A stretch of 64,000 nt of DNA. It comes from Linanthus parryae. Taxonomy: Eukaryota > Streptophyta > Magnoliopsida > Ericales > Polemoniaceae. The position numbers were made by a program, and so were the translations under genes. The notes beneath the pieces were generated by a model. It saw nothing but the letters and a program-made list of their open reading frames with translations, was not told where the DNA came from and made no database searches. Below are positions 1 to 64,000 of this stretch, in pieces. Each line of letters begins with the position of its first letter. The first letter of the stretch is position 1. The stretch spans positions 115,299,504-115,363,503 of the forward strand of contig JALGPY010000004.1 of assembly GCA_023055425.1 (NCBI GenBank), read 5' to 3'.

Positions 1-82
1 AGGATCGACATCAACAATGGAGAGCTCCGGGATGGCTACGGAATTTTCCGGGTGGTTGCAGAATTCAAGCCAAGGTGGAGTT

Positions 83-603
83 TGTTGGGTTTTTGTCTAG
101 ATTCTACTGATTTGGAAATATTAGGAAATTATTGTTTTTGGAAACTAGTAGAAATATGGAATCCACTAGTATTCCTAATTGGGTTATTTCCTAATAGTAG
201 TACAATTAGGATTACTTGGAGAGTAAGTCGGTGTGGCCTATTTATAGGTGGCTCTACAAGAATTTCTAATTGAGGAGAGAAGATGAGTGGTGAGAGAGAA
301 TTAGTGAGAGATATCTTTGAGCGGATATGAGAGGTTATGGTTTCATAGATGTAGTCTATGAGGATGAGAGTACCGCGTCGACGTGGTCCGCGGATTGAGT
401 CGTCTCTCCCCTACGATGTATTCCCTCATTGATATAGTGATATTCTCCTCCTCCCGTGGATGTAGGCGGTTTTGCCGAACCACGTTAAATTCTTGTGTAT
501 CGTTTATCTTCTCCTATATGGCGTGTGATGAGTGTGTGATCGTGCGGCGGGTTTTGTGCTTCCGTTGCAGCGGGAATTCGATTCGACGAATAATTCCCCA
601 ACA
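83..603 (+). repeat. Element A, LTR copy 1 (521 bp)
   Basis: Starts TGTTGGGTTT and ends TTCCCCAACA, a short terminal inverted repeat typical of LTRs. It lies two bases before the primer site. It is nearly identical to 2254-2774. Open frames inside it (383-658 and its shadows) have no recognisable product. Confidence 0.85.
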
Positions 604-605
604 AG

Positions 606-617
606 TGGTATCAGAGC
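606..617 (+). other. Element A primer-binding site, copy 1
   Basis: TGGTATCAGAGC is complementary to the 3' end of initiator methionine tRNA, the usual copia primer. It sits two bases after the LTR end. Confidence 0.85.
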
Positions 618-2253
618 CTGGTTCACGATCCGGGTGGAGCGCGCAGGTGAAAGGATGAAGAAGAAACGGTGGAAAGAATTGGAAAAAAAATCGAACAACG
701 AGAAAAAGAAAAAAAAGAACGGTTTTTCTTTTGTTCGTGGGTGAAGGGATTGCTGCTGGAGGAATTGTAACATTGGGAATGATTGGGTGAATCATGGAGT
801 TGATGTTGTTCAAAAGTCAAAGGTAAGAATAGAATTTTTCTTTTTTGACTTCAGTGAAAACAAGGCCATGTGAAAATACATTCTCATTGCCAATGTTTGT
901 AAAAGTGGGTTCTGGAGGAAAAGGAGGCAGCATGTGAGTGCTACCAGGAGAAGTAATCCAGCACCGCAGGTCCACGATACTCCAGGCGGCCAAGAAGCAA
1001 AACGAGTTGTCCAGATTTGTTTGGGTGTTCCGAGCAGCCTGTAAATTTGATTGGGCTCGAACAGGAGGTGAACCCTAGGTTTTTGGACGTTCCCGACGCG
1101 ATGGGAGGGTCAGATTCTGCAAATTGTCGCTGGATTTTGCATAATGCTGACGTGGCAGTTTGCGGTGAGATCCAACGATTCAAAATTGTTCGAGGTGGTT
1201 ACGGCGTGCATGTAGATCGGATTGGGATGAGTCAAGAGTCTAACCCTATGTTTTTGGATGTTGCGGATTCATTGGTACAGTTAGATTTTTTTTATTACGA
1301 GTGGATTGAGAAGATCGGCATCAATCGATATCGGTAGGCGAGATCGAAGACGACGGGATAAGATCAGGGTCAATCAAGTTCAAGTCCAATCAGGTGTGGT
1401 CAATTAGATGCGTTTTCCTAATTGAACGTTCGATTGGCAACCTATGCAGGCTTGGGAGTGTGTTGACAGGTGGAGCTGCTATTTAACATAGGCAAGATGC
1501 GTAGGCTTTGTGTGATTGTGAGCACAAGACGAAACAGTTGCGGATGAGTCTGGTTAGAGACGTGGGCAACTATTGCAGGGAAATTAACAAGAAGCACTAG
1601 GGCACTGATAGAGGCGGTGGACGCAGTTGACAAGGCCATGGCATGTTGTGGCGTCCTCATATCTCTGTGTGGGTTCGCGATGATAACTCTTGAGCAATTT
1701 GAGGCAAGAAGAGAGGTAAGTCGTGACAGGTTCGCAAAGTTGTGGCTTTGCAAGACGTCTCGGTGAAGGCGTGGGATCGAACAGGAGAAGCAACAACGCA
1801 AGGAGAAGCACTCAGGGCTGGCTTGGAGATACACATGGTTGACGTGTGATCACGCTGAAGCATGGAAATAGTGCAAGCTATGCAGCAGTTGCAGGTTGTT
1901 CGAGACAGTGCTCAAGTGACAAGAACGGTGTTGAAGAAAACTACTGCAATAGTGAAGAGGAAGTGAGTCTCGTTTGCACTTGACCTGGTTGGTGGTGATC
2001 TCTCCGGTGATGAGCTAGCTGGTGGAGAGATGGAGCCATACTACTCCCCAAAGTAGCAGACTTTGGGACGCGCCCATATGAGGGTGCGAGGCGGCGCCCT
2101 AGGAGGGGGTGCAGAGCATCTATGCGGAGATGCTTTGGCGGTCCATGCAGGTGGAACATGGCGGATGCAGCAGGATCGACATCAACAATGGAGAGCCCCA
2201 GGATGGCTACGGAATTTTCCGGGTGGTTGCAGAATTCAAGCCAAGGTGGAGTT
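618..2253 (+). other. Element A internal region, copy 1 (non-coding)
   Basis: About 1.6 kb without retroviral protein motifs. Compared with copy 2 it keeps about 90 bp (around 1695-1785) that copy 2 lacks. A purine-rich stretch (caaggtggag) just before 2254 may be the polypurine tract. I see no gene. Confidence 0.7.
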
Positions 2254-2774
2254 TGTTGGGTTTTTGTCTAGATTCTACTGATTTGGAAATATTAGGAAAT
2301 TATTGTTTTTGGAAACTAGTAGAAATATGGAATCTACTAGTATTCCTAATTGGGTTATTTCCTAATAGTAGTACAATTAGGATTACTTGGAGAGTAAGTC
2401 GGTGTGGCCTATTTATAGGTGGCTCTACAAGAATTTCTAATTGAGGAGAGAAGATGAGTGGTGAGAGAGAATTAGTGAGAGAAATCTTTGAGCGGATGTG
2501 AGAGGTTATGGTTTCATAGATGTAGTCTATGAGGATGAGAGTACCGCGTCGACGTGGTCCGCGGATTGAGTCGTCTCTCCCCTACGATGTATTCCCTCAT
2601 TGATATAGTGATATTCTCCTCCTCCCGTGGATGTAGGCGGTTTTTCCGAACCAAGTTAGATTCTTGTGTATCGTTTTTCTTATCCTATATGGCGTGTGAT
2701 GAGTGTGTGATCGTGCGGCGTGTTTTGTGCTTCCGTTGCAGCGGGAATTCGATTCGACGAATAATTCCCCAACA
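2254..2774 (+). repeat. Element A, LTR copy 2 (521 bp)
   Basis: Same length and same ends as the LTR at 83-603, offset by 2,171 bp, differing by only scattered substitutions and small indels. Confidence 0.85.
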
Positions 2775-2776
2775 AG

Positions 2777-2788
2777 TGGTATCAGAGC
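2777..2788 (+). other. Element A primer-binding site, copy 2
   Basis: TGGTATCAGAGC, two bases after the second LTR. Confidence 0.85.
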
Positions 2789-4160
2789 CTGGTTCACAAT
2801 CCGGGTGGAGCGCGCAGGTGAAAGGATGAAGAAGAAACGGTGGAAAGAATTGGAAAAAAAAATCAAACAAGGAGAAAAAGAAAAAAAAAAAGAACTGTTT
2901 TTCTTTTGTTCGTGGGTGAAGGGATTGCTGGTGGAGGAATTGTAACATTGGGAATGATTGGGTGAATCATGGAGTTGATGTGTTCAAAAGTCAAAGGTAA
3001 GAATAGAATTTTTCTTTTTTGACTTCAGTGAAAACAAGGCCATGTGAAAATACATTCTCATTGCCAATGTTTGTAAAAGTGGGTTCTGGAGGAAAAGGAG
3101 GCAGCATGTGAGTGCTACCAGGAGAAGTAATCCAGCACCGCAGGTCCACGATACTCCAGGCGGCCAAGAAGCAAAACGAGTTGTCCAGATTTGTTTGGGT
3201 GTTCCGAGCAGCCTGTAAGTTTGATTGGGCTCGAACAGGAGGTGAACCCTATGTTTTTGGACGTTCCCGACGCGATGGGAGGGTCAGATTCTGCAAATTG
3301 TCGCTGGATTTTGCATAATGCTGACGTGGCAGTTTGCGGTGAGATCCAACGATCCAAAATTGTTCGAGGTGGTTACGGCGTGCATGTAGATCGGATTGGG
3401 ATGAGTCAAGAGTCTAACCCTATGTTTTTGGACGTTGCGGATTCATTGGTATGGTTAGAATTTTTTTTTATTACGAGTGGATTGAGAAGATCGGCATCAA
3501 TCGATATCGATAGGCGAGATCGAAGACGACGGGATAAGATCAGGGTCAATCAAGTTCAAGTCCAATCAGGTGTGGTCAATTAGAGGCGTTTTACTAATTG
3601 AACGTTCGATTGACAACCTATGCAGGCTTGGGAGTGTGTTGACAGGTGGAGCTGCTATTCAACATAGGCAAGAAGCATAGGCTTTGTGTGATTGTGAGCA
3701 CAAGACGAAACAGTTGCAGATGATTCTGGTTAGAGACGTGGGAAACTATTGCAGGGAAATTCACAAGAAGCACTAGGGCACAGATAGAGGCGGTGGACGC
3801 AGTTGACAAGGCCATGGCACGTTGTGGCGTCCTCATATCTCTGTGTGGGTTCGCGACGATAACTCTTGAGACGGAGCAACAACGCAAGGAGAAGCACTCC
3901 GGGCTGGCGTGGAGATACACATGGTAGACGCGTGATGACGCTGAAGCATGGAAATAGTGCAGGCTATGCAGCAGTTGCAGGTTGTTCGAGACGGAGCTCA
4001 AGTGACGAGAATGGTGACGAAGAAAACTACTGCAGTAGTGAAGAGGAAGTGAGTCTCGTTTGCACTTGACCTGGTTGGTGGTGATCTCTCCGATGATGAG
4101 CTAGCTAGTGGAGAGATGGAGCCATACTACTCCCCAAAGTAGCAGACTTTGGGACGCGTC
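2789..4160 (+). other. Element A internal region, copy 2, truncated by element C
   Basis: Matches 618-2070 apart from a roughly 90 bp deletion after 3870. It stops at gacgcgtc where the TGTTGGAATAG end of element C begins. The five bases gcgtc (4156-4160) are the expected target duplication, but the partner copy is not in this window. Confidence 0.75.
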
Positions 4161-4479
4161 TGTTGGAATAGATGCCCTAGATACAATCTGATATTTAGTA
4201 TGAATATTGTTATAGGCTAGAATATTCATTTATTATATATGGTGATATTTAATAAAATGAAGTCCTTAGATGCAATGTGTTGTTTATCTTAAATATCCCT
4301 AGTCCACTATATTGATTAATAGCACGATCAAATATAGACTAGTATGTGTGTAGATTGATATGGAGATATCAAGTCTAACACATGGGTATGCATTAGGAGT
4401 AATGGCATACTGGATGGACCCACAACGAGAAGGATATATTAGATTATGTTAAGTCACAATCGCTTCTCGTAGTGCTAAT
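4161..4479 (+). repeat. Element C 5' LTR, first part
   Basis: Starts TGTTGGAATAGATGCC, an Angela/BARE-like copia LTR start diverged from the B LTRs. It aligns with roughly the first 320 bp of the B1 LTR and is broken by the B insertion. The last five bases, ctaat (4475-4479), recur at 48206-48210, where the LTR continues (48211-49359). The rebuilt LTR length is about 1.47 kb. Confidence 0.8.
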
Positions 4480-6038
4480 TGTTGGAATTGTGCCCTAGAG
4501 GCAATCAATTAATTGTGGCATTTATGGATTTACGATTCATTATGTTATCGATATAGAGATATGTTAACATGAATGAAGTCCTTATAATATAAGTGTTATA
4601 TACTTAAATATCCCTAGTCGATTATAATGATTAATATGACAATCATCTATAGACTAGTATGGGGTTGGATTGATATGGAGATATCATGATCCAACACATG
4701 GGTATGCATTAGGAGTAATGGCATACTGGATTGACCCATATCCGAAAAGGCTACATACAAGTTATGTAAAGTCACAAGTGCTTCTCGCAGTGCAATGGTA
4801 TTGTCATCCTTATACTTGAAGTCACTAGATATTCTAGTTGTGGATTATTGTGATTTTGGTAGCGTCAAACGCTACACCGTAACTGGGTAGCTATAAAGGC
4901 GTGTACCGGATACAATAAGAAGCAAGCATAGAAATCGTAGTGGGCGTAGATAGAATTTGTCCCTCCCACATAACGGGAGCAAATATCCTAGGCCACTCGA
5001 GGGATAGTGGTTATAAAATGTCTTGCTAGACTCAAATAAATCAATATGGGATATTAATGTTATTTGCACGAATAAGGCTATTTCCAGGATCGAGAAACTA
5101 TGGATTGGATATATGAGTGTGACTTGTATGTCTCGTGTCCAATCCGGATATTGGGACAAAGGGATGAGACAATTACTTGCACAAGGTTTGTCATGATGAC
5201 TATTCTATTTGTTGGCTAGAATGGATGTCTTGCTAGAGGCCGCTCCATAGTAGTAAGTAGTTACTACAAACTAAATAGAACCTATGGGATCACACGCCAT
5301 ATAGGGGTGAACTAGACTTGGGAATTAATTAATTAATATGATTAATTAATTAGAAGAATCAAATCGCAGCAACTTGCTAACTTAGTATGACTAATATGCA
5401 AGTTGGACTAATTCATGTATAGACATGATTAGGATATGCCAAGGTGGCCTAATTCATGTAGAGACATGATTAGGATTAATTTGAAAATAGAACTAATCCA
5501 TGTATTGACATGATAAGGACTATTTTCGCAAAAAGGGACTAATCCGAACTTGAGTAGGATTAGGAGTGGGGTTCTTTATGTAGTAGGACAAGGAGTTGTT
5601 GGACTGTATAAAGGAACACTCCTAGCTTATTTTTCTCTCTACACACCACACATCTATATGATAGAGTAGAAGAGAATAAAGAAAGGAGAGAGAGAGCAAG
5701 CCCCAAAAGGGCTGAACCCCTTGGGGATTGCCGCCCCTACCCGTCGGCCATGAAGAGTGCCGCCCCACCTCTTGGCACTCCATTGTTGCTTGGTTCCTTA
5801 TTCCTCCTCCATTCTTCCTAGCTAGCACATGGATTTGGAGGATCTAGATCTCACCTCTAGGCGTGGATCAACCGTAGAGACGTGACACAATTCGCGTTTG
5901 AAGTCATCAAAGGAGAACCCTAAGGTGTGTTATTGATTTCTTCCTTTACCATCGTTATGTCTCTTGACTTGTGATCCTTGGAGGGTTTTGCATGGTTTAT
6001 TTTGTTTCCGTTGCGCGTCCATGAATCAAAACTAAATA
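4480..6038 (+). repeat. B1 5' LTR (1,559 bp)
   Basis: Begins TGTTGGAATTGTGCCC; its end is mutated (aactaaata where sister copies have ccaaca). Inside are an A/T palindrome of TTAATTAA units (5325-5352), three copies of a CATGTA-n-GACATGAT motif (5410-5515) and a TATA box, gtataaag, at 5606-5613. An AG-rich stretch follows at 5680-5697. Its head matches the B2 3' LTR better than its own partner, suggesting it is chimeric. Confidence 0.85.
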
Positions 6039-6039
6039 G

Positions 6040-6051
6040 TGGTATCAGAGC
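6040..6051 (+). other. B1 primer-binding site
   Basis: TGGTATCAGAGC, complementary to initiator-Met tRNA, one base after the LTR. Confidence 0.85.
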
Positions 6052-7893
6052 CACATGTCGTAGAGCATAAACGTGGTTTATGTGTTACGTTGTTTTACAC
6101 CTTGAATTGATTGTTTATCGCGTAAAACAGGACAAATCAAGGATGGGATGCAATTTGTCAATAATCTATCATAACAAGATCTAATTTTTGCATTGGATGC
6201 ATGAATTAGTGAGTTTGCGAAATTTTAGGATCTTAGATCTAGGGTTTGGGCATCCTTAGGGAAGAAGGAGTTCTTCCCAAACAAGGAAACAACTAAACTT
6301 GGGCACCAAGCAATGGAGTTGTTTTGGAAACAACTCCCAAAGGAGGTTCGGCCCCCCTAGGGGACCGCCCCTCCTTGCTTGCCGCCCAAGAAAGGGTCGG
6401 TCTAGGGGCTGGGGCAGCCCTAGCCCGCGGCCTAGCCGCGTGGGCTAGGGGCCGGCCGGCCCAAGGCCTTTGCGGTTCTCTTTTTGGGCCCGGGCAATTT
6501 GATTGTTGGGCCCCATGGACCGTTTTAATCCTAGAAAATCCTAAAATCAATTAAAATTGACCAAGCGCGTTAAAATTGGATTTTAACTGTTTATGTGCAA
6601 ATCGCATGGTGATTGGATATGGCCTTAGGATGTGGTTTGATGTGGATGTTTAATTTTTGTGGTTTGGTTTACGGCCTGCGAGCTGATCAATTAATTGTAA
6701 TAATTAATTAGGGTTTTATGGCCCGCGAGCCAATTTTTTCTCAACTTGTGAGATTTATTTTATTTATTATAGTTGTTAGCTAGTGCTAGATAAAGTAGAT
6801 TGTTAGCCAAAATTGAAGAAAAGAAGCCCAAAGCCAAAAGGAGCCACAAAAGATGGAGCATGGAGCATTCCACATGACTATGGAGGATGGACCAAAAGAT
6901 CAAGACGCATGGAGATGTGTTTGCTTTAGGGTTCATAGATAATTCCATTGACTTGGAATTATCTTAGAAAATGCCATATCCACATCACGTTTATTTATGC
7001 TTAGTGGTTGTTTACTTTATTGTCTTATTATTGTGTGGTTGGTGTATGGATGATGCATGCAATTAGGATAATAAGATAATTAGACAACCCGGATCTATTA
7101 TTTGGAGTTGTGCCCAAACTTAAATAGATAAATTAGTTGATATTGATCAACAAAACAATTATAAAATTGAATTTAAAATCCCTCAAAATTCAAATATTGT
7201 GTTCTTGCCTTCTCGTTATTTAAACACTCATTATCATCATTATTTATCAAGATCGTGCGTGCCAAAGCATGGCGACTTGGTTCATAATGATGGAATGCGA
7301 TGGCACGTAACAATGTGCAATTGTTTAAATAAGAGGTTGAACACAACTAGGCTATTAATGTGATTAAGAAACCTAGAGGCAATCAATTGGGATTATACAT
7401 AAGGATGGATAAATAAGGAGTTATTTGCCCAATTGAACCAAGAGTTGCATAAGGGATGCAATTGGAATTGTTCATACCTAAAGTAGTCGAATTATGGGTG
7501 ACTTGCCGAAGCAAGCTCATAAGGAGATGAAACATGGATCTTGGCCCACTAGAAAATATAATGATATTTTCCGCATTAATATCTTGAGGGTTAGTAATCC
7601 GTAGAAAAATAGTGGGAGCTATGTTTAACAATTTAAATCCTTGTTAAATATAGTTAAACGTCACAAACTTTGCATAATCCTATTATGTTGAATACCCATG
7701 GCATTAAACAAACAAAACACGGCTTTATCTGTTTCCTAGACTGGTATAAAATTGAGAATTATTCTCAAATAAAAAGGAATTTGTTGTACTTCGTTCAACA
7801 TAAAGCTCTCTTCCACCAAACTACCAAATCACACTAAAACCTATGAAAGGAACACTAAAGAATGGTTCTTTGGTTATGACTTGCCTCATGTTA
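6052..7893 (+). pseudogene. B1 leader and 5' part of decayed gag
   Basis: About 1.6 kb of leader is mainly A/T-rich with one very G/C-rich island (about 6340-6500) that can fold into a nested hairpin (6417-6452). From about 7690 the sequence resembles the start of copia gag (compare the C gag at 52834), but it is frameshifted: after a phenylalanine-leucine-aspartate-tryptophan-tyrosine stretch the reading frame shifts. The gag relic is cut at 7893 by element D and resumes at 22553. No functional product is expected. Confidence 0.65.
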
Positions 7894-7898
7894 GCTGC
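7894..7898. other. Target-site duplication of element D, left copy
   Basis: gctgc here and again at 22553-22557. The uninterrupted site is visible in B2 near 29380 (tagctgccatgaac), which has a single copy. This proves D inserted into B1. Confidence 0.95.
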
Positions 7899-8525
7899 TG
7901 TAGATAGTGCTTTCTGAGCTGACAGATCTTGGCCACGTGGCAACCATCCAGCACACCATATTGTGCTCCACACACACTGGATCACCAGCCGAGCTGATCC
8001 ATGTGGGGGCTGCGAGACAGAGCCCTCGCATACCACCGCACGGGACTTGTAGGGACTTAGTGGTTTGGAGGCTAGAGTAAGCCATGTCGCGTGCGAGCCA
8101 AGCCCGCGCGCGACCTTTAGTAACTGTTTTGAGAGATTTGTGGCACGAGCTCCATAAACCAGGTCAATCCGGTCAAACCCGGTCAACCTCGTAACGGTTC
8201 CGGTATTCGCGCACAACGTGCTGTAACGGTCCCTATATACTCGGACGAACGTGCCGTTATGGTTAAGCTAATTAAGCCGCCATCAATGGGCGCATTAACC
8301 ACACTACAACGGTCACGTTCTATGCTATATATAGGACGTTAACCTTTCCATACAAAGGAGAACACACTGGCCATACGCGGAAGCTCTGCCAAACCTCTGT
8401 CTCTCTCTCAGACATTACTACTGCCTTACTCTCTCCCTACACACAACCCAACTCTTCCTGTGCGATCCCAGATCCTCTACATACGGTGTACACGGAGGTC
8501 TCCCCGCCGGAATCTCTTGTGCACA
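7899..8525 (+). repeat. D 5' LTR (627 bp)
   Basis: TGTAGATAGTGC to CTTGTGCACA. Identical in length to 21926-22552. It carries a TATA box (ctatatata, 8325-8333) and four AACGG boxes upstream. A CT-rich stretch downstream of the TATA box (8398-8440) is probably in the transcript leader. Confidence 0.93.
8191..8335 (+). promoter_or_regulatory. D LTR promoter: TATA box with four AACGG boxes
   Basis: AACGG cores lie at 8191-8200 (gtaacggttc), 8223-8232 (gtaacggtcc), 8253-8259 (reverse, ccgttat) and 8308-8316 (caacggtca), followed by ctatatatagg at 8325-8335. The same four boxes and the TATA keep their order in the diverged LTR of element I (62936-63080). AACGG is the core of MYB-bound mitosis-specific activator (MSA) elements; that regulatory reading is inference. 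Confidence 0.55.
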
Positions 8526-8528
8526 TTT

Positions 8529-8546
8529 TGGTGAACCCGACGTGAA
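8529..8546 (+). other. D candidate primer-binding site
   Basis: TGGTGAACCCGACGTGAA begins three bases after the LTR. It starts with TGG as primer sites do, and the same stretch is conserved with small changes in element I (63264-63282). I cannot assign the tRNA. Confidence 0.45.
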
Positions 8547-8565
8547 CTTACCAACAAAAGCAACC

Positions 8566-10239
8566 ATGTCTCAGGAGGACGATGTTAGCAACCGATCACC
8601 TTCCACCGAAACTGCCTCGGGAGAGGAGACCCGCCGTACTCCTGCGACCCCCAGCGAGGCACCGACACTAGAATCCTTGGATGCTACCGTCCAAGGTCAG
8701 GCGAAAGCTCTCAAAGCTCAATCTGCGCAGCTAGAACGGATCTTGGCCGTTCTGGGCACCCTTGCACCAAATCCTTCAGCAGCCACTGCCGTCTCTCAAG
8801 GAGGAGGAGGCCCTACCGCTCCAGGATTGGGAGTGTCCACCACACCTCCCAACCCTAACCTGCAGACTCTGCCGGCGACTACGCAGCTGCCTTCGATCCA
8901 GGGGTCAACAGCTCAGATGTTGCCTCTCACTGCTCACACTCAACCTCCGGCTTTGGCATCCAACCCAGCTCTGCAGTACCCCTTGCCTCCTCCAACGGCA
9001 ATCTGGGGCAATGCGAGCAGCCAATATGTCCCCAATCCTTCGGTGGCATATGTGTCACCTCCGCCTGCGGCAACCCCTCCTCCTGCTACCGAGGGAAGCA
9101 TCCCAGAATGCATGACGTCTCTGCAAAAGCGCATGGACACTATTCTGGCTCACCAGTCATTCGCGGATACCATTATCCCGAAGCTAGACAACGATCCACC
9201 CATCCCGCGGGAGATCTATCTCATGCCTAACCCGGCGGGGTATAAGGCTCCTAAATGGGACAAGTTCGAGGATGTCAACGGGAACGCTCATGAGCATGTC
9301 ATGCGTTTCATTGATGTCATGGGGCCATACGGAGCTGATCCCAAACTGCTGATGCGAGAGTTCCCAAAATCTTTGGGGAACGTAGCGTACAAGTGGTACC
9401 GAACGTTAGAAGCCGGATCCGTGAAGACTTGGGACGACATGGTCCAGAAGTTCTACACCAAGTTCTTCCAGATGGAAGAAAAGGTGACAATGATCCATCT
9501 CTCGCGGATGTATCAGAAGCGCGAGGAGGATGGGATCACTTTCATCAAGACATTCAGGGCGAAGTCCTTGGAGTGCAAAGATCCAATGCTCGAAAGCCGG
9601 CTCGTAGAGATATGCCTGCAGTGCATGCGAGACGAATACAAAGGTATGCTCATCAATTTGCAAACACCTACGTTTTCAAATCTAATTGAATGCACGAAGA
9701 ACATCGAGCCTATAGTCGAGAGGCAGAAAAAGAAGAACGCTCCGGAGCGACCTTCGAGCGGCACCACCTACAAGATCGGGAGATTCAGTTACAAGAGGGG
9801 ACGCGAAGCTGAGGTCAATACAGTTTCACCCCAGAAGCAAGCGAAGGTTGTGAACTTCGATGTACCACCTCTGCCTTGCTCGGTAGAGGAGGCAAGCGAC
9901 CTTTGCAGACAGTGGCGCAAGGACGGTGTCCTGCCACCGCTCGAGAAGATACCCTCCAAGGAGATGGTGAGGAACCCTAAGTGGTGCGAGTACCACGGCA
10001 AGGTCATGCACCCCACAGCGGAATGTAAAAAGCTCAGGCTTACATTCGACCAGAAGATGAAGAACGGCGAGCTGATCGTCAGTGATCGCAGGAAGGATGT
10101 GCGCAACAATCCGCTTCCTGCCCATGCGGAGCAAGACCCAAAAGGCAAGGAGGTTGCCATGATCTCGATTGTCGACTTGGAAGAAGTCGCAGAGGATGGT
10201 CTACCCATCATCGCCGAGGTCCACGATGACGAGGACTAA
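8566..10239 (+). CDS. gag: Gag polyprotein of element D
   Basis: An intact 557-residue frame. I chose the ATG at 8566 because its context (aaccATGtc) is good, no ATG precedes it in frame, and the related gag in element I starts at the matching place. The N-terminal 60 residues are acidic and Ser/Thr-rich. Next come a short helical, Gln/Ala-rich stretch, a long Pro-rich linker to about residue 180, and then the retrotransposon capsid region (about 215-390) with the usual Trp-Tyr-Arg and Phe-Tyr-X-Lys-Phe motifs. Near residue 474 is a zinc-knuckle variant, CEYHGKVMHPTAEC, with Cys-His-His-Cys ligands as in other plant gypsy Gag proteins. It would form the virus-like particle and bind the RNA. 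The stop lies two bases before the pol ATG in another frame. Confidence 0.9.
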   Translation: MSQEDDVSNRSPSTETASGEETRRTPATPSEAPTLESLDATVQGQAKALKAQSAQLERILAVLGTLAPNPSAATAVSQGGGGPTAPGLGVSTTPPNPNLQTLPATTQLPSIQGSTAQMLPLTAHTQPPALASNPALQYPLPPPTAIWGNASSQYVPNPSVAYVSPPPAATPPPATEGSIPECMTSLQKRMDTILAHQSFADTIIPKLDNDPPIPREIYLMPNPAGYKAPKWDKFEDVNGNAHEHVMRFIDVMGPYGADPKLLMREFPKSLGNVAYKWYRTLEAGSVKTWDDMVQKFYTKFFQMEEKVTMIHLSRMYQKREEDGITFIKTFRAKSLECKDPMLESRLVEICLQCMRDEYKGMLINLQTPTFSNLIECTKNIEPIVERQKKKNAPERPSSGTTYKIGRFSYKRGREAEVNTVSPQKQAKVVNFDVPPLPCSVEEASDLCRQWRKDGVLPPLEKIPSKEMVRNPKWCEYHGKVMHPTAECKKLRLTFDQKMKNGELIVSDRRKDVRNNPLPAHAEQDPKGKEVAMISIVDLEEVAEDGLPIIAEVHDDED

Positions 10240-10241
10240 GT

Positions 10242-11174
10242 ATGGACACAGAAGACGAAAGTGCCGATCGGATGAAGGGGTCGCACGGCTTTAGCAGATT
10301 CTTCGACGAGATGAACTTCTCCGAGAAGTGCCGGACAGATATGACGAAAGCAATCTTGAGAATAGCGGAGGACTACGAGGAGGATCTTGTAGTTTCCAAA
10401 GGGAAAGTCATCAGGGCGTCTCGCTCTACAGAAAAGATTATGACCTTTTCTGCCAGCGACAAGAAGACAGATGCGAGCCACCAGAGGCCTCTGTACGTGA
10501 CGGCCATCATCAATGGCGTCGAGTTTAAACGAGAATTCGTTGATGGAGGAGCAGCGGTCAACGTCGTTTCGCTCCACACACTGAAGCTAGCAGGGATCCC
10601 TGAGCACAAGATCGTCAGGCGTCCATCTCCGCTGATGGGATTCGGAAGCGACTCTAGAATGACGATCGGATGGATCCGCCTGGGCGTTCAGATTGGCAAA
10701 ATCAAGTGCTCAGCAAAGTTCTATGTCATAGACGCAAACACCACATATCACATGATCATAGGTCGAGCCTGGATTCATCGCTTCGATGCGGTTCCTTCAA
10801 CGGCTCACCAGGTTATGAAAGCTATCTGGAACGACAGAGTAGTCGAGATACCGGCTTCAACGAATCCATTCAACTTGGATGAAGCACATCTTAGCGAGGC
10901 AGTGTGGTTCACCGAGATGGCGGACGAGCAAATGCCGGGACCATTCAACCCTACTCCTTTGCCTCTCTGGGAGGACATCAAGGATCAGTCACCTGCAGGA
11001 GTAATGGTGACAAGGGAAGATGCCAAAGAAAAGCCGCCTACACGCGAAGAGGCGTCGCGTATCACATACCATCGAAAGAACGTGTACACTCTGAAGAGAA
11101 TCGCAAAACATGACCCTGAAGGCAAGGAGATAGAGAGCTTCTACGCCAATAGGAAGAAGTGCTATCGCATATGA
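10242..11174 (+). CDS. pol: Pol, N-terminal part: aspartic protease of element D
   Basis: 310 residues, starting two bases after the gag stop in a different frame. The retropepsin active site is FVDGGAAVN (Asp101-Gly-Gly), the DGG variant common in plant gypsy elements. The second half of the fold ends at the hydrophobic motif MIIGRAWIHR (171-180), equivalent to the usual I-L-G-R-P-W-L-H. It would cleave the Gag-Pol precursor. The frame ends at a TGA (11172-11174), but the downstream RT frame (from 11187) is in the same phase. The stop therefore either splits an originally single polyprotein or is a later mutation. Confidence 0.85.
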   Translation: MDTEDESADRMKGSHGFSRFFDEMNFSEKCRTDMTKAILRIAEDYEEDLVVSKGKVIRASRSTEKIMTFSASDKKTDASHQRPLYVTAIINGVEFKREFVDGGAAVNVVSLHTLKLAGIPEHKIVRRPSPLMGFGSDSRMTIGWIRLGVQIGKIKCSAKFYVIDANTTYHMIIGRAWIHRFDAVPSTAHQVMKAIWNDRVVEIPASTNPFNLDEAHLSEAVWFTEMADEQMPGPFNPTPLPLWEDIKDQSPAGVMVTREDAKEKPPTREEASRITYHRKNVYTLKRIAKHDPEGKEIESFYANRKKCYRI

Positions 11175-11186
11175 AGGTGCGCGGGG

Positions 11187-12752
11187 ATGTCCTCACACGG
11201 GCATGGGGATATCCCTGGGCAAATCAATCAAATCGAGCAAATTTCGCTGACGGAAAAGCCAATCCAGGGCGCTCCAGACGAGAAACTCAAAGAAGCACCC
11301 GAATACATGGAAGATAGGCCCAGACCAAAAAAGCAAGAGCTAAAGGAAGTGTCCCTCAGCCCGAACGAGGAAAAGAAAAGGCCAGTCTTTCTAAGTGCGG
11401 ACCTCACAAGCGAAGAGGAGCAGGGACTGCTACAGCTCCTAACTGAATACAAGGATGTGTTCGCATGGGAGTATGATGAGATGCCAGGACTGGATACAAG
11501 CATCACTATGCACCGCTTAGACATCATTCCAGGGTCTAAGCCGGTAAAGCAGAGCACAAGAAGCTTCAGGCCGGAGCTTAACGTGAAAATCAAACAGGAG
11601 ATTGTCAAACTCCTGGATGCCAAGTTCATAGAGCCGAATCATCATCCCACATGGCTGGCCAACATCGTGCCAGTGGTGAAGAAGAACGGACAGCTTCGCA
11701 TCTGCGTGGACTTCCGAGATCTCAATCGTTTCTGCCCCAAGGACGATTTTCCAGTGCCCAACATCGATTTGCTTATCGATTCAACAGCAGGCCATCGCAT
11801 GTTCAGTTTCATGGACGGCTTCAGCGGGTACAACCAGATCAAGATGGACCCTGAGGACGCTCGGAAGACTGCATTCATCACTCCGGTGGGGGTGTTCAAC
11901 TACACGGTGATGCCGTTCGGTCTCAAAAACGCGGGTGCAACCTATCAGCGGGCTATGATGGCCCTATTCCACGACATGATGCACAAGGAAGTGGAATTCT
12001 ATGTGGATGACCTGGTGGTTAAATCCAAACACGAAGCAGACCACCTCGCGGATTTGCGGAAGGTGTTCAATAGATGTAGACGCTTTCAACTAAAGATGAA
12101 CCCTATGAAATGCGCATTTGGGGTAACATCAGGGAAATTCTTGGGATGCGTAGTTCATCGCCAAGGAATCGAGCCTGACCCTGCGAAAGTATCAGCCATA
12201 ACCGGCATGACGCCGCCCCATAACCAGAGTGCCTTGAAGACATTTTTAGGAAAGCTATCCTATCTGCGGAGATTCATCCCAGCGATTGCCGAAATCACCT
12301 GCTGTTTTAGTGCCCTTCTCAAGAAAGATGCCGTATACAGCTGGGCTCCGGAGCACGAAGCTGCATTCGAAAAGCTGAAGGATCTGCTGATGTCCTCGAA
12401 AATAATGATCGCACCTCAACTGGGATCACCGCTTCTGCTATATCTGACGTCAACAAGGAGATCCATAGGAGCACTCTTGGCTCAGCAGTACGAAGGCCAG
12501 GAAAGGCCTATCTACTACATCTCTCGCATCGTGCAGCCTGCTGAATCAAGGTACACAGACATCGAACGTCATTGCCTTGCTTTGTTCTTCGTAATAGAGA
12601 AATTGAAACACTACTTTGCGTCGCATAAAGTAGTAGTGGTCACCAAAAGCGATCCCATACGATATCTGCTAACTCACACTACTCCTGGCGGGAGATTGGC
12701 GAAATGGTACATGACCATCTCTCAATATGATATCACATGCGCGAGACCGTGA
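11187..12752 (+). CDS. pol: Pol, middle part: reverse transcriptase and first RNase H of element D
   Basis: 521 residues. The RT fingers and palm are complete: RICVDFRDLN (171-180), FMDGFSGYNQI (208-218, first catalytic Asp), MPFGLKNAGATYQR (242-255) and the catalytic FYVDDLVVKS (271-280). The connection region contains FLGKLSYLRRFI. The gypsy RNase H follows from about 400, with LLLYLTSTRRSIGALL, where family members have a catalytic Asp (D-A-S/T) and this copy has Thr-Ser-Thr, and YTDIERHCLAL. It copies element RNA into DNA and degrades the RNA strand. It ends at TGA 12750-12752, in phase with the next frame; the residues just after the stop read AIKSQAVADLLAQF, the usual link to the second RNase H, so this stop interrupts pol. 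Confidence 0.9.
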   Translation: MSSHGHGDIPGQINQIEQISLTEKPIQGAPDEKLKEAPEYMEDRPRPKKQELKEVSLSPNEEKKRPVFLSADLTSEEEQGLLQLLTEYKDVFAWEYDEMPGLDTSITMHRLDIIPGSKPVKQSTRSFRPELNVKIKQEIVKLLDAKFIEPNHHPTWLANIVPVVKKNGQLRICVDFRDLNRFCPKDDFPVPNIDLLIDSTAGHRMFSFMDGFSGYNQIKMDPEDARKTAFITPVGVFNYTVMPFGLKNAGATYQRAMMALFHDMMHKEVEFYVDDLVVKSKHEADHLADLRKVFNRCRRFQLKMNPMKCAFGVTSGKFLGCVVHRQGIEPDPAKVSAITGMTPPHNQSALKTFLGKLSYLRRFIPAIAEITCCFSALLKKDAVYSWAPEHEAAFEKLKDLLMSSKIMIAPQLGSPLLLYLTSTRRSIGALLAQQYEGQERPIYYISRIVQPAESRYTDIERHCLALFFVIEKLKHYFASHKVVVVTKSDPIRYLLTHTTPGGRLAKWYMTISQYDITCARP

Positions 12753-12782
12753 GCGATCAAGTCGCAGGCGGTAGCGGATCTG

Positions 12783-14996
12783 TTGGCACAGTTCCCCGAC
12801 AACAGCCACGAGCCCGTGATCGAAGAAGAGCTCGAAGGACCTGAAATCTATGCAATCGACGTGCCTTATTGGACGCTCCATTTCGACGGGTCGTCAACAA
12901 GAAAAGGCGGAGGCATTGGGATAGTCTTGACCAAACCAGATGGAGAGGTCATACAGATGTCCGCAAAGCTCGACTTTGCAGTCACCAACAACGAGGCAGA
13001 ATATGAAGCCCTCATAGCGGGACTGCGCGCGGCAAAAGCTTTGGAAGTAAGCAATTTGACGGTCATGGGAGACTCCAAGTTGATCGTCAAACAAGCCTCG
13101 GGCGAGTACGGTTTGAAGGAGATTAACCTTCTGTCTTACCGGACTCTAGTACAAAAGCTGGTACAGCAATTCTGCGATGTGAGGTACAAGCACAAGCCCC
13201 GAGCAGACAACAGGCATGCAGACGCTTTGGCAACCTTGGGTTCTAAAGTCAGCACAGACAAATGTCCCGCAAGGATCTCCATCGAAGTGCGAACATCGTC
13301 GGCATTGACAGAAGACGTGTGCGACGACAAACACATGGATGACACGGACTGGAGAAAAGCAATCCTACAAGCTATTGCAGAAGGCACAAGCAGTGAAAGC
13401 TGGACACTCACAAAGGGATACTGCATACACGACAACACCCTTTACTACAAGGGCCCTAGTGGAATACTCATGCGATGTGTTTCCGAGCAAGAGGGACAAC
13501 GGTTGTTAGAAAAGATTCACCAACATGCTTGCGGAGAAAGTGAGGTGTCAATCTACCGGAAGGCTCAGAGATATGGCATTCATGGGCCAGACATGTCAAC
13601 AGCCGCGGCCCTGATACAAGGGAAAGGGGAGAGTTGCGCACTAATCAAAGATTCTCTACTCATCGCTCTAGCTGATGATGACACGGATTGGAGGAAGCCA
13701 CTCTTTGATTTTCTCACCCAGGGCACCGTGCCCGAATCGAGCGAGAAATTGAAGAGGAAAGCATCTCGATATATAGTACAGGAAAACCTTCTGTGGCGAA
13801 GAGGTCATGAGGGCAACTTGCTGCGATGTCTAGACGGCAGAGAAGCACAAGAAGTCATGGACCTTTCTCATCAGGCGGAACACCAAGGAGGTGCGAAATT
13901 ATGCAGGCAGCTCCTCTCAATTGGATATTTCTGGCCCACGATGGAGGCTGATTGCCGCATCAAAGTACGGCGCTGCCAGGAGTGCCAATTCAAAGGAAAT
14001 CTAGTGCACGCTCCCGCCGTGGATCTACATGCATTAGGAACACCATGGCCATTTCACACATGGGCTCTGGACTTCATTGGTCCCATCCGACCAACGTCAC
14101 ACGGGAATCATTTTATTCTCACTGCAACTGAGCTATTCACCAAATGGGTGGAGGCAATACCACTGAAGATGGCAAATGCGCTAGCCGTGGTCAACTTCAT
14201 TCAAGAAAACATCATATGCAGGTTCAGAATCCCAAACACCATTCTTTCAGATAACGGTACTCCCTTTGTTAATCGCCAGGTAGCTGCGAAGTTAGCAGAG
14301 TACAACATCAGGCAAATATGTTCCACCCCTTACTATCCAAAGGGGAACGGGCAAGCCGAAGCGACCAACAAAACGCTGTTGAGGATTTTGAGCAAGATGG
14401 TTGCAGATGACCACAAGAAATGGGCTGATTCTCTAAGCGTAGCTCTGTGGGCTTACCGAACTTCTCCAAGGACACCCACGGGGGCCTCACCATTCTTACT
14501 ATGCTATGGGGCCGAAGCCGTGGTACCTGCGGAGGTGAGAATCAATTCGGCAAGATTGGCCTTCCACGCACTCTACGAAAATCAACGTGATCATGACTTA
14601 GTCTTGCTGGACGAAAAGCGAGAACAAGCCAAAAGGACCAACAAGCGGTATCAAGAAAGGATTGCTCGCGCTTACATAAGACGGTCCAGCGAAGAGATTT
14701 CGCAGTTGGAGACTTGGTCCTGCGCGCATCTGACCACTGCATGCGAGAAGCGGCTCACCCAAAGTTCGCAGCCAATTGGGAAGGACCCTTCGAAGTCACA
14801 GAAGTCTTTGACAGTGGCTACTGCAGCATACGAAGGTTGCACGGCACGACCTCAACCCCGAGTTCAGTCAACATGCGCTGGATTAAGAAGTAGTATCCCT
14901 GACTTCTCTCATTTCATGCGTTTTATTATAACGTCGCTTAATGTCTTGTGTGGCTACGATTTACACAATCTCCTCTCCCATATGAGAGGATTGTAA
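12783..14996 (+). CDS. pol: Pol, C-terminal part: second RNase H and integrase of element D (frameshifted end)
   Basis: In phase with the RT frame. Residues 28-155 form a complete second RNase H: HFDGSS (Asp35), NNEAEYEAL, GDSKL (Asp97) and ADAL (Asp146). This extra domain marks Tat-type elements. A zinc-binding H2C2 module (about 298-405; HQAEH, CQEC) is preceded by a second, degenerate copy of the same module (186-285). The integrase core has WALDFIG (Asp430), ILSDNG (Asp490) and GQAEATN (Glu526), giving D-D-35-E. A one-base frameshift near 14675 derails the C-terminal domain. The expected continuation, with DLVLR and NWEGPF motifs, reads in another frame and stops at 14891-14893. The tail from about residue 631 to 14996 is therefore out of frame. 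Confidence 0.88.
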   Translation: MAQFPDNSHEPVIEEELEGPEIYAIDVPYWTLHFDGSSTRKGGGIGIVLTKPDGEVIQMSAKLDFAVTNNEAEYEALIAGLRAAKALEVSNLTVMGDSKLIVKQASGEYGLKEINLLSYRTLVQKLVQQFCDVRYKHKPRADNRHADALATLGSKVSTDKCPARISIEVRTSSALTEDVCDDKHMDDTDWRKAILQAIAEGTSSESWTLTKGYCIHDNTLYYKGPSGILMRCVSEQEGQRLLEKIHQHACGESEVSIYRKAQRYGIHGPDMSTAAALIQGKGESCALIKDSLLIALADDDTDWRKPLFDFLTQGTVPESSEKLKRKASRYIVQENLLWRRGHEGNLLRCLDGREAQEVMDLSHQAEHQGGAKLCRQLLSIGYFWPTMEADCRIKVRRCQECQFKGNLVHAPAVDLHALGTPWPFHTWALDFIGPIRPTSHGNHFILTATELFTKWVEAIPLKMANALAVVNFIQENIICRFRIPNTILSDNGTPFVNRQVAAKLAEYNIRQICSTPYYPKGNGQAEATNKTLLRILSKMVADDHKKWADSLSVALWAYRTSPRTPTGASPFLLCYGAEAVVPAEVRINSARLAFHALYENQRDHDLVLLDEKREQAKRTNKRYQERIARAYIRRSSEEISQLETWSCAHLTTACEKRLTQSSQPIGKDPSKSQKSLTVATAAYEGCTARPQPRVQSTCAGLRSSIPDFSHFMRFIITSLNVLCGYDLHNLLSHMRGL

Positions 14997-15109
14997 TCTC
15001 ATCTCTCCCATATGAGAGCGTTATAATAAGAGAAAACTTCATATTTCTGGATTGTCAATTTTGCTTCATTTTAGTTTGTTATAACTGTTAACAATGGTTA
15101 TCCGCCACA
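14894..15109 (+). other. D region after pol
   Basis: About 200 bp of A/T-rich sequence. A 19 bp stretch containing tctcccatatgagag occurs twice (14972 and 15005). No gene seen. Confidence 0.4.
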
Positions 15110-15660
15110 ATAGCAATCTCTATATATGCGATCTTAATTGATCATCCAAGCCTATCTGTTACATAGCAGCCTATGCAAATGCGATCTTAATTGATCATTT
15201 AAGCCTATCTGTCACGATAGCAGCCTATGCAAATGCGATCTTAATTGATCATTTAAGCCTATCTGTCACGATAGCAGCTCATGCGAAATGCGATCTTAAT
15301 TGATCATCTAAGCCTATCTGTCACGATAGCAGCCCATGCGAAATGCGATCTTAATTGATCATCCAAGCCTATATGTTACGATAGCAGCCTATGCAAATGC
15401 GATCTTAATTGATCATTTAAGCCTATCTGTCACGATAGCAGCTCATGCGAAATGCGATCTTAATTGATCATCTAAGCCTATCTGTCACGATAGTAGCCCA
15501 TGCGAAATGCGATCTTAATTGATCATCCAAGCCTATCTTTTATGATAGCAACTCATGCAAAATGATCGTAATTGATCTCCTAAAGCCTATCTGCTACGAT
15601 AGCAACTCATGCGAAAAATGATCTTAAATGATCTTCCAAGCCCATCCGATATGATACAAC
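15110..15660 (+). repeat. 54-55 bp tandem repeat, about ten copies, in D
   Basis: The unit reads tgcgatcttaattgatcat, then aagcctatctgtcacgatag, then cagcctatgcaaa. Successive gcgatc anchors lie at 15128, 15181, 15235, 15290, 15345, 15399, 15454 and 15509, with diverged copies at about 15562 and 15618. Each unit includes the palindromic AATTGATCATTT-like core and an inverted ctatc/gatag pair. Tandem arrays downstream of pol are known in Tat-type elements. Confidence 0.9.
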
Positions 15661-16909
15661 TTGAATCTGATATGATAGCACTTGAATTTGAAAGCAAATC
15701 ACAAGCCCATCTGCCAAGATGGCACAACTGCGCAAACACGATCTCGAACGATCTAATAAAACATCTGCGAATTTATATGGCAGATAGCAAATGCGAAACA
15801 TGTATACAACATTGTGCAAGGCAAGATATGCTGATACGCATGCGAAGTTGTATTTTGTTGCAACAGCACAGCAAATAATACAAAAGCTATTTATCATTAT
15901 GAGTCGAAAAGACTTACAATTTATCTGTCTAGATAGCAGCTTACAAGCGAAAAAGCTCAAATCTAACTACACAGCCAACATGGCTTACAATACAATCGAA
16001 AATAGCTGACAAGCCAGCAGAGACACACTACGGGAATCCTGACTGAAAAGGATGAACCTAACGGTCCTACCACCGTCTATGCGATACACAGATCTGCGAC
16101 CGAACATCTGTCGCAAGTGGGATTTTGCTCCAAAGAGCCACATGAAGCCATACGTTCAAGATCCCAGTATTTGACAAGGCCCTTGCCAGATCAACATCCC
16201 AAGAGATGTGCCTGAGGAACCACCGGTTCCGGCAATCAACAGGCAAGCAGAAGCTCCAAAGGGCAAGGGCTCCTTGTAGACGGGGATGAACGCGGCGGTT
16301 CGCCACCCTGAGCTCACGAACGTGGGGGCAATAAGTTCTCCTCCAGGGAGGCTGGAGGATAATTCCGCCGTTCATTATGAGACGGTAGCACGGTCACTTC
16401 GGCGCTGCACCTCACCGGGAGGCGGCCGGAAACATGACCTGCAAACATAATACACGAAGAAAAATCTTCGAATACAGGGTTTATATAGACCTTGTGGAGA
16501 CTCTTCAGTTGCTAAGATGAGTCAGCAGAATTCGAAAAGAGGGTAAGGTCAATCACTTACGCCTTGAAAAGCGGTAACGATCAATTACCCTACTAAAGGC
16601 TACGACGATTCAGTTGCGTATCCTAATAAATGACGGATAGTCATGATTCGGATGGACTTCCCAACGAAAGCGTGCTTATCTTCCGAGAAATTAGCGCGAA
16701 AATCAAGCAGAGTATCAATTGCTGATGTCATAATTGGATATGCACAGAGATATCCTATCAAATCCCGGAAAGGGCAAAACGGGCAAGTTGATTCTTGTTG
16801 TTAAAAAAGAGGGGGAGAAACCCTAGCAACATTACATTAATGTTTCAAACATTACATTAATGTTCCAGCTATTCCCTTGCTATTTTTCAAATTCAAAAAA
16901 AAAAAGAAG
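15661..16909. other. D non-coding spacer between pol and the antisense gene
   Basis: About 1.25 kb. The first part is a decayed continuation of the tandem repeat (to about 15760). 16020-16440 is G/C-richer, with an antisense frame of 102 codons (16067-16375) that shows no motif. An A-tract at about 16893-16905 lies just beyond the stop of the antisense gene, as a T-rich run on its strand. No gene supported. Confidence 0.45.
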
Positions 16910-17385
16910 TCAAAGCAAATTCTTGATCAAGGAGTCGTGGGGCGCGAACTGATGGCTCAGCTTCTCTACCTGCTCCACTTCTTGTTTCAGTTGCTCGCAC
17001 TTGGCATTCATCTCATGATATAGCTTTGTAGCTTCTTCAGCCTTTTGCTTCTGCTGCTCCACCTTCTGCTTTTCAGCTGCGAGGTTCTGGTGGCCGAGCT
17101 TCAAAGTTACGGCCGCGCGAATCAGAGTAACTCTTTTCATAAGAAATCTGAAACCCAGTCTGCCTTGGACTTTGGTAAGAAGATTTTGGCACATGCCACA
17201 AAGCAATTCGGCACTCTGGACAGAAATGGTCGCAGGCGTAGCCGCAGATAGCTGCTCCAAAATCCAAATGGCTTCGGTAAGAAACAGCCTCCTGTCAAAG
17301 GGTCCTATCTCCAGAGATCTTGCAAATGATCGGGGGTAGGTGAGGCGCATCCGAACTAGCCAGTCCACATCAGTTTGCTTCAAAC
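16910..17385 (-). CDS. Antisense gene exon 5: conserved-looking helical region and coiled coil
   Basis: 476 nt after acceptor tttag; the split glycine codon joins exon 4 cleanly to GLKQTDVDWLVRMRLTYPRS. A helical middle (FLTEAIWILEQLSAATPATI) is followed by a heptad-like Lys/Glu/Gln stretch (about 60 residues), suggesting oligomerisation. TGA stop at 16912-16910. Confidence 0.65.
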
Positions 17386-20300
17386 CTAAAGCAATGTCAA
17401 AGCTAAGTTATGCTATCAAACTCGCAAATAAACAATGTGAGATGCAAACAGCGAATCACTACTTACCAGTGCCTTCAAGAATCTCGCGAAGAGAAGGAAT
17501 GCGCATTACTGGAGTAGTCGAAGACTGCCCTTGCTCCATGGCTCTCCTGTCAGCTGCGAGCTCTAACCCCTCATAGTTAGGAGGAAGAGTATAAGCCGCA
17601 CCAGCTGCGACTGCATTCCCGACCTGCGAGCCCCAAAAGCTCCACGCAGGAAGAAGTGCCGCCGACTCAGTCATCGCCGGAGGCGAAGTGACAATCGAAG
17701 ATGCTTGGCGTGGGACGCTCTCAGATGCGGAAGCATCGGCAACACTTGTTCTTACTTCCTCAGCGCCAGTATGGGCATCTTCCTCCATTAGCACAGCGTC
17801 AGCTTCAGCATCATCAGAAAGTTCGATGATGTCCTCAAGAGGCTCTCCTGCGTATTCAGCAGCTGCGACGGGCTTCTCGGAATCGGAACATAGGACGCGG
17901 AAGGCTGATTTCTTTGCTCCAGCGCAGGTTCCTCAGCATTGCCTGCGATATTAAATGCGATAGTGTGAGGTAACTCGTATTACAAGTTATTTTACTATCT
18001 TTACTAAAGCTAAGAGCAAGCACCTCCACGCGAAGGTGGGATTGAAGTATCTTCGTCATACACTAAAGACGTGGAACCATGCCCTATTAGTGTGTCCTCA
18101 TTAAGCAGGTCCTTAAAATGAGCGTGACCTGGGACGCGAAGAAACCAGTCATGTTTCTGTTTCAAGTTGCTAAGGTCTAGTACATGCATATCGCTCAAAT
18201 GATTACCTGAAGGTTCTCCGCACTTGCCTACTAGCCAACGGCGAATGTCAGCCTTTGACACACCATGCTTTAACGCACCCACAATAATATCTCTATAAGT
18301 TACTGCGAGATTGAAGATCTCACCTTTATCGCCGCCTGCGATTTCTTCAAAGTCTGCTTGGGCTTGCTCCAGGGCTGCTGCATCCTCTTCTGGAACCGCA
18401 TCCTCCTCCTCCGCCTGAGGAGCCACTACTTCGGGAAGCACATCTTCCTCGTCAACTGGACGCACTAAGTCGTCAACATGTTGCTCTTCGAGGCTCCGCT
18501 GTCTCACACGCTCGAGCTCCTCCTCCTCCCGCTGCCTTCTCCTTTCAGCAGCTTCCGCGGCTGTCTTCCGGGACTCAGCAAGAACGTCCTCGCTTATGGG
18601 ATCGTCTGGAATGCCAGAATGGGTATCTCTCTTTTGTCTCTTGGCCAAAAGGCCACCGATGATTTCATCATCATCATCATCATCTGCGAAGATATGATTG
18701 GTTTAAGAAAGAATTGCAAAAGAATTACGATAATGGGAAAGGAAACGCGACGGAGGTACCTCCTGATTCTTCCTCATGCATCACCACTGTTCTTTCTTCT
18801 TCTTCTTCATCACTTTCTCTGGGCTCCTGCCTCTCTCCTTCTTCCTCCTGGTTGAATGGAACGAAAGTCTCAAATGCGAGCTCTTTCCGCACTTTGCTGG
18901 GCATGCGACCTTTGCCTTTATCCTTGATAGAAAGGGACCTCGCCGGAGGAGAAGTTGGAGCACTTCTGGGGGAAGAAATTGTAATTCCCTTTTGCCTGGG
19001 TCTCTTCACTCTCGGCGCCGCAGTCGCTGGAGGGGACGGATCACCTCTGGGAGGAGACGAGGCCGGAGCATTGTCTATCAGCGAGTCAGCAAAAGCGTTC
19101 ATGACTGCGCGAATCCTGGTTTCGACCTCAGGGTCCATCCTCCATGCTAGCAGGAACGGCTGCTTTTGTCTTCTGGTGGCAACAATGGTGTTAACCAATG
19201 ACTTGGAGCGATCACCAGATGCGAATCTCCGCACATGACACTACAGCAAACAGTACAGAATAAAGGCGTCAGCATAAGGAAATCAAGAAGCTTAACGCAC
19301 GCGGAAAAAAATTGCTTACCTTAGCAAATGCCTCGCTATATCTGACGACATGCATGTCGCCCTTCTTAACTGCGGCGACCTTCTCCTTCAGAATGACGTC
19401 AGGACACAAATGGTTCTCACGATCCAACAGTGAGTAGCAACCATATTCAGACTCGCTCAGGCTGCAATTGGGGCAAAACGGAAAAGAATTTCTCTTGATC
19501 AAGGGAGCTCTACTTGGCTGCGCGGCCAACTGCGTCTCAATCCTCGTTTGCTGGGCGACCCAGTATGCGAGCCAGTTCTGGGAACAACCACCCTCGCAGG
19601 TCCCTGCAGGCTGCTCAAAGGGAAGATTGTTCATGAAGACTGTCTTGCACTCCTTTGTTAGCAAGCGCTTATATCAACCTCTGATAATGGACTGGGGCCA
19701 GATTGATGGTGCCACTGCATCAAAGCCGAACTGGGGAGAAACTCGAGTGGGGTCAACATCCACGGTAATCCTCTCATACCTTGGCGCGAGCTCACGAATA
19801 TGCTCTGCAAGGGCAGGAAGGGAACCTCGTAGACACCAGCAAAAGAACTCGCGATAGCGCTCATGGAAATGCGATCCCTCTTCAAAGAGGAGCTCTTCTG
19901 AGAAGACAACACCCTTAGAGGGATACAGCTTTGGAAACCATCGCACGTTCTCAATGCGTGTGGCATAGGGCCTGGCAGTAAACTCTTTCCGTTTGTCGCA
20001 TATCAAGCTCCAAACGCACTTGGTATTGTTCGCTCCGAACCACCTCGCTGCCTTGCCGCTGTTACGCTCCTCCGTCTCGCCTGGGGGACACCACTTGTCG
20101 GGTTTGAGAGCAGTTGGAGCATAGGATGGCCATCGCTCGAAAACCCACATTGTCAAAAAGGAAATGTTGACAAAAGTCAGTACATCGAGGCGGCCACGCG
20201 ACTCTTTCATGGCTAGAACCAGCTGATCAAGCCTATAGTACAGCGTGCCCAAGACCAAGGGTCCGAGTGCGACTCTCTGGCCAAGGGCGAGCCTCACAGC

Positions 20301-21200
20301 AAGTGCCAAAACATGGTAGAAGACCCCATTATGTGGGTGACCGTCAATTAAGTACCTCGACAACCAGGCACAGAGGAAAGCACAAAGGGTCAAGTGATAG
20401 CCTTTACCCTCCACGTAATTCTCGGCCTCTGGGTTCTCACTCAGAAGCTTCTTAGTGATGCTGCTGTTCGCATAGTCTCGAAAGAAGTACTGCAACCATT
20501 TGTTCCAGGTGTTCTTCGCATACGTATCAACCAACTGCCAGTTCGGAAGAGCTTTGGTAGTAGTCCACCGGGTGGAGATTTTCTTTACCTCTGCTAAGCA
20601 TTCCTCCATCTGCGTGTACAAAGCAATCTCCGCAGCCGTCCTCAAAGGACTCAAAGGGTCCACCTCGCCCATGGGAGAAAGATCGTACAGCATATGCACG
20701 TCCTCGAGTGTGGGGGCAGCTTCGAACTCAGCAAAGTGGAATGTGTGTGTCGCAGGCGAGTAGCGGGAAAGAAGGTCTAGAAGCATGGACTGATCTAGCT
20801 TCACGGCAGCACCCTTCATAGCACGAACAGCGAAGTATACGCCGGCTTCATCAAGATTCGCGGTATGATTGGTCAACACATGGTCAATCCACTCATCCAT
20901 GTAGTCCAATTTCTGGACAAAAGCTTGGGTAGAAATCGCAGTGTAGGGGAAGTACCCATTTTCGATTCCCAATCGAACCACATCCTCGGAGCCAATTAAC
21001 TCGAGCAAGGCTGAGTTAACCGGGCGAGTCAGTGTTAGCAATCCCTCATTTGGGACAGGGGCAGGCATTTTCTTCGCCTTGACCCTCGCATGGTAGAAAT
21101 CTTTGCCACCTAGATAGGGGGCTTTTCGCCACAAAGCCTGCGGAAGATCGGGTATCTCTTCATCCTCCTTGGTGGGTTTGGTTCCTTTTGTCTTGGCCAT
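16910..21200 (-). CDS. Antisense five-exon gene encoding a plant mobile domain (PMD) protein, one in-frame stop
   Basis: Five exons on the minus strand: 21200-19320, 19240-18760, 18683-18024, 17931-17467 and 17385-16910. The introns are 79, 76, 92 and 81 nt, all GT-AG, with donors GTAAGC, GTACCT, GTGCTT and GTAAGT; phases are 0,1,1,1. The joined exons total 3,963 nt, exactly 1,321 codons, and the only internal stop is the TGA at 19674-19676 in exon 1. That coherence argues strongly for a real spliced gene. Exon 1 is the PMD; exons 2-4 are charged and low-complexity with NLS-like KRPRQK; exon 5 ends in a coiled coil. PMD occurs in MAIN/MAIL1-type host proteins that act in silencing and in several plant transposons. 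Antisense ORFs between pol and the 3' LTR are known in Tat elements such as Grande. Its role in D is unknown. The acceptor of intron 3 (gctgag) is my frame-based choice. Confidence 0.78.
17467..17931 (-). CDS. Antisense gene exon 4
   Basis: 465 nt, phase 1 to phase 1, with donor GTAAGT at 17466. Acidic first half (EEDAHTGAEEV), then Ser/Ala-rich, ending MRIPSLREILEGTG. The exact 5' edge is uncertain. Using acceptor gctgag at 17933-17932 keeps the frame open, whereas the stronger-looking cgcag at 17944-17943 would run into a stop near 17790. Confidence 0.55.
18024..18683 (-). CDS. Antisense gene exon 3
   Basis: 660 nt, phase 1 to phase 1. It starts with an aspartate run encoded by a (GAT)n stretch, then an Arg/Glu-rich helix (AAERRRQREEEELERVRQRS), an acidic stretch, and a more ordered part with DIRRWLVGKCGEPSG and HDWFLRVPGHAHF. 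Not a domain I recognise. Confidence 0.65.
18760..19240 (-). CDS. Antisense gene exon 2
   Basis: 481 nt, entered in phase 0 and left in phase 1 at the GTACCT donor. It begins CHVRRFASGDRSKSLV. A central Pro/Ser-rich part carries RVKRPRQKG and KDKGKGRMPSKVRK, plausible nuclear localisation signals, and it ends in a glutamate-rich stretch (about 18770-18850). No known domain recognised. Confidence 0.65.
19320..21200 (-). CDS. Antisense gene exon 1: plant mobile domain (PMD, aminotransferase-like fold)
   Basis: The ATG at 21200-21198 opens 508 codons to a TGA (19676-19674). The same frame then continues for about 118 codons to the GTAAGC donor at 19319, so the exon is 627 codons with one stop. 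PMD hallmarks are the segment THTFHFAEFEAAPTLEDVHM (151-170), followed by LYDLSP; a hydrophobic run CAFLCAWLSRYLIDG; LGTLYYRLDQL; and WVFERWPSY. The N-terminus is Lys-rich (MAKTKGTKPTKEDEE). I see no membrane segment or signal peptide. Beyond the stop, CPNCSLSESEYGCYSLLD contains a Cys pair. The TGA could be a CGA that mutated at a methylated CpG, giving a truncated 508-residue protein. The full fold through the PMD lies before the stop. Confidence 0.75.
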
Positions 21201-21624
21201 CCCTGCGGAAGAGCAAGAAAAAGGGGGGAGAAATATGCTACTTCAGTTTGAATTTCGAGATTCAAGATCTATGAAAAGAAAGATGAACAGTTTCTGGTAT
21301 CAATCTCAGAAATTAGAGGGTTGCATTATCAGGGATTTCAAAACCCTATCCAAGGTCCTTATTATTGAAGGATTAAGCCGCAATTGGGTCCAAAACTTGA
21401 AGCTTCTTCACAAGTTTCAACAGATTATATGGGTTTACAGAATCAACGCAGTTCAAGGCATACACTGGTATTTTAAATCGAAATTGAACAAGCCAACCTT
21501 GTTTTCGCGAAGCTTGCTTGGATATGCACAGTTGAAGAAGACGATTTGCAGTTCTGAACTGATGGTTGATTATTTGAATCTGCTCTCGAAGATCTCCGGG
21601 TACCATTCACTTTAAGAGAAAGAA

Positions 21625-21790
21625 GTGATGCTTCGCAACAATGGAGGATACAAAGTATTTATCCAAAAACAATGAAGGGTTGCGTCCTTTCAGTAGTCGA
21701 ATCGCAACCGTCACCGTCGAATCGCGCAATCACAGGACAAGCTGACGTCACGCCTAAAACCCTAAAGGCCAGACGACACGACTCTAGGGG
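21625..21790 (-). promoter_or_regulatory. Candidate promoter of the antisense PMD gene
   Basis: Read on the minus strand, upstream of the ATG at 21200 there is a TATA-like ggataaatac (21655-21664). Upstream of that are a perfect palindrome TGACGTCA (21743-21750), the bZIP/CRE-type core, and a telo-box AAACCCTAA (21756-21764). A second partial telo-like motif (aggggttttagg) lies near 21785. The order fits plant promoters, but transcription is not shown. Confidence 0.4.
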
Positions 21791-21910
21791 TTTTAGGTCA
21801 TAATGGCACGCACGGGGGCTGAACTTACCCGTATTTGAATTGGTGCGTGGCGGCGACGCGTATGTTGGTTTCCGCGCATGGAAGTCTATACAGCTATGAG
21901 TCTTCACGCG

Positions 21911-21925
21911 CAGAAAGGGGGCTAA
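21911..21925 (+). other. D polypurine tract
   Basis: cagaaagggggctaa lies immediately before the 3' LTR, the expected position of the plus-strand primer. Confidence 0.75.
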
Positions 21926-22552
21926 TGTAGATAGTGCTTTCTAAGCTGACAGATCTTGGCCACGTGGCAACCATCCAGCACACCATATTGTGCTCCACAC
22001 ACACTGGATCACCAGCCGAGCTGATCAATGTGGGGGCTGCGAGACAGAGCCCTCGCATACCACCGCACGGGACTTGTAGGGACTTAGTGGTTTGGAGGCT
22101 AGAGTAAGCCCTGTCGCGTGCGAGCCAAGCCCGCGCGCGACCTGTAGTAACTGTTTTGAGAGATTTGTGGCACGAGCTCCATAAACCCGGTCAATCCGGT
22201 CAAACCCGGTCAACCTCGTAACGGTTCCGGTATTCGCGCACAACGTGCTGTAACGGTCCCTATATACTCGGACGAACGTGCCGTTATGGTTAAGCTAATT
22301 AAGCCGCCATCAATGGGTGCATTAACCACACTACAACGGTCACGTTCTCTGCTATATATAGGACGTTAACCTTTCCATACAAAGGAGAACACACTGGCCA
22401 TACGCGGAAGCTCTGCCAAACCTCTGTCTCTCTCTCAGACATTACTACTGCCTTACTCTCTCCCTACACACAACCCAACTCTTCCTGTGCGATCCCTGAT
22501 CCTCTACATACGGTGTACACGGAGGTCTCCCCGCCGGAATCTCTTGTGCACA
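21926..22552 (+). repeat. D 3' LTR (627 bp)
   Basis: Matches 7899-8525 with about eight single-base differences by eye and no indel. Followed by the second gctgc target copy (22553-22557). Confidence 0.93.
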
Positions 22553-22557
22553 GCTGC

Positions 22558-25500
22558 CATGAACTCTGAGCTTTGGAAGCAAGAAGAGAAACATGGAGAT
22601 ATATAATATGATCATACATTGAAAGAAACTCTTTCAAAAGAGCGAGCTAAACATGAAATGTTTGAAGTGTTGCTCCACTTTGCGTTATGCAAATAAGCTA
22701 ATTCAATATGATTGAAACATTAGTGAATGGGCATTATCTATGAGATAGATAAAGAATAAACGGTTATTCACCCAAGTGGACCAAGAATTGCCTTGGATGC
22801 AATTATAGTTTTGTTTTAAAGTTGATTTACTCAATATGATTGAAAAATCACTAAACAGAACACTGATAATGGGCATGGGCAAAGTTGTTAAAGGTTAACA
22901 ACATGGGTAAGGGCAAATGGTTTGCGCCGAACCCATGGGTATAAAGCGAGCCTGTTGCTGAAGCCAAGTTGCCTTAAAGTCCCATGGGTAGTGTAAAGGA
23001 AGAGAGACTACCCAAAGTACATGGAAGTAAGTAATAATGGAATTGTGAATTCCAATTTAGGTATTCTTGTTATAAAATTCAATGTGTCTATCTCATCATC
23101 AAGAGTATATGATACTAGATGAGGATCTCACATTTATAGAAATGTGGAGGGTCTCAAGAGATGGAGACAATTGGATAAGGAAGAAATAATCCTACGCGTG
23201 GGGCTATGAAGCAATGGGTTGTTGAATAAGCCGTAGGGAATTATTTCTACCTTTATGAAATTGTTCATGAAATAGACAAAAGTGATTATGTCCCTGCTAT
23301 GAGTAGGATCATTATCATATTTTCTTGTTCGGACAAGAAAACTCTCTATCATAATAAAGGAAAAATGTTGTTCCATTTATTCTAATAAGCATTATTGTAA
23401 TGCAATTTTGTCTAAGAGGATTGTATATCCTTGATCATGATAATTTCATCTATAACATTAATACCAAGAGGTTTGCATATCATGATATGAACTTCAATTA
23501 TCTTTAGCATTATCGTTTAGGCCCCATAAATAAGAGATACATATCTAGAACTCCATAAGGATGGATTTCTGGAACTCATTTGATTATTGAATCATATGAG
23601 ACATGTAAGACTTACTAGGCAAAGATATGATCTTTTGGGAATCATACATATTGATGTATGAAGGCCGCTAAGCACAAAAGCTAAAGATGGTTTTCAGTAC
23701 TTCATCATATTTACTGATAGGATCAGAGAAATATGGATTTGTGTATCTTATGAAGAAACAAATCAGAATCCTTTTGAATTGTTCAAAATATTCAGGAATG
23801 AAGTAGAGAACAAGCTTGGCAAAAGTATTAGGGCTCTACGATTGGATCGTAGAAGAGAGTACTTGAGCCAAGAGTTTGACAACAATCTATGGGAGTGTTG
23901 GATATGATCTAACACTCGCTCCACCTAGCACGCCACATGGGTTTGGAGTGTCTAAGAGGAGATTTCGAACCTTGTAGGACACGGTTCGGTCCATGATGAG
24001 TCAAACAGGACTTCCAGTTTACTTTTTGGGGCTATGTTCTAATTACAGCAAATTTTGCCCTTAACCTTGTTCCATCAAAAACGGATTATGAATAACACCA
24101 TATGAGATATGGACTAGGAAATGTCCTAGTATGTCATTCATAAAGATTTGGGGTTATGAAGTTTATGTAAAAGAGTTTACAAATAAACTTGGACCCAAGT
24201 CGGATAAATGTTTTGTGGAATATCCTGGAAAGGATATTATTTCTACAACCTAATCGAGAACAAACTGTTTGTTTCTTGAACCACAGTGTTTCAATGTAGA
24301 GATTGTCTCTAAAAGAAACAGTGGGAGGACAGTAGAAATTGAAGAAGTTCAAGAACCACAACAAAATATTGATCCTTTTGATGGAACATGAGCAGGATCA
24401 CAAGGTGTTGTGGAGCAACCTACTCAGATAACACAAGAACCTCGTAGGTAAGGTAGGATATATCAAGGAACTAGAGAAATAAGAATTTTCCATAACCCCT
24501 GATATATTGCTCATCAAGATGAGCCTACAACCTATGAGATGGCCACGTGTGGCCATACTCTCATAAATGGCTTGGAGCCATGAGATACGATATGGAATCC
24601 ATGTGTACCAACAAAGTATAGACTTTGATGGAACCACCTGAAGGGTAGGACCCATAGGGTGCAAGTGGGTTATGAGGAAACCAACATGGATGGTAATATG
24701 ATTACCTTTAAGGGAAAATTGGTAGGAAATGGATTTCATGTGAGCTCGTAGTATAGACTATGACAAAATCTTTCCCCAATTGTGATGCTTAAATCCATTC
24801 GTATCTTGCTTGTAGCAATCTGTCTAGATTGAATCAAGCTTCTAGGAGTTGGACTCTTCAAATTCATGATGCAATCAAAGGAATTTGGTTCCATCAAAAT
24901 TGAAGATGAGACTTGTGTTTACAAGAAGGTTAGTGGGAGCATACAATTATTTTTCTGGTCTTGTATGTGGAGACATACTTAATCATTAGGAATGTTGCCC
25001 CTACTTGGCAGTCTTACGCAGATTGACTAGGGAATTGATTTTCTAATGGTAGACTTAAGCGAAGCAACTTGTGAAGATCTATTGAGGTAGATCAAGATGG
25101 TTGTATAGCTTAGGTAATAGTACATAAATTGACAAAGGTGTTGAAATGGTTCAACGTGAAAAGAATATTGATTCTTACCCATGTCACATGGAATTAGTCT
25201 TTGGAAGGCTAATTGTCTTTCCAATTAGATTGGGAATGGACCGTATGAATTAGATTCACGAGATACGCCATGGAATGTACTAGACCAGATGTGTCATAAG
25301 GCATGAAACAAAGATACCAGTCAAATCCGGGTGAGAGTCACTGGATAAATTATCAAGATTATCCTTTAGTACTTGAGAAGCACTAAGGATGAATTTTGAT
25401 AAATGGAAGATACGAAGAGTTTATTGTAAGGGGTTTCAGTGATGCGAACTTCAAATCTGACAAAGAAGATTCAGATTACAAGTCGAGTTTTGAGTTTTGC

Positions 25501-25754
25501 TCTAGTGGGAGCGAATGTGAGCTGGAAAGGTTCTAGGCAAGATTCAGTCACTGATTCTAATATAGAGGACTGAGTAAATTAATACATAAGATGCATTTAC
25601 TCAGAATATTCAATCTCAATCAAATTGTTGATAGAGGAGATGTGAATATTTGCAAGGTACCATCAGAGTCTCGCCCCTGCGCAGCGGAAGCGAGGACCGC
25701 GCTAGATCAATAGGCATATGATGCAGGAGATTGACTCTAGTGCAAGTGGGAGAC
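22558..25754 (+). pseudogene. B1 decayed gag-pol remnant
   Basis: Continues the gag relic after D. Nucleotide traces of copia protease and pre-integrase (about 23040-23530), integrase core (about 23640-24110; short peptides such as the HID, GFQYFI and EYLSQEF equivalents), connection region (about 24330-24480) and RT start (about 24560-24800) occur in the right order, but stops and shifts break every frame. The same lesions recur in B2, for example a TAG in the stretch accttgtaggacac (about 23970 here, about 30906 in B2). An AAGTGGGAGAC purine tract closes it at about 25744. Confidence 0.65.
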
Positions 25755-27313
25755 TATTGGAATTGTGCCCTAGAGGCAATCAATTAATTGTGACATTTAT
25801 GGATCTACGATTCATTATGTTATCGATATGGAGATATGTTAACATGAATGAAGTCCTTAGAATATAAGTGTTATATTCTTAAATATCCATAATCGATTAT
25901 AATGATTAATAGGACAATCATCTATAGACTAGTATGGGGTTGGATTGATATGGAGATATCATGATCCAACACATGGGTATGCATTGGGAGTAATGGCATA
26001 CTGGATTGACCCATCTCCGAGAAGGCTACATACACGTTATGTTAAGTCACAAGCGCTTCTCGCGGTGCAACGGTATTGTCATCCTTAGACTTGAAGTCAC
26101 TAGATATTCTAGTTGTGGATTATTGTGATTTTGGTAGCGTTAAACGCTACACCGTAACTGGGGAGTTATAAAGGCGTGTACTGGATACAATAAGAAGCAA
26201 TCTTAGAGATCGTAGTGGACGTAGATAGGATTTGTCCCTCCCACATAACGGGAGCAAATATCCTAGGCCACTCGAGGGATAGTGCTTATAAAATGTCTGG
26301 CCAGACTCAAATAAATCAATATGGGATATTGATGTTATTTGCACGAATAAGTCTATTCCCAGGATCGAGAAACTATGGATTGGATATACGAGTGTGACTT
26401 GTATGTCTCGTGTCCAATCCGGATATTGAGACAAAGGGATGAGATAATTACTTGCACAAGGTTTGTCATGATGACTATTCTATTTGTTGGCTAGAATGGA
26501 TGTCTTGCTAGAGGTCGCTCCATATTAGTAAATTGTTACTACCAACTAAATAGAACCTATGGGGTCACACGCCATATAGGGGTGAACTAGACATGGGAAT
26601 TAATTAATTAATATGATTAATTAATTAAAAGGATCAAATCACAACAACTTGCTAACTTAGTAGGACTAATATGCAAGTTGGACTAATCCATGTATAGACA
26701 TGATTAGGATATGCCAAGGTGGCCTAATTCATGTAGAGACATGATTAGGAGTAATTTGCAAATAGAACTAATCCATGTATTGACATGATAAGGACTATTT
26801 TTGCAAAAAGGGACTAATGCGAACTTGAGTAGGATTAGGAGAGGGGTTCTTTATGTAGTAGGACAAGGAGTTGTTGGACTATATAAAGGAACACTCCTAG
26901 CTTATTTTTCTCTCTACACACCACACATCTATATGATAGAGTAGAAGAGAAAAAAGAAAGGAGAGAGAGAGCAAGCCCCAAAAGGGCCGAACCCCTTGGG
27001 GATTGCCGCCCCTACCCGTCGGCCATGAAGAGTGCCGCCCCACCTCTTGGCACTCCATTGTTGCTTGGTTCCTTCTTCCTCCTCAATTCTTCCTAGATAG
27101 CACATGGATTTGGAGGATCTAGATCTCACCTATAGGCGTGGATCAACTGTAGATACGTGACACAATTCGCGTTTGAAGTCATCAAAGGAGAACCCTAAGG
27201 TGTGTTATTGATTTCTTCCTTTACCATCGTTATGTCTCTTGACTTGTGATCCTTGGAGGGTTTTGCATGGTTTATTTTGTTTCCGTTGCGCATCCATGAA
27301 TCAAAACCCAACA
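25755..27313 (+). repeat. B1 3' LTR (1,559 bp)
   Basis: Starts TATTGGAATTG (TG mutated to TA) and ends AACCCAACA. TATA box at 26879-26889 (ctatataaagg). It shares its tail variant (ttattgatttcttcctttacc) with the B1 5' LTR. It is followed directly by another LTR tail, not by a target duplication. Confidence 0.85.
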
Positions 27314-27512
27314 TCTAGATCTCACCTCTAGGCGTGGATCAACCGTAGAGACGTGACACAATTCACGTGACAAGTCATCACAGGAGAAACCCTAAGGTGT
27401 GTAACATGATTCTTCCTTTACCATCGTTATGCTTCTTGTCCTGTGATCCTTGGAGGGTATTGAATGGATAAATTATATTATTCCGCTGCGTATCCATGAT
27501 CAAAACCCCACA
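27314..27512 (+). repeat. B2 5' LTR tail
   Basis: Aligns with the last 196 bp of the B1 LTR, but its variant (gtgtaacatgattcttccttt) matches the B2 3' LTR at 48090. It ends accccaca at 27512. Confidence 0.8.
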
Positions 27513-27513
27513 G

Positions 27514-27525
27514 TGGTATCAGAGC
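27514..27525 (+). other. B2 primer-binding site
   Basis: TGGTATCAGAGC, one base after the LTR tail. Confidence 0.85.
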
Positions 27526-30500
27526 CACAGGTCGTAGAACATAGACGTGGTTTATGTGTTACGTTTTGATAGTTTTACACTTTAAATTTATTGTTTATCG
27601 CGTAAATCAAGACAAATCAAGCATATGATGTAATTTGTCAATAATCTAACGAGACAAGATCTAGTTTTTGCATTGGATGTATGAATTAGTGAGTTTGAGA
27701 AATTTTAGGATCTTAGATCTAGATCTCATGGGCATCCTATTGAAAGAAGGAGTTCTTTTCAAACAAGAAAACTACCAAACTTGGGCAACATGCAAAAAGT
27801 TGTTTTGGAAACAACTTCCTAAAGAGGTTCGGCCCCCCTAGGGGACCGCCCCTCCTTGCTTGCCGCCTAAGTAAGGCACGGCCTAGGGGACGGGGGCAGC
27901 CCTATCGCACTACCTAGCCGTGTGGGCTAGGGGCCGGCCGGCCCAAGGCCTAGGTGGTCTTTTTTGGGTTCGGCCAAGTAGTTGGTTGGGCCCCTTGGAC
28001 CGTTTTGAGTCTAGATAAATCCCAAAATTAATTAAAAATTGACCAAGCGCGTTAAAATTGGATTTTAACTGTTTATGTGCAACTCGCATGGTGGTTGGAT
28101 ATGGCCTTAGGATGTGATTTGATGTGAATGTTTTATTTTGTGGTTTGGTTTACGGCCTGCGAGCTTATCAATTAATGTAATAATTAATTAGGGTTTTATG
28201 GCCCGCGAGCCATTTTTTTCTCAACTTGTGAAAATTATTTTATTTAGTATAGTTGTTGCTAGTGCTAGATAGAATAGATTGTTAGCCAAGATTGAAGAAA
28301 AAGAAGCCCGAAGACAAATGAGCCATAAAAGATGGAGCATGGAGCATTCCTTATGACTATGAAGGATGGACCAAAAGATGAACACGCATGAAGATGTGTT
28401 TGCTTTTAGGGTTCATAGATATTTCCATTGGCTTGGAAATATCTTAGTCTAGAAAAAGGCCATATCCATATCTCGTTTTTTGTTTTGTGGTTGTTTATTT
28501 TATTGTCTTATTATATTGTGATTGGTGTATGGATGATGCATGCTATTAGGATAATAAGATAATTAGACAACCCGTATCTATTATTTGGAGTTGTGCCCAA
28601 ACTCAAATAGATAGATCAAGTTGATATGGATCAACAAAAACAATTAAAATTGAATTTTAAAATCCCTCAAAATTAAAATATTGTGTTTTTTTGTCTTCTC
28701 GTTATTTAAACACTCATCATCATCATGATTTCCCAAGATCGTGCGTACCAAATCATGGCGACTTGGTTAATAATGATGTGGTGCGATGGCACACCTCGTG
28801 TGCAATTGTTAAAGTAAGAGGTTGGGCGCAACTAGGTGTTTAATAGGATTAAAACCTAGAGACAACCAATTTGGATTATCCATAAAGATGGATAAATAAG
28901 GAGTTATTTACCCAGTTGAACCACGAGTTGCATTGGATGCAATTGGAATCGTTCATATCTAAAGTAGTCAAATTTTGGGTGACTTGCCAAAGCAAGCTCA
29001 AAAGGAGATGAAACATGGATCTTGGCCCACTAGAAAATATAAGGATATTTTCAGCATTAATATCTTGAGGGTTATTAATCCGTAGTAAAATAGTGAGAGC
29101 TATGTTTAACAATTTAAATCCTTGTTAAATATAGTTATACGTCACAATACTTTGCATAATCCTATTGTGTTGGATGCCCATGGCATAAAACAAAACAAAA
29201 CGTGACTTTATCTATTTTCTAGACTGGTATAAAAATCGAGAATTGTTCTCAAATAAAAGAAAATTGTCGTAAATCGTAGAACATAAAAAATCTCTTCCAC
29301 AAACCACCAAAACACACTAAAACCTAATGGAGAGAACATCAAAGAATGGTATTCTAATGTAACTTGCCTCATGCTAGCTGCCATGAACTCTGAGCTTTGG
29401 AAGCAAGATGAGAACATGGAGGCGTATGATATGATCATACATTGAAAGAAGCTCTTTCAAAGAGCGATCTAGACATGAAAGGTTTTAAGTGTTGCTCCAC
29501 GTTGCGTTCTCTTGCTTAGCACTCGTCATGATCAAGATTAATCAAGCTCGTGCGTGCCAAAGCAGGGCGACTGGATTAATCAAGATATGATGGGACGACA
29601 CTAGTTAGTAGTGAGTGATTATCAAAACAAGAGGTAAACACACAACTAAGTTATTTCAATATGATTGAAAGCTTAGATTTTGGGTGTTATCTATGAGGTA
29701 GATAAAGAATAAAAGTTATTCACCCAAGTGGACCGAGAATTGCATTGGATGCAATTATAGTTTTGTTCAAAAGGAGATTAACTCGATATGATTGAGAATC
29801 GCTAAACAAAAGGGGCAAAGGCAAAAACTATTAATAGTTAATAGCATGGGTAAGGGAAAAAGGTCTGCACCAACCACATGGGTATCAAGCAAGTTTGTTG
29901 CTGAAACCAAGTTGCCTTAAAATCCCATAGGTGGTGTTGAGAAAGAGAAACTACCCAAAGTACCTGGAAGTAAATAATAAAGGAATTATGAATTCCGATT
30001 TGGGTATTTTTGTTAAAGAAATCAATGTGTCTATCTCATCCTCACGAGTATATGATACTAGATAAGGATATCACATTTATAGAAATGTGGAGGATCTCAA
30101 GAGATGAAGGCAATTGGATAAGGAAGAAATAATCCTACACGTGGGGCAATGAAACAAGGAGTTGCTGAATTAGCCGTAGGGAATTATTTCTACCTTTATG
30201 AATTTTTTTCATGAATTAGAAAAAAGTGATTATGTCTCTGCCATGAGTAGGATCATTATCATAGTTTCTTGTTTGGACAAGAAAGTTCTCTATCATAATA
30301 AAGGAAAAATGTTGTTCCATTTATTCTGATATGCATTATTGTAATGCAATTTTTTCTAAGTGGATTGTATATCCTTGATCATGATAATTTAATCTATAAC
30401 ATTAATACCAAGAGGTTTGTATGTAATGATATGAACTTCACTTATCTTTAGCATTATCGTTTAGGCCTCATTAACAAGAGATACATATCTTGAAATCCAT

Positions 30501-32202
30501 GAGGACGGATCTCTGGAACTCATTTGATTATTGAATCATATGAGACATGTAAGACTTATTAGGAAAAGATATGATCTTTTGGGAATCATACATATTGATG
30601 TATGAAGGCCGCTAAGCACAAATGCTAAAGATGATTTTCAGTACTTCATCATATTTACTGATAGGATCAGAGAAATATGCATTTGTGTATCTTATGAAGA
30701 AACAAAATCCTTTGAATTGTTCAAAGAATTCAGGAACGAAGTAGAGAACCGGCTTGACAAAAGTATTAGGGCTCTACGATTGGGTCGTAGAGGAGAGTAC
30801 TTGAGCCAAGAGTTTGACAAGATCTATGGTAGTGTTGGATATGATCCAAAACTCGCTCCACCTAGCACGTCACATGGGTTTGGCGTGTCTAAGAGGAAAG
30901 TTCGGACCTTGTAGGACACGGTTCGGTCCATAATGATTCAAACAGAACTTCCAGTTTACTTTTTGGGCCTATGTTCTAATTACTGCAAATTTCACACTTA
31001 ACCTTGTTTCATCAAAAACGGATTATGAAAAACACCATATGAGATATGGACTAGGAAGTGTCCTAGTATGCCATTCATAAAAATTTGGGGTTATGAAGTT
31101 TATGTAAAAGAGTTTACAAATAAACTTGGACCCAAGTCGGATAAATGTTTTGTGGGATATCCTGAAAGGGATATTATTTCTACAATCCAATCGAGAACAA
31201 ATTGTTTGTTGCTCGAACCACAATGTTTCTAGATAGAGATTGTCTCTAAATAGAAACAGTGGGAGGACAATAAAACTTGAAGGAGTTGAAGAACCACAAT
31301 AGAACATTGATCCTCTTGATGGAACATGAGAAGGATCACAAGGTGTTTTGGAGCAACCTACTCAGATAACACAAGAACCTCGTAGGTTAGGTAGGATATA
31401 TCGAGGGACTAGAGAAATAAGGATTTCTCATAACCCGTGATATATTGCTCATAAAGATGAGCCTACAACCTATGAGATGGCCACGTGTGGTCATACTCTC
31501 AGAAATGACTTGGAGCCATGAGATACGATATGGAATCCATGTATACCAACAAAGTATAGACTTTTGTGGAACCACCTGAAGGGTAGGACCCATAGGGTGC
31601 AAGTGGGTTATGAGGAAACCAACATGGATAGTAATATGATTACTTTTAAGAAAATTGGTTGGAAAGGGATTTCATGTGAGCTCATAGTATAGACTATGAC
31701 GAAATCTTTCCCCAGTTGTGATGCTTAAAGCCATTCGCATCTTGCTTGTAGCAATCTGTTTATAGATTGAATCAAGCTTCTAGGAGTTGGACTCTTCAAA
31801 TTTATGATGCAATCAAATTAGTTTGGTTCCATCAAAATTGAAGATGAGACTTGTGTTTACAAGAGGGTTAGTGGGAGCACAGTTATGTTTCTGGTCTTGT
31901 ATGTGGGGACATACTAATTATCGGGAATGATGTCCCTACTTGGCAATCTTACGTAGATTGACTAGGGAATTTATTTTTTAATGATAGAATTAGGAAAAAC
32001 GACCTATAAAGATCTGTGGAGATAGATCAAGATGGTTGTACAAATTAGGTGATAGTGCATAAATTGACAAAGGTGTTGAAATGGTTCAACATGAAAAGAA
32101 TATGGATTCTTACCCATTCACATAGAATTAGTCTTTGGAAGACTAACTGTCTTTCCAATTAGATTGGGAATGGACCGTATGAATAAGATTCACAAGATAC
32201 GC
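27526..32202 (+). pseudogene. B2 leader and decayed gag-pol remnant
   Basis: Collinear with 6052-7893 plus 22553-25260 of B1. The leader includes the G/C-rich island (27825-27975). A gag relic begins near 29190, with uninterrupted sequence at the point where D entered B1 (29380). Integrase relic at about 30590-31070, connection and RT relics to 32200. No long frame; the best local peptide (30717-30914) is a damaged integrase piece. Cut by E at 32202. Confidence 0.65.
32198..32202. other. Target-site duplication of element E, left copy
   Basis: tacgc, repeated at 38634-38638. B1 has a single copy at the matching place (agatacgccatgg, about 25262). Confidence 0.93.
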
Positions 32203-34426
32203 TGCAACACCCCCCTAATCACACGGCCGACCGGGCCGCATGTTTGGAGAGATGTCTCCGCCCGATGTGATGAACCGCATTGGGAACGGATAAGGATCGT
32301 CGGTTCACAGTTAGTACAACCATCGATAATCCAAATATAAGTATTATACATTCACAATAAAAATGACATTGTCTGAAAAATACAAATACAATAATTTACA
32401 ATGGAAATCACTAGATGAAGTCTTGCGCAGCATAATATCCTAGCTGACAGTGTCGTGAACGTCCCCCACCTTGGCATATGACATGCGGTTTTTAAAATGG
32501 CAAAAGCCGACGCAGTTTTTAAAGAAAATGATCAGCAAACGGCTGAGTAAGCTAACACCCATAGCAAGTAAACAGATTATGAGGCATATGACAGGAATAA
32601 CATATTCGCTGATAAATAAATATCAGGTATTCGCGGGAAAAGCGTTCACATTGTTTTGAGGTGTCAAACTCCGTAACGATCTCAAATTTCGTATTCCAAC
32701 CCAAAGACGTGGACCGTCTTGGGACATTACTTTTAAAAGTAATCCGCAATATCACTTTAAAACCTCAAGATGATAACTTTCACTTTTCTCAATGATAATA
32801 CAAGCGAGTCCAGAAATTCATTTTATTAACTAGTTGATACGGGGAGTGACCATATCCAATCCACAACTACTTTCTCACAAGCACAACCATAACTATACCA
32901 TAATAACAAGGAGGTTCGCGTCCTAGCGCCTCCGGCCGGAGCCATAACATAACCAATCACAATCGTAGCGTATCAGGGATATGGTACAAACCCACGCACA
33001 ACAAATTTTCACTTTACATCATTACTACTTTTCTTTCAAGATAATACAAATGTAAATCGGGAGCTCCAAGTAAAGCCGATGTGGCAATTTTCATAACATT
33101 AGGTATATGGGATACATTTGAATTTGAGCAATATGTGAGCGGTGTGCTACTTTTGAATAATCGTGGCCCTTGAACTAGATAATCGGGGCATAAAATGGTA
33201 GTCGTGTTTGGGACGGTGCTTTCTCATTTCGCAATATAGTTTAGACAATAAGATATTAGATGTTCGTCTTTCGGATTCGTTATTTAGATTTGGATACCAA
33301 TTTCATGCAATATTTCCAAAGCAGAGTTTTTCAAAAGCAAGTAAACAACTCAAATAAAACATGTATAGTAGTAGCATTTCAAAATTAACACACGCGATAC
33401 GCGAAGGAGAGAAAGACACACGAGGCTAGGCATATTATCTTACCTCAAATCATAATGTCAAGAAGCTCGAGATAGCCGTCATGCTTAGTCCCTTGTTTAC
33501 GACTTGTCGCCTACAAATTTATACCTCCTAATCAATACACGTCCAACTAATTATTTTGCTTGCCAACTCTATGATTATTTAATCACGATTTAATCCCCGT
33601 TCATAAAAATATTATTTTCATTATATGACTACTTTTAAACAACTATCATTTAGTTGATATCTTACTCAGAAATACCTAAACATACTTCCGTTTAGTTATT
33701 TTCAAGAGAACAATATAATCATACTATATTTAAATTAACTTTTTAGATAATCTCTTTTAAATTAACTAACTATATTTTTCCGAAAATCTCCTCACCATTT
33801 ATTTTAGTTTACAATAAAAAGGCTATAATTATAATGTGATAACATAGTCAATTTTTCATAAAAGTTCTTTTATCAATTTATTTATTTAACAATAATGTTT
33901 AAGTAATGAATTTGAAATATAGATTATCAATTTAGATTAGTTTAAAGAAAATCAGATTGTGCAAATAACCACTAGCTCCCCTAGTAGTTTATGACCCATC
34001 ACATACTACCTTAAAGTTTTCGTTAAATACAAAAATCACCCCCTTCATCATCTTCCTCAACTTTCTCCAATCTCAACCCATGAATCTTGTTATTAGTTGA
34101 TACCCATTCAATTTCATTGATATATAACTCAAATTCAAGTTAAAACATTCAGATTTGTGCCAAAATTATTGAAATCGGTTACCGAATCACCAAGAACACA
34201 AGGGGCGGCGTTGGGTCGTGGTTTCGCCCAAAAATATGGTGCTCTGGTGGATGGGTCGTCGGAATCGGACCTCCATAGGTTCGGTCGGACCCCTAGGAAG
34301 GTCGGGGAGTCGCCAGAAGAGGCGGAGGGGCACGGGGCGCTGAGCTCCCGTCGGGTCGGCCTTCGGGTCTGCTTCGGCGGTGGCTCTAGGCCGCCGCTGC
34401 TCCTGCTGCTGCCTTGGTCGCAGAGA

Positions 34427-34491
<65 letters not shown>

Positions 34492-35177
34492 AGGTGGCGA
34501 CGGTGGTGTTCCCGTCGAATCTGCGTCGTCAATGGTGGCCTTTGGCCCTGTTGCCGGCTCTGTTCTTCTTCGGACGGAACAGAGAAGAGAGGGAGGGAGA
34601 GAGAGACAGGGGAAGAGAAGAGATAGGGAGAAACGGAAAAGAAGGGTGGTGGTGGAGATGGTGGTGCTGGTGGTGTGTCTCCCGACGGTGGTGATGGTGT
34701 TGGTGAGGTGGGTTTGTTCTCTACAGGAGAAGGAAGGGGAGTTGGGGGATTATATGGTGTTACAATCATAGGTTGTGTTAGGTCCAACTAGGTCCAACTA
34801 GGTCTTAGTCAAGGTCAATTGGTCTTGGTCAAATGGCCAATGGGTTTTAAGTCATAGTCAATTGGCCAATAAGGAAGCTTGGGGAGAATGTTTTAGTGCT
34901 CTTGGTGCACTCTTAGGTAGATGAAAAATTATAGTATACTTGTAGTACCAAAATTAGGGTTATAAACTTTTATTTAATTAGATTATCTTGGTAGATTTAG
35001 TATAACTAAATAAATTAACTTATAAAGTAAAATAAGAGTCATATACTAGTCTCCAATTAAACTATGATTTTTTTTAAAAAAAAATAACCAAATAAGTTTT
35101 TAACAATTTATGAAAATACTTAACCGGTCGCGTGCCAAATTACTAATTTACCCTTAATATAAAAATGGGGTGTTACA
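32203..35177 (-). repeat. E 3' LTR (2,975 bp)
   Basis: Nearly collinear with 35543-38633. The length difference is mainly in the AG microsatellite. A frame at 34157-34498 (GAALGRGFAQKYGALVDG and so on) recurs in the other LTR, but it has no recognisable function and runs into the repeat. Confidence 0.85.
34430..34490. repeat. (AG)30 microsatellite in E 3' LTR
   Basis: An uninterrupted AG dinucleotide run of about 60 bp. Confidence 0.95.
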
Positions 35178-35190
35178 TCCTTCCCCCCTT
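35178..35190 (-). other. E polypurine tract
   Basis: On the minus strand aaggggggaagga directly precedes the TGTAACACCCC start of the 3' LTR. Confidence 0.8.
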
Positions 35191-35528
35191 AAAATGAGCT
35201 TCGTCCTCGAAGCTAGCACTGATAGTTAAGGAAGCAAAGTCATAGAAAGGTTCTAGAGCCCACGGCATCACTACTCGTCTCGACAACTAAACAAAATAAA
35301 GAGGTAACAATGATCTCACATTCCCATCAATAACACGGGTAATCACGTCACGACTAATAGCTATTCCAGATGACAAGATTCGCAGTTCCGTACTGAGCTA
35401 TCCCACAATCCCCCGGCTGGTTTAATTTTTATTACCGGTTTTAGTAGTCCTATATCACTTTTAAATTCTGAAAATATGTTTATTTTATTTAGAGGAATTC
35501 GGACGGTCGCACTAACTTAGAACCGTCG
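35191..35528 (-). other. E internal domain, non-coding
   Basis: About 340 bp between the polypurine tract and primer site. It has no frame of note; only the sequence next to the tract (cgaggacgaagctcatttt on the minus strand) is typical of chromovirus 3' ends. Confidence 0.6.
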
Positions 35529-35540
35529 GCTCTAATACCA
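35529..35540 (-). other. E primer-binding site
   Basis: On the minus strand TGGTATTAGAGC, one mismatch from the iMet tRNA complement TGGTATCAGAGC, two bases from the LTR. Confidence 0.75.
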
Positions 35541-35542
35541 AC

Positions 35543-38633
<3,091 letters not shown>

Positions 38634-38964
38634 TACGCCATGTTATGTACTGGGCCAGATGTGTCATGTGGTATGACACAAGGATACTAGTCAAATCCGG
38701 GTGAGCGTCACTGGATAATTATCAAGATTACCCTTAAGTACTTGAGAAGAACTAAAGGATGAATTCTTGATAAATGGAGGATAGGAAGAGTTTACTGTAA
38801 GGGGTTACAGTGATGCGAACTTCAAATTTGACAAAGAAGATTTCAGATTATAAGTCGAGTTTTAAGTTTTGCCTTAGTGGGAGCGACTGTGAGCTGGAGA
38901 GGTTCCAGGCAAGATTCACTCACTGATTCTAAATAGAGGACTGAGTAAATTACTGCATGAGATG
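38634..38964 (+). pseudogene. B2 decayed RT/RNase H remnant between E and F
   Basis: Collinear with about 25262-25590 of B1. It contains relics of the copia RNase H end, for example agttttgccttagtgggagc. Cut by F after agatg. Confidence 0.6.
38960..38964. other. Target-site duplication of element F, left copy
   Basis: agatg, repeated at 46487-46491. B1 has ataagatgcattt at the matching site. Confidence 0.93.
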
Positions 38965-40650
38965 TGACACGATTTCTTACGTGTATACGCAAGTGCACGG
39001 TCGAAGTAATAAAGTGTGAGTATTGAAACTCAGGTTGTCGATCCCACGAGGACAGATAGTAGATTTATTATTAATTAGAGATTAAATCTAAAGAGTGTAA
39101 TTGAAATAACAGGAGGAAAGTTGTTGATTTGAGAAATTGTCACCCCCAATCAAGTGACTATATTAAACTGACTAAAAGACAATATTTTTTGGATTTTTAT
39201 AATTAAACAAGGTTTGATTAAATAAGGAGAAGAACTAGGCGATCTATGGATCACCTAGGGCATTAGACAATTCCGGATATTGCTTTGAAACACGTAATGA
39301 TGAATATGCTCTTGATCACGTTTAACTACTTACAATATTCTTTCGATCTCATGTAAGTCTATGCTAGATTCAATAGTCGTCATCTGTCGATCCATAAACT
39401 ATATCACCTAACAAGCATTACGAATAATCCTACGTTTTGATCCAACCCTAACATTTCGCCTTTCGGTCCATCATGATACGGGGTTGCTAGCAATCCTAGA
39501 TTCATGAGAGCTAATCAATCTTCACCTGTCAGTCCATCAATCTTTCACCAAGTAGATACCCTAGTTCATGACGCTAAGGTAGCATAAAATTAAGAACAAG
39601 ATTACTAGAAGATGCAAATTCACTATTACTTTAAGCTATGAACGATTGAGTTATTATCATCATCTACAATGGTCATTCCTATCATCCCTAAGCGTTTCAT
39701 TAGCTTTAGATCAAGGATACACAATATAAGAAGAAAGATAATCAACATTAACCAATCCAAATGCATGAATCAATAAGCAACAATCCGGAAAGCTTGTCTA
39801 ACAAAACCCAAGGATCTCCATAGAGCCTGGCAGAGTAAACTACTCAAATATACTGTAAATAAAAGCTAACAAGTTCGTAGTATTGAGAAACGATAGAAAA
39901 GATAGGAGGGATAGTCAAACTCGTGACGAAATTCGCGTTGCGGCGACTCCGGCGTGGTTCTTCATGCCCCTCGTGCTCCCTAGCGTTCCTCCATGGTTCC
40001 CCAGCAGCTTCTTCTGTGATTTAGGTCTAAGAATGCATTCCCCAGCAGCTTCTTCTGTGATTCAGGTCTAAGAATGTGTTCCCCAAGGCCTGGGCACGCT
40101 TTTTAATGAAATATGGCCGAAATTGCACTTCAGCCTCTCCAGTTTGTAATTCCCGGACAGAATTATTTGCTGATCTTGCGCGGGCTGTATCTCCCTCATA
40201 CAGACTCTTCTTTGGGCCTACCATCTATCGTTTGAAATCTAAGGATGTCTACTTTCCAATGCCGCAGGCCTTGCTCCAAACTTCTTTGTAGATTTTCCTG
40301 GGCATCGAAAAGAGTGCAGGCTGGTCCTGTGTGACTTTTCCAACTTTGCTTCGTTTTTGCGTCTCGTTTTCTCCTCTTCATCTAGCTCCATTCCAAGCAT
40401 ATCCAAGCCTCTCATAAGCTCCATTTCACCTCTTTTACCTGAGATACACAACACTAAACAACCCGTGCAATTATCATAGCAAATATGAGAGAAAACATGC
40501 ACAAATAGGCTAGAAACACAACTTTTCACTCTTAGGCTTGTAAGTCATCAATTCCACATATTAACGCACATATAACATATAAATCACGTGAAATAAGCCT
40601 ATTGCAAGTAATATGGAAGTATAAAAATAACTCTTAAAAGAGAGTTATCA
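38965..40650 (-). repeat. F 3' LTR (1,686 bp)
   Basis: Collinear with 44844-46486. A 27 bp-class internal duplication (tccccagcagcttcttctgtga, 39999 and 40039) is present in both LTRs. It keeps about 45 bp near 40080-40125 that the other LTR lacks. Confidence 0.87.
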
Positions 40651-40668
40651 AATACCCCCACACTTAGC
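40651..40668 (-). other. F polypurine tract
   Basis: On the minus strand gctaagtgtgggggtatt precedes the TGATAACTC LTR start, preceded in turn by a tgctcgggacgagcaaa hairpin. This arrangement is typical of tRNA-Asp-primed plant gypsy elements. Confidence 0.75.
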
Positions 40669-43600
40669 TTTTGCTCGTCCCGAGCAAAATAACTATTTAC
40701 TAGCCAACTCAAGACGCAAACGACTCTACACGACTCACGACTATGCAACTACATGATATATACAACGCAACTCAATTATGTACAATGCAATAGAATAAAC
40801 AACATTTTTTTTTCTTTTTCTGAGATTGGGCAACCTCTCTATCATAAACCGAAATCATCAAGTCCTCACAAGCTCACTTTGAAATTTCACGACACGTAGC
40901 AAGAAATGTTATATGGTGATCCTATGCGCAAGCTCACTAAGGAGTCCCCAAACATCCACCAAACCAAACCAAGATACGACACGTCTTTTGACTCGGAGGG
41001 TCTAGGCATCTCAAGTCACTATGTGGTCTTTCTTCGCCAAGTCATTTGAGGTTTTCAGACCCTCTTAGCCGTTATTACTTTTAAAGTGCAAATTATCCCA
41101 TTGACGGGAGACACAACTCCTGTGTAATACGGCTTGACTTTAGTTTCCCTCTTAAGCTCTACATTGGATTGAATCCAAATTTTCCGCGCGAACGGAAGCA
41201 CATTAGGTTGTTTCTCCTTGAAGCACATTTTTTTTTTCAGATTTTTCATTTTTCTTTTATTTCCTCCACTGTTTTTTACAACCGTGCATTAGAGCTTAAG
41301 AGTGTGGGCTTTTTAGGATTTTCTCTTGGAACCACCTTAAGGGATGGTGTGTACGCTCCCCGGATTCGCTTAGGCCGAAGACTCGTACCACATGAAACCG
41401 ACTCTACACTAAGGTCCACCCCAGATTCCAAGAGTCCACAAGTTTCCACGGAAAACGGATTATTCAACCACCTAGAGACTCAATCCTCCTAGCACACTAA
41501 AGAAGTCAAAAGTATGCCCGTTATCTACCTTCACCATTCCCGAATACCCGGGACATCCTGTCGTGAGACTTGCGCACAAAATACTAAAATTAAATTATTC
41601 CTACTACGGTGCTTCATACTCTCATGAGCTCTTTCACTGGATTCTCTTTTGTTTCTAGGTCTTAAGTTGCCCAATTTTCAAAAATTTTCATTTTTATGAT
41701 TTTTTTTTTTTTTTTTTATTTTGTACTTTTTATTTTTTAATATTTTCCTAAACTCTATATGCATTTGGCCAACTCGACTAACCACAAGACAATTGGGTAG
41801 GGGACTCAATAAAAATAAAGTGTAACCTAAACATAAACTACACTAAAACTAAGCACAATACAACAATATATTTAAATACGACTCGGACTACATGTACTAC
41901 ATTGACTCACAATACGACAATCTAATCTACATGTAACTAGCGATGCAGACACGGACACGGCTAGCAAATAGCTAAAAATCCACCCCCCCACACTTGAGCG
42001 CTTCGTTGTCCTCAACGAATTTAGAGATAAAACAGAGGTCTCGACATTCAAATGCGAGGGAGGTGATTCTACTCGGAGTCAACGTCATGGCACAAGAAGG
42101 TAGCTACAACAAATTTAGAGATAATTCAAGCTACGTGCACGTCACAAGTTGTGTATATCGAATTAAGCAAGTACCCAAGTATTCCCTAGGATTCTAACAG
42201 TTAATCACAGCGGTGACTAAGCACCGTGACAAAGTAGTCAAAATAAAACCCTAGAGCAAGTACGATGTGCCTAAACGATAAGTAAAGAGAGAGAGAAAAG
42301 TACTCACAACCGACACAAGGTCGGGGACGAAATCGGAGAGGTGTTGTCTGAGATAGCAAGAACAATCCCCAAGAAAATATTGTGCGGAACAATGCAGGCT
42401 TCCTTGCGGTCGAGTGTGTGAGACACACCGGGGTCGATTGATCAGCTGCTGCTAACGAAAATAGAGCGAAGAATCCCCAAGCTCGTGATGTGAGCTCCCG
42501 TAACGGTCAAGTGTGAACTAGCACACCGGGGTCGATATCTTCGTTTATTTTCTTCTTTGTATCTCTGAAAAATCATGTCAGCTACTCAAAGTTTTCAGTC
42601 ATGTTGATCCAAGCAGCAACTCAGATGTACTGTGCCCTTCATGGAATTTGATAAGTTTCACCCAGTAGGTAGCTACAACTTCATTCAAATTCTCTAGCAG
42701 TGGCAAGATCAACAAATCTTCGGAAAATAACAGCAGTGGACCCCACACTTAAACAACTATAGCAGATGCACACACCGCCACATAGAACAGTGAGTCATCG
42801 TTCAAGCATCAATTCTTCCCGAAAAAAAAATCGAATTCAGCCTTGAAACTCTGATCTATAGATTCACTGATTCTTCAAAATCTGAGTTCGGTTTCACGGT
42901 CGTAGACTCGCTCGAAATTAGTCGGAATTAATGGCTGATCAATAACAACTTGGCGGGTTTCAATTCACAGTTAGGAGTTTTCACTAACTGGGTTTCTGGT
43001 CGGGCGGTCGAACATGGGGGTTCGTGGGTTGCTCAGGTTTGTGTGCTGCGATTCGAGGACTGGGGTTGTGATTGGAGTCGATCTGGATGTGAATCGGTTG
43101 TGGTGGGTTTCGGGGGTTGGGTTGTTCGGGTTTTGGCTGACCTTGTGGCCGGAATCCATGGCGAAGATTCGCCTGGTTCAGTGGTGGAGGCGGTGATAAT
43201 TAGGGGAAACGGGGTCTGCCGTGGGTTGAGCGGAGATGGAGCAGAGGTGGTTCAGAGGCGGTGATTGGAGCAGAGAGAGATGGTGGCCGGAGTTGGGGTG
43301 CAGCGATGGCTGCTGTTTGTTCAATCGGGTTGAAGGCCGAAAAGGGCAGAGGGGATTCAGAGGTGTTGCTGTGGTTCCGAGGTTCAGGTTGCCTTCGGTG
43401 GTGGTAGCCAGTGCTCTGCGTTGCGGCGGAGGCTGGGTTTGTTTGGTGGACCATGGGTTTGCCGGAGAAGGGAGAGATGGTAGTCTGGGATGGAACATCC
43501 GTCGGTGTTTAGAGATGGGGAGGCGCCTGGCGACGGTGGTGGGTTTCGAGCGATTCAGTGAGAGGAAAGGGCGGAGAAAGGGTTTGATGGAGGCTTCGGT

Positions 43601-43764
43601 GGCTGTGGCGATGGCTGCGGTGGTTTGGTGGCTGGGGTTAACAGAGAAGAAGGAGAAGACGACGATGGGGAAGAAGATGGGGTTGGGTTTGGTAATTTGC
43701 ATATGCCTCCCCTGGTGCAAAAAAAACATTCGACGGGGTCCTGAATGACGTTTTTAGCACTTTG
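40669..43764 (-). other. F internal region without recognisable genes
   Basis: About 3.1 kb. T-runs at 40807 and 41700-41718. A second purine-tract-like motif (minus strand aagtgtgggggggtgg) lies at 41981-41996, followed inward by ttcgttgaggacaacgaa. 42950-43700 is G-rich on the plus strand and open in several frames on both strands by composition alone; I see no motif there. Confidence 0.5.
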
Positions 43765-44691
43765 TTAAATCAGCACAAACCACCCCCTGTTGCGCGGAAA
43801 AAGTTTTTCACGCCATTTTTTCTTCTTCCACCATCTCTTCTCTTTCAACTTCTTCTCAATTGAGCACAAACAAATTCTCACACGGATCGCAAATCGCAAC
43901 AACGATGAACACGAGTTGCACAAGTGAAAAATCGTCGGAAACTTTTTCTTCTTCTTCCAATTCATAAGAATCGACATCATAACGATTTCACAAATAATCT
44001 CAAGTCTCCCATGCCGTGAAAATAGATCAATGTCCTCATTGATTGTTTTCTCAATTCGCAGTATTTTCAATGAAGATTTAAACGGTAAGCCATAAAATAT
44101 GAAAGTTTGAATACCTTTATCTCCTTCATATGAAGCACCCGAATCATCAATTACTTCAATTTCGACGTCTTTCTCATCTTCATCAAGCTCACACATGAGA
44201 TGGTCCATCACATTCACAATCGGAGAGTCAAGTTCGTCAATATTGAATCCATGAAGAAGACTTTCAATCTCACCGAAAACAGCATTATGCTTCTCCTCCA
44301 TACTTGATTCAAGCCATGAATCGATGTTTGGACATGTTGGGATACACAATGGCTCATCATCATCTTCTTTGAACGTTGGGAAGGTTAGAGCATCTTCAAC
44401 ATTAGAATAGAGACTAAGTTGTGCGTCCACAAGTGCCGTTTCCATTCCCAATTGTGTTGCTCGTTGCTTCCATTCTTTAACATTTGGAATCATCTCCTCA
44501 AGCATCCAACCAAGGAAGAACATTAAGCTAGTAGGAGGAGTTGGGTCATTAGGCCGAAAAATATAGAGTTGTATCTCCATGGCAACCCTCTCTCTAGTGC
44601 CATCCACATGGCCCTCCTTCACGATTTTCCAACCCGCAAGGTTGCATACTTCAATTATGCTCGCAAAACGATGATCTTTCTCATCCCCCAT
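43765..44691 (-). CDS. Unrecognised protein downstream of the F primer site
   Basis: First ATG at 44691, 308 codons, about 130 bp inside the primer site, so it would be the first frame on the element RNA. The first 95 residues look globular (MGDEKDHRFASIIEVCNLAG, then RERVAMEIQLYIFRPND and a hydrophobic TSLMFFLGWMLEEMI). The middle is very acidic (ELDEDEKDVEIEVIDDSG). The last 80 residues are Lys/Trp-rich and probably read through low-complexity DNA. There is no zinc knuckle, protease, RT or integrase motif and it does not look like Gag. It could be a captured host fragment or an element-specific accessory protein. Upstream in frame there is no other ATG after the primer site. Confidence 0.5.
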   Translation of the reverse strand: MGDEKDHRFASIIEVCNLAGWKIVKEGHVDGTRERVAMEIQLYIFRPNDPTPPTSLMFFLGWMLEEMIPNVKEWKQRATQLGMETALVDAQLSLYSNVEDALTFPTFKEDDDEPLCIPTCPNIDSWLESSMEEKHNAVFGEIESLLHGFNIDELDSPIVNVMDHLMCELDEDEKDVEIEVIDDSGASYEGDKGIQTFIFYGLPFKSSLKILRIEKTINEDIDLFSRHGRLEIICEIVMMSILMNWKKKKKFPTIFHLCNSCSSLLRFAIRVRICLCSIEKKLKEKRWWKKKKWREKLFPRNRGWFVLI

Positions 44692-44818
44692 GCTTATAGA
44701 TAACCTGCCCACCAAAGATCTCAAGAAATACCGTGAGGTGATAAGAATAGATAATAAAATAAATAAATAAATAAAAATAAACTCCCTAAACTAATTTCTA
44801 ATTAACCAATCTACCGTT

Positions 44819-44837
44819 GTCCCCGGCAACGGCGCCA
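44819..44837 (-). other. F primer-binding site (tRNA-Asp)
   Basis: On the minus strand TGGCGCCGTTGCCGGGGAC, a long match to the 3' end of plant tRNA-Asp, a few bases after the LTR. Confidence 0.88.
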
Positions 44838-44843
44838 AAAACT

Positions 44844-46486
44844 TGACACGATTTCTTACGTGTATACGCAAGTGCACGGTCGAAGTAATAAAGTGTGAGT
44901 ATTGAAACTCAGGTTGTCGATCCCACGAGGACAGATAGTAGATTTATTATTAATTAGAGATTAAATCTAAAGAGTGTAATTGAAATAACAGGAGGAAAGT
45001 TGTTGATTTGAGAAATTGTCACCCCCAATCAAGTGACTATATTAAACTGACTAAAAGACAATATTTTTTGGATTTTTATAATTAAACAAGGTTTGATTAA
45101 ATAAGGAGAAGAACTAGGCGATCTATGGATCACCTAGGGCATTAGACAATTCCGGATATTGCTTTGAAACACGTAATGATGAATATGCTCTTGATCACGT
45201 TTAACTACTTACAATATTCTTTCAATCTCATGTAAGTCTATGCTAGATTCAATAGTCGTCATCTGTCGATCCATAAACTATATCACCTAACAAGCATTAC
45301 GAATAATCCTACGTTTTGATCCAACCCTAACATTTCGCCTTTCGGTCCATCATGATACGGGGTTGCTAGCAATCCTAGATTCATGAGCTAATCAATCTTC
45401 ACCTGTCAGTCCATCAATCTTTCACCAAGTAGATACCCTAGTTCATGACGCTAAGGTAGCATAAAATTAAGAACAAGATTACTAGAAGATGCAAATTCAC
45501 TATTACTTTAAGCTATGAACGATTGAGTTATTATCATCATCTACAATGGTCATTCCTATCATCCCTAAGCGTGTCATTAGCTTTAGATCAAGGATACACA
45601 ATATAAGAAGAAAGATAATCAACATTAACCAATCCAAATGCATGAATCAATAAGCAACAATCCGGAAAGCTTGTCTAACAAAACCCTAGGATCTCCATAG
45701 AGCCTAGCAAAGTAAACTACTCAAATATACTGTAAATAAAAGCTAACAAGTTCGTAGTATTGAGAAACGATAGAAAAGATAGGAGGGATAGTCAAACTCG
45801 TGACGAAATTCGCGTTGCGGCGACTCCGGCGTGGTTCTTCATGCCCCTCGTGCTCCCTAGCGTTCCTCCATGGTTCCCCAGCAGCTTCTTCTGTGATTTA
45901 GGTCTAAGAATGCGTTCCCCAGCAGCTTCTTTTGTGATTTAGGTTTAAGAATGCGTTATTGTACTTCAGCCCCTCCAGTTTGTAATTCCCGGACAGAATT
46001 ATTTTCTAATCTTGCGCGGGCTATATCTCCGTCATACAGACTCGTCTTTGGGCCTACCATATATAGTTGGAAAGCTAAGGATGTCTACTTTCCAATGCGG
46101 CAGGCCTTGCTCCAAAATTCTTTGTAGATTTTCCTGGGATTCGAAAAGAGTGCAGGCTGGTCCTGTGTGACTTTTCCAACTTTGCTTCGTTTTTGCGTCT
46201 CCTTTTCTCCTCTTCATCTAGCTCCATTCCAAGCATATCCAAGCCTTTCATAAGCTCCATTGCACCTCTTTTACCTGAGATACACAACACTAAACAACCC
46301 GTGCAATTATCATAGAAAATATGAGAGAAAACATGCACAAATAGGCTAGAAACACAACTTTTCACTCTTAGGCTTGTAAGTCATCAATTCCACATATTAA
46401 CGCACATATAACATATAAATAACGTGAAATAAGCCTATTGCAAGTAATATGGAAGTATAAAAATAACTCTTAAAAGAGAGTTATCA
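44844..46486 (-). repeat. F 5' LTR (1,643 bp)
   Basis: Starts on the minus strand TGATAACTCTCTTTTAAGAG, which can form a terminal hairpin; ends at CGTGTCA. Followed on the plus strand by the second agatg (46487-46491). Confidence 0.87.
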
Positions 46487-46491
46487 AGATG

Positions 46492-46665
46492 CACTTACTC
46501 AGAATATTCAATCTCATTCAAATTTTTGATAGAGGAGATGAGAATATTTGCAAAGTACCAGCGCATGTCTCACCTACCACGCCCCTACGCAGCGTAAGCG
46601 TGGAGGACCGCGCTAGATCAATAGGCATATGATGCAGGAGATTGACTCTAGTGCAAGTGAGAGAC
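46492..46665 (+). pseudogene. B2 3' end of decayed pol and polypurine tract
   Basis: Collinear with about 25592-25754 of B1, including gaccgcgctagatcaatag and the purine-rich gcaagtgagagac just before the LTR. Confidence 0.6.
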
Positions 46666-48205
46666 TGTTGGAATTGTGCCCTAGAGGCAATCAATTAATT
46701 GTGGCATTTATGGATTTACGATTCATTATGTTATCGATATAGAGATATGTTAACATGAATGAATTCCTTGGAATGTAAGTGTTATATTCTTAAATATCCC
46801 TAGTCGATTATAATGATTAATAGGACAATCATCTATATACTAGTATGGGATTGGATTGATATGGAGATATCATGATACAACACATGGGTATGCATTAGGA
46901 GTAATGGCATACTAGATTGACCCATCTCCGAGAAGGCTACATACAAGTTATTTAAAGTCACAAGTACTTCTCGCAGTGCAATGGTATTGTCATCCTTAGA
47001 CTTGAAGTCACTAGATATTCTAGTTGTGGATTATTGTGTATTTGGTAGCGTCAAACGCTACACCGTAACTGGATAGCTATAAAGGCGCGTACCGGATACA
47101 ATACGAAGCAAGCATAGAAATCGTAGTGGACGTAGATAGAATTTGTCCATCCCACATAACGGGAGCAAATATCCTAGGCCACTGGAGGGATAGTGCTTAT
47201 AAAATGTCTGGCCAGACTCAAATAAATCAATATGGATATTGATGTTATTTGCACGAATAAGGCTATTCCCAGGATCGAGAAACTATGGATTGGATATACG
47301 AGTGTGACTTGTATGTCTCGTGTCCAATCCAGATATTAAGACAAAGGGATGAGACAATTACTTGCACAAGGTTTGTCATGATGACTATTCTATTTGTTGG
47401 CTAGAATTGATGTCTTGCTAGATGCCGCTCCATATTAGTAAATAGTTACTACCAACTAAATAGAACCTATGGAGTCACACGCCATATAGGAGTGAACTAG
47501 AATTGGGAATTAATTAATTAAATTAATTAGAAGGATCAAATCGCAACGACTTGCTAACTTAGTAGGACTAATATGCAAGTTGGACTAATTCATGTAGAGA
47601 AATGATTAGGATTTGCCAAGGTGGACTAATTCATGTAGAGACATGATTATGATTAATTTGAAAAGTGAACTAATCCATGTATGGACATGATTATGACTAG
47701 TTTGCAAAAAGGGACTAATCCTTATTTGAGTAGGATTAGGAGAGGGGTTCTTGATGTAGTAGGACAAGGAGTTGTTGGACTATATAAAGAACACTCCTAG
47801 CTTATTTTCTCTACACACATCTATATGATAGAGTAGGAGATAATAAATAAAGGAGAGAGAGCAAGTCCCAAAGGAAGGGCCGAACCCCCCTTGGGACTGC
47901 CCCCTACCCGTCGGCCATGAAAGGGAGCCGCCACCTTGGTGCTCCATTGTTGATTGATTCCTTCTTCCTCTTCCATTCTTCCTAGCTAGCACAAGGAGTT
48001 GGAAGATCTAGGTATCACCTCTAGGCGTGGATCAACCGTAGAGACGTGACACAATTCACGTGACAAGTCATCACAAGAGAAACCCTTAGGTGTGTAACAT
48101 GATTCTTCCTTTACCATCGTTATGCTTCTTGTCCTGTGATCCTTGGAGGGTATTGAATGAATAAATTATATTATTCCGCTGCGTATCCATGATCAAAACC
48201 CTACA
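46666..48205 (+). repeat. B2 3' LTR (1,540 bp)
   Basis: TGTTGGAATTGTGCCC to ACCCTACA. TATA box tatataaag at 47781-47789, with upstream CATGTA/GACATGAT repeats. Followed by ctaat, the outer target duplication. Confidence 0.87.
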
Positions 48206-48210
48206 CTAAT
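48206..48210. other. Target-site duplication of the B1/B2 nest, right copy
   Basis: ctaat, matching 4475-4479 some 43.7 kb away. The C LTR reads continuously across the two copies by comparison with the B LTRs (gtagtg-ctaat-ataattgcaatccttag). Confidence 0.88.
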
Positions 48211-49359
48211 ATAATTGCAATCCTTAGACTTGAAGTCACTAGAAACTCTAGTTGTGAAATATCGTGCTTTGATGTTATCAAACGTCACACCGTAACTGGG
48301 TGACTATAAAGATAGTTATCGGGCATGATAGGAAGCAAGCTTAAAGATCGTAGTGATGTAGATAGGATTTTTCCCTCCCGCATAATGGGAGTAAATATCC
48401 ACGGCCACTCGAGGGATGAGGCTTATTGAATGTCTGGCCAGACTTAGACAAATCAATATGGAGATATTGATGTTATCTGCTTGCATAAGCATATTCCCAG
48501 GATCAAGGAACTATGGATTGGATATACGAGTGTGACTATTTATGTCTCGTGTCCAATCCGGATATGGAGACAAAGGGATAGTTCAATATGAGATATTGGG
48601 CACAAGAGGTTTGTCGGGATCACTGACTATTTCTGTTAGTTGGGTGGCATGGATGTGTTGCTAGACACGACTCTATGTTAGTAATAAGTTACTACCAACT
48701 AAGTAGAAACCTATGGGGTCACACGTAAAATAGAGTAGAACTAGATTTGGGATTAATTAATATGATTAATTAATATGATTAATTAATAAGAAGTACCATT
48801 GTGCAACGCCTTGCAAACTTAGTAGGACTAATATGCAAGGAAGGGACTAATCCAAGTTCATGTAGAACTAGGAAGGACCTTTATGTAGTTAACAAGGAGT
48901 TGTTGGACTATATAAAGGAGGCTCTAGCTTCCTTCCCACTTAATGTTAATGTTATTAGACATAACACAAGAGAGTGGGAGAGAGAAAAGAGAGAGAGAGA
49001 GAGAGAGAGATAGAGAGAGCAAGACAAGCTAGAGGCGCCGCCCCTAGCCGTCCGCCCCCTTCCCGTCGGCACAAGAGAGGGCCGAAACCCTCTCTTCTTC
49101 CCTTTGGTTGCTTGATTCGTTATTATCTCTTCCTCCGGTCCAAGCTAGCACTTGAGAAGGAAGAATATAGATCTCACCTCTAGACGTGGATCAACCGTAG
49201 AGACGAGGACATCATTCTTCGTGTGATCTCCCAAACCAAAAGGTACACAATTACTATGTCCCTTATCATGTTATGATGTCTCCTCTTGTGATCCTTGGTG
49301 GGCTTTGAGTAGGATTAAATTTTGTTATTACGCCGCGTTACCTACGTCAAAACCCAACA
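48211..49359 (+). repeat. Element C 5' LTR, second part
   Basis: Continues from 4479. TATA box tatataaagg at 48909-48918, a GA-rich run at 48985-49017, and the end AACCCAACA. It shows the same module order as the B LTRs at clearly lower identity. Confidence 0.82.
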
Positions 49360-49360
49360 G

Positions 49361-49372
49361 TGGTATCAGAGC
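49361..49372 (+). other. Element C primer-binding site
   Basis: TGGTATCAGAGC, one base after the LTR. Confidence 0.87.
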
Positions 49373-49655
49373 CACATGTCGTAGTGCATAACATGATTTT
49401 ATGTGTTACGATTTCATTTTATACACCGCATTGTTAATATGTATCAAAAACTGAAATTAATTGGCATAGTAGATGCAAATTGAATTTGATTCAAAATAAA
49501 CAAGAGCTAATTTAACATTGGATGTTAGAATTGGTGAGTTTAATCACATAGGATGTGAATTATTGGGTTCTTGAAAATTAGGGTTCATGTGCACATAGTT
49601 GAAAAGGAGTTTTCAATTATGGAAACAATTTTATGGAAACATCCATACAGGAAAC

Positions 49656-51448
49656 AGATAACTCTCTATTAGAGTTATATTTCTTGCAAATTTTATATCG
49701 TTTTGCGTGATTCCCGGGTTGAAATTGAGTTTTACACTATGAATGTTGAGAAAACGTAGAAAGTTGAGTTTCTAGCCCTTTATTGTTAATCCGGCGTTTC
49801 GATGCATACTTCGATGTTATTTGTCAAATATAATCGCTTTTTATGGTTGTTCATGTTTTCGTGACAGTAACGGATGCTAAATGATGGCTAGGAGGCATGA
49901 AACGAACTTCAGAAGCAAAGCAAACTCAAGAGGAAGCAAGAGAAGCAAAGTTAGAAGAGAAAAGGTGACCAATCTCCACTATTTTGATCTTATCTTGAGT
50001 TCTACAATACATTTTGGAGTGATACCAGTGGAAAGTGAAAGTAGACTCAAAGAGATTTCCAAGGATAGGTCACAGAGCTAAAACGGAGATAGGACGAGAA
50101 AGATTTGGTCCGTCAAAGAGGATGCAAATCTGAGAAAATCCCCAGGGGTGTTCGTGCGAACAAAACTTTTGTTCGCACGAACAAAATGCCTTAGAAAAAT
50201 TTCAAGATGGCCAAAAGGGTGAAAAAGGGGCTGCTAAATTGTAGGAACAAGAAATCTGTTCGCACGAACAGAGAACAAAGGTGTGTTCTCACGAACAGCA
50301 AAGCTGTTCGCACGAACAGAGAAGAAAAGACTGTTCGCACGAACAGTCGACTGTTCGCACGAACTGAGTGGCCAGAAGCGTTGTTTTGGGGTTTTTCTGC
50401 AATTTATTGAAAGTTTAAAGACACCAACCTTATTCTAATATAGAGGGACGGATTTGGAGGGTATTCACGCATCTTTGGAGCCTAGAGAGCTGGAAAGGAC
50501 GGGTGAAAACGCTTGGAGCTTGGAGGATCATCAATATTGAAGATTTTAGCGTTTGATCATCTTTTCTTCATATATTCTTCATGACTTTCATTGTTTTGAA
50601 TATGTTGAACGTTTCTATGTCTAGCTAAACTTCTTAAATCTAGGTGATTGATGGAAAGCTAGGGTTTGTGGATGATTTTCCGGGTTTACGACTTGTTGCA
50701 TGTTTTGACTTAATGCTATGAATGTTCTAGTTAGCCTATCTATTCTTGTGCTTTATTATTAATGTTCATGACTTGATCACCCGTAGAATATTATTTTTTG
50801 AGAGAGTTGCACGAAAGTGAGCTTGTTGATACGTGTTAAAGAATAGTATAGGTGATCTTGTAGTTTCTTGAGACCGAGAGGAGATAGGAACTTGATTAAC
50901 CGTGTGAGGGTAGTTTCAGTTGGTTTGTTAGAACTTAGTGAAAACGGCGGGCCGACGGGACCCGGTGAACGAGCCTAGCAAATCAAATAGAGTGTATTGG
51001 TAGACGGAGGTGGACCGAGAGGACCCGAAGGCTATTTATTACACAAATTCATGTGAGATTGAGAGAAGATCATGATGAGTATTACCCGGTGTAACTAGAA
51101 CGTGCATAGAGTGTTTCAAGCATCATCTGGAAATCGTTAACAACCCTAGGGACCAACAATTGCCTAGTTCTTCTTTATTAATCGTATTTCATCACAAGTT
51201 ATTTTCGTTCAAAGTGAAAATTCTACAAAAATAATTAGTCAGTAGTCATTTGCTTTTAGTCGCTTGTTCGTGGGCGACAAACTTATAAAATCAAACACCT
51301 TTTTACCGGTTACATAGATATCGTAAAATTAATCTCTAGTTAGCTAATAATTGTAAATTCCCTTGGGTTCGATACTCGGAGTCTTAAAAATACTCCTAAT
51401 ACTACTTGACCGTATACTTGCGTCTAAGCGCGTAAAGAATTCGCGTCA
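49656..51448 (+). mobile_element. J: solo gypsy-type LTR (1,793 bp)
   Basis: Flanked by gaaac on both sides (49651-49655, 51449-51453). It starts AGATAACTCTC (canonical TG mutated) and ends ATTCGCGTCA, and its ends resemble the F LTR (TGATAACTCTC to cgtgtca). There is no internal region, so it arose by LTR-LTR recombination. It contains seven GTTCGCACGAAC-like palindromes. Confidence 0.85.
50147..50366. repeat. Cluster of seven near-perfect CTGTTCGCACGAACAG palindromes in solo LTR J
   Basis: Copies at about 50148-50162, 50169-50184, 50256-50271, 50283-50298 (one mismatch), 50304-50319, 50331-50346 and 50353-50366. Both arms are kept, and the spacing is irregular (15-80 bp), so this is not a simple tandem array. 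Confidence 0.85.
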
Positions 51449-52089
51449 GAAACAACCAAACTTGGGCAACAAGAAAGAAGGGAAGGAGTCTAGGGACGAA
51501 ACCCTAGCCGTCCGCCCCCTTTCTTGCGCGCCAAGCAAGGCTGCGGGTCACATAGGGCGGCCAGCCTTGGGCCGGGACGAGTGGCTGGCGGCGGTCCTCC
51601 TAGGGGTTCGGGCCTTGAATGGCTTGGAACCCTTGGACCGTTGTAACCCTAATTACCCAATTCAACTAAAATTGAACAAGCGTGTTAAAAATTGGTTTTA
51701 ACTGTATTATGTGCTTTTTTGCATGGTGGATGGATATGGCCTAGGTTGTGGATGTTTATTATTTTGTGGTTTGGATTACGGCCTGCGAGCTGATAAAATT
51801 AATGTAATAATTAATTAGGTTTTACGGCTTGCGAGTCGTCTTTTCTCCTTGACATGTGAGGCTTTTATTATTTATTTATTCTAGATGTTAGGCTAGAATT
51901 AGAAATATTTAGATGTAGCCAAGAGTATGGAGAAGAAGACCGGAGAACCAAAGAAGCCAAAAGACAAAGAAGACATTCCTAGGCGTGCGGCTATGGTGGA
52001 GCACATGGAGATGAGCTTGTCACTTTAGGGCAATTGGATATTATCATTCGCTTGATAATATCTTAGTCTAGGCGCCATATCCATGCCAT

Positions 52090-52090
<1 letters not shown>

Positions 52091-52134
<44 letters not shown>
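52091..52134. repeat. Poly(T)44 tract in the C leader
   Basis: B1 and B2 have only a short T-rich stretch (cgtttatttatg, cgttttttgtttt) at the matching position. Confidence 0.9.
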
Positions 52135-52136
<2 letters not shown>

Positions 52137-52833
52137 CTTGTGGATGTTTATTATTTATGTCTTGTTATTTTTTGTGTGTGTATGGCGATACTAGCAAAAC
52201 GTTAACAAGATAATAATAAACATGGATGGTCTTTTATTGTGGATTGCCCAATCCAAATAAGTAGATCATGTTGATTAGATCAACCAAACAAATTAAGAAA
52301 ATTAAATCCCTCAATTAAATATTGCGTTGTGCCTTCTCTTGCCAAAACACCCTTCATGATCAAGGTTTATTAAAACTCGGGCTTTCCAAAGCAAGGCAAT
52401 TTTAATTTACCATGATGTGTTGAGGACGACACAAGCTAGTAATGTGTGTATGTTGAAGCAAGAGGTTGGACGCAACTGGATAAGACTCAACTGGATTGAT
52501 GAACCTTAGAGGCATTACAATTAGGCGTTATCAATTGGATAAGAATAAAGAGTTATTCACCAAATTGGACCAAGAGTTGCATTATGATGCAATTGGAATC
52601 ATTCCTACCTAAATAACCTATTATTGGGTGACTTGCCAAAGCAAGCTCAAGAAGAAGTAAAAAAGGGATCTTGGACCTACTAGAAAATATAATGATATTT
52701 TCCGCATTAATGGTGAGGGCTATTAATCCGAGAAAAATAGTGGGAGCTATATTTGATGATCTTGCCATTGTTGAATATAGTTAAATTGTTCAAAATACTA
52801 AAATTGCACATTTCTCGTTTTGTAGAATTCCAA

Positions 52834-54126
52834 ATGGCAAACAACAACGCATCGACTTCATCCCCACGATCTGTAATTGAGAAGGATAAAGCGTCTGGAA
52901 CGAATTTCCTTGACTAGTACAGAAACTTAAGGATTGTCCTTACGCAAGAAAAGAAGCTGTACGTCTTGGACACTCCAATTCCAGCCCCACCACAAGATGA
53001 GTCTGTTCTGGCGGATGTGAGGGCACGTCAGAAACATATTGATGATCCTTATGACGTGACTTGCCTCATGCTTTGCACCATGACTCCTGAGCTTCAGAAG
53101 CAGCACGAGAATATGGAAGCCTATGATATGATCATACACTTGAAACAATTGTTTCAGGAACAGGCAAGGCATGAGCGCTATGAGGTGTCTAAAGCATTTT
53201 TCAAGAGTAGTCTCGCAGAGGGGAATCCAGTAGGGCCTAATGTGCTCCGAATGATCGGGTATATTGAGAACCTTGAGAGACTGGGATTCCAACTAGGCCA
53301 AGATTTGGCAACTGATCTTGTATTGCAATCGTTGCCTGGCAGTTATAATCAGTTCATCATGAACTATAATATGAACGAGATCAGTAAGACTCTGCCAGAC
53401 TTGTTGAACATGCTAAAGACAGCGCAACAGAGCGTCAACAAAGGCAAGGGCAAGGCCATAACGATGGTTCATAGGAAGAAGGGCAAAGGAGTTGCCTCTA
53501 CTTTCAAATAAAAGCGCAAGAAAGTTGCGAAATCCAAAGAAGCCCTAAAGCCTTGTGGAGGCGTGGCTAAAAGTGAATGTCACTACTGTAGTCATCCGGG
53601 TCACTGGAGGAGGAATTGCCCTAAATATCTGGAGGATAAGAAGCTTGGAATAGTGATTCCACCACAACCAGGTATTTATGTTATAGACGTCAATCTTTCT
53701 ATTTCATCATCTTGGGTATTGGATACTGGATGTGGTTCTCACATTTGTCGAAATGTGCAGGATTTGAAAAGAAGTAGAAGATTGGCTAAAGGGGAGATAG
53801 ACCTGCACGTCGGGAATGGAGCAAAAGTTGCCGCATTAGCAGTAGGCGTTTATGAGCTATCTTTGCCTTCTGGAATTATTTTAGAATTAGACAATTACTT
53901 TTATGTGCCTGCTATGAGCATAAACATTATTTCCGTTTCTTGTTTGGACGAGAAGGGTTTTTCTATTTCAATAAAGGACAAGTGTTGCTCCATTTATTTT
54001 GATAGTATGCACTATTGTAGTACGCATTTGTCTAAGGGATTGTATATCGTTGATCTAAATAGTCCAATCTATAACATAAATAGTAAAAGGATTAAAACTA
54101 ACGATTTAAATCCTACATATCTGTGG
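52834..54126 (+). pseudogene. Element C gag-protease (Angela/Tork copia), two premature stops, cut by G
   Basis: A single frame from ATG 52834 (MANNNASTSS). It has a TAG at codon 28 (52915-52917, where the family has Trp) and a TAA at 53509-53511; both flanks are in phase, so these are simple point lesions. Gag core motifs include YDMIIHLKQLF and LPGSYNQFIMNYNMN. A zinc knuckle, CHYCSHPGHWRRNC, follows, then the protease active site WVLDTGCGSHIC and the hydrophobic partner strands. The frame ends inside the pre-integrase region at PTYLW, where the G LTR begins. The product would have been capsid plus protease. Confidence 0.85.
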
Positions 54127-55628
54127 TGTTGATTCAAATACCCTTGAATGTGTTTTGGATGGTAATTGTTTTGAGTGATGAAATACAAAGACAAAGACAT
54201 AAGCAGCAAAGCATTTCAGATACTCCAAGGCCTTGAGATACTGACAGAGCTTCAAAGCCTTGAGAGTTGTTTTATCCTGCTATATGTTCTAACAGTTCTG
54301 TGTTGCAGATTGGATATCTGATTATACAGATCAGGGATTTACTGCATATACTTATAGTTTACACTATTTACATATCTAACACAATTTTAGATGATCAGAA
54401 CAGGAAGAATAAAAGTTTTCTGGGTTTAGCTTTGAATATATGTGAAGCAGGTTCAGAGCTCCAAGGCCTTGAGATGTGCCTTGAGCTGTTGACAATTTTT
54501 ACAGAACTAAGTTGATTCTTTCTTTTAGGTTTTGATTCTTATCATTGTGATTATTAATTGACTTCTAAGAGTCTTAAACTTGTTTTTCATGACTTATATG
54601 TATTAGAAGTTAAACAGATCACTGTTCTAATCTTTAAACCAGTTTTATCAGAAGATGGAAAACCAAACAGTCATACCACTGTTATCTTTATGGATTTTGT
54701 TGTTGCTGTGTTTTAATGTTGTTGCAGTTTTGTTAAACGTGCAAGAACTATCTCAACAAACTCCAACGGATATCCACTTAGAGCTGTTTGAATTTCAGTT
54801 GAAAACAGAAGAAGGATTTGTAGGAACCGAGATCCTAAAATCTCTTAGTCAGTTGCAGCTGTGGATAAAAGAGACTGGTTTGAATTTTGAAGGAAGTAGA
54901 GGCTTGCAGAATACTCAGAAAGGTGTGACAAATTCATGGGAGATCATTCATTCAAACACGCAAGGATTCAAGCTTCAATCTAGATTCCAGAAGATCAAAT
55001 CAATCCAGTTTACAGAAGAACACATCCAGGCTTCAATAGCTTATCTCTTCTATTGTGTTCTTCACTTGTTCTGTAATCTGTGTATCTTTTAATTATCTTA
55101 AACCTCACTTAACCTAGTGGTTAGTTGTTCAAGTGAACAACAAGAGGTTCTTGTTAGCTCAACAGTTAGTAGCTGGAACTAGATAGGTTTGGAACCACAA
55201 GCTGTATAGGTGTAAGGGAAATCACTTAGACTTGAAGATCTAGGGCTGTTTCTATGTGAGTAATAAGAAGTGTTTGCCCAATCCTGGTGAAATTAGATCC
55301 CTCAGGCAGAGATTAGGTCCATTGGGACTGAACTCTCTAAATTGCTTTGTGTTCTTTACTTTACAGTTTGATTATTATCTGCAGCATACAACTCAAATCA
55401 AACTAGGGTTCATAAGCTGTTTAGAATTGATAATAGTTCAAGGCCTTGAAGCTTTCTATTTTTCCTTTGAAAGTCAGACAGTTTTCTAAAATCTCAAGGC
55501 CTTGAGATTTGAGTTTCACACAAAGCTAATCTGTTAAGTTTTGAGTTTTGCAAAAAGTTTCCATACTCTATTCACCCCCCCTTATAGAGTATTTAGGTCC
55601 TGTATTTAGTCTACATTACACACTTTCA
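54127..55628 (+). repeat. G 5' LTR (1,502 bp)
   Basis: TGTTGATTCAAATACCC to CACACTTTCA. It contains several copies of the palindrome CTCAAGGCCTTGAG (54225, 54246, 54458, 55438, 55492, with small variations). A frame at 54655-55092 lies inside the LTR and shows no homologous motif. Confidence 0.78.
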
Positions 55629-55630
55629 AT

Positions 55631-55642
55631 TGGTATCAGAGC
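55631..55642 (+). other. G primer-binding site
   Basis: TGGTATCAGAGC, two bases after the LTR end. Confidence 0.87.
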
Positions 55643-55678
55643 TTGTGTCACTGTTTTAGATCTAACAATCTGGTGACT

Positions 55679-57061
55679 ATGAGTAATGTAGGAGATGGTG
55701 GATTCTCACAAGGAAGGGCAGCAAACAGACCTCCATTGTTCTGTGGTGATAACTTCATGCACTGGAAGGCATTGATGAAGATGTTCATCATAGATCAAGA
55801 CATGGAACTGTGGTCAATAGTTCAGAATGGTCCTCATGAGTACTATACTACAATTGATGGAGTCAGATGTATCAAGTCTGAGGAAAATCTTTCAGTTACT
55901 GAACTGGAAAAGGTATCAAAAAATTACAAGGCTAAGAATCTGTTATAATGTGCTATTAATGCATATGAGTTCAACAGAGTGTAAAATTGCAAGAGTGCCA
56001 AAGAAGTATGGGATAAACTGGTGGTGACATATGAAGGAACTAGCCAGGTTAAGCAGACCAAAATCAACATACTTCTGAGGCAATATGAATTGTTCAAGAT
56101 GAATTCAGATGAGACCATCAAGGAGATGTTCAAAAGATTCACTGATGTGGTGAACAATCTGGATTCATTAGGAAAGAAGTTCTCAAATGAGGAGAAGGTC
56201 AGAAAGATTCTGAGAAGCTTGCCAAAAGCCAAGTGGGAGCCAAAGACAACAACCATTGAGGAAGCTCAGGATTTAAGTCTTCATCAGCTATATGATCTAC
56301 AAGGAAAGCTGCTCACTCATGAAATGTCTATGAAAGATGTGGAAGGTGATTTGAGTGAAAACATCAGGAACTTAGCACTTAAGGCAAAAGACAATGAAAA
56401 GTCTCAAAGCCTTGAGACTGAAGATGAGCCTGATGATGAAGATGCTTTAGCATTGATCTCCAAGCCCTTGGCCAGGATTCTCAAGAAGAACAGGAACTCT
56501 GGTAACAGGGATTACAACAGAGAGAGATCAAGACCTTCAGGCAGCAAGGACTACAAAGGTAAACCTTCATCACAGTCACATAAATCTAAAGTAATGAATT
56601 GTTTTGAGTGTGGTGATGCAGATCATTTAGTAAGGGACTGTCCACATAAGAAGAAGAACAGGAACTTTCAGAAGAAAGACAGTGAAAACAGAAGGAAGAA
56701 AGCCATGATGGCTTCCTGGAGTGATTCTGATTCATCAAGTGACTCAAACACAGAAGAAGATTAGGCAAACTTATGCTTCATGGCAAAGCATGATGAGGAA
56801 AAATCATCAGACAGACATATTGAAGATATGGTAAAAAATCTACTTGCTAGTCCTTCTTATGCACTTTCTGAAATTCTCAAAAGTATGTTTTTAAATGAGG
56901 AAAGTTATAGAAATGAGATTTCTACTTTAAAAATTAAGATTCATGAGCAGGTAAAAGAAAACCTGGACCTAGTTTTTTCGAACAAAACTGTTGAAGTTTC
57001 TAAGACAAAGCTTGAAAAGGAATGTCTAAGATTCTTCACCTTCAACTGTCTAAGATTCTAA
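55679..57061 (+). pseudogene. Element G gag (SIRE type) with three in-frame stops, truncated
   Basis: ATG at 55679 (MSNVGDGGFS). The N-terminal motif is RPPLFCGDNFMHWK. Stops are TAA 55946-55948, TAA 55982-55984 and TAG 56762-56764, all in one phase. The capsid region has EVWDKLVVTYEGT and RILRSLP-like motifs (KILRSLPKAKWEPK), followed by a zinc knuckle, CFECGDADHLVRDC, a basic stretch and the Ser/Asp-rich SDSDSSSDSNTEED. The frame continues past the TAG with ANLCFMAKHDEEKSS, as in SIRE Gag proteins, until the break near 57040. Not functional. Confidence 0.8.
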
Positions 57062-58375
57062 GACAAGGTGCAGGCGCAACTCCGTCAGTCGGCTTGGCGC
57101 AGCCAACCACGACTCAAAACTCCACTGACCAGGACATTCATTCGACCCCAGCAGATTTTTTGCCGTCGGCTTCTGGCTTGGAACCTCCGGCTGATGCTGA
57201 GACGGCGCCAACACCGGCCCCACCTGAGATGGCACCATAATCAACCACCAATTCTACTCACACTCACCACATGCAAACCCGGAGTAAATTCGGAATCAGC
57301 AAAAAAAATTCAGGTTTTCTGTTTTTTCTGTTATTACTACTATTTCTGACCCTACTTCAAACACTGAGGCTAGTAAACACTCGCAGTGGCGGTCCGTCAT
57401 GACTCACGAGTACACTAGCCTCACACAACATAATACATGGACTTTAGTACCTCCTCCACCAAATGCAAATGTAATCGGAAATAAGTGGGTCTTTCGTACT
57501 AAGTATCATCCCAACGACACTGTCTCACGTTACAAGGCATGCCTTGTCGCCAAGGGATTTCATCAAAATCCCGGGATAGACTTTGACAAAACTTTTAGTC
57601 CAGTTGTCAAACACTCCACTGTTCGCACTATTTTAGCTCTTGCGGCAAACTTTGACTGGCCTTTACAACAATTGGATGTCAAAAACGCTTTTCTTCACGG
57701 CACACTCCGTGAAACTGTTTATATGAGTCAACCACAAGGGTTCAAAAATCCAAACTTTCCCCATTACGTTTGCAAAATTAACAAGTCCATATATGGTTTA
57801 AAACAAGCTCCGCGAGCTTGGTTTGAACGCTTCATCTCTTATTTACAAACTCTTGGTTTTATTTCTTCTTATGCTGATTACTCATTATTTATTAGGCACT
57901 CTCGTGGAAAAATTACTATTCTTCTTTTATACGTTGACGACATTATCCTTACTGGCAACGACACAGATTTCATTTCCATTCTCATTAGAAAATTAAATTC
58001 TGAATTTTCTATGACTAACTTAGGTCCTCTCACGTATTTTATCGGCTTAGAAATTGCACGGACCAAGGATGGCATTTCCATCCACCAAGCTAAGTACATA
58101 TCTGATTTATTATCTCGTTTCAATATGTCTAATTGTAAACCTGCTTCTACTCCTTTAGCTGCTGGTACAAAATATCATGCTCAAGACAGTCAACCACTTC
58201 AAAATTCCACTCCTTACCGCCAACTTCTTGGCGCACTGCAATATCTTACTTTTACTCGTCCTGATATTTATTTTGCTGTAAATCACCTCTGTCAATTTAT
58301 GCACACACCCACTGAAAATCACCTTATTGGAGTTAAACGTATTCTTCGATATTTGCAGGATTCCAAACACCATGG

Positions 58376-58414
<39 letters not shown>

Positions 58415-58876
58415 CAAAAAGGGCATATTCCAATAACTGCTTATAGTGACGCCGACTGGGCCGGAAATCCTACTGATCGACGCAGCACCTCAGGATTCAT
58501 CATCTTTCTTGGCCCCAACTCTATACACTGGGGAGCCAAGAAACAACCGACTGTGGCACGGTCCACCGCCGGCGAGCTAGCTTGGCTCAATATTTTATTT
58601 CGTGATTTAAATATTTTCATTTCTGAAAAACCTACTCTTTTGTGTGATAATTTATCTGCTATCGCTATTACTGCAAATCCTATTCTTCACGCCCGTACCA
58701 AACATATAGAAATAGATTATAATTATATTAGGAAAAAAGTCCTCACTAATACCTTGTCTATTTCATTTGTCAACATCTCGGATCAAATTGCAGACATCTT
58801 CACAAAAGGACCTCCCACGTATCAATTTCAAGATCTCAAGCACAAACTCATGGTGCATCCCGCACCATTAGTTTGA
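57062..58876 (+). pseudogene. pol: H: copia pol fragment (linker, RT, RNase H), multiply broken
   Basis: Starts in the Pro/Thr-rich linker (57070-57240, stop at 57238), then HHMQTRSKFGISKK. The RT proper is open from 57399 to 58436: NKWVFRTKYHPNDT, YKACLVAKGF, QLDVKNAFLHG, YGLKQAPRAWFERF and the catalytic LLLYVDDIILTGND. A 35-T run (58378-58412) replaces a short T stretch, and a one-base deletion near 58426 shifts the frame. RNase H then reads SDADWAGNPTDRRSTSGFI, WGAKKQPTVARSTA, LLCDN and RTKHIEIDYNYIR, to the stop at 58874-58876. About 11 residues between two STA motifs are missing, taking away the EAEY stretch. Integrase, protease and gag are absent. Confidence 0.85.
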
Positions 58877-59340
58877 GGGGGAGTATTAAGCCATATTTAG
58901 TCCAGCCCCTCCAATGGGCCTTACAACTGGAGCGAAGCCCACGGACCAGAGCTAACTCAGCTCAAGCCCAAGGACCAGATTGGATCCAGCGCTTCACTTC
59001 AAGGTTTCAAGAATAAATCCTCAGGACAGCTTTGCTATTGCCTATTATATTCAAGGTCTTGACTGTAAATATTAAATGCAGATCTCATTAATCTCAACCG
59101 TTGGATTGAATCCAATAGCCAAGCTAGGTCGACCGATTGTATTTAGGCATAACATTGGTTCAATGAATCTCACGGAAGCTTCCACCATTGTTTTGGTTCA
59201 TTGTTAGCTCTGTTCATCTTATACTTCACCAATGTACTCTGTTTGTTCAATTACTCTCTGAAATATTTCGATATCTCTCATATATCTCCTGATGAAGACT
59301 AGTAATGCCTTTTTCTTAATTCTGTTGTTCTTCGTCACTT
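58876..59340 (+). repeat. H polypurine tract and decayed 3' LTR
   Basis: gagggggagtat (58876-58887) follows the pol stop, and a sequence beginning TTAAGCCATATTTAG starts there. The length and right edge are uncertain: no second LTR is present for comparison and no target duplication is seen. Confidence 0.45.
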
Positions 59341-59838
59341 TCTTCTCATCATCACCAACCTTCTAATCGTTGCTCGGCGACGAAGAGTTTGGCACCAAAT
59401 GAGCATCCCCTCCTGATCGACCTAACTATTCCCACTCGATCTAGTACTGGCCTACGATCACTACTCAGCCACTTCGCAAGAAATTGTCGGACTCGGACTC
59501 CGATACCCGATTCCAGTTCTCGCTTGAGCATGCCTTTGGGGATTCCAACTTCTCATCCACGCAACAACTTCACTGCGCGCCTCAAGACCTGGTCTCATGG
59601 TGGACATGTATGCCCTTCCTCCTTGAATGATCAGTTTCTGCGCAATTTGGTTGCTTTGACAATTTGAAAAATGATCAATTTGAGTTATTTGAGCTTGTTA
59701 TACATGGAATATGTAGTTGAGATTTACTCATTTTTTTTTGTTTCTGTTTGAGCAGAAAAATTGGGAAATACTTTAGAAGTTTTTTCTTTCGTTTAGTGTG
59801 TCTACATCTCATGATTATGTTGCTCCAATTTGAACAGG

Positions 59839-59873
<35 letters not shown>

Positions 59874-60147
59874 CTTTTATCGATTTTTCCTGTGATGTTG
59901 TTTGTACGTTGGGACATACAATGGGGCTATTTGAATGAGCTAGAATAAGTGAGAGCTCAAAAGCTAATTTATAATATGGAATGTGTGGACGAGCTAGACT
60001 AACATTAAATTTTTTGTCACATTTATGGAATTTTAAATTTAAATTCGGAATCCTTAAAAGCAACAGAGGATTCCGAAAAAAAAATACATGTTTGTTTATT
60101 CTTGAAATTTATCGAAATTCCAGGTATTGAACTTTTTAGGATTCCAG
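59341..60147. other. Unassigned stretch
   Basis: About 0.8 kb. It holds a 92-codon frame (59389-59667) without recognisable motifs, a T30 run (59842-59871), and A/T-rich sequence. This could be original host DNA or more of H. I see no supported gene. Confidence 0.4.
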
Positions 60148-61050
60148 AACCCGTTTGGGTTGAGGATATGGTATGTAGGAATAAGGCTTATGCTGGGATA
60201 TGAGCAGATATATGAATGCTGTAAGATAAGCCCTGATAAGATATGCTGGTTATATGTGTTTGGGTGCTGTTGATATGATGCAGGATATAAAGCAGGATAT
60301 GTACCAAAATAACTGTAATACCCTCAGCGTTGTTAGTTTGAATAAAAGATTGTATTTTTCAAATTGATGAGGAATAATGTATACAAAATGTATTAGTATT
60401 ATGTTTTTATATTTTCATACACTTTTTTTTCTACACAATAGTGATGTTGTAACAATGTATACAAAATGTATATTAATAAGCGAAGTAAGCTTGTAGTATA
60501 TGCAAACATAACAAATATTCATGGATACAACATGACCATAGCTTAATATGGCGTATAAATTATTAGTACTTATTGGCATATTGGCATGGTGTTACAAAAC
60601 TTACAATAATCAAGTTAAATTAAACGAACAAAATTTCAGCAAGCACGGTAAAATGTATTCCTATTTATCCCAACCATACATGCTCAAATAAAGTTATGCA
60701 ATCTCAAAATAGTAGTTATCAAACCAATGAGGACCTCCTCCAAAATAAAAAGTGTTGAGCTAGTTCACATAGTTATGCAATCCCAAATTAAAGTTACCAA
60801 CGCAAGGAATCATAGTTCACATAGTTTGTGGGCGTATTTTTGTCAACCTACTAGCATCCTAATACGCTATATTTTCTTATCCAAGCTTATACCTCCATGT
60901 TGGTGGTATAAAATTTTCTCATTAAAAGCTCCATCAACATAAGGCAACATAACTTATCCCCTCTCTTATCCGGCACCCAAACACTTGATAAAAAAAGAGA
61001 GGGTATAAGTTATCTTATGCTCCCTCCTTATCCTCTACCCAAACGAGGCC
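60148..61050. mobile_element. MITE-like repeat, copy 1 (about 900 bp)
   Basis: Terminal inverted repeats: the left ccgtttgggttgaggata pairs with the right tatcctctacccaaacg-aggcc. The interior has no coding capacity and matches 61725-62620 in the same order. The GGCCTCGTTTGGGT type of end resembles PIF/Harbinger or hAT MITEs; I cannot decide the superfamily because the target duplication is unclear. Confidence 0.65.
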
Positions 61051-61724
61051 GAAATAATTCCGGAAATTCCGAACTCCCTTTTCTTGGCTATAAATCAGGT
61101 ACATCACATGTGTTTTTTCACAAACTCACACCACGTAAAAAATGTTTCTCCAATCCTTGATTGACACATGAAAAAAGACACGCAAAATGCAACATTTGTC
61201 GAGGAATCCGAAATTTCGTCTTAGAATGAGAGGATTTCGAATGATCGTATAGCATTATTCGGTTTTGGCTTCGGAATTCCGAATTTTTGAGAGTTTTGAC
61301 TAAGATTATTTACCAAACCTTTCATCCCGATTTTAGCTCACCCAAACAGACCTATTTGCTACCTTGAGTTAAACACAGTCATGGTATACATTATAACCAT
61401 TTGAGTACATTTCATGTCCAATTAACTACCACTCTGATCCTTCTCTTTCCCATAATTTGACTTTAGGGATCATATTTGACCGACTAATTTAGATAACAAT
61501 ATGATAGGAAAATTTGTTCATAAGACCCCTAAAGTCAAATGATGGGAATAACAAGAATCAGAGTGGTAACAATGTTTATACAAAGTCACAATACTCAAGA
61601 CATTATAGTCATTTTGACATATATCTTGCTTCTTATCTTATACTACCCAAACACAGTAATGCAATTTTTTACATGCCTTATCCTGTTGTAATCATATTCC
61701 GGTGTACATGGAAGAATAGACTAA
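61051..61724. other. Spacer between the MITE copies with a foldback element
   Basis: 674 bp. It contains an inverted repeat with arms at about 61427-61472 (taccactctgatccttctc...) and 61524-61568 (...aagaatcagagtggta), about 45 bp each at roughly 85 percent match. Weaker pairing extends outside. This is probably a small MITE. No gene seen. Confidence 0.6.
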
Positions 61725-62620
61725 GGCCTCGTTTGGGTAGAGGATATGGTATGCAGGGATAAGGCTTATGATGGGATATGAGCAAGGATATGAATGCTGT
61801 CAGATAAGCCCTGATAAGATATGCTGATGTCTGTGTTTGGGTGCTATCGGATATGATGCAGGATATGAAGCATGATATGTGCCAAAATGACTGTAACACC
61901 CTCGGTGCTGTTAGTTTGTATAAGAGATTGTATATTTCAAATTGATGAGGAAAGATGTATACAAAATGTACCAGTATTTATGTTTTTTTTTCATACTATT
62001 TTTCTACACAATAGTTATGTTGTCAAAATGGATAAAAAATGTATATTAATACGCAAAATAAACTTGTAGTAACATGTAAACATAATAAATATTTATGGAT
62101 ACAACATGGTCATAACTTAATATGAAGTATAAATTAATAGTACTTATTGGCATATTGGCATGGTGTTACAAAACCTAAAATAAACAACTTAAATGAAACG
62201 AACGAAATTTCAGCAAGCACGGTAAAATGTCTTCATACTTATCTCAACCATACATACTCAGATAAAGTTATGCAATCCCAAATAGTAGTTATCAAACCAA
62301 TGAGGACCTCCTCCAAAATAAAGGTACCAAAACATTGAGCTAGTTCACATAGTTATGCAATCCCAAAATAAAGTTAGCAATGTAAGGAATCAGTTCACAT
62401 AGTTTGTGGGGGTATTTTTGTCAACCTACTAACATCCTAATATGCTGTATTTTCTTATCCGAGCTTATACCTCCATGTTGGTGGTATAAAATTTCTTCAT
62501 TAAAAGCTCCATCAATATAGGGCAACATAACTTATACCCTCTCTTATCCGGCACCCAAACACTTGATAAAACAAGAGAGGGTATAAGTTATCTTATGCTC
62601 CCTCCTTATCCTCTACCCAT
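61725..62620. mobile_element. MITE-like repeat, copy 2, right terminus cut
   Basis: Begins GGCCTCGTTTGGGTAGAGGATA after a taa trinucleotide, and is collinear with copy 1 at high identity. Its right end stops at tatcctctaccca; the last 11 or so bases of the inverted repeat are replaced by the sequence leading into element I. Confidence 0.65.
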
Positions 62621-62653
62621 GTGGAGCTTAATCACTTATGCTCGGATTATAGA

Positions 62654-63260
62654 TGTAGATGGTACTTTCCAGACAGACATATCATAGCCACGTGGCAGCC
62701 ATCCAGCACACTTAGCTGTGCTCCATATACACCGGATAACTTCCTATGCTTATCCGCCTTGGGGGCTGTGAGACAGAGCCCTTGCGTACCAACTGCACGG
62801 GACTTGTACGGACTTAGTGTTTTGGAGGCTAGAGTAAGGCCCGTCGCGCGAGAGCAACAACCAAGCTCGCGCGCGACCTCTGGTAACTGACTGCGAGGTT
62901 TAAGGCTCGTGTATCCCATAAATACGGACGATCTCATAACGGTCTCTGATATATGCGGGCAGGTGCGTAACGGTCCCTATATATGCGGTCGAACGTTCCG
63001 TTACAGGGGCTATCATTAAGCCACCATTTATGGTGCATTAACCCCATTCACAACGGTCACTTCCCGACTATATATATAGGATCGTTAGCCCTCTATTGCA
63101 AGCTCTTAGACACTTTAGTCTCTTGCTAGTCTACTGTCTCACTTCCAAGAGCAGTTGCCTTTGCTTACTCTCTCCCTACTCATTCCCTACCTTTCCCTGT
63201 GTTCTAATATCCTACTTGAGGTGTACACTTGGATCTCTCCTGAGGATTTCCTTGTACACA
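62654..63260 (+). repeat. I 5' LTR (about 607 bp)
   Basis: TGTAGATGGTAC to CTTGTACACA. The start is set by alignment to the D LTR; 33 bases (62621-62653) between MITE copy 2 and this point are unexplained, so the LTR could begin at the TG at 62620. AACGG boxes at about 62936, 62967, 62998 (reverse) and 63051, and TATA at 63068-63080. Confidence 0.72.
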
Positions 63261-63322
63261 GTTTTGTGAACCCAACGTGAATCATCCACCTTCAAACTTT
63301 TTAGCCAAACAGCCTAGCCACC

Positions 63323-64000
63323 ATGTCTCTCGAAACCAGTCGCCGTGAAGGAGACCAATCCCCTTTGAGAGATGACACTCAGGGGGAAGAGACTCCCAAC
63401 ACCAACACAAACACTCAAATAGTTACGAGAAATCGAACCTCTCTGGAGGTGTTGCAAGCCACAATTCAGAGCCAGGCGAAAGCCATGCAGGCTCAGTCCG
63501 CCCAGATCGCTCAGATCATGGCGATCCTATGTGGACTTGCTCAAAACACCGCTCCCGGACCCTCAGTGCTACCGCCAGCAGCTAAGTTACCTCCACCAGG
63601 GGTAACCACAACTTCCATAGTGCACACGCCCGTCCTGCCAAACCCACAAGTTTTCCTGCTCAATGTCCCTACGTCTCAGGCGCCGGGGCTTCAATCAGGC
63701 TCGTCCCTTACATCCACCGGGAATCCTTCTACTCACCCCGTGCTACCCGCGCACGCGAACGGAGCCCAGGGGAGTTATGTACTCCCACCTCCGCCTCCCT
63801 ATGACCCAAATATGCCCTACATCCCGGGCTACGGCGCAACACTGTCATTAACTTCGGGGGGAAGTACTCTGGCCAGCGTCTTAGCCCTAGAACAGCGAAT
63901 AGATAGCATCATCGCGAACCAGAGCTTCGCAGACACTGTTATTCCAAAAGTAGACAGCGCGCCTCCCATCCTGCGGGATATATACTTGATACCCAATCCT
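63323..64000 (+). CDS. gag: Gag of element I, 5' part, open to window end
   Basis: The ATG at 63323 (gccaccATGtc, a strong context) opens 226 codons with no stop up to the window edge. The N-terminus MSLETSRREGDQSP is followed by a Gln/Ala-rich helix (TIQSQAKAMQAQSAQIAQIM), matching the D Gag segment that starts TVQGQAKALKAQSAQ. A long Pro-rich linker follows, then QSFADTVIPKVDSAPP, which aligns with the start of the capsid part of D Gag. The conserved start supports the choice of 8566 for the D gag start. Confidence 0.85.
   Translation, partial: MSLETSRREGDQSPLRDDTQGEETPNTNTNTQIVTRNRTSLEVLQATIQSQAKAMQAQSAQIAQIMAILCGLAQNTAPGPSVLPPAAKLPPPGVTTTSIVHTPVLPNPQVFLLNVPTSQAPGLQSGSSLTSTGNPSTHPVLPAHANGAQGSYVLPPPPPYDPNMPYIPGYGATLSLTSGGSTLASVLALEQRIDSIIANQSFADTVIPKVDSAPPILRDIYLIPNP

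What the first reader, a model, noticed from the sequence alone, without database searches (positions are those of the whole stretch)
16910..21200. A spliced antisense plant-mobile-domain gene carried inside a young Tat-type retrotransposon
Seen: five minus-strand exons with four GT-AG introns of 76-92 nt join into exactly 1,321 codons with one internal TGA. Frame is kept over all four junctions, including three phase-1 introns that split glycine or aspartate codons. Exon 1 has clear PMD motifs (APTLEDVHMLYDL, WVFERWP). Known: PMD proteins such as MAIN/MAIL1 act in plant transposon silencing and genome stability, and PMD is also found in transposons. Antisense ORFs 3' of pol are known in Tat elements, but a long multi-exon PMD gene with NLS-like and coiled-coil extensions is a specific claim. 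Inference: because introns survive, the gene cannot be expressed from the genomic (sense) RNA. It must have its own promoter and act in cis or trans, perhaps against silencing or as a regulator of the element.
Basis: partly seen in the sequence, partly recalled or inferred. Interest (0 to 1): 0.87.

Follow-up and report, generated by a model that had tools for sequence, protein, structure and literature searches.

The report
Spliced reverse-strand gene inside plant retrotransposon
A plant jumping gene carries, on its reverse strand, a five-exon gene for a Plant Mobile Domain protein, and comparison with other copies in the same genome shows that selection kept this protein intact while the element multiplied.

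Summary
The window holds a 14.65-kb Tat-type Ty3/gypsy element (LTRs 7899-8525 and 21926-22552, TSD GCTGC, additional RNase H before integrase). Between pol and the 3' LTR, on the minus strand, lies a five-exon gene; exon 1 matches Pfam PMD (E 5e-27). In 20 other copies from the same genome the ATG and all four donors are kept in 20 of 20, and the acceptors in 20, 19, 20 and 20 of 20. dN/dS over the five exons is 0.23 (0.15-0.33 by exon), against 1.15-1.24 in shifted frames and 0.10 for pol. Variants shared by three or more rows are N:S 50:102 with 0 stops; private ones 345:235 with 20 stops. The whole spliced protein, not only the PMD, was under purifying selection in the transposing lineage.

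The real site is 17943, and this copy has a private 13-nt deletion that shifts its frame, besides a private stop; it is dead. The family's chain is about 1,328 codons.

PMD genes in Gypsy elements and antisense genes in Tat elements are known. I found no report of an intron-bearing antisense PMD gene with a selected 700-residue extension. Promoter, nuclear location and counter-silencing remain inferred.

The parts
7894..7898 (.). target-site duplication, left copy (GCTGC)
   Evidence: identical to 22553-22557; empty site in a related stretch at 28980-29508, 88% across the joined flanks
7899..8525 (+). 5' LTR, 627 nt
   Evidence: 8 differences to the 3' LTR, TG...CA ends
8542..10239 (+). gag ORF
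   Evidence: Pfam Retrotrans_gag, E 8e-7
10242..11174 (+). protease ORF
   Evidence: Pfam Asp_protease E 2.6e-4, below the curated cut-off
11187..12752 (+). reverse transcriptase and RNase H ORF; its end stop at 12750 is private to this copy
   Evidence: Pfam RVT_1 E 3.6e-30; stop absent in 8 of 8 copies compared
12783..14996 (+). additional RNase H then integrase ORF; C-terminal part looks frame-shifted (read by eye)
   Evidence: Pfam RVT_3, Integrase_H2C2, rve in this order
15126..15646 (.). tandem array, 55-bp unit, 9.6 copies
16910..17385 (-). exon 5 of the antisense gene, with the final stop 16912-16910
   Evidence: dN/dS 0.151 over 190 pairs of copies
17386..17466 (-). intron 4, 81 nt
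   Evidence: GT and AG in 20 of 20 copies
17467..17942 (-). exon 4, corrected start 17942; 13 nt missing at 17881/17880 in this copy only
   Evidence: dN/dS 0.334
17943..18023 (-). intron 3, corrected, 81 nt
   Evidence: best local acceptor; GT and AG in 20 of 20 copies
18024..18683 (-). exon 3, acidic repeats and a basic patch
   Evidence: dN/dS 0.296, first 33 nt (GAT repeats) left out; patch identical in 16 of 20 copies
18684..18759 (-). intron 2, 76 nt
   Evidence: GT in 20 of 20, AG in 19 of 20 copies
18760..19240 (-). exon 2, with a basic patch
   Evidence: dN/dS 0.292; patch identical in 15 of 20 copies
19241..19319 (-). intron 1, 79 nt
   Evidence: GT and AG in 20 of 20 copies
19320..21200 (-). 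exon 1 with the Plant Mobile Domain
   Evidence: PF10536 E 5.2e-27; dN/dS 0.178
19674..19676 (-). premature TGA, private to this copy
   Evidence: no stop there in 20 of 20 copies
21201..21925 (-). antisense leader: acceptor ending at 21203, candidate donors at 21828 and 21497, TATA-like motif at 21662
   Evidence: GT at 21828 in 29 of 29 rows with letters there, AG at 21203 in 30 of 30 rows
21926..22552 (+). 3' LTR, 627 nt
22553..22557 (.). target-site duplication, right copy

Best explanation
The element family carries a real five-exon antisense protein gene between pol and the 3' LTR. It encodes about 1,327 residues: an N-terminal Plant Mobile Domain, a middle part with basic (NLS-like) and acidic patches, and a charged, probably helical C-terminus. 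SHOWN: the anatomy, conservation of the splice sites, and purifying selection on all five exons in the lineage that transposed. INFERRED, in falling confidence: (1) it is transcribed antisense from the leader next to the 3' LTR or from within that LTR, as a spliced mRNA, probably with a leader intron ending at 21203; (2) antisense placement is what lets the introns survive the RNA phase, because in the sense RNA they read backwards; (3) the protein is nuclear and keeps its own element transcribed, most likely by interfering with host silencing that itself uses PMD proteins (MAIN, MAIL1, PP7L); (4) it benefits mainly the copy that encodes it, since a freely shared product would tolerate more damaged parents. 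My odds: coding gene under selection 0.95; spliced antisense mRNA 0.85; nuclear accessory regulator 0.6; counter-silencing specifically 0.4. The copy in the window is dead.
For: PMD domain. Splice sites in 20 copies. dN/dS 0.226 over 190 pairs, 1.149 and 1.241 in shifted frames; pol 0.099 in 8 copies. Shared variants N:S 50:102 with 0 stops against private 345:235 with 20 stops, Fisher p 6e-9; exons 2-5 alone 43:62 against 205:123, p 2e-4. Shared changes by codon position 28, 23, 101. 13 of 13 frameshifting indels counted in the exons up to 16915 sit in single rows. Independent insertions: 27 of 29 copies reach the outer LTR edge, flanks at most 43% alike. Host PMD proteins in TE silencing and the counter-silencing proposal: PMC5418596, PMC8616336, PMC7156037 (passages). 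An antisense promoter is reported for maize Grande gene23 (PMC7264820, section 8).
Against: No transcript data. Only 3 of 20 copies have the whole chain open (corrected). Private variants have N/S 1.47, below the neutral 2.58, so they are a mixture. Constraint is weaker than in pol. The leader and LTR differ little among copies (about 0.026), so their conserved motifs say little. Five of 20 copies share a 1-nt insertion at 16914 just before the stop. No structure or binding evidence. Function of the PMD itself is unknown.
Confidence: 0.6

Rival explanations
1. The protein serves the sense life cycle rather than fighting silencing: nuclear import of the cDNA complex, RNA packaging, or choice of insertion site, through the PMD and the helical C-terminus.
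For: Selection on the extension as well as the PMD; exon 5 has the lowest dN/dS of the five (0.151); retroviral accessory proteins as analogy (PMC7264820, passages).
Against: Not directly testable here; host PMD proteins are linked to silencing and gene expression rather than to integration.
Confidence: 0.3
2. The antisense RNA itself, not a protein, is what matters: it pairs with the sense RNA and tunes silencing; the open frames are by-products.
For: Such a role has been suggested for antisense transcripts of plant elements (PMC7264820).
Against: Constraint follows codon frame in all five exons and vanishes in shifted frames; shared changes by codon position are 28, 23, 101. Introns diverge like synonymous sites (0.07-0.10 against 0.10). 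A protein and an RNA role could coexist.
Confidence: 0.04
3. A captured host PMD gene carried as a neutral passenger and decaying.
For: The window copy and most fetched copies are broken; the one stop here matches the 0.97 expected since insertion.
Against: Changes older than single insertions show strong constraint and no stops in 152 shared two-state sites; splice dinucleotides of introns 1, 3 and 4 intact in 120 of 120 cases.
Confidence: 0.02

Closest known systems
Gypsy-encoded Plant Mobile Domain clades PMD-A1 and PMD-A2 (PMC5418596)
   Same: PMD domain carried by a plant Ty3/gypsy element.
   Different: Clade not tested here (no labelled sequences held). The passages seen do not describe a five-exon antisense gene or a selected extension.
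PMD-bearing extra ORFs of Tat/Ogre elements (PMC6317226: 57% of Ogre elements)
   Same: Tat clade; PMD in an extra ORF outside gag-pol.
   Different: Those were called as single open frames of at least 250 codons; here only exon 1 would pass, exons 2-5 (160, 219, 163 and 158 codons in the family) would not.
Antisense ORFs between pol and 3' LTR of Retand elements, mostly with Transposase_28 (PMC11963269); maize Grande gene23
   Same: Position, orientation, nuclear-regulator idea; Grande gene23 has its own antisense promoter (PMC7264820).
   Different: PMD instead of Transposase_28 (not among the Pfam hits); intron-bearing.
Host PMD-C proteins MAIN, MAIL1, MAIL3
   Same: Domain only.
   Different: Host genes acting in TE silencing; this one is element-borne and selected in the element.
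HTLV-1 HBZ (named from recall and from PMC11963269)
   Same: Works like: antisense accessory gene of a retroelement; spliced antisense message (splicing recalled).
   Different: No relation by descent claimed; a start in the 3' LTR is not shown here.

Membership tests
Plant Mobile Domain (PF10536) | match above the curated score | tested here: met
   95.4 bits against 34.9; profile positions 5-292 of 347; C-terminal end of the profile not covered even with the stop masked
Gypsy PMD-A clade | grouping with PMD-A in a labelled tree | not testable with these tools
   no labelled PMD sequences; homologue searches empty
Tat clade of Ty3/gypsy | additional RNase H, in angiosperm elements between RNase H and integrase (PMC6317226) | tested here: met
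   order RVT_1, RT_RNaseH, RVT_3/RNase_H, Integrase_H2C2, rve
Ogre or Retand lineage | position in an RT/RH/INT tree; PBS type | not tested
   RT relatives found but none labelled by lineage
[quoted passage not shown]
   20 of 20 fetched copies, chosen by similarity to exon 1
Tat element with antisense 3' accessory gene | antisense transcript with these junctions | not testable with these tools
   no RNA data
Spliced protein-coding gene | conserved splice sites and frame-specific constraint across all exons | tested here: met
MAIN/MAIL-type silencing factor | nuclear, bound to PP7L-type phosphatase, acts on TE silencing | not testable with these tools
   basic patches only

The most novel reading that the evidence does not exclude
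An LTR retrotransposon family keeps a complete intron-bearing antisense gene as its own counter-silencing regulator: antisense placement shields its introns from loss in the RNA phase, and the PMD protein acts preferentially for its source copy against the host's PMD-based silencing pathway.
Probability: 0.3. Interest if true: 0.85.

Novelty: new variant of a known kind. Interest (0 to 1): 0.62.

Why it matters
Surveys of extra ORFs in plant retrotransposons look for single open frames (at least 250 codons in PMC6317226, 600 bp in PMC11963269), so an intron-bearing accessory gene is cut at its first intron and about half of it is missed. A five-exon antisense gene that selection kept through repeated retrotransposition shows that a retroelement can maintain an intron-bearing gene, and it makes testable what element-borne PMD proteins do, in a family with thousands of candidate matches in one genome.

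Tried and rejected
Before any copy was seen, codon usage placed the change of frame at about 17916-17877; the deletion found later at 17881/17880 agrees. Homologue searches with exon 1 and exons 1-3 gave none at E <= 0.001 among 7,993 candidates each, so there is no cross-species comparison. Scans of viral contigs and genome contigs gave no relative. PDB sequence search: none. Fold prediction of residues 101-508 without relatives had mean pLDDT 38, so no fold search was made. The first pol alignment had unaligned ends and gave dN/dS 0.426; it was discarded and redone on aligned parts only (0.099). Of 12 pol stretches fetched, 4 had no match and 8 were used. One search flagged 4 of 20 copies as fully open; one is an artefact of my acceptor search in the copy whose intron-2 AG is lost, so 3 of 20. 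The neutral N/S of 2.58 used a leader in which one copy (L034) is not homologous. The exon-5 motif count failed (gap column in 19 of 20) and is not used. L051 and L052, two other PMD genes of the genome, are a different single-exon family. Weak Pfam matches below cut-off (DUF7745 in exon 1, BORCS6 in exon 5) are not used as evidence.
Full report
WHAT THE ELEMENT IS. The window lies in a 1.51-Gb genome. Two 627-nt direct repeats, 7899-8525 and 21926-22552, differ at 8 sites, begin TG, end CA, and are flanked by GCTGC on both sides. The joined flanks match a stretch at 28980-29508 at 88% across the junction, an empty site. Inside lie gag, protease, RT with RNase H, a further RNase H and integrase. 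An additional RNase H between RNase H and integrase is the mark of the angiosperm Tat lineages Ogre and Retand (PMC6317226, passages); which of the two was not tested. A 55-bp tandem array lies at 15126-15646.

CHECK OF THE OBSERVATION. Exon 1 matches PMD, E 5.2e-27. Scored with a recalled plant consensus, the claimed donors rank first in 4 of 4 intron regions and the claimed acceptors in 3 of 4. A codon model trained on exon 1 and the sense genes puts the claimed frame first in exons 2-5. From the TGA on, a stop-free chain through up to four GT-AG introns reaches 2,465 nt; 40 shuffles average 334, maximum 803.

THE CORRECTION. For intron 3 the best acceptor is 17943, not 17932. With it this copy's frame is lost in exon 4, and codon usage suggested a change of frame near 17916-17877. 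The other copies settle it: AG at 17943 in 20 of 20, and this copy alone lacks 13 nt at 17881/17880. The TGA in exon 1 is private too: no stop there in 20 of 20. Usual exon lengths in the copies are 1881, 481 (478 in 8 of 20), 657, 489 and 476: 3,984 nt, 1,328 codons with the stop.

SELECTION. One search had 7,060 first-look candidates for exon 1 and scored the best 40, of which one is the window. The next 20 by score were fetched over the gene (L031-L050). They are 93.9-97.0% identical to the window in the best BLAST piece. The ATG and the four donor GTs are kept in 20 of 20, acceptor AGs in 20, 19, 20 and 20 of 20. Pooled over 190 pairs, dN/dS is 0.226 (dN 0.023, dS 0.101); by exon 0.178, 0.292, 0.296, 0.334, 0.151; shifted by one or two bases 1.149 and 1.241. 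Introns diverge at 0.070-0.097, near the synonymous level. Among two-state sites in 21 rows, variants private to one row are N:S 345:235 plus 20 stops; variants in two rows 37:50 plus 1 stop; variants in three or more rows 50:102 with 0 stops. Private against shared gives Fisher p 6e-9, and for exons 2-5 alone (205:123 against 43:62) p 2e-4. The neutral N/S from noncoding private changes is 2.58, so even private changes include older, selected ones. The 13 frameshifting indels counted up to 16915 are each in one row; a 3-nt deletion shared by 8 rows is in frame (the GAT repeat at the head of exon 3 was left out). Beyond that limit 5 of 20 copies share a 1-nt insertion at 16914, next to the stop. 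The whole chain is open in 3 of 20 copies (corrected). For pol, 8 copies give dN/dS 0.099.

Older, inherited differences avoid amino-acid change and carry no stops, while recent private ones do. So copies decay after insertion, but the copies that begot new insertions had a working protein, exons 2-5 included. Constraint is weaker than in pol. The copies were chosen by DNA similarity to exon 1; this favours young copies but not synonymous over non-synonymous change.

AGE. LTR divergence K is 0.0129; at half of that per branch the gene should have gained about 0.97 stops and gag-pol about 1.5. This copy has one in the gene, and in pol two in-frame stops (11172, 12750) of which 12750 is private (absent in 8 of 8) and 11172 was not covered. 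Its lesions fit decay after insertion.

LEADER. Upstream of the ATG are a strong acceptor ending at 21203, a strong donor at 21828, a weaker one at 21497 and a TATA-like motif at 21662. In 29 copies plus the window, GT at 21828 is kept in 29 of 29 rows with letters there and AG at 21203 in 30 of 30. LTR and outer leader diverge at only 0.026, the inner leader at 0.047, so this is weak evidence. Antisense transcription is inferred; maize Grande gene23 is a precedent (PMC7264820).

WHY INTRONS SURVIVE. In the sense RNA these introns read as reverse complements and are not expected to be spliced, so reverse transcription copies them intact (established splicing logic; inference here).

WHAT IT DOES. 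Host MAIN and MAIL1 act in TE silencing with PP7L, and a counter-silencing use of TE-borne PMDs has been proposed (PMC5418596, PMC8616336, PMC7156037; passages). Basic patches in exons 2 and 3 are identical in 15 and 16 of 20 copies. I favour a nuclear accessory regulator that keeps its own element expressed, counter-silencing being the likeliest form (0.4). The scarcity of inherited damage suggests that the product benefits mostly its own copy; few active parents would look similar. A part in import or integration stays open.

NOVELTY. PMD in Gypsy elements and antisense genes in Tat elements are known (passages of PMC5418596, PMC6317226, PMC9289625; parts 1-3 of 5 of PMC11963269; passages and section 8 of PMC7264820). 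Steinbauerova 2011 I know only from citations and recall. In the listings, and in the papers opened, I saw no multi-exon antisense PMD gene in a retrotransposon; the library lacks most subscription journals, and PMC5418596 used a gene predictor, so exon structures may exist in its data.

LIMITS. One genome, no transcript, no labelled tree, a recalled splice consensus, and copies from the top of one similarity list.

Noticed in passing
G000 contig C57, 126.33-127.71 Mb (about 11 Mb from the window): 46 of 127 PMD matches listed (counted by hand) lie in this 1.4 Mb, many without stops and at regular spacing: a large tandem array of PMD genes; smaller groups near C46:155 Mb and C2:29 Mb. Whether host genes or element-borne was not tested.
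   Followed up: no
L051 and L052 (G000 C46:90.46 Mb, C2:46.68 Mb): Another PMD family: single open frames of 978 and 990 codons with a PMD, a basic patch and a helical, charged C-terminus, 84% alike over 4.8 kb; only 21% identical to the window's PMD. Same layout without introns.
   Followed up: partly
window 22552-16910: Divergence among copies rises inward from the 3' LTR: LTR and outer leader 0.026, inner leader 0.047, synonymous 0.08 in exons 1-2 to 0.17 in exon 5. Could be recombination between lineages, or constraint on LTR and leader.
   Followed up: no
window 62653-63281: A diverged relative of this element's LTR (70-74% identity) near the window end; the PMD chain finds no second gene in the window at a significant E-value.
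   Followed up: no
window 4480-7898, 22690-32202, 46666-48205: The element sits inside a repeated unit (Ty1/copia-like by its ORFs, read by eye) that recurs at about 21-kb spacing.
   Followed up: partly
window 16487 (minus strand): A second TATATA motif downstream of the antisense gene with only short open frames after it.
   Followed up: no
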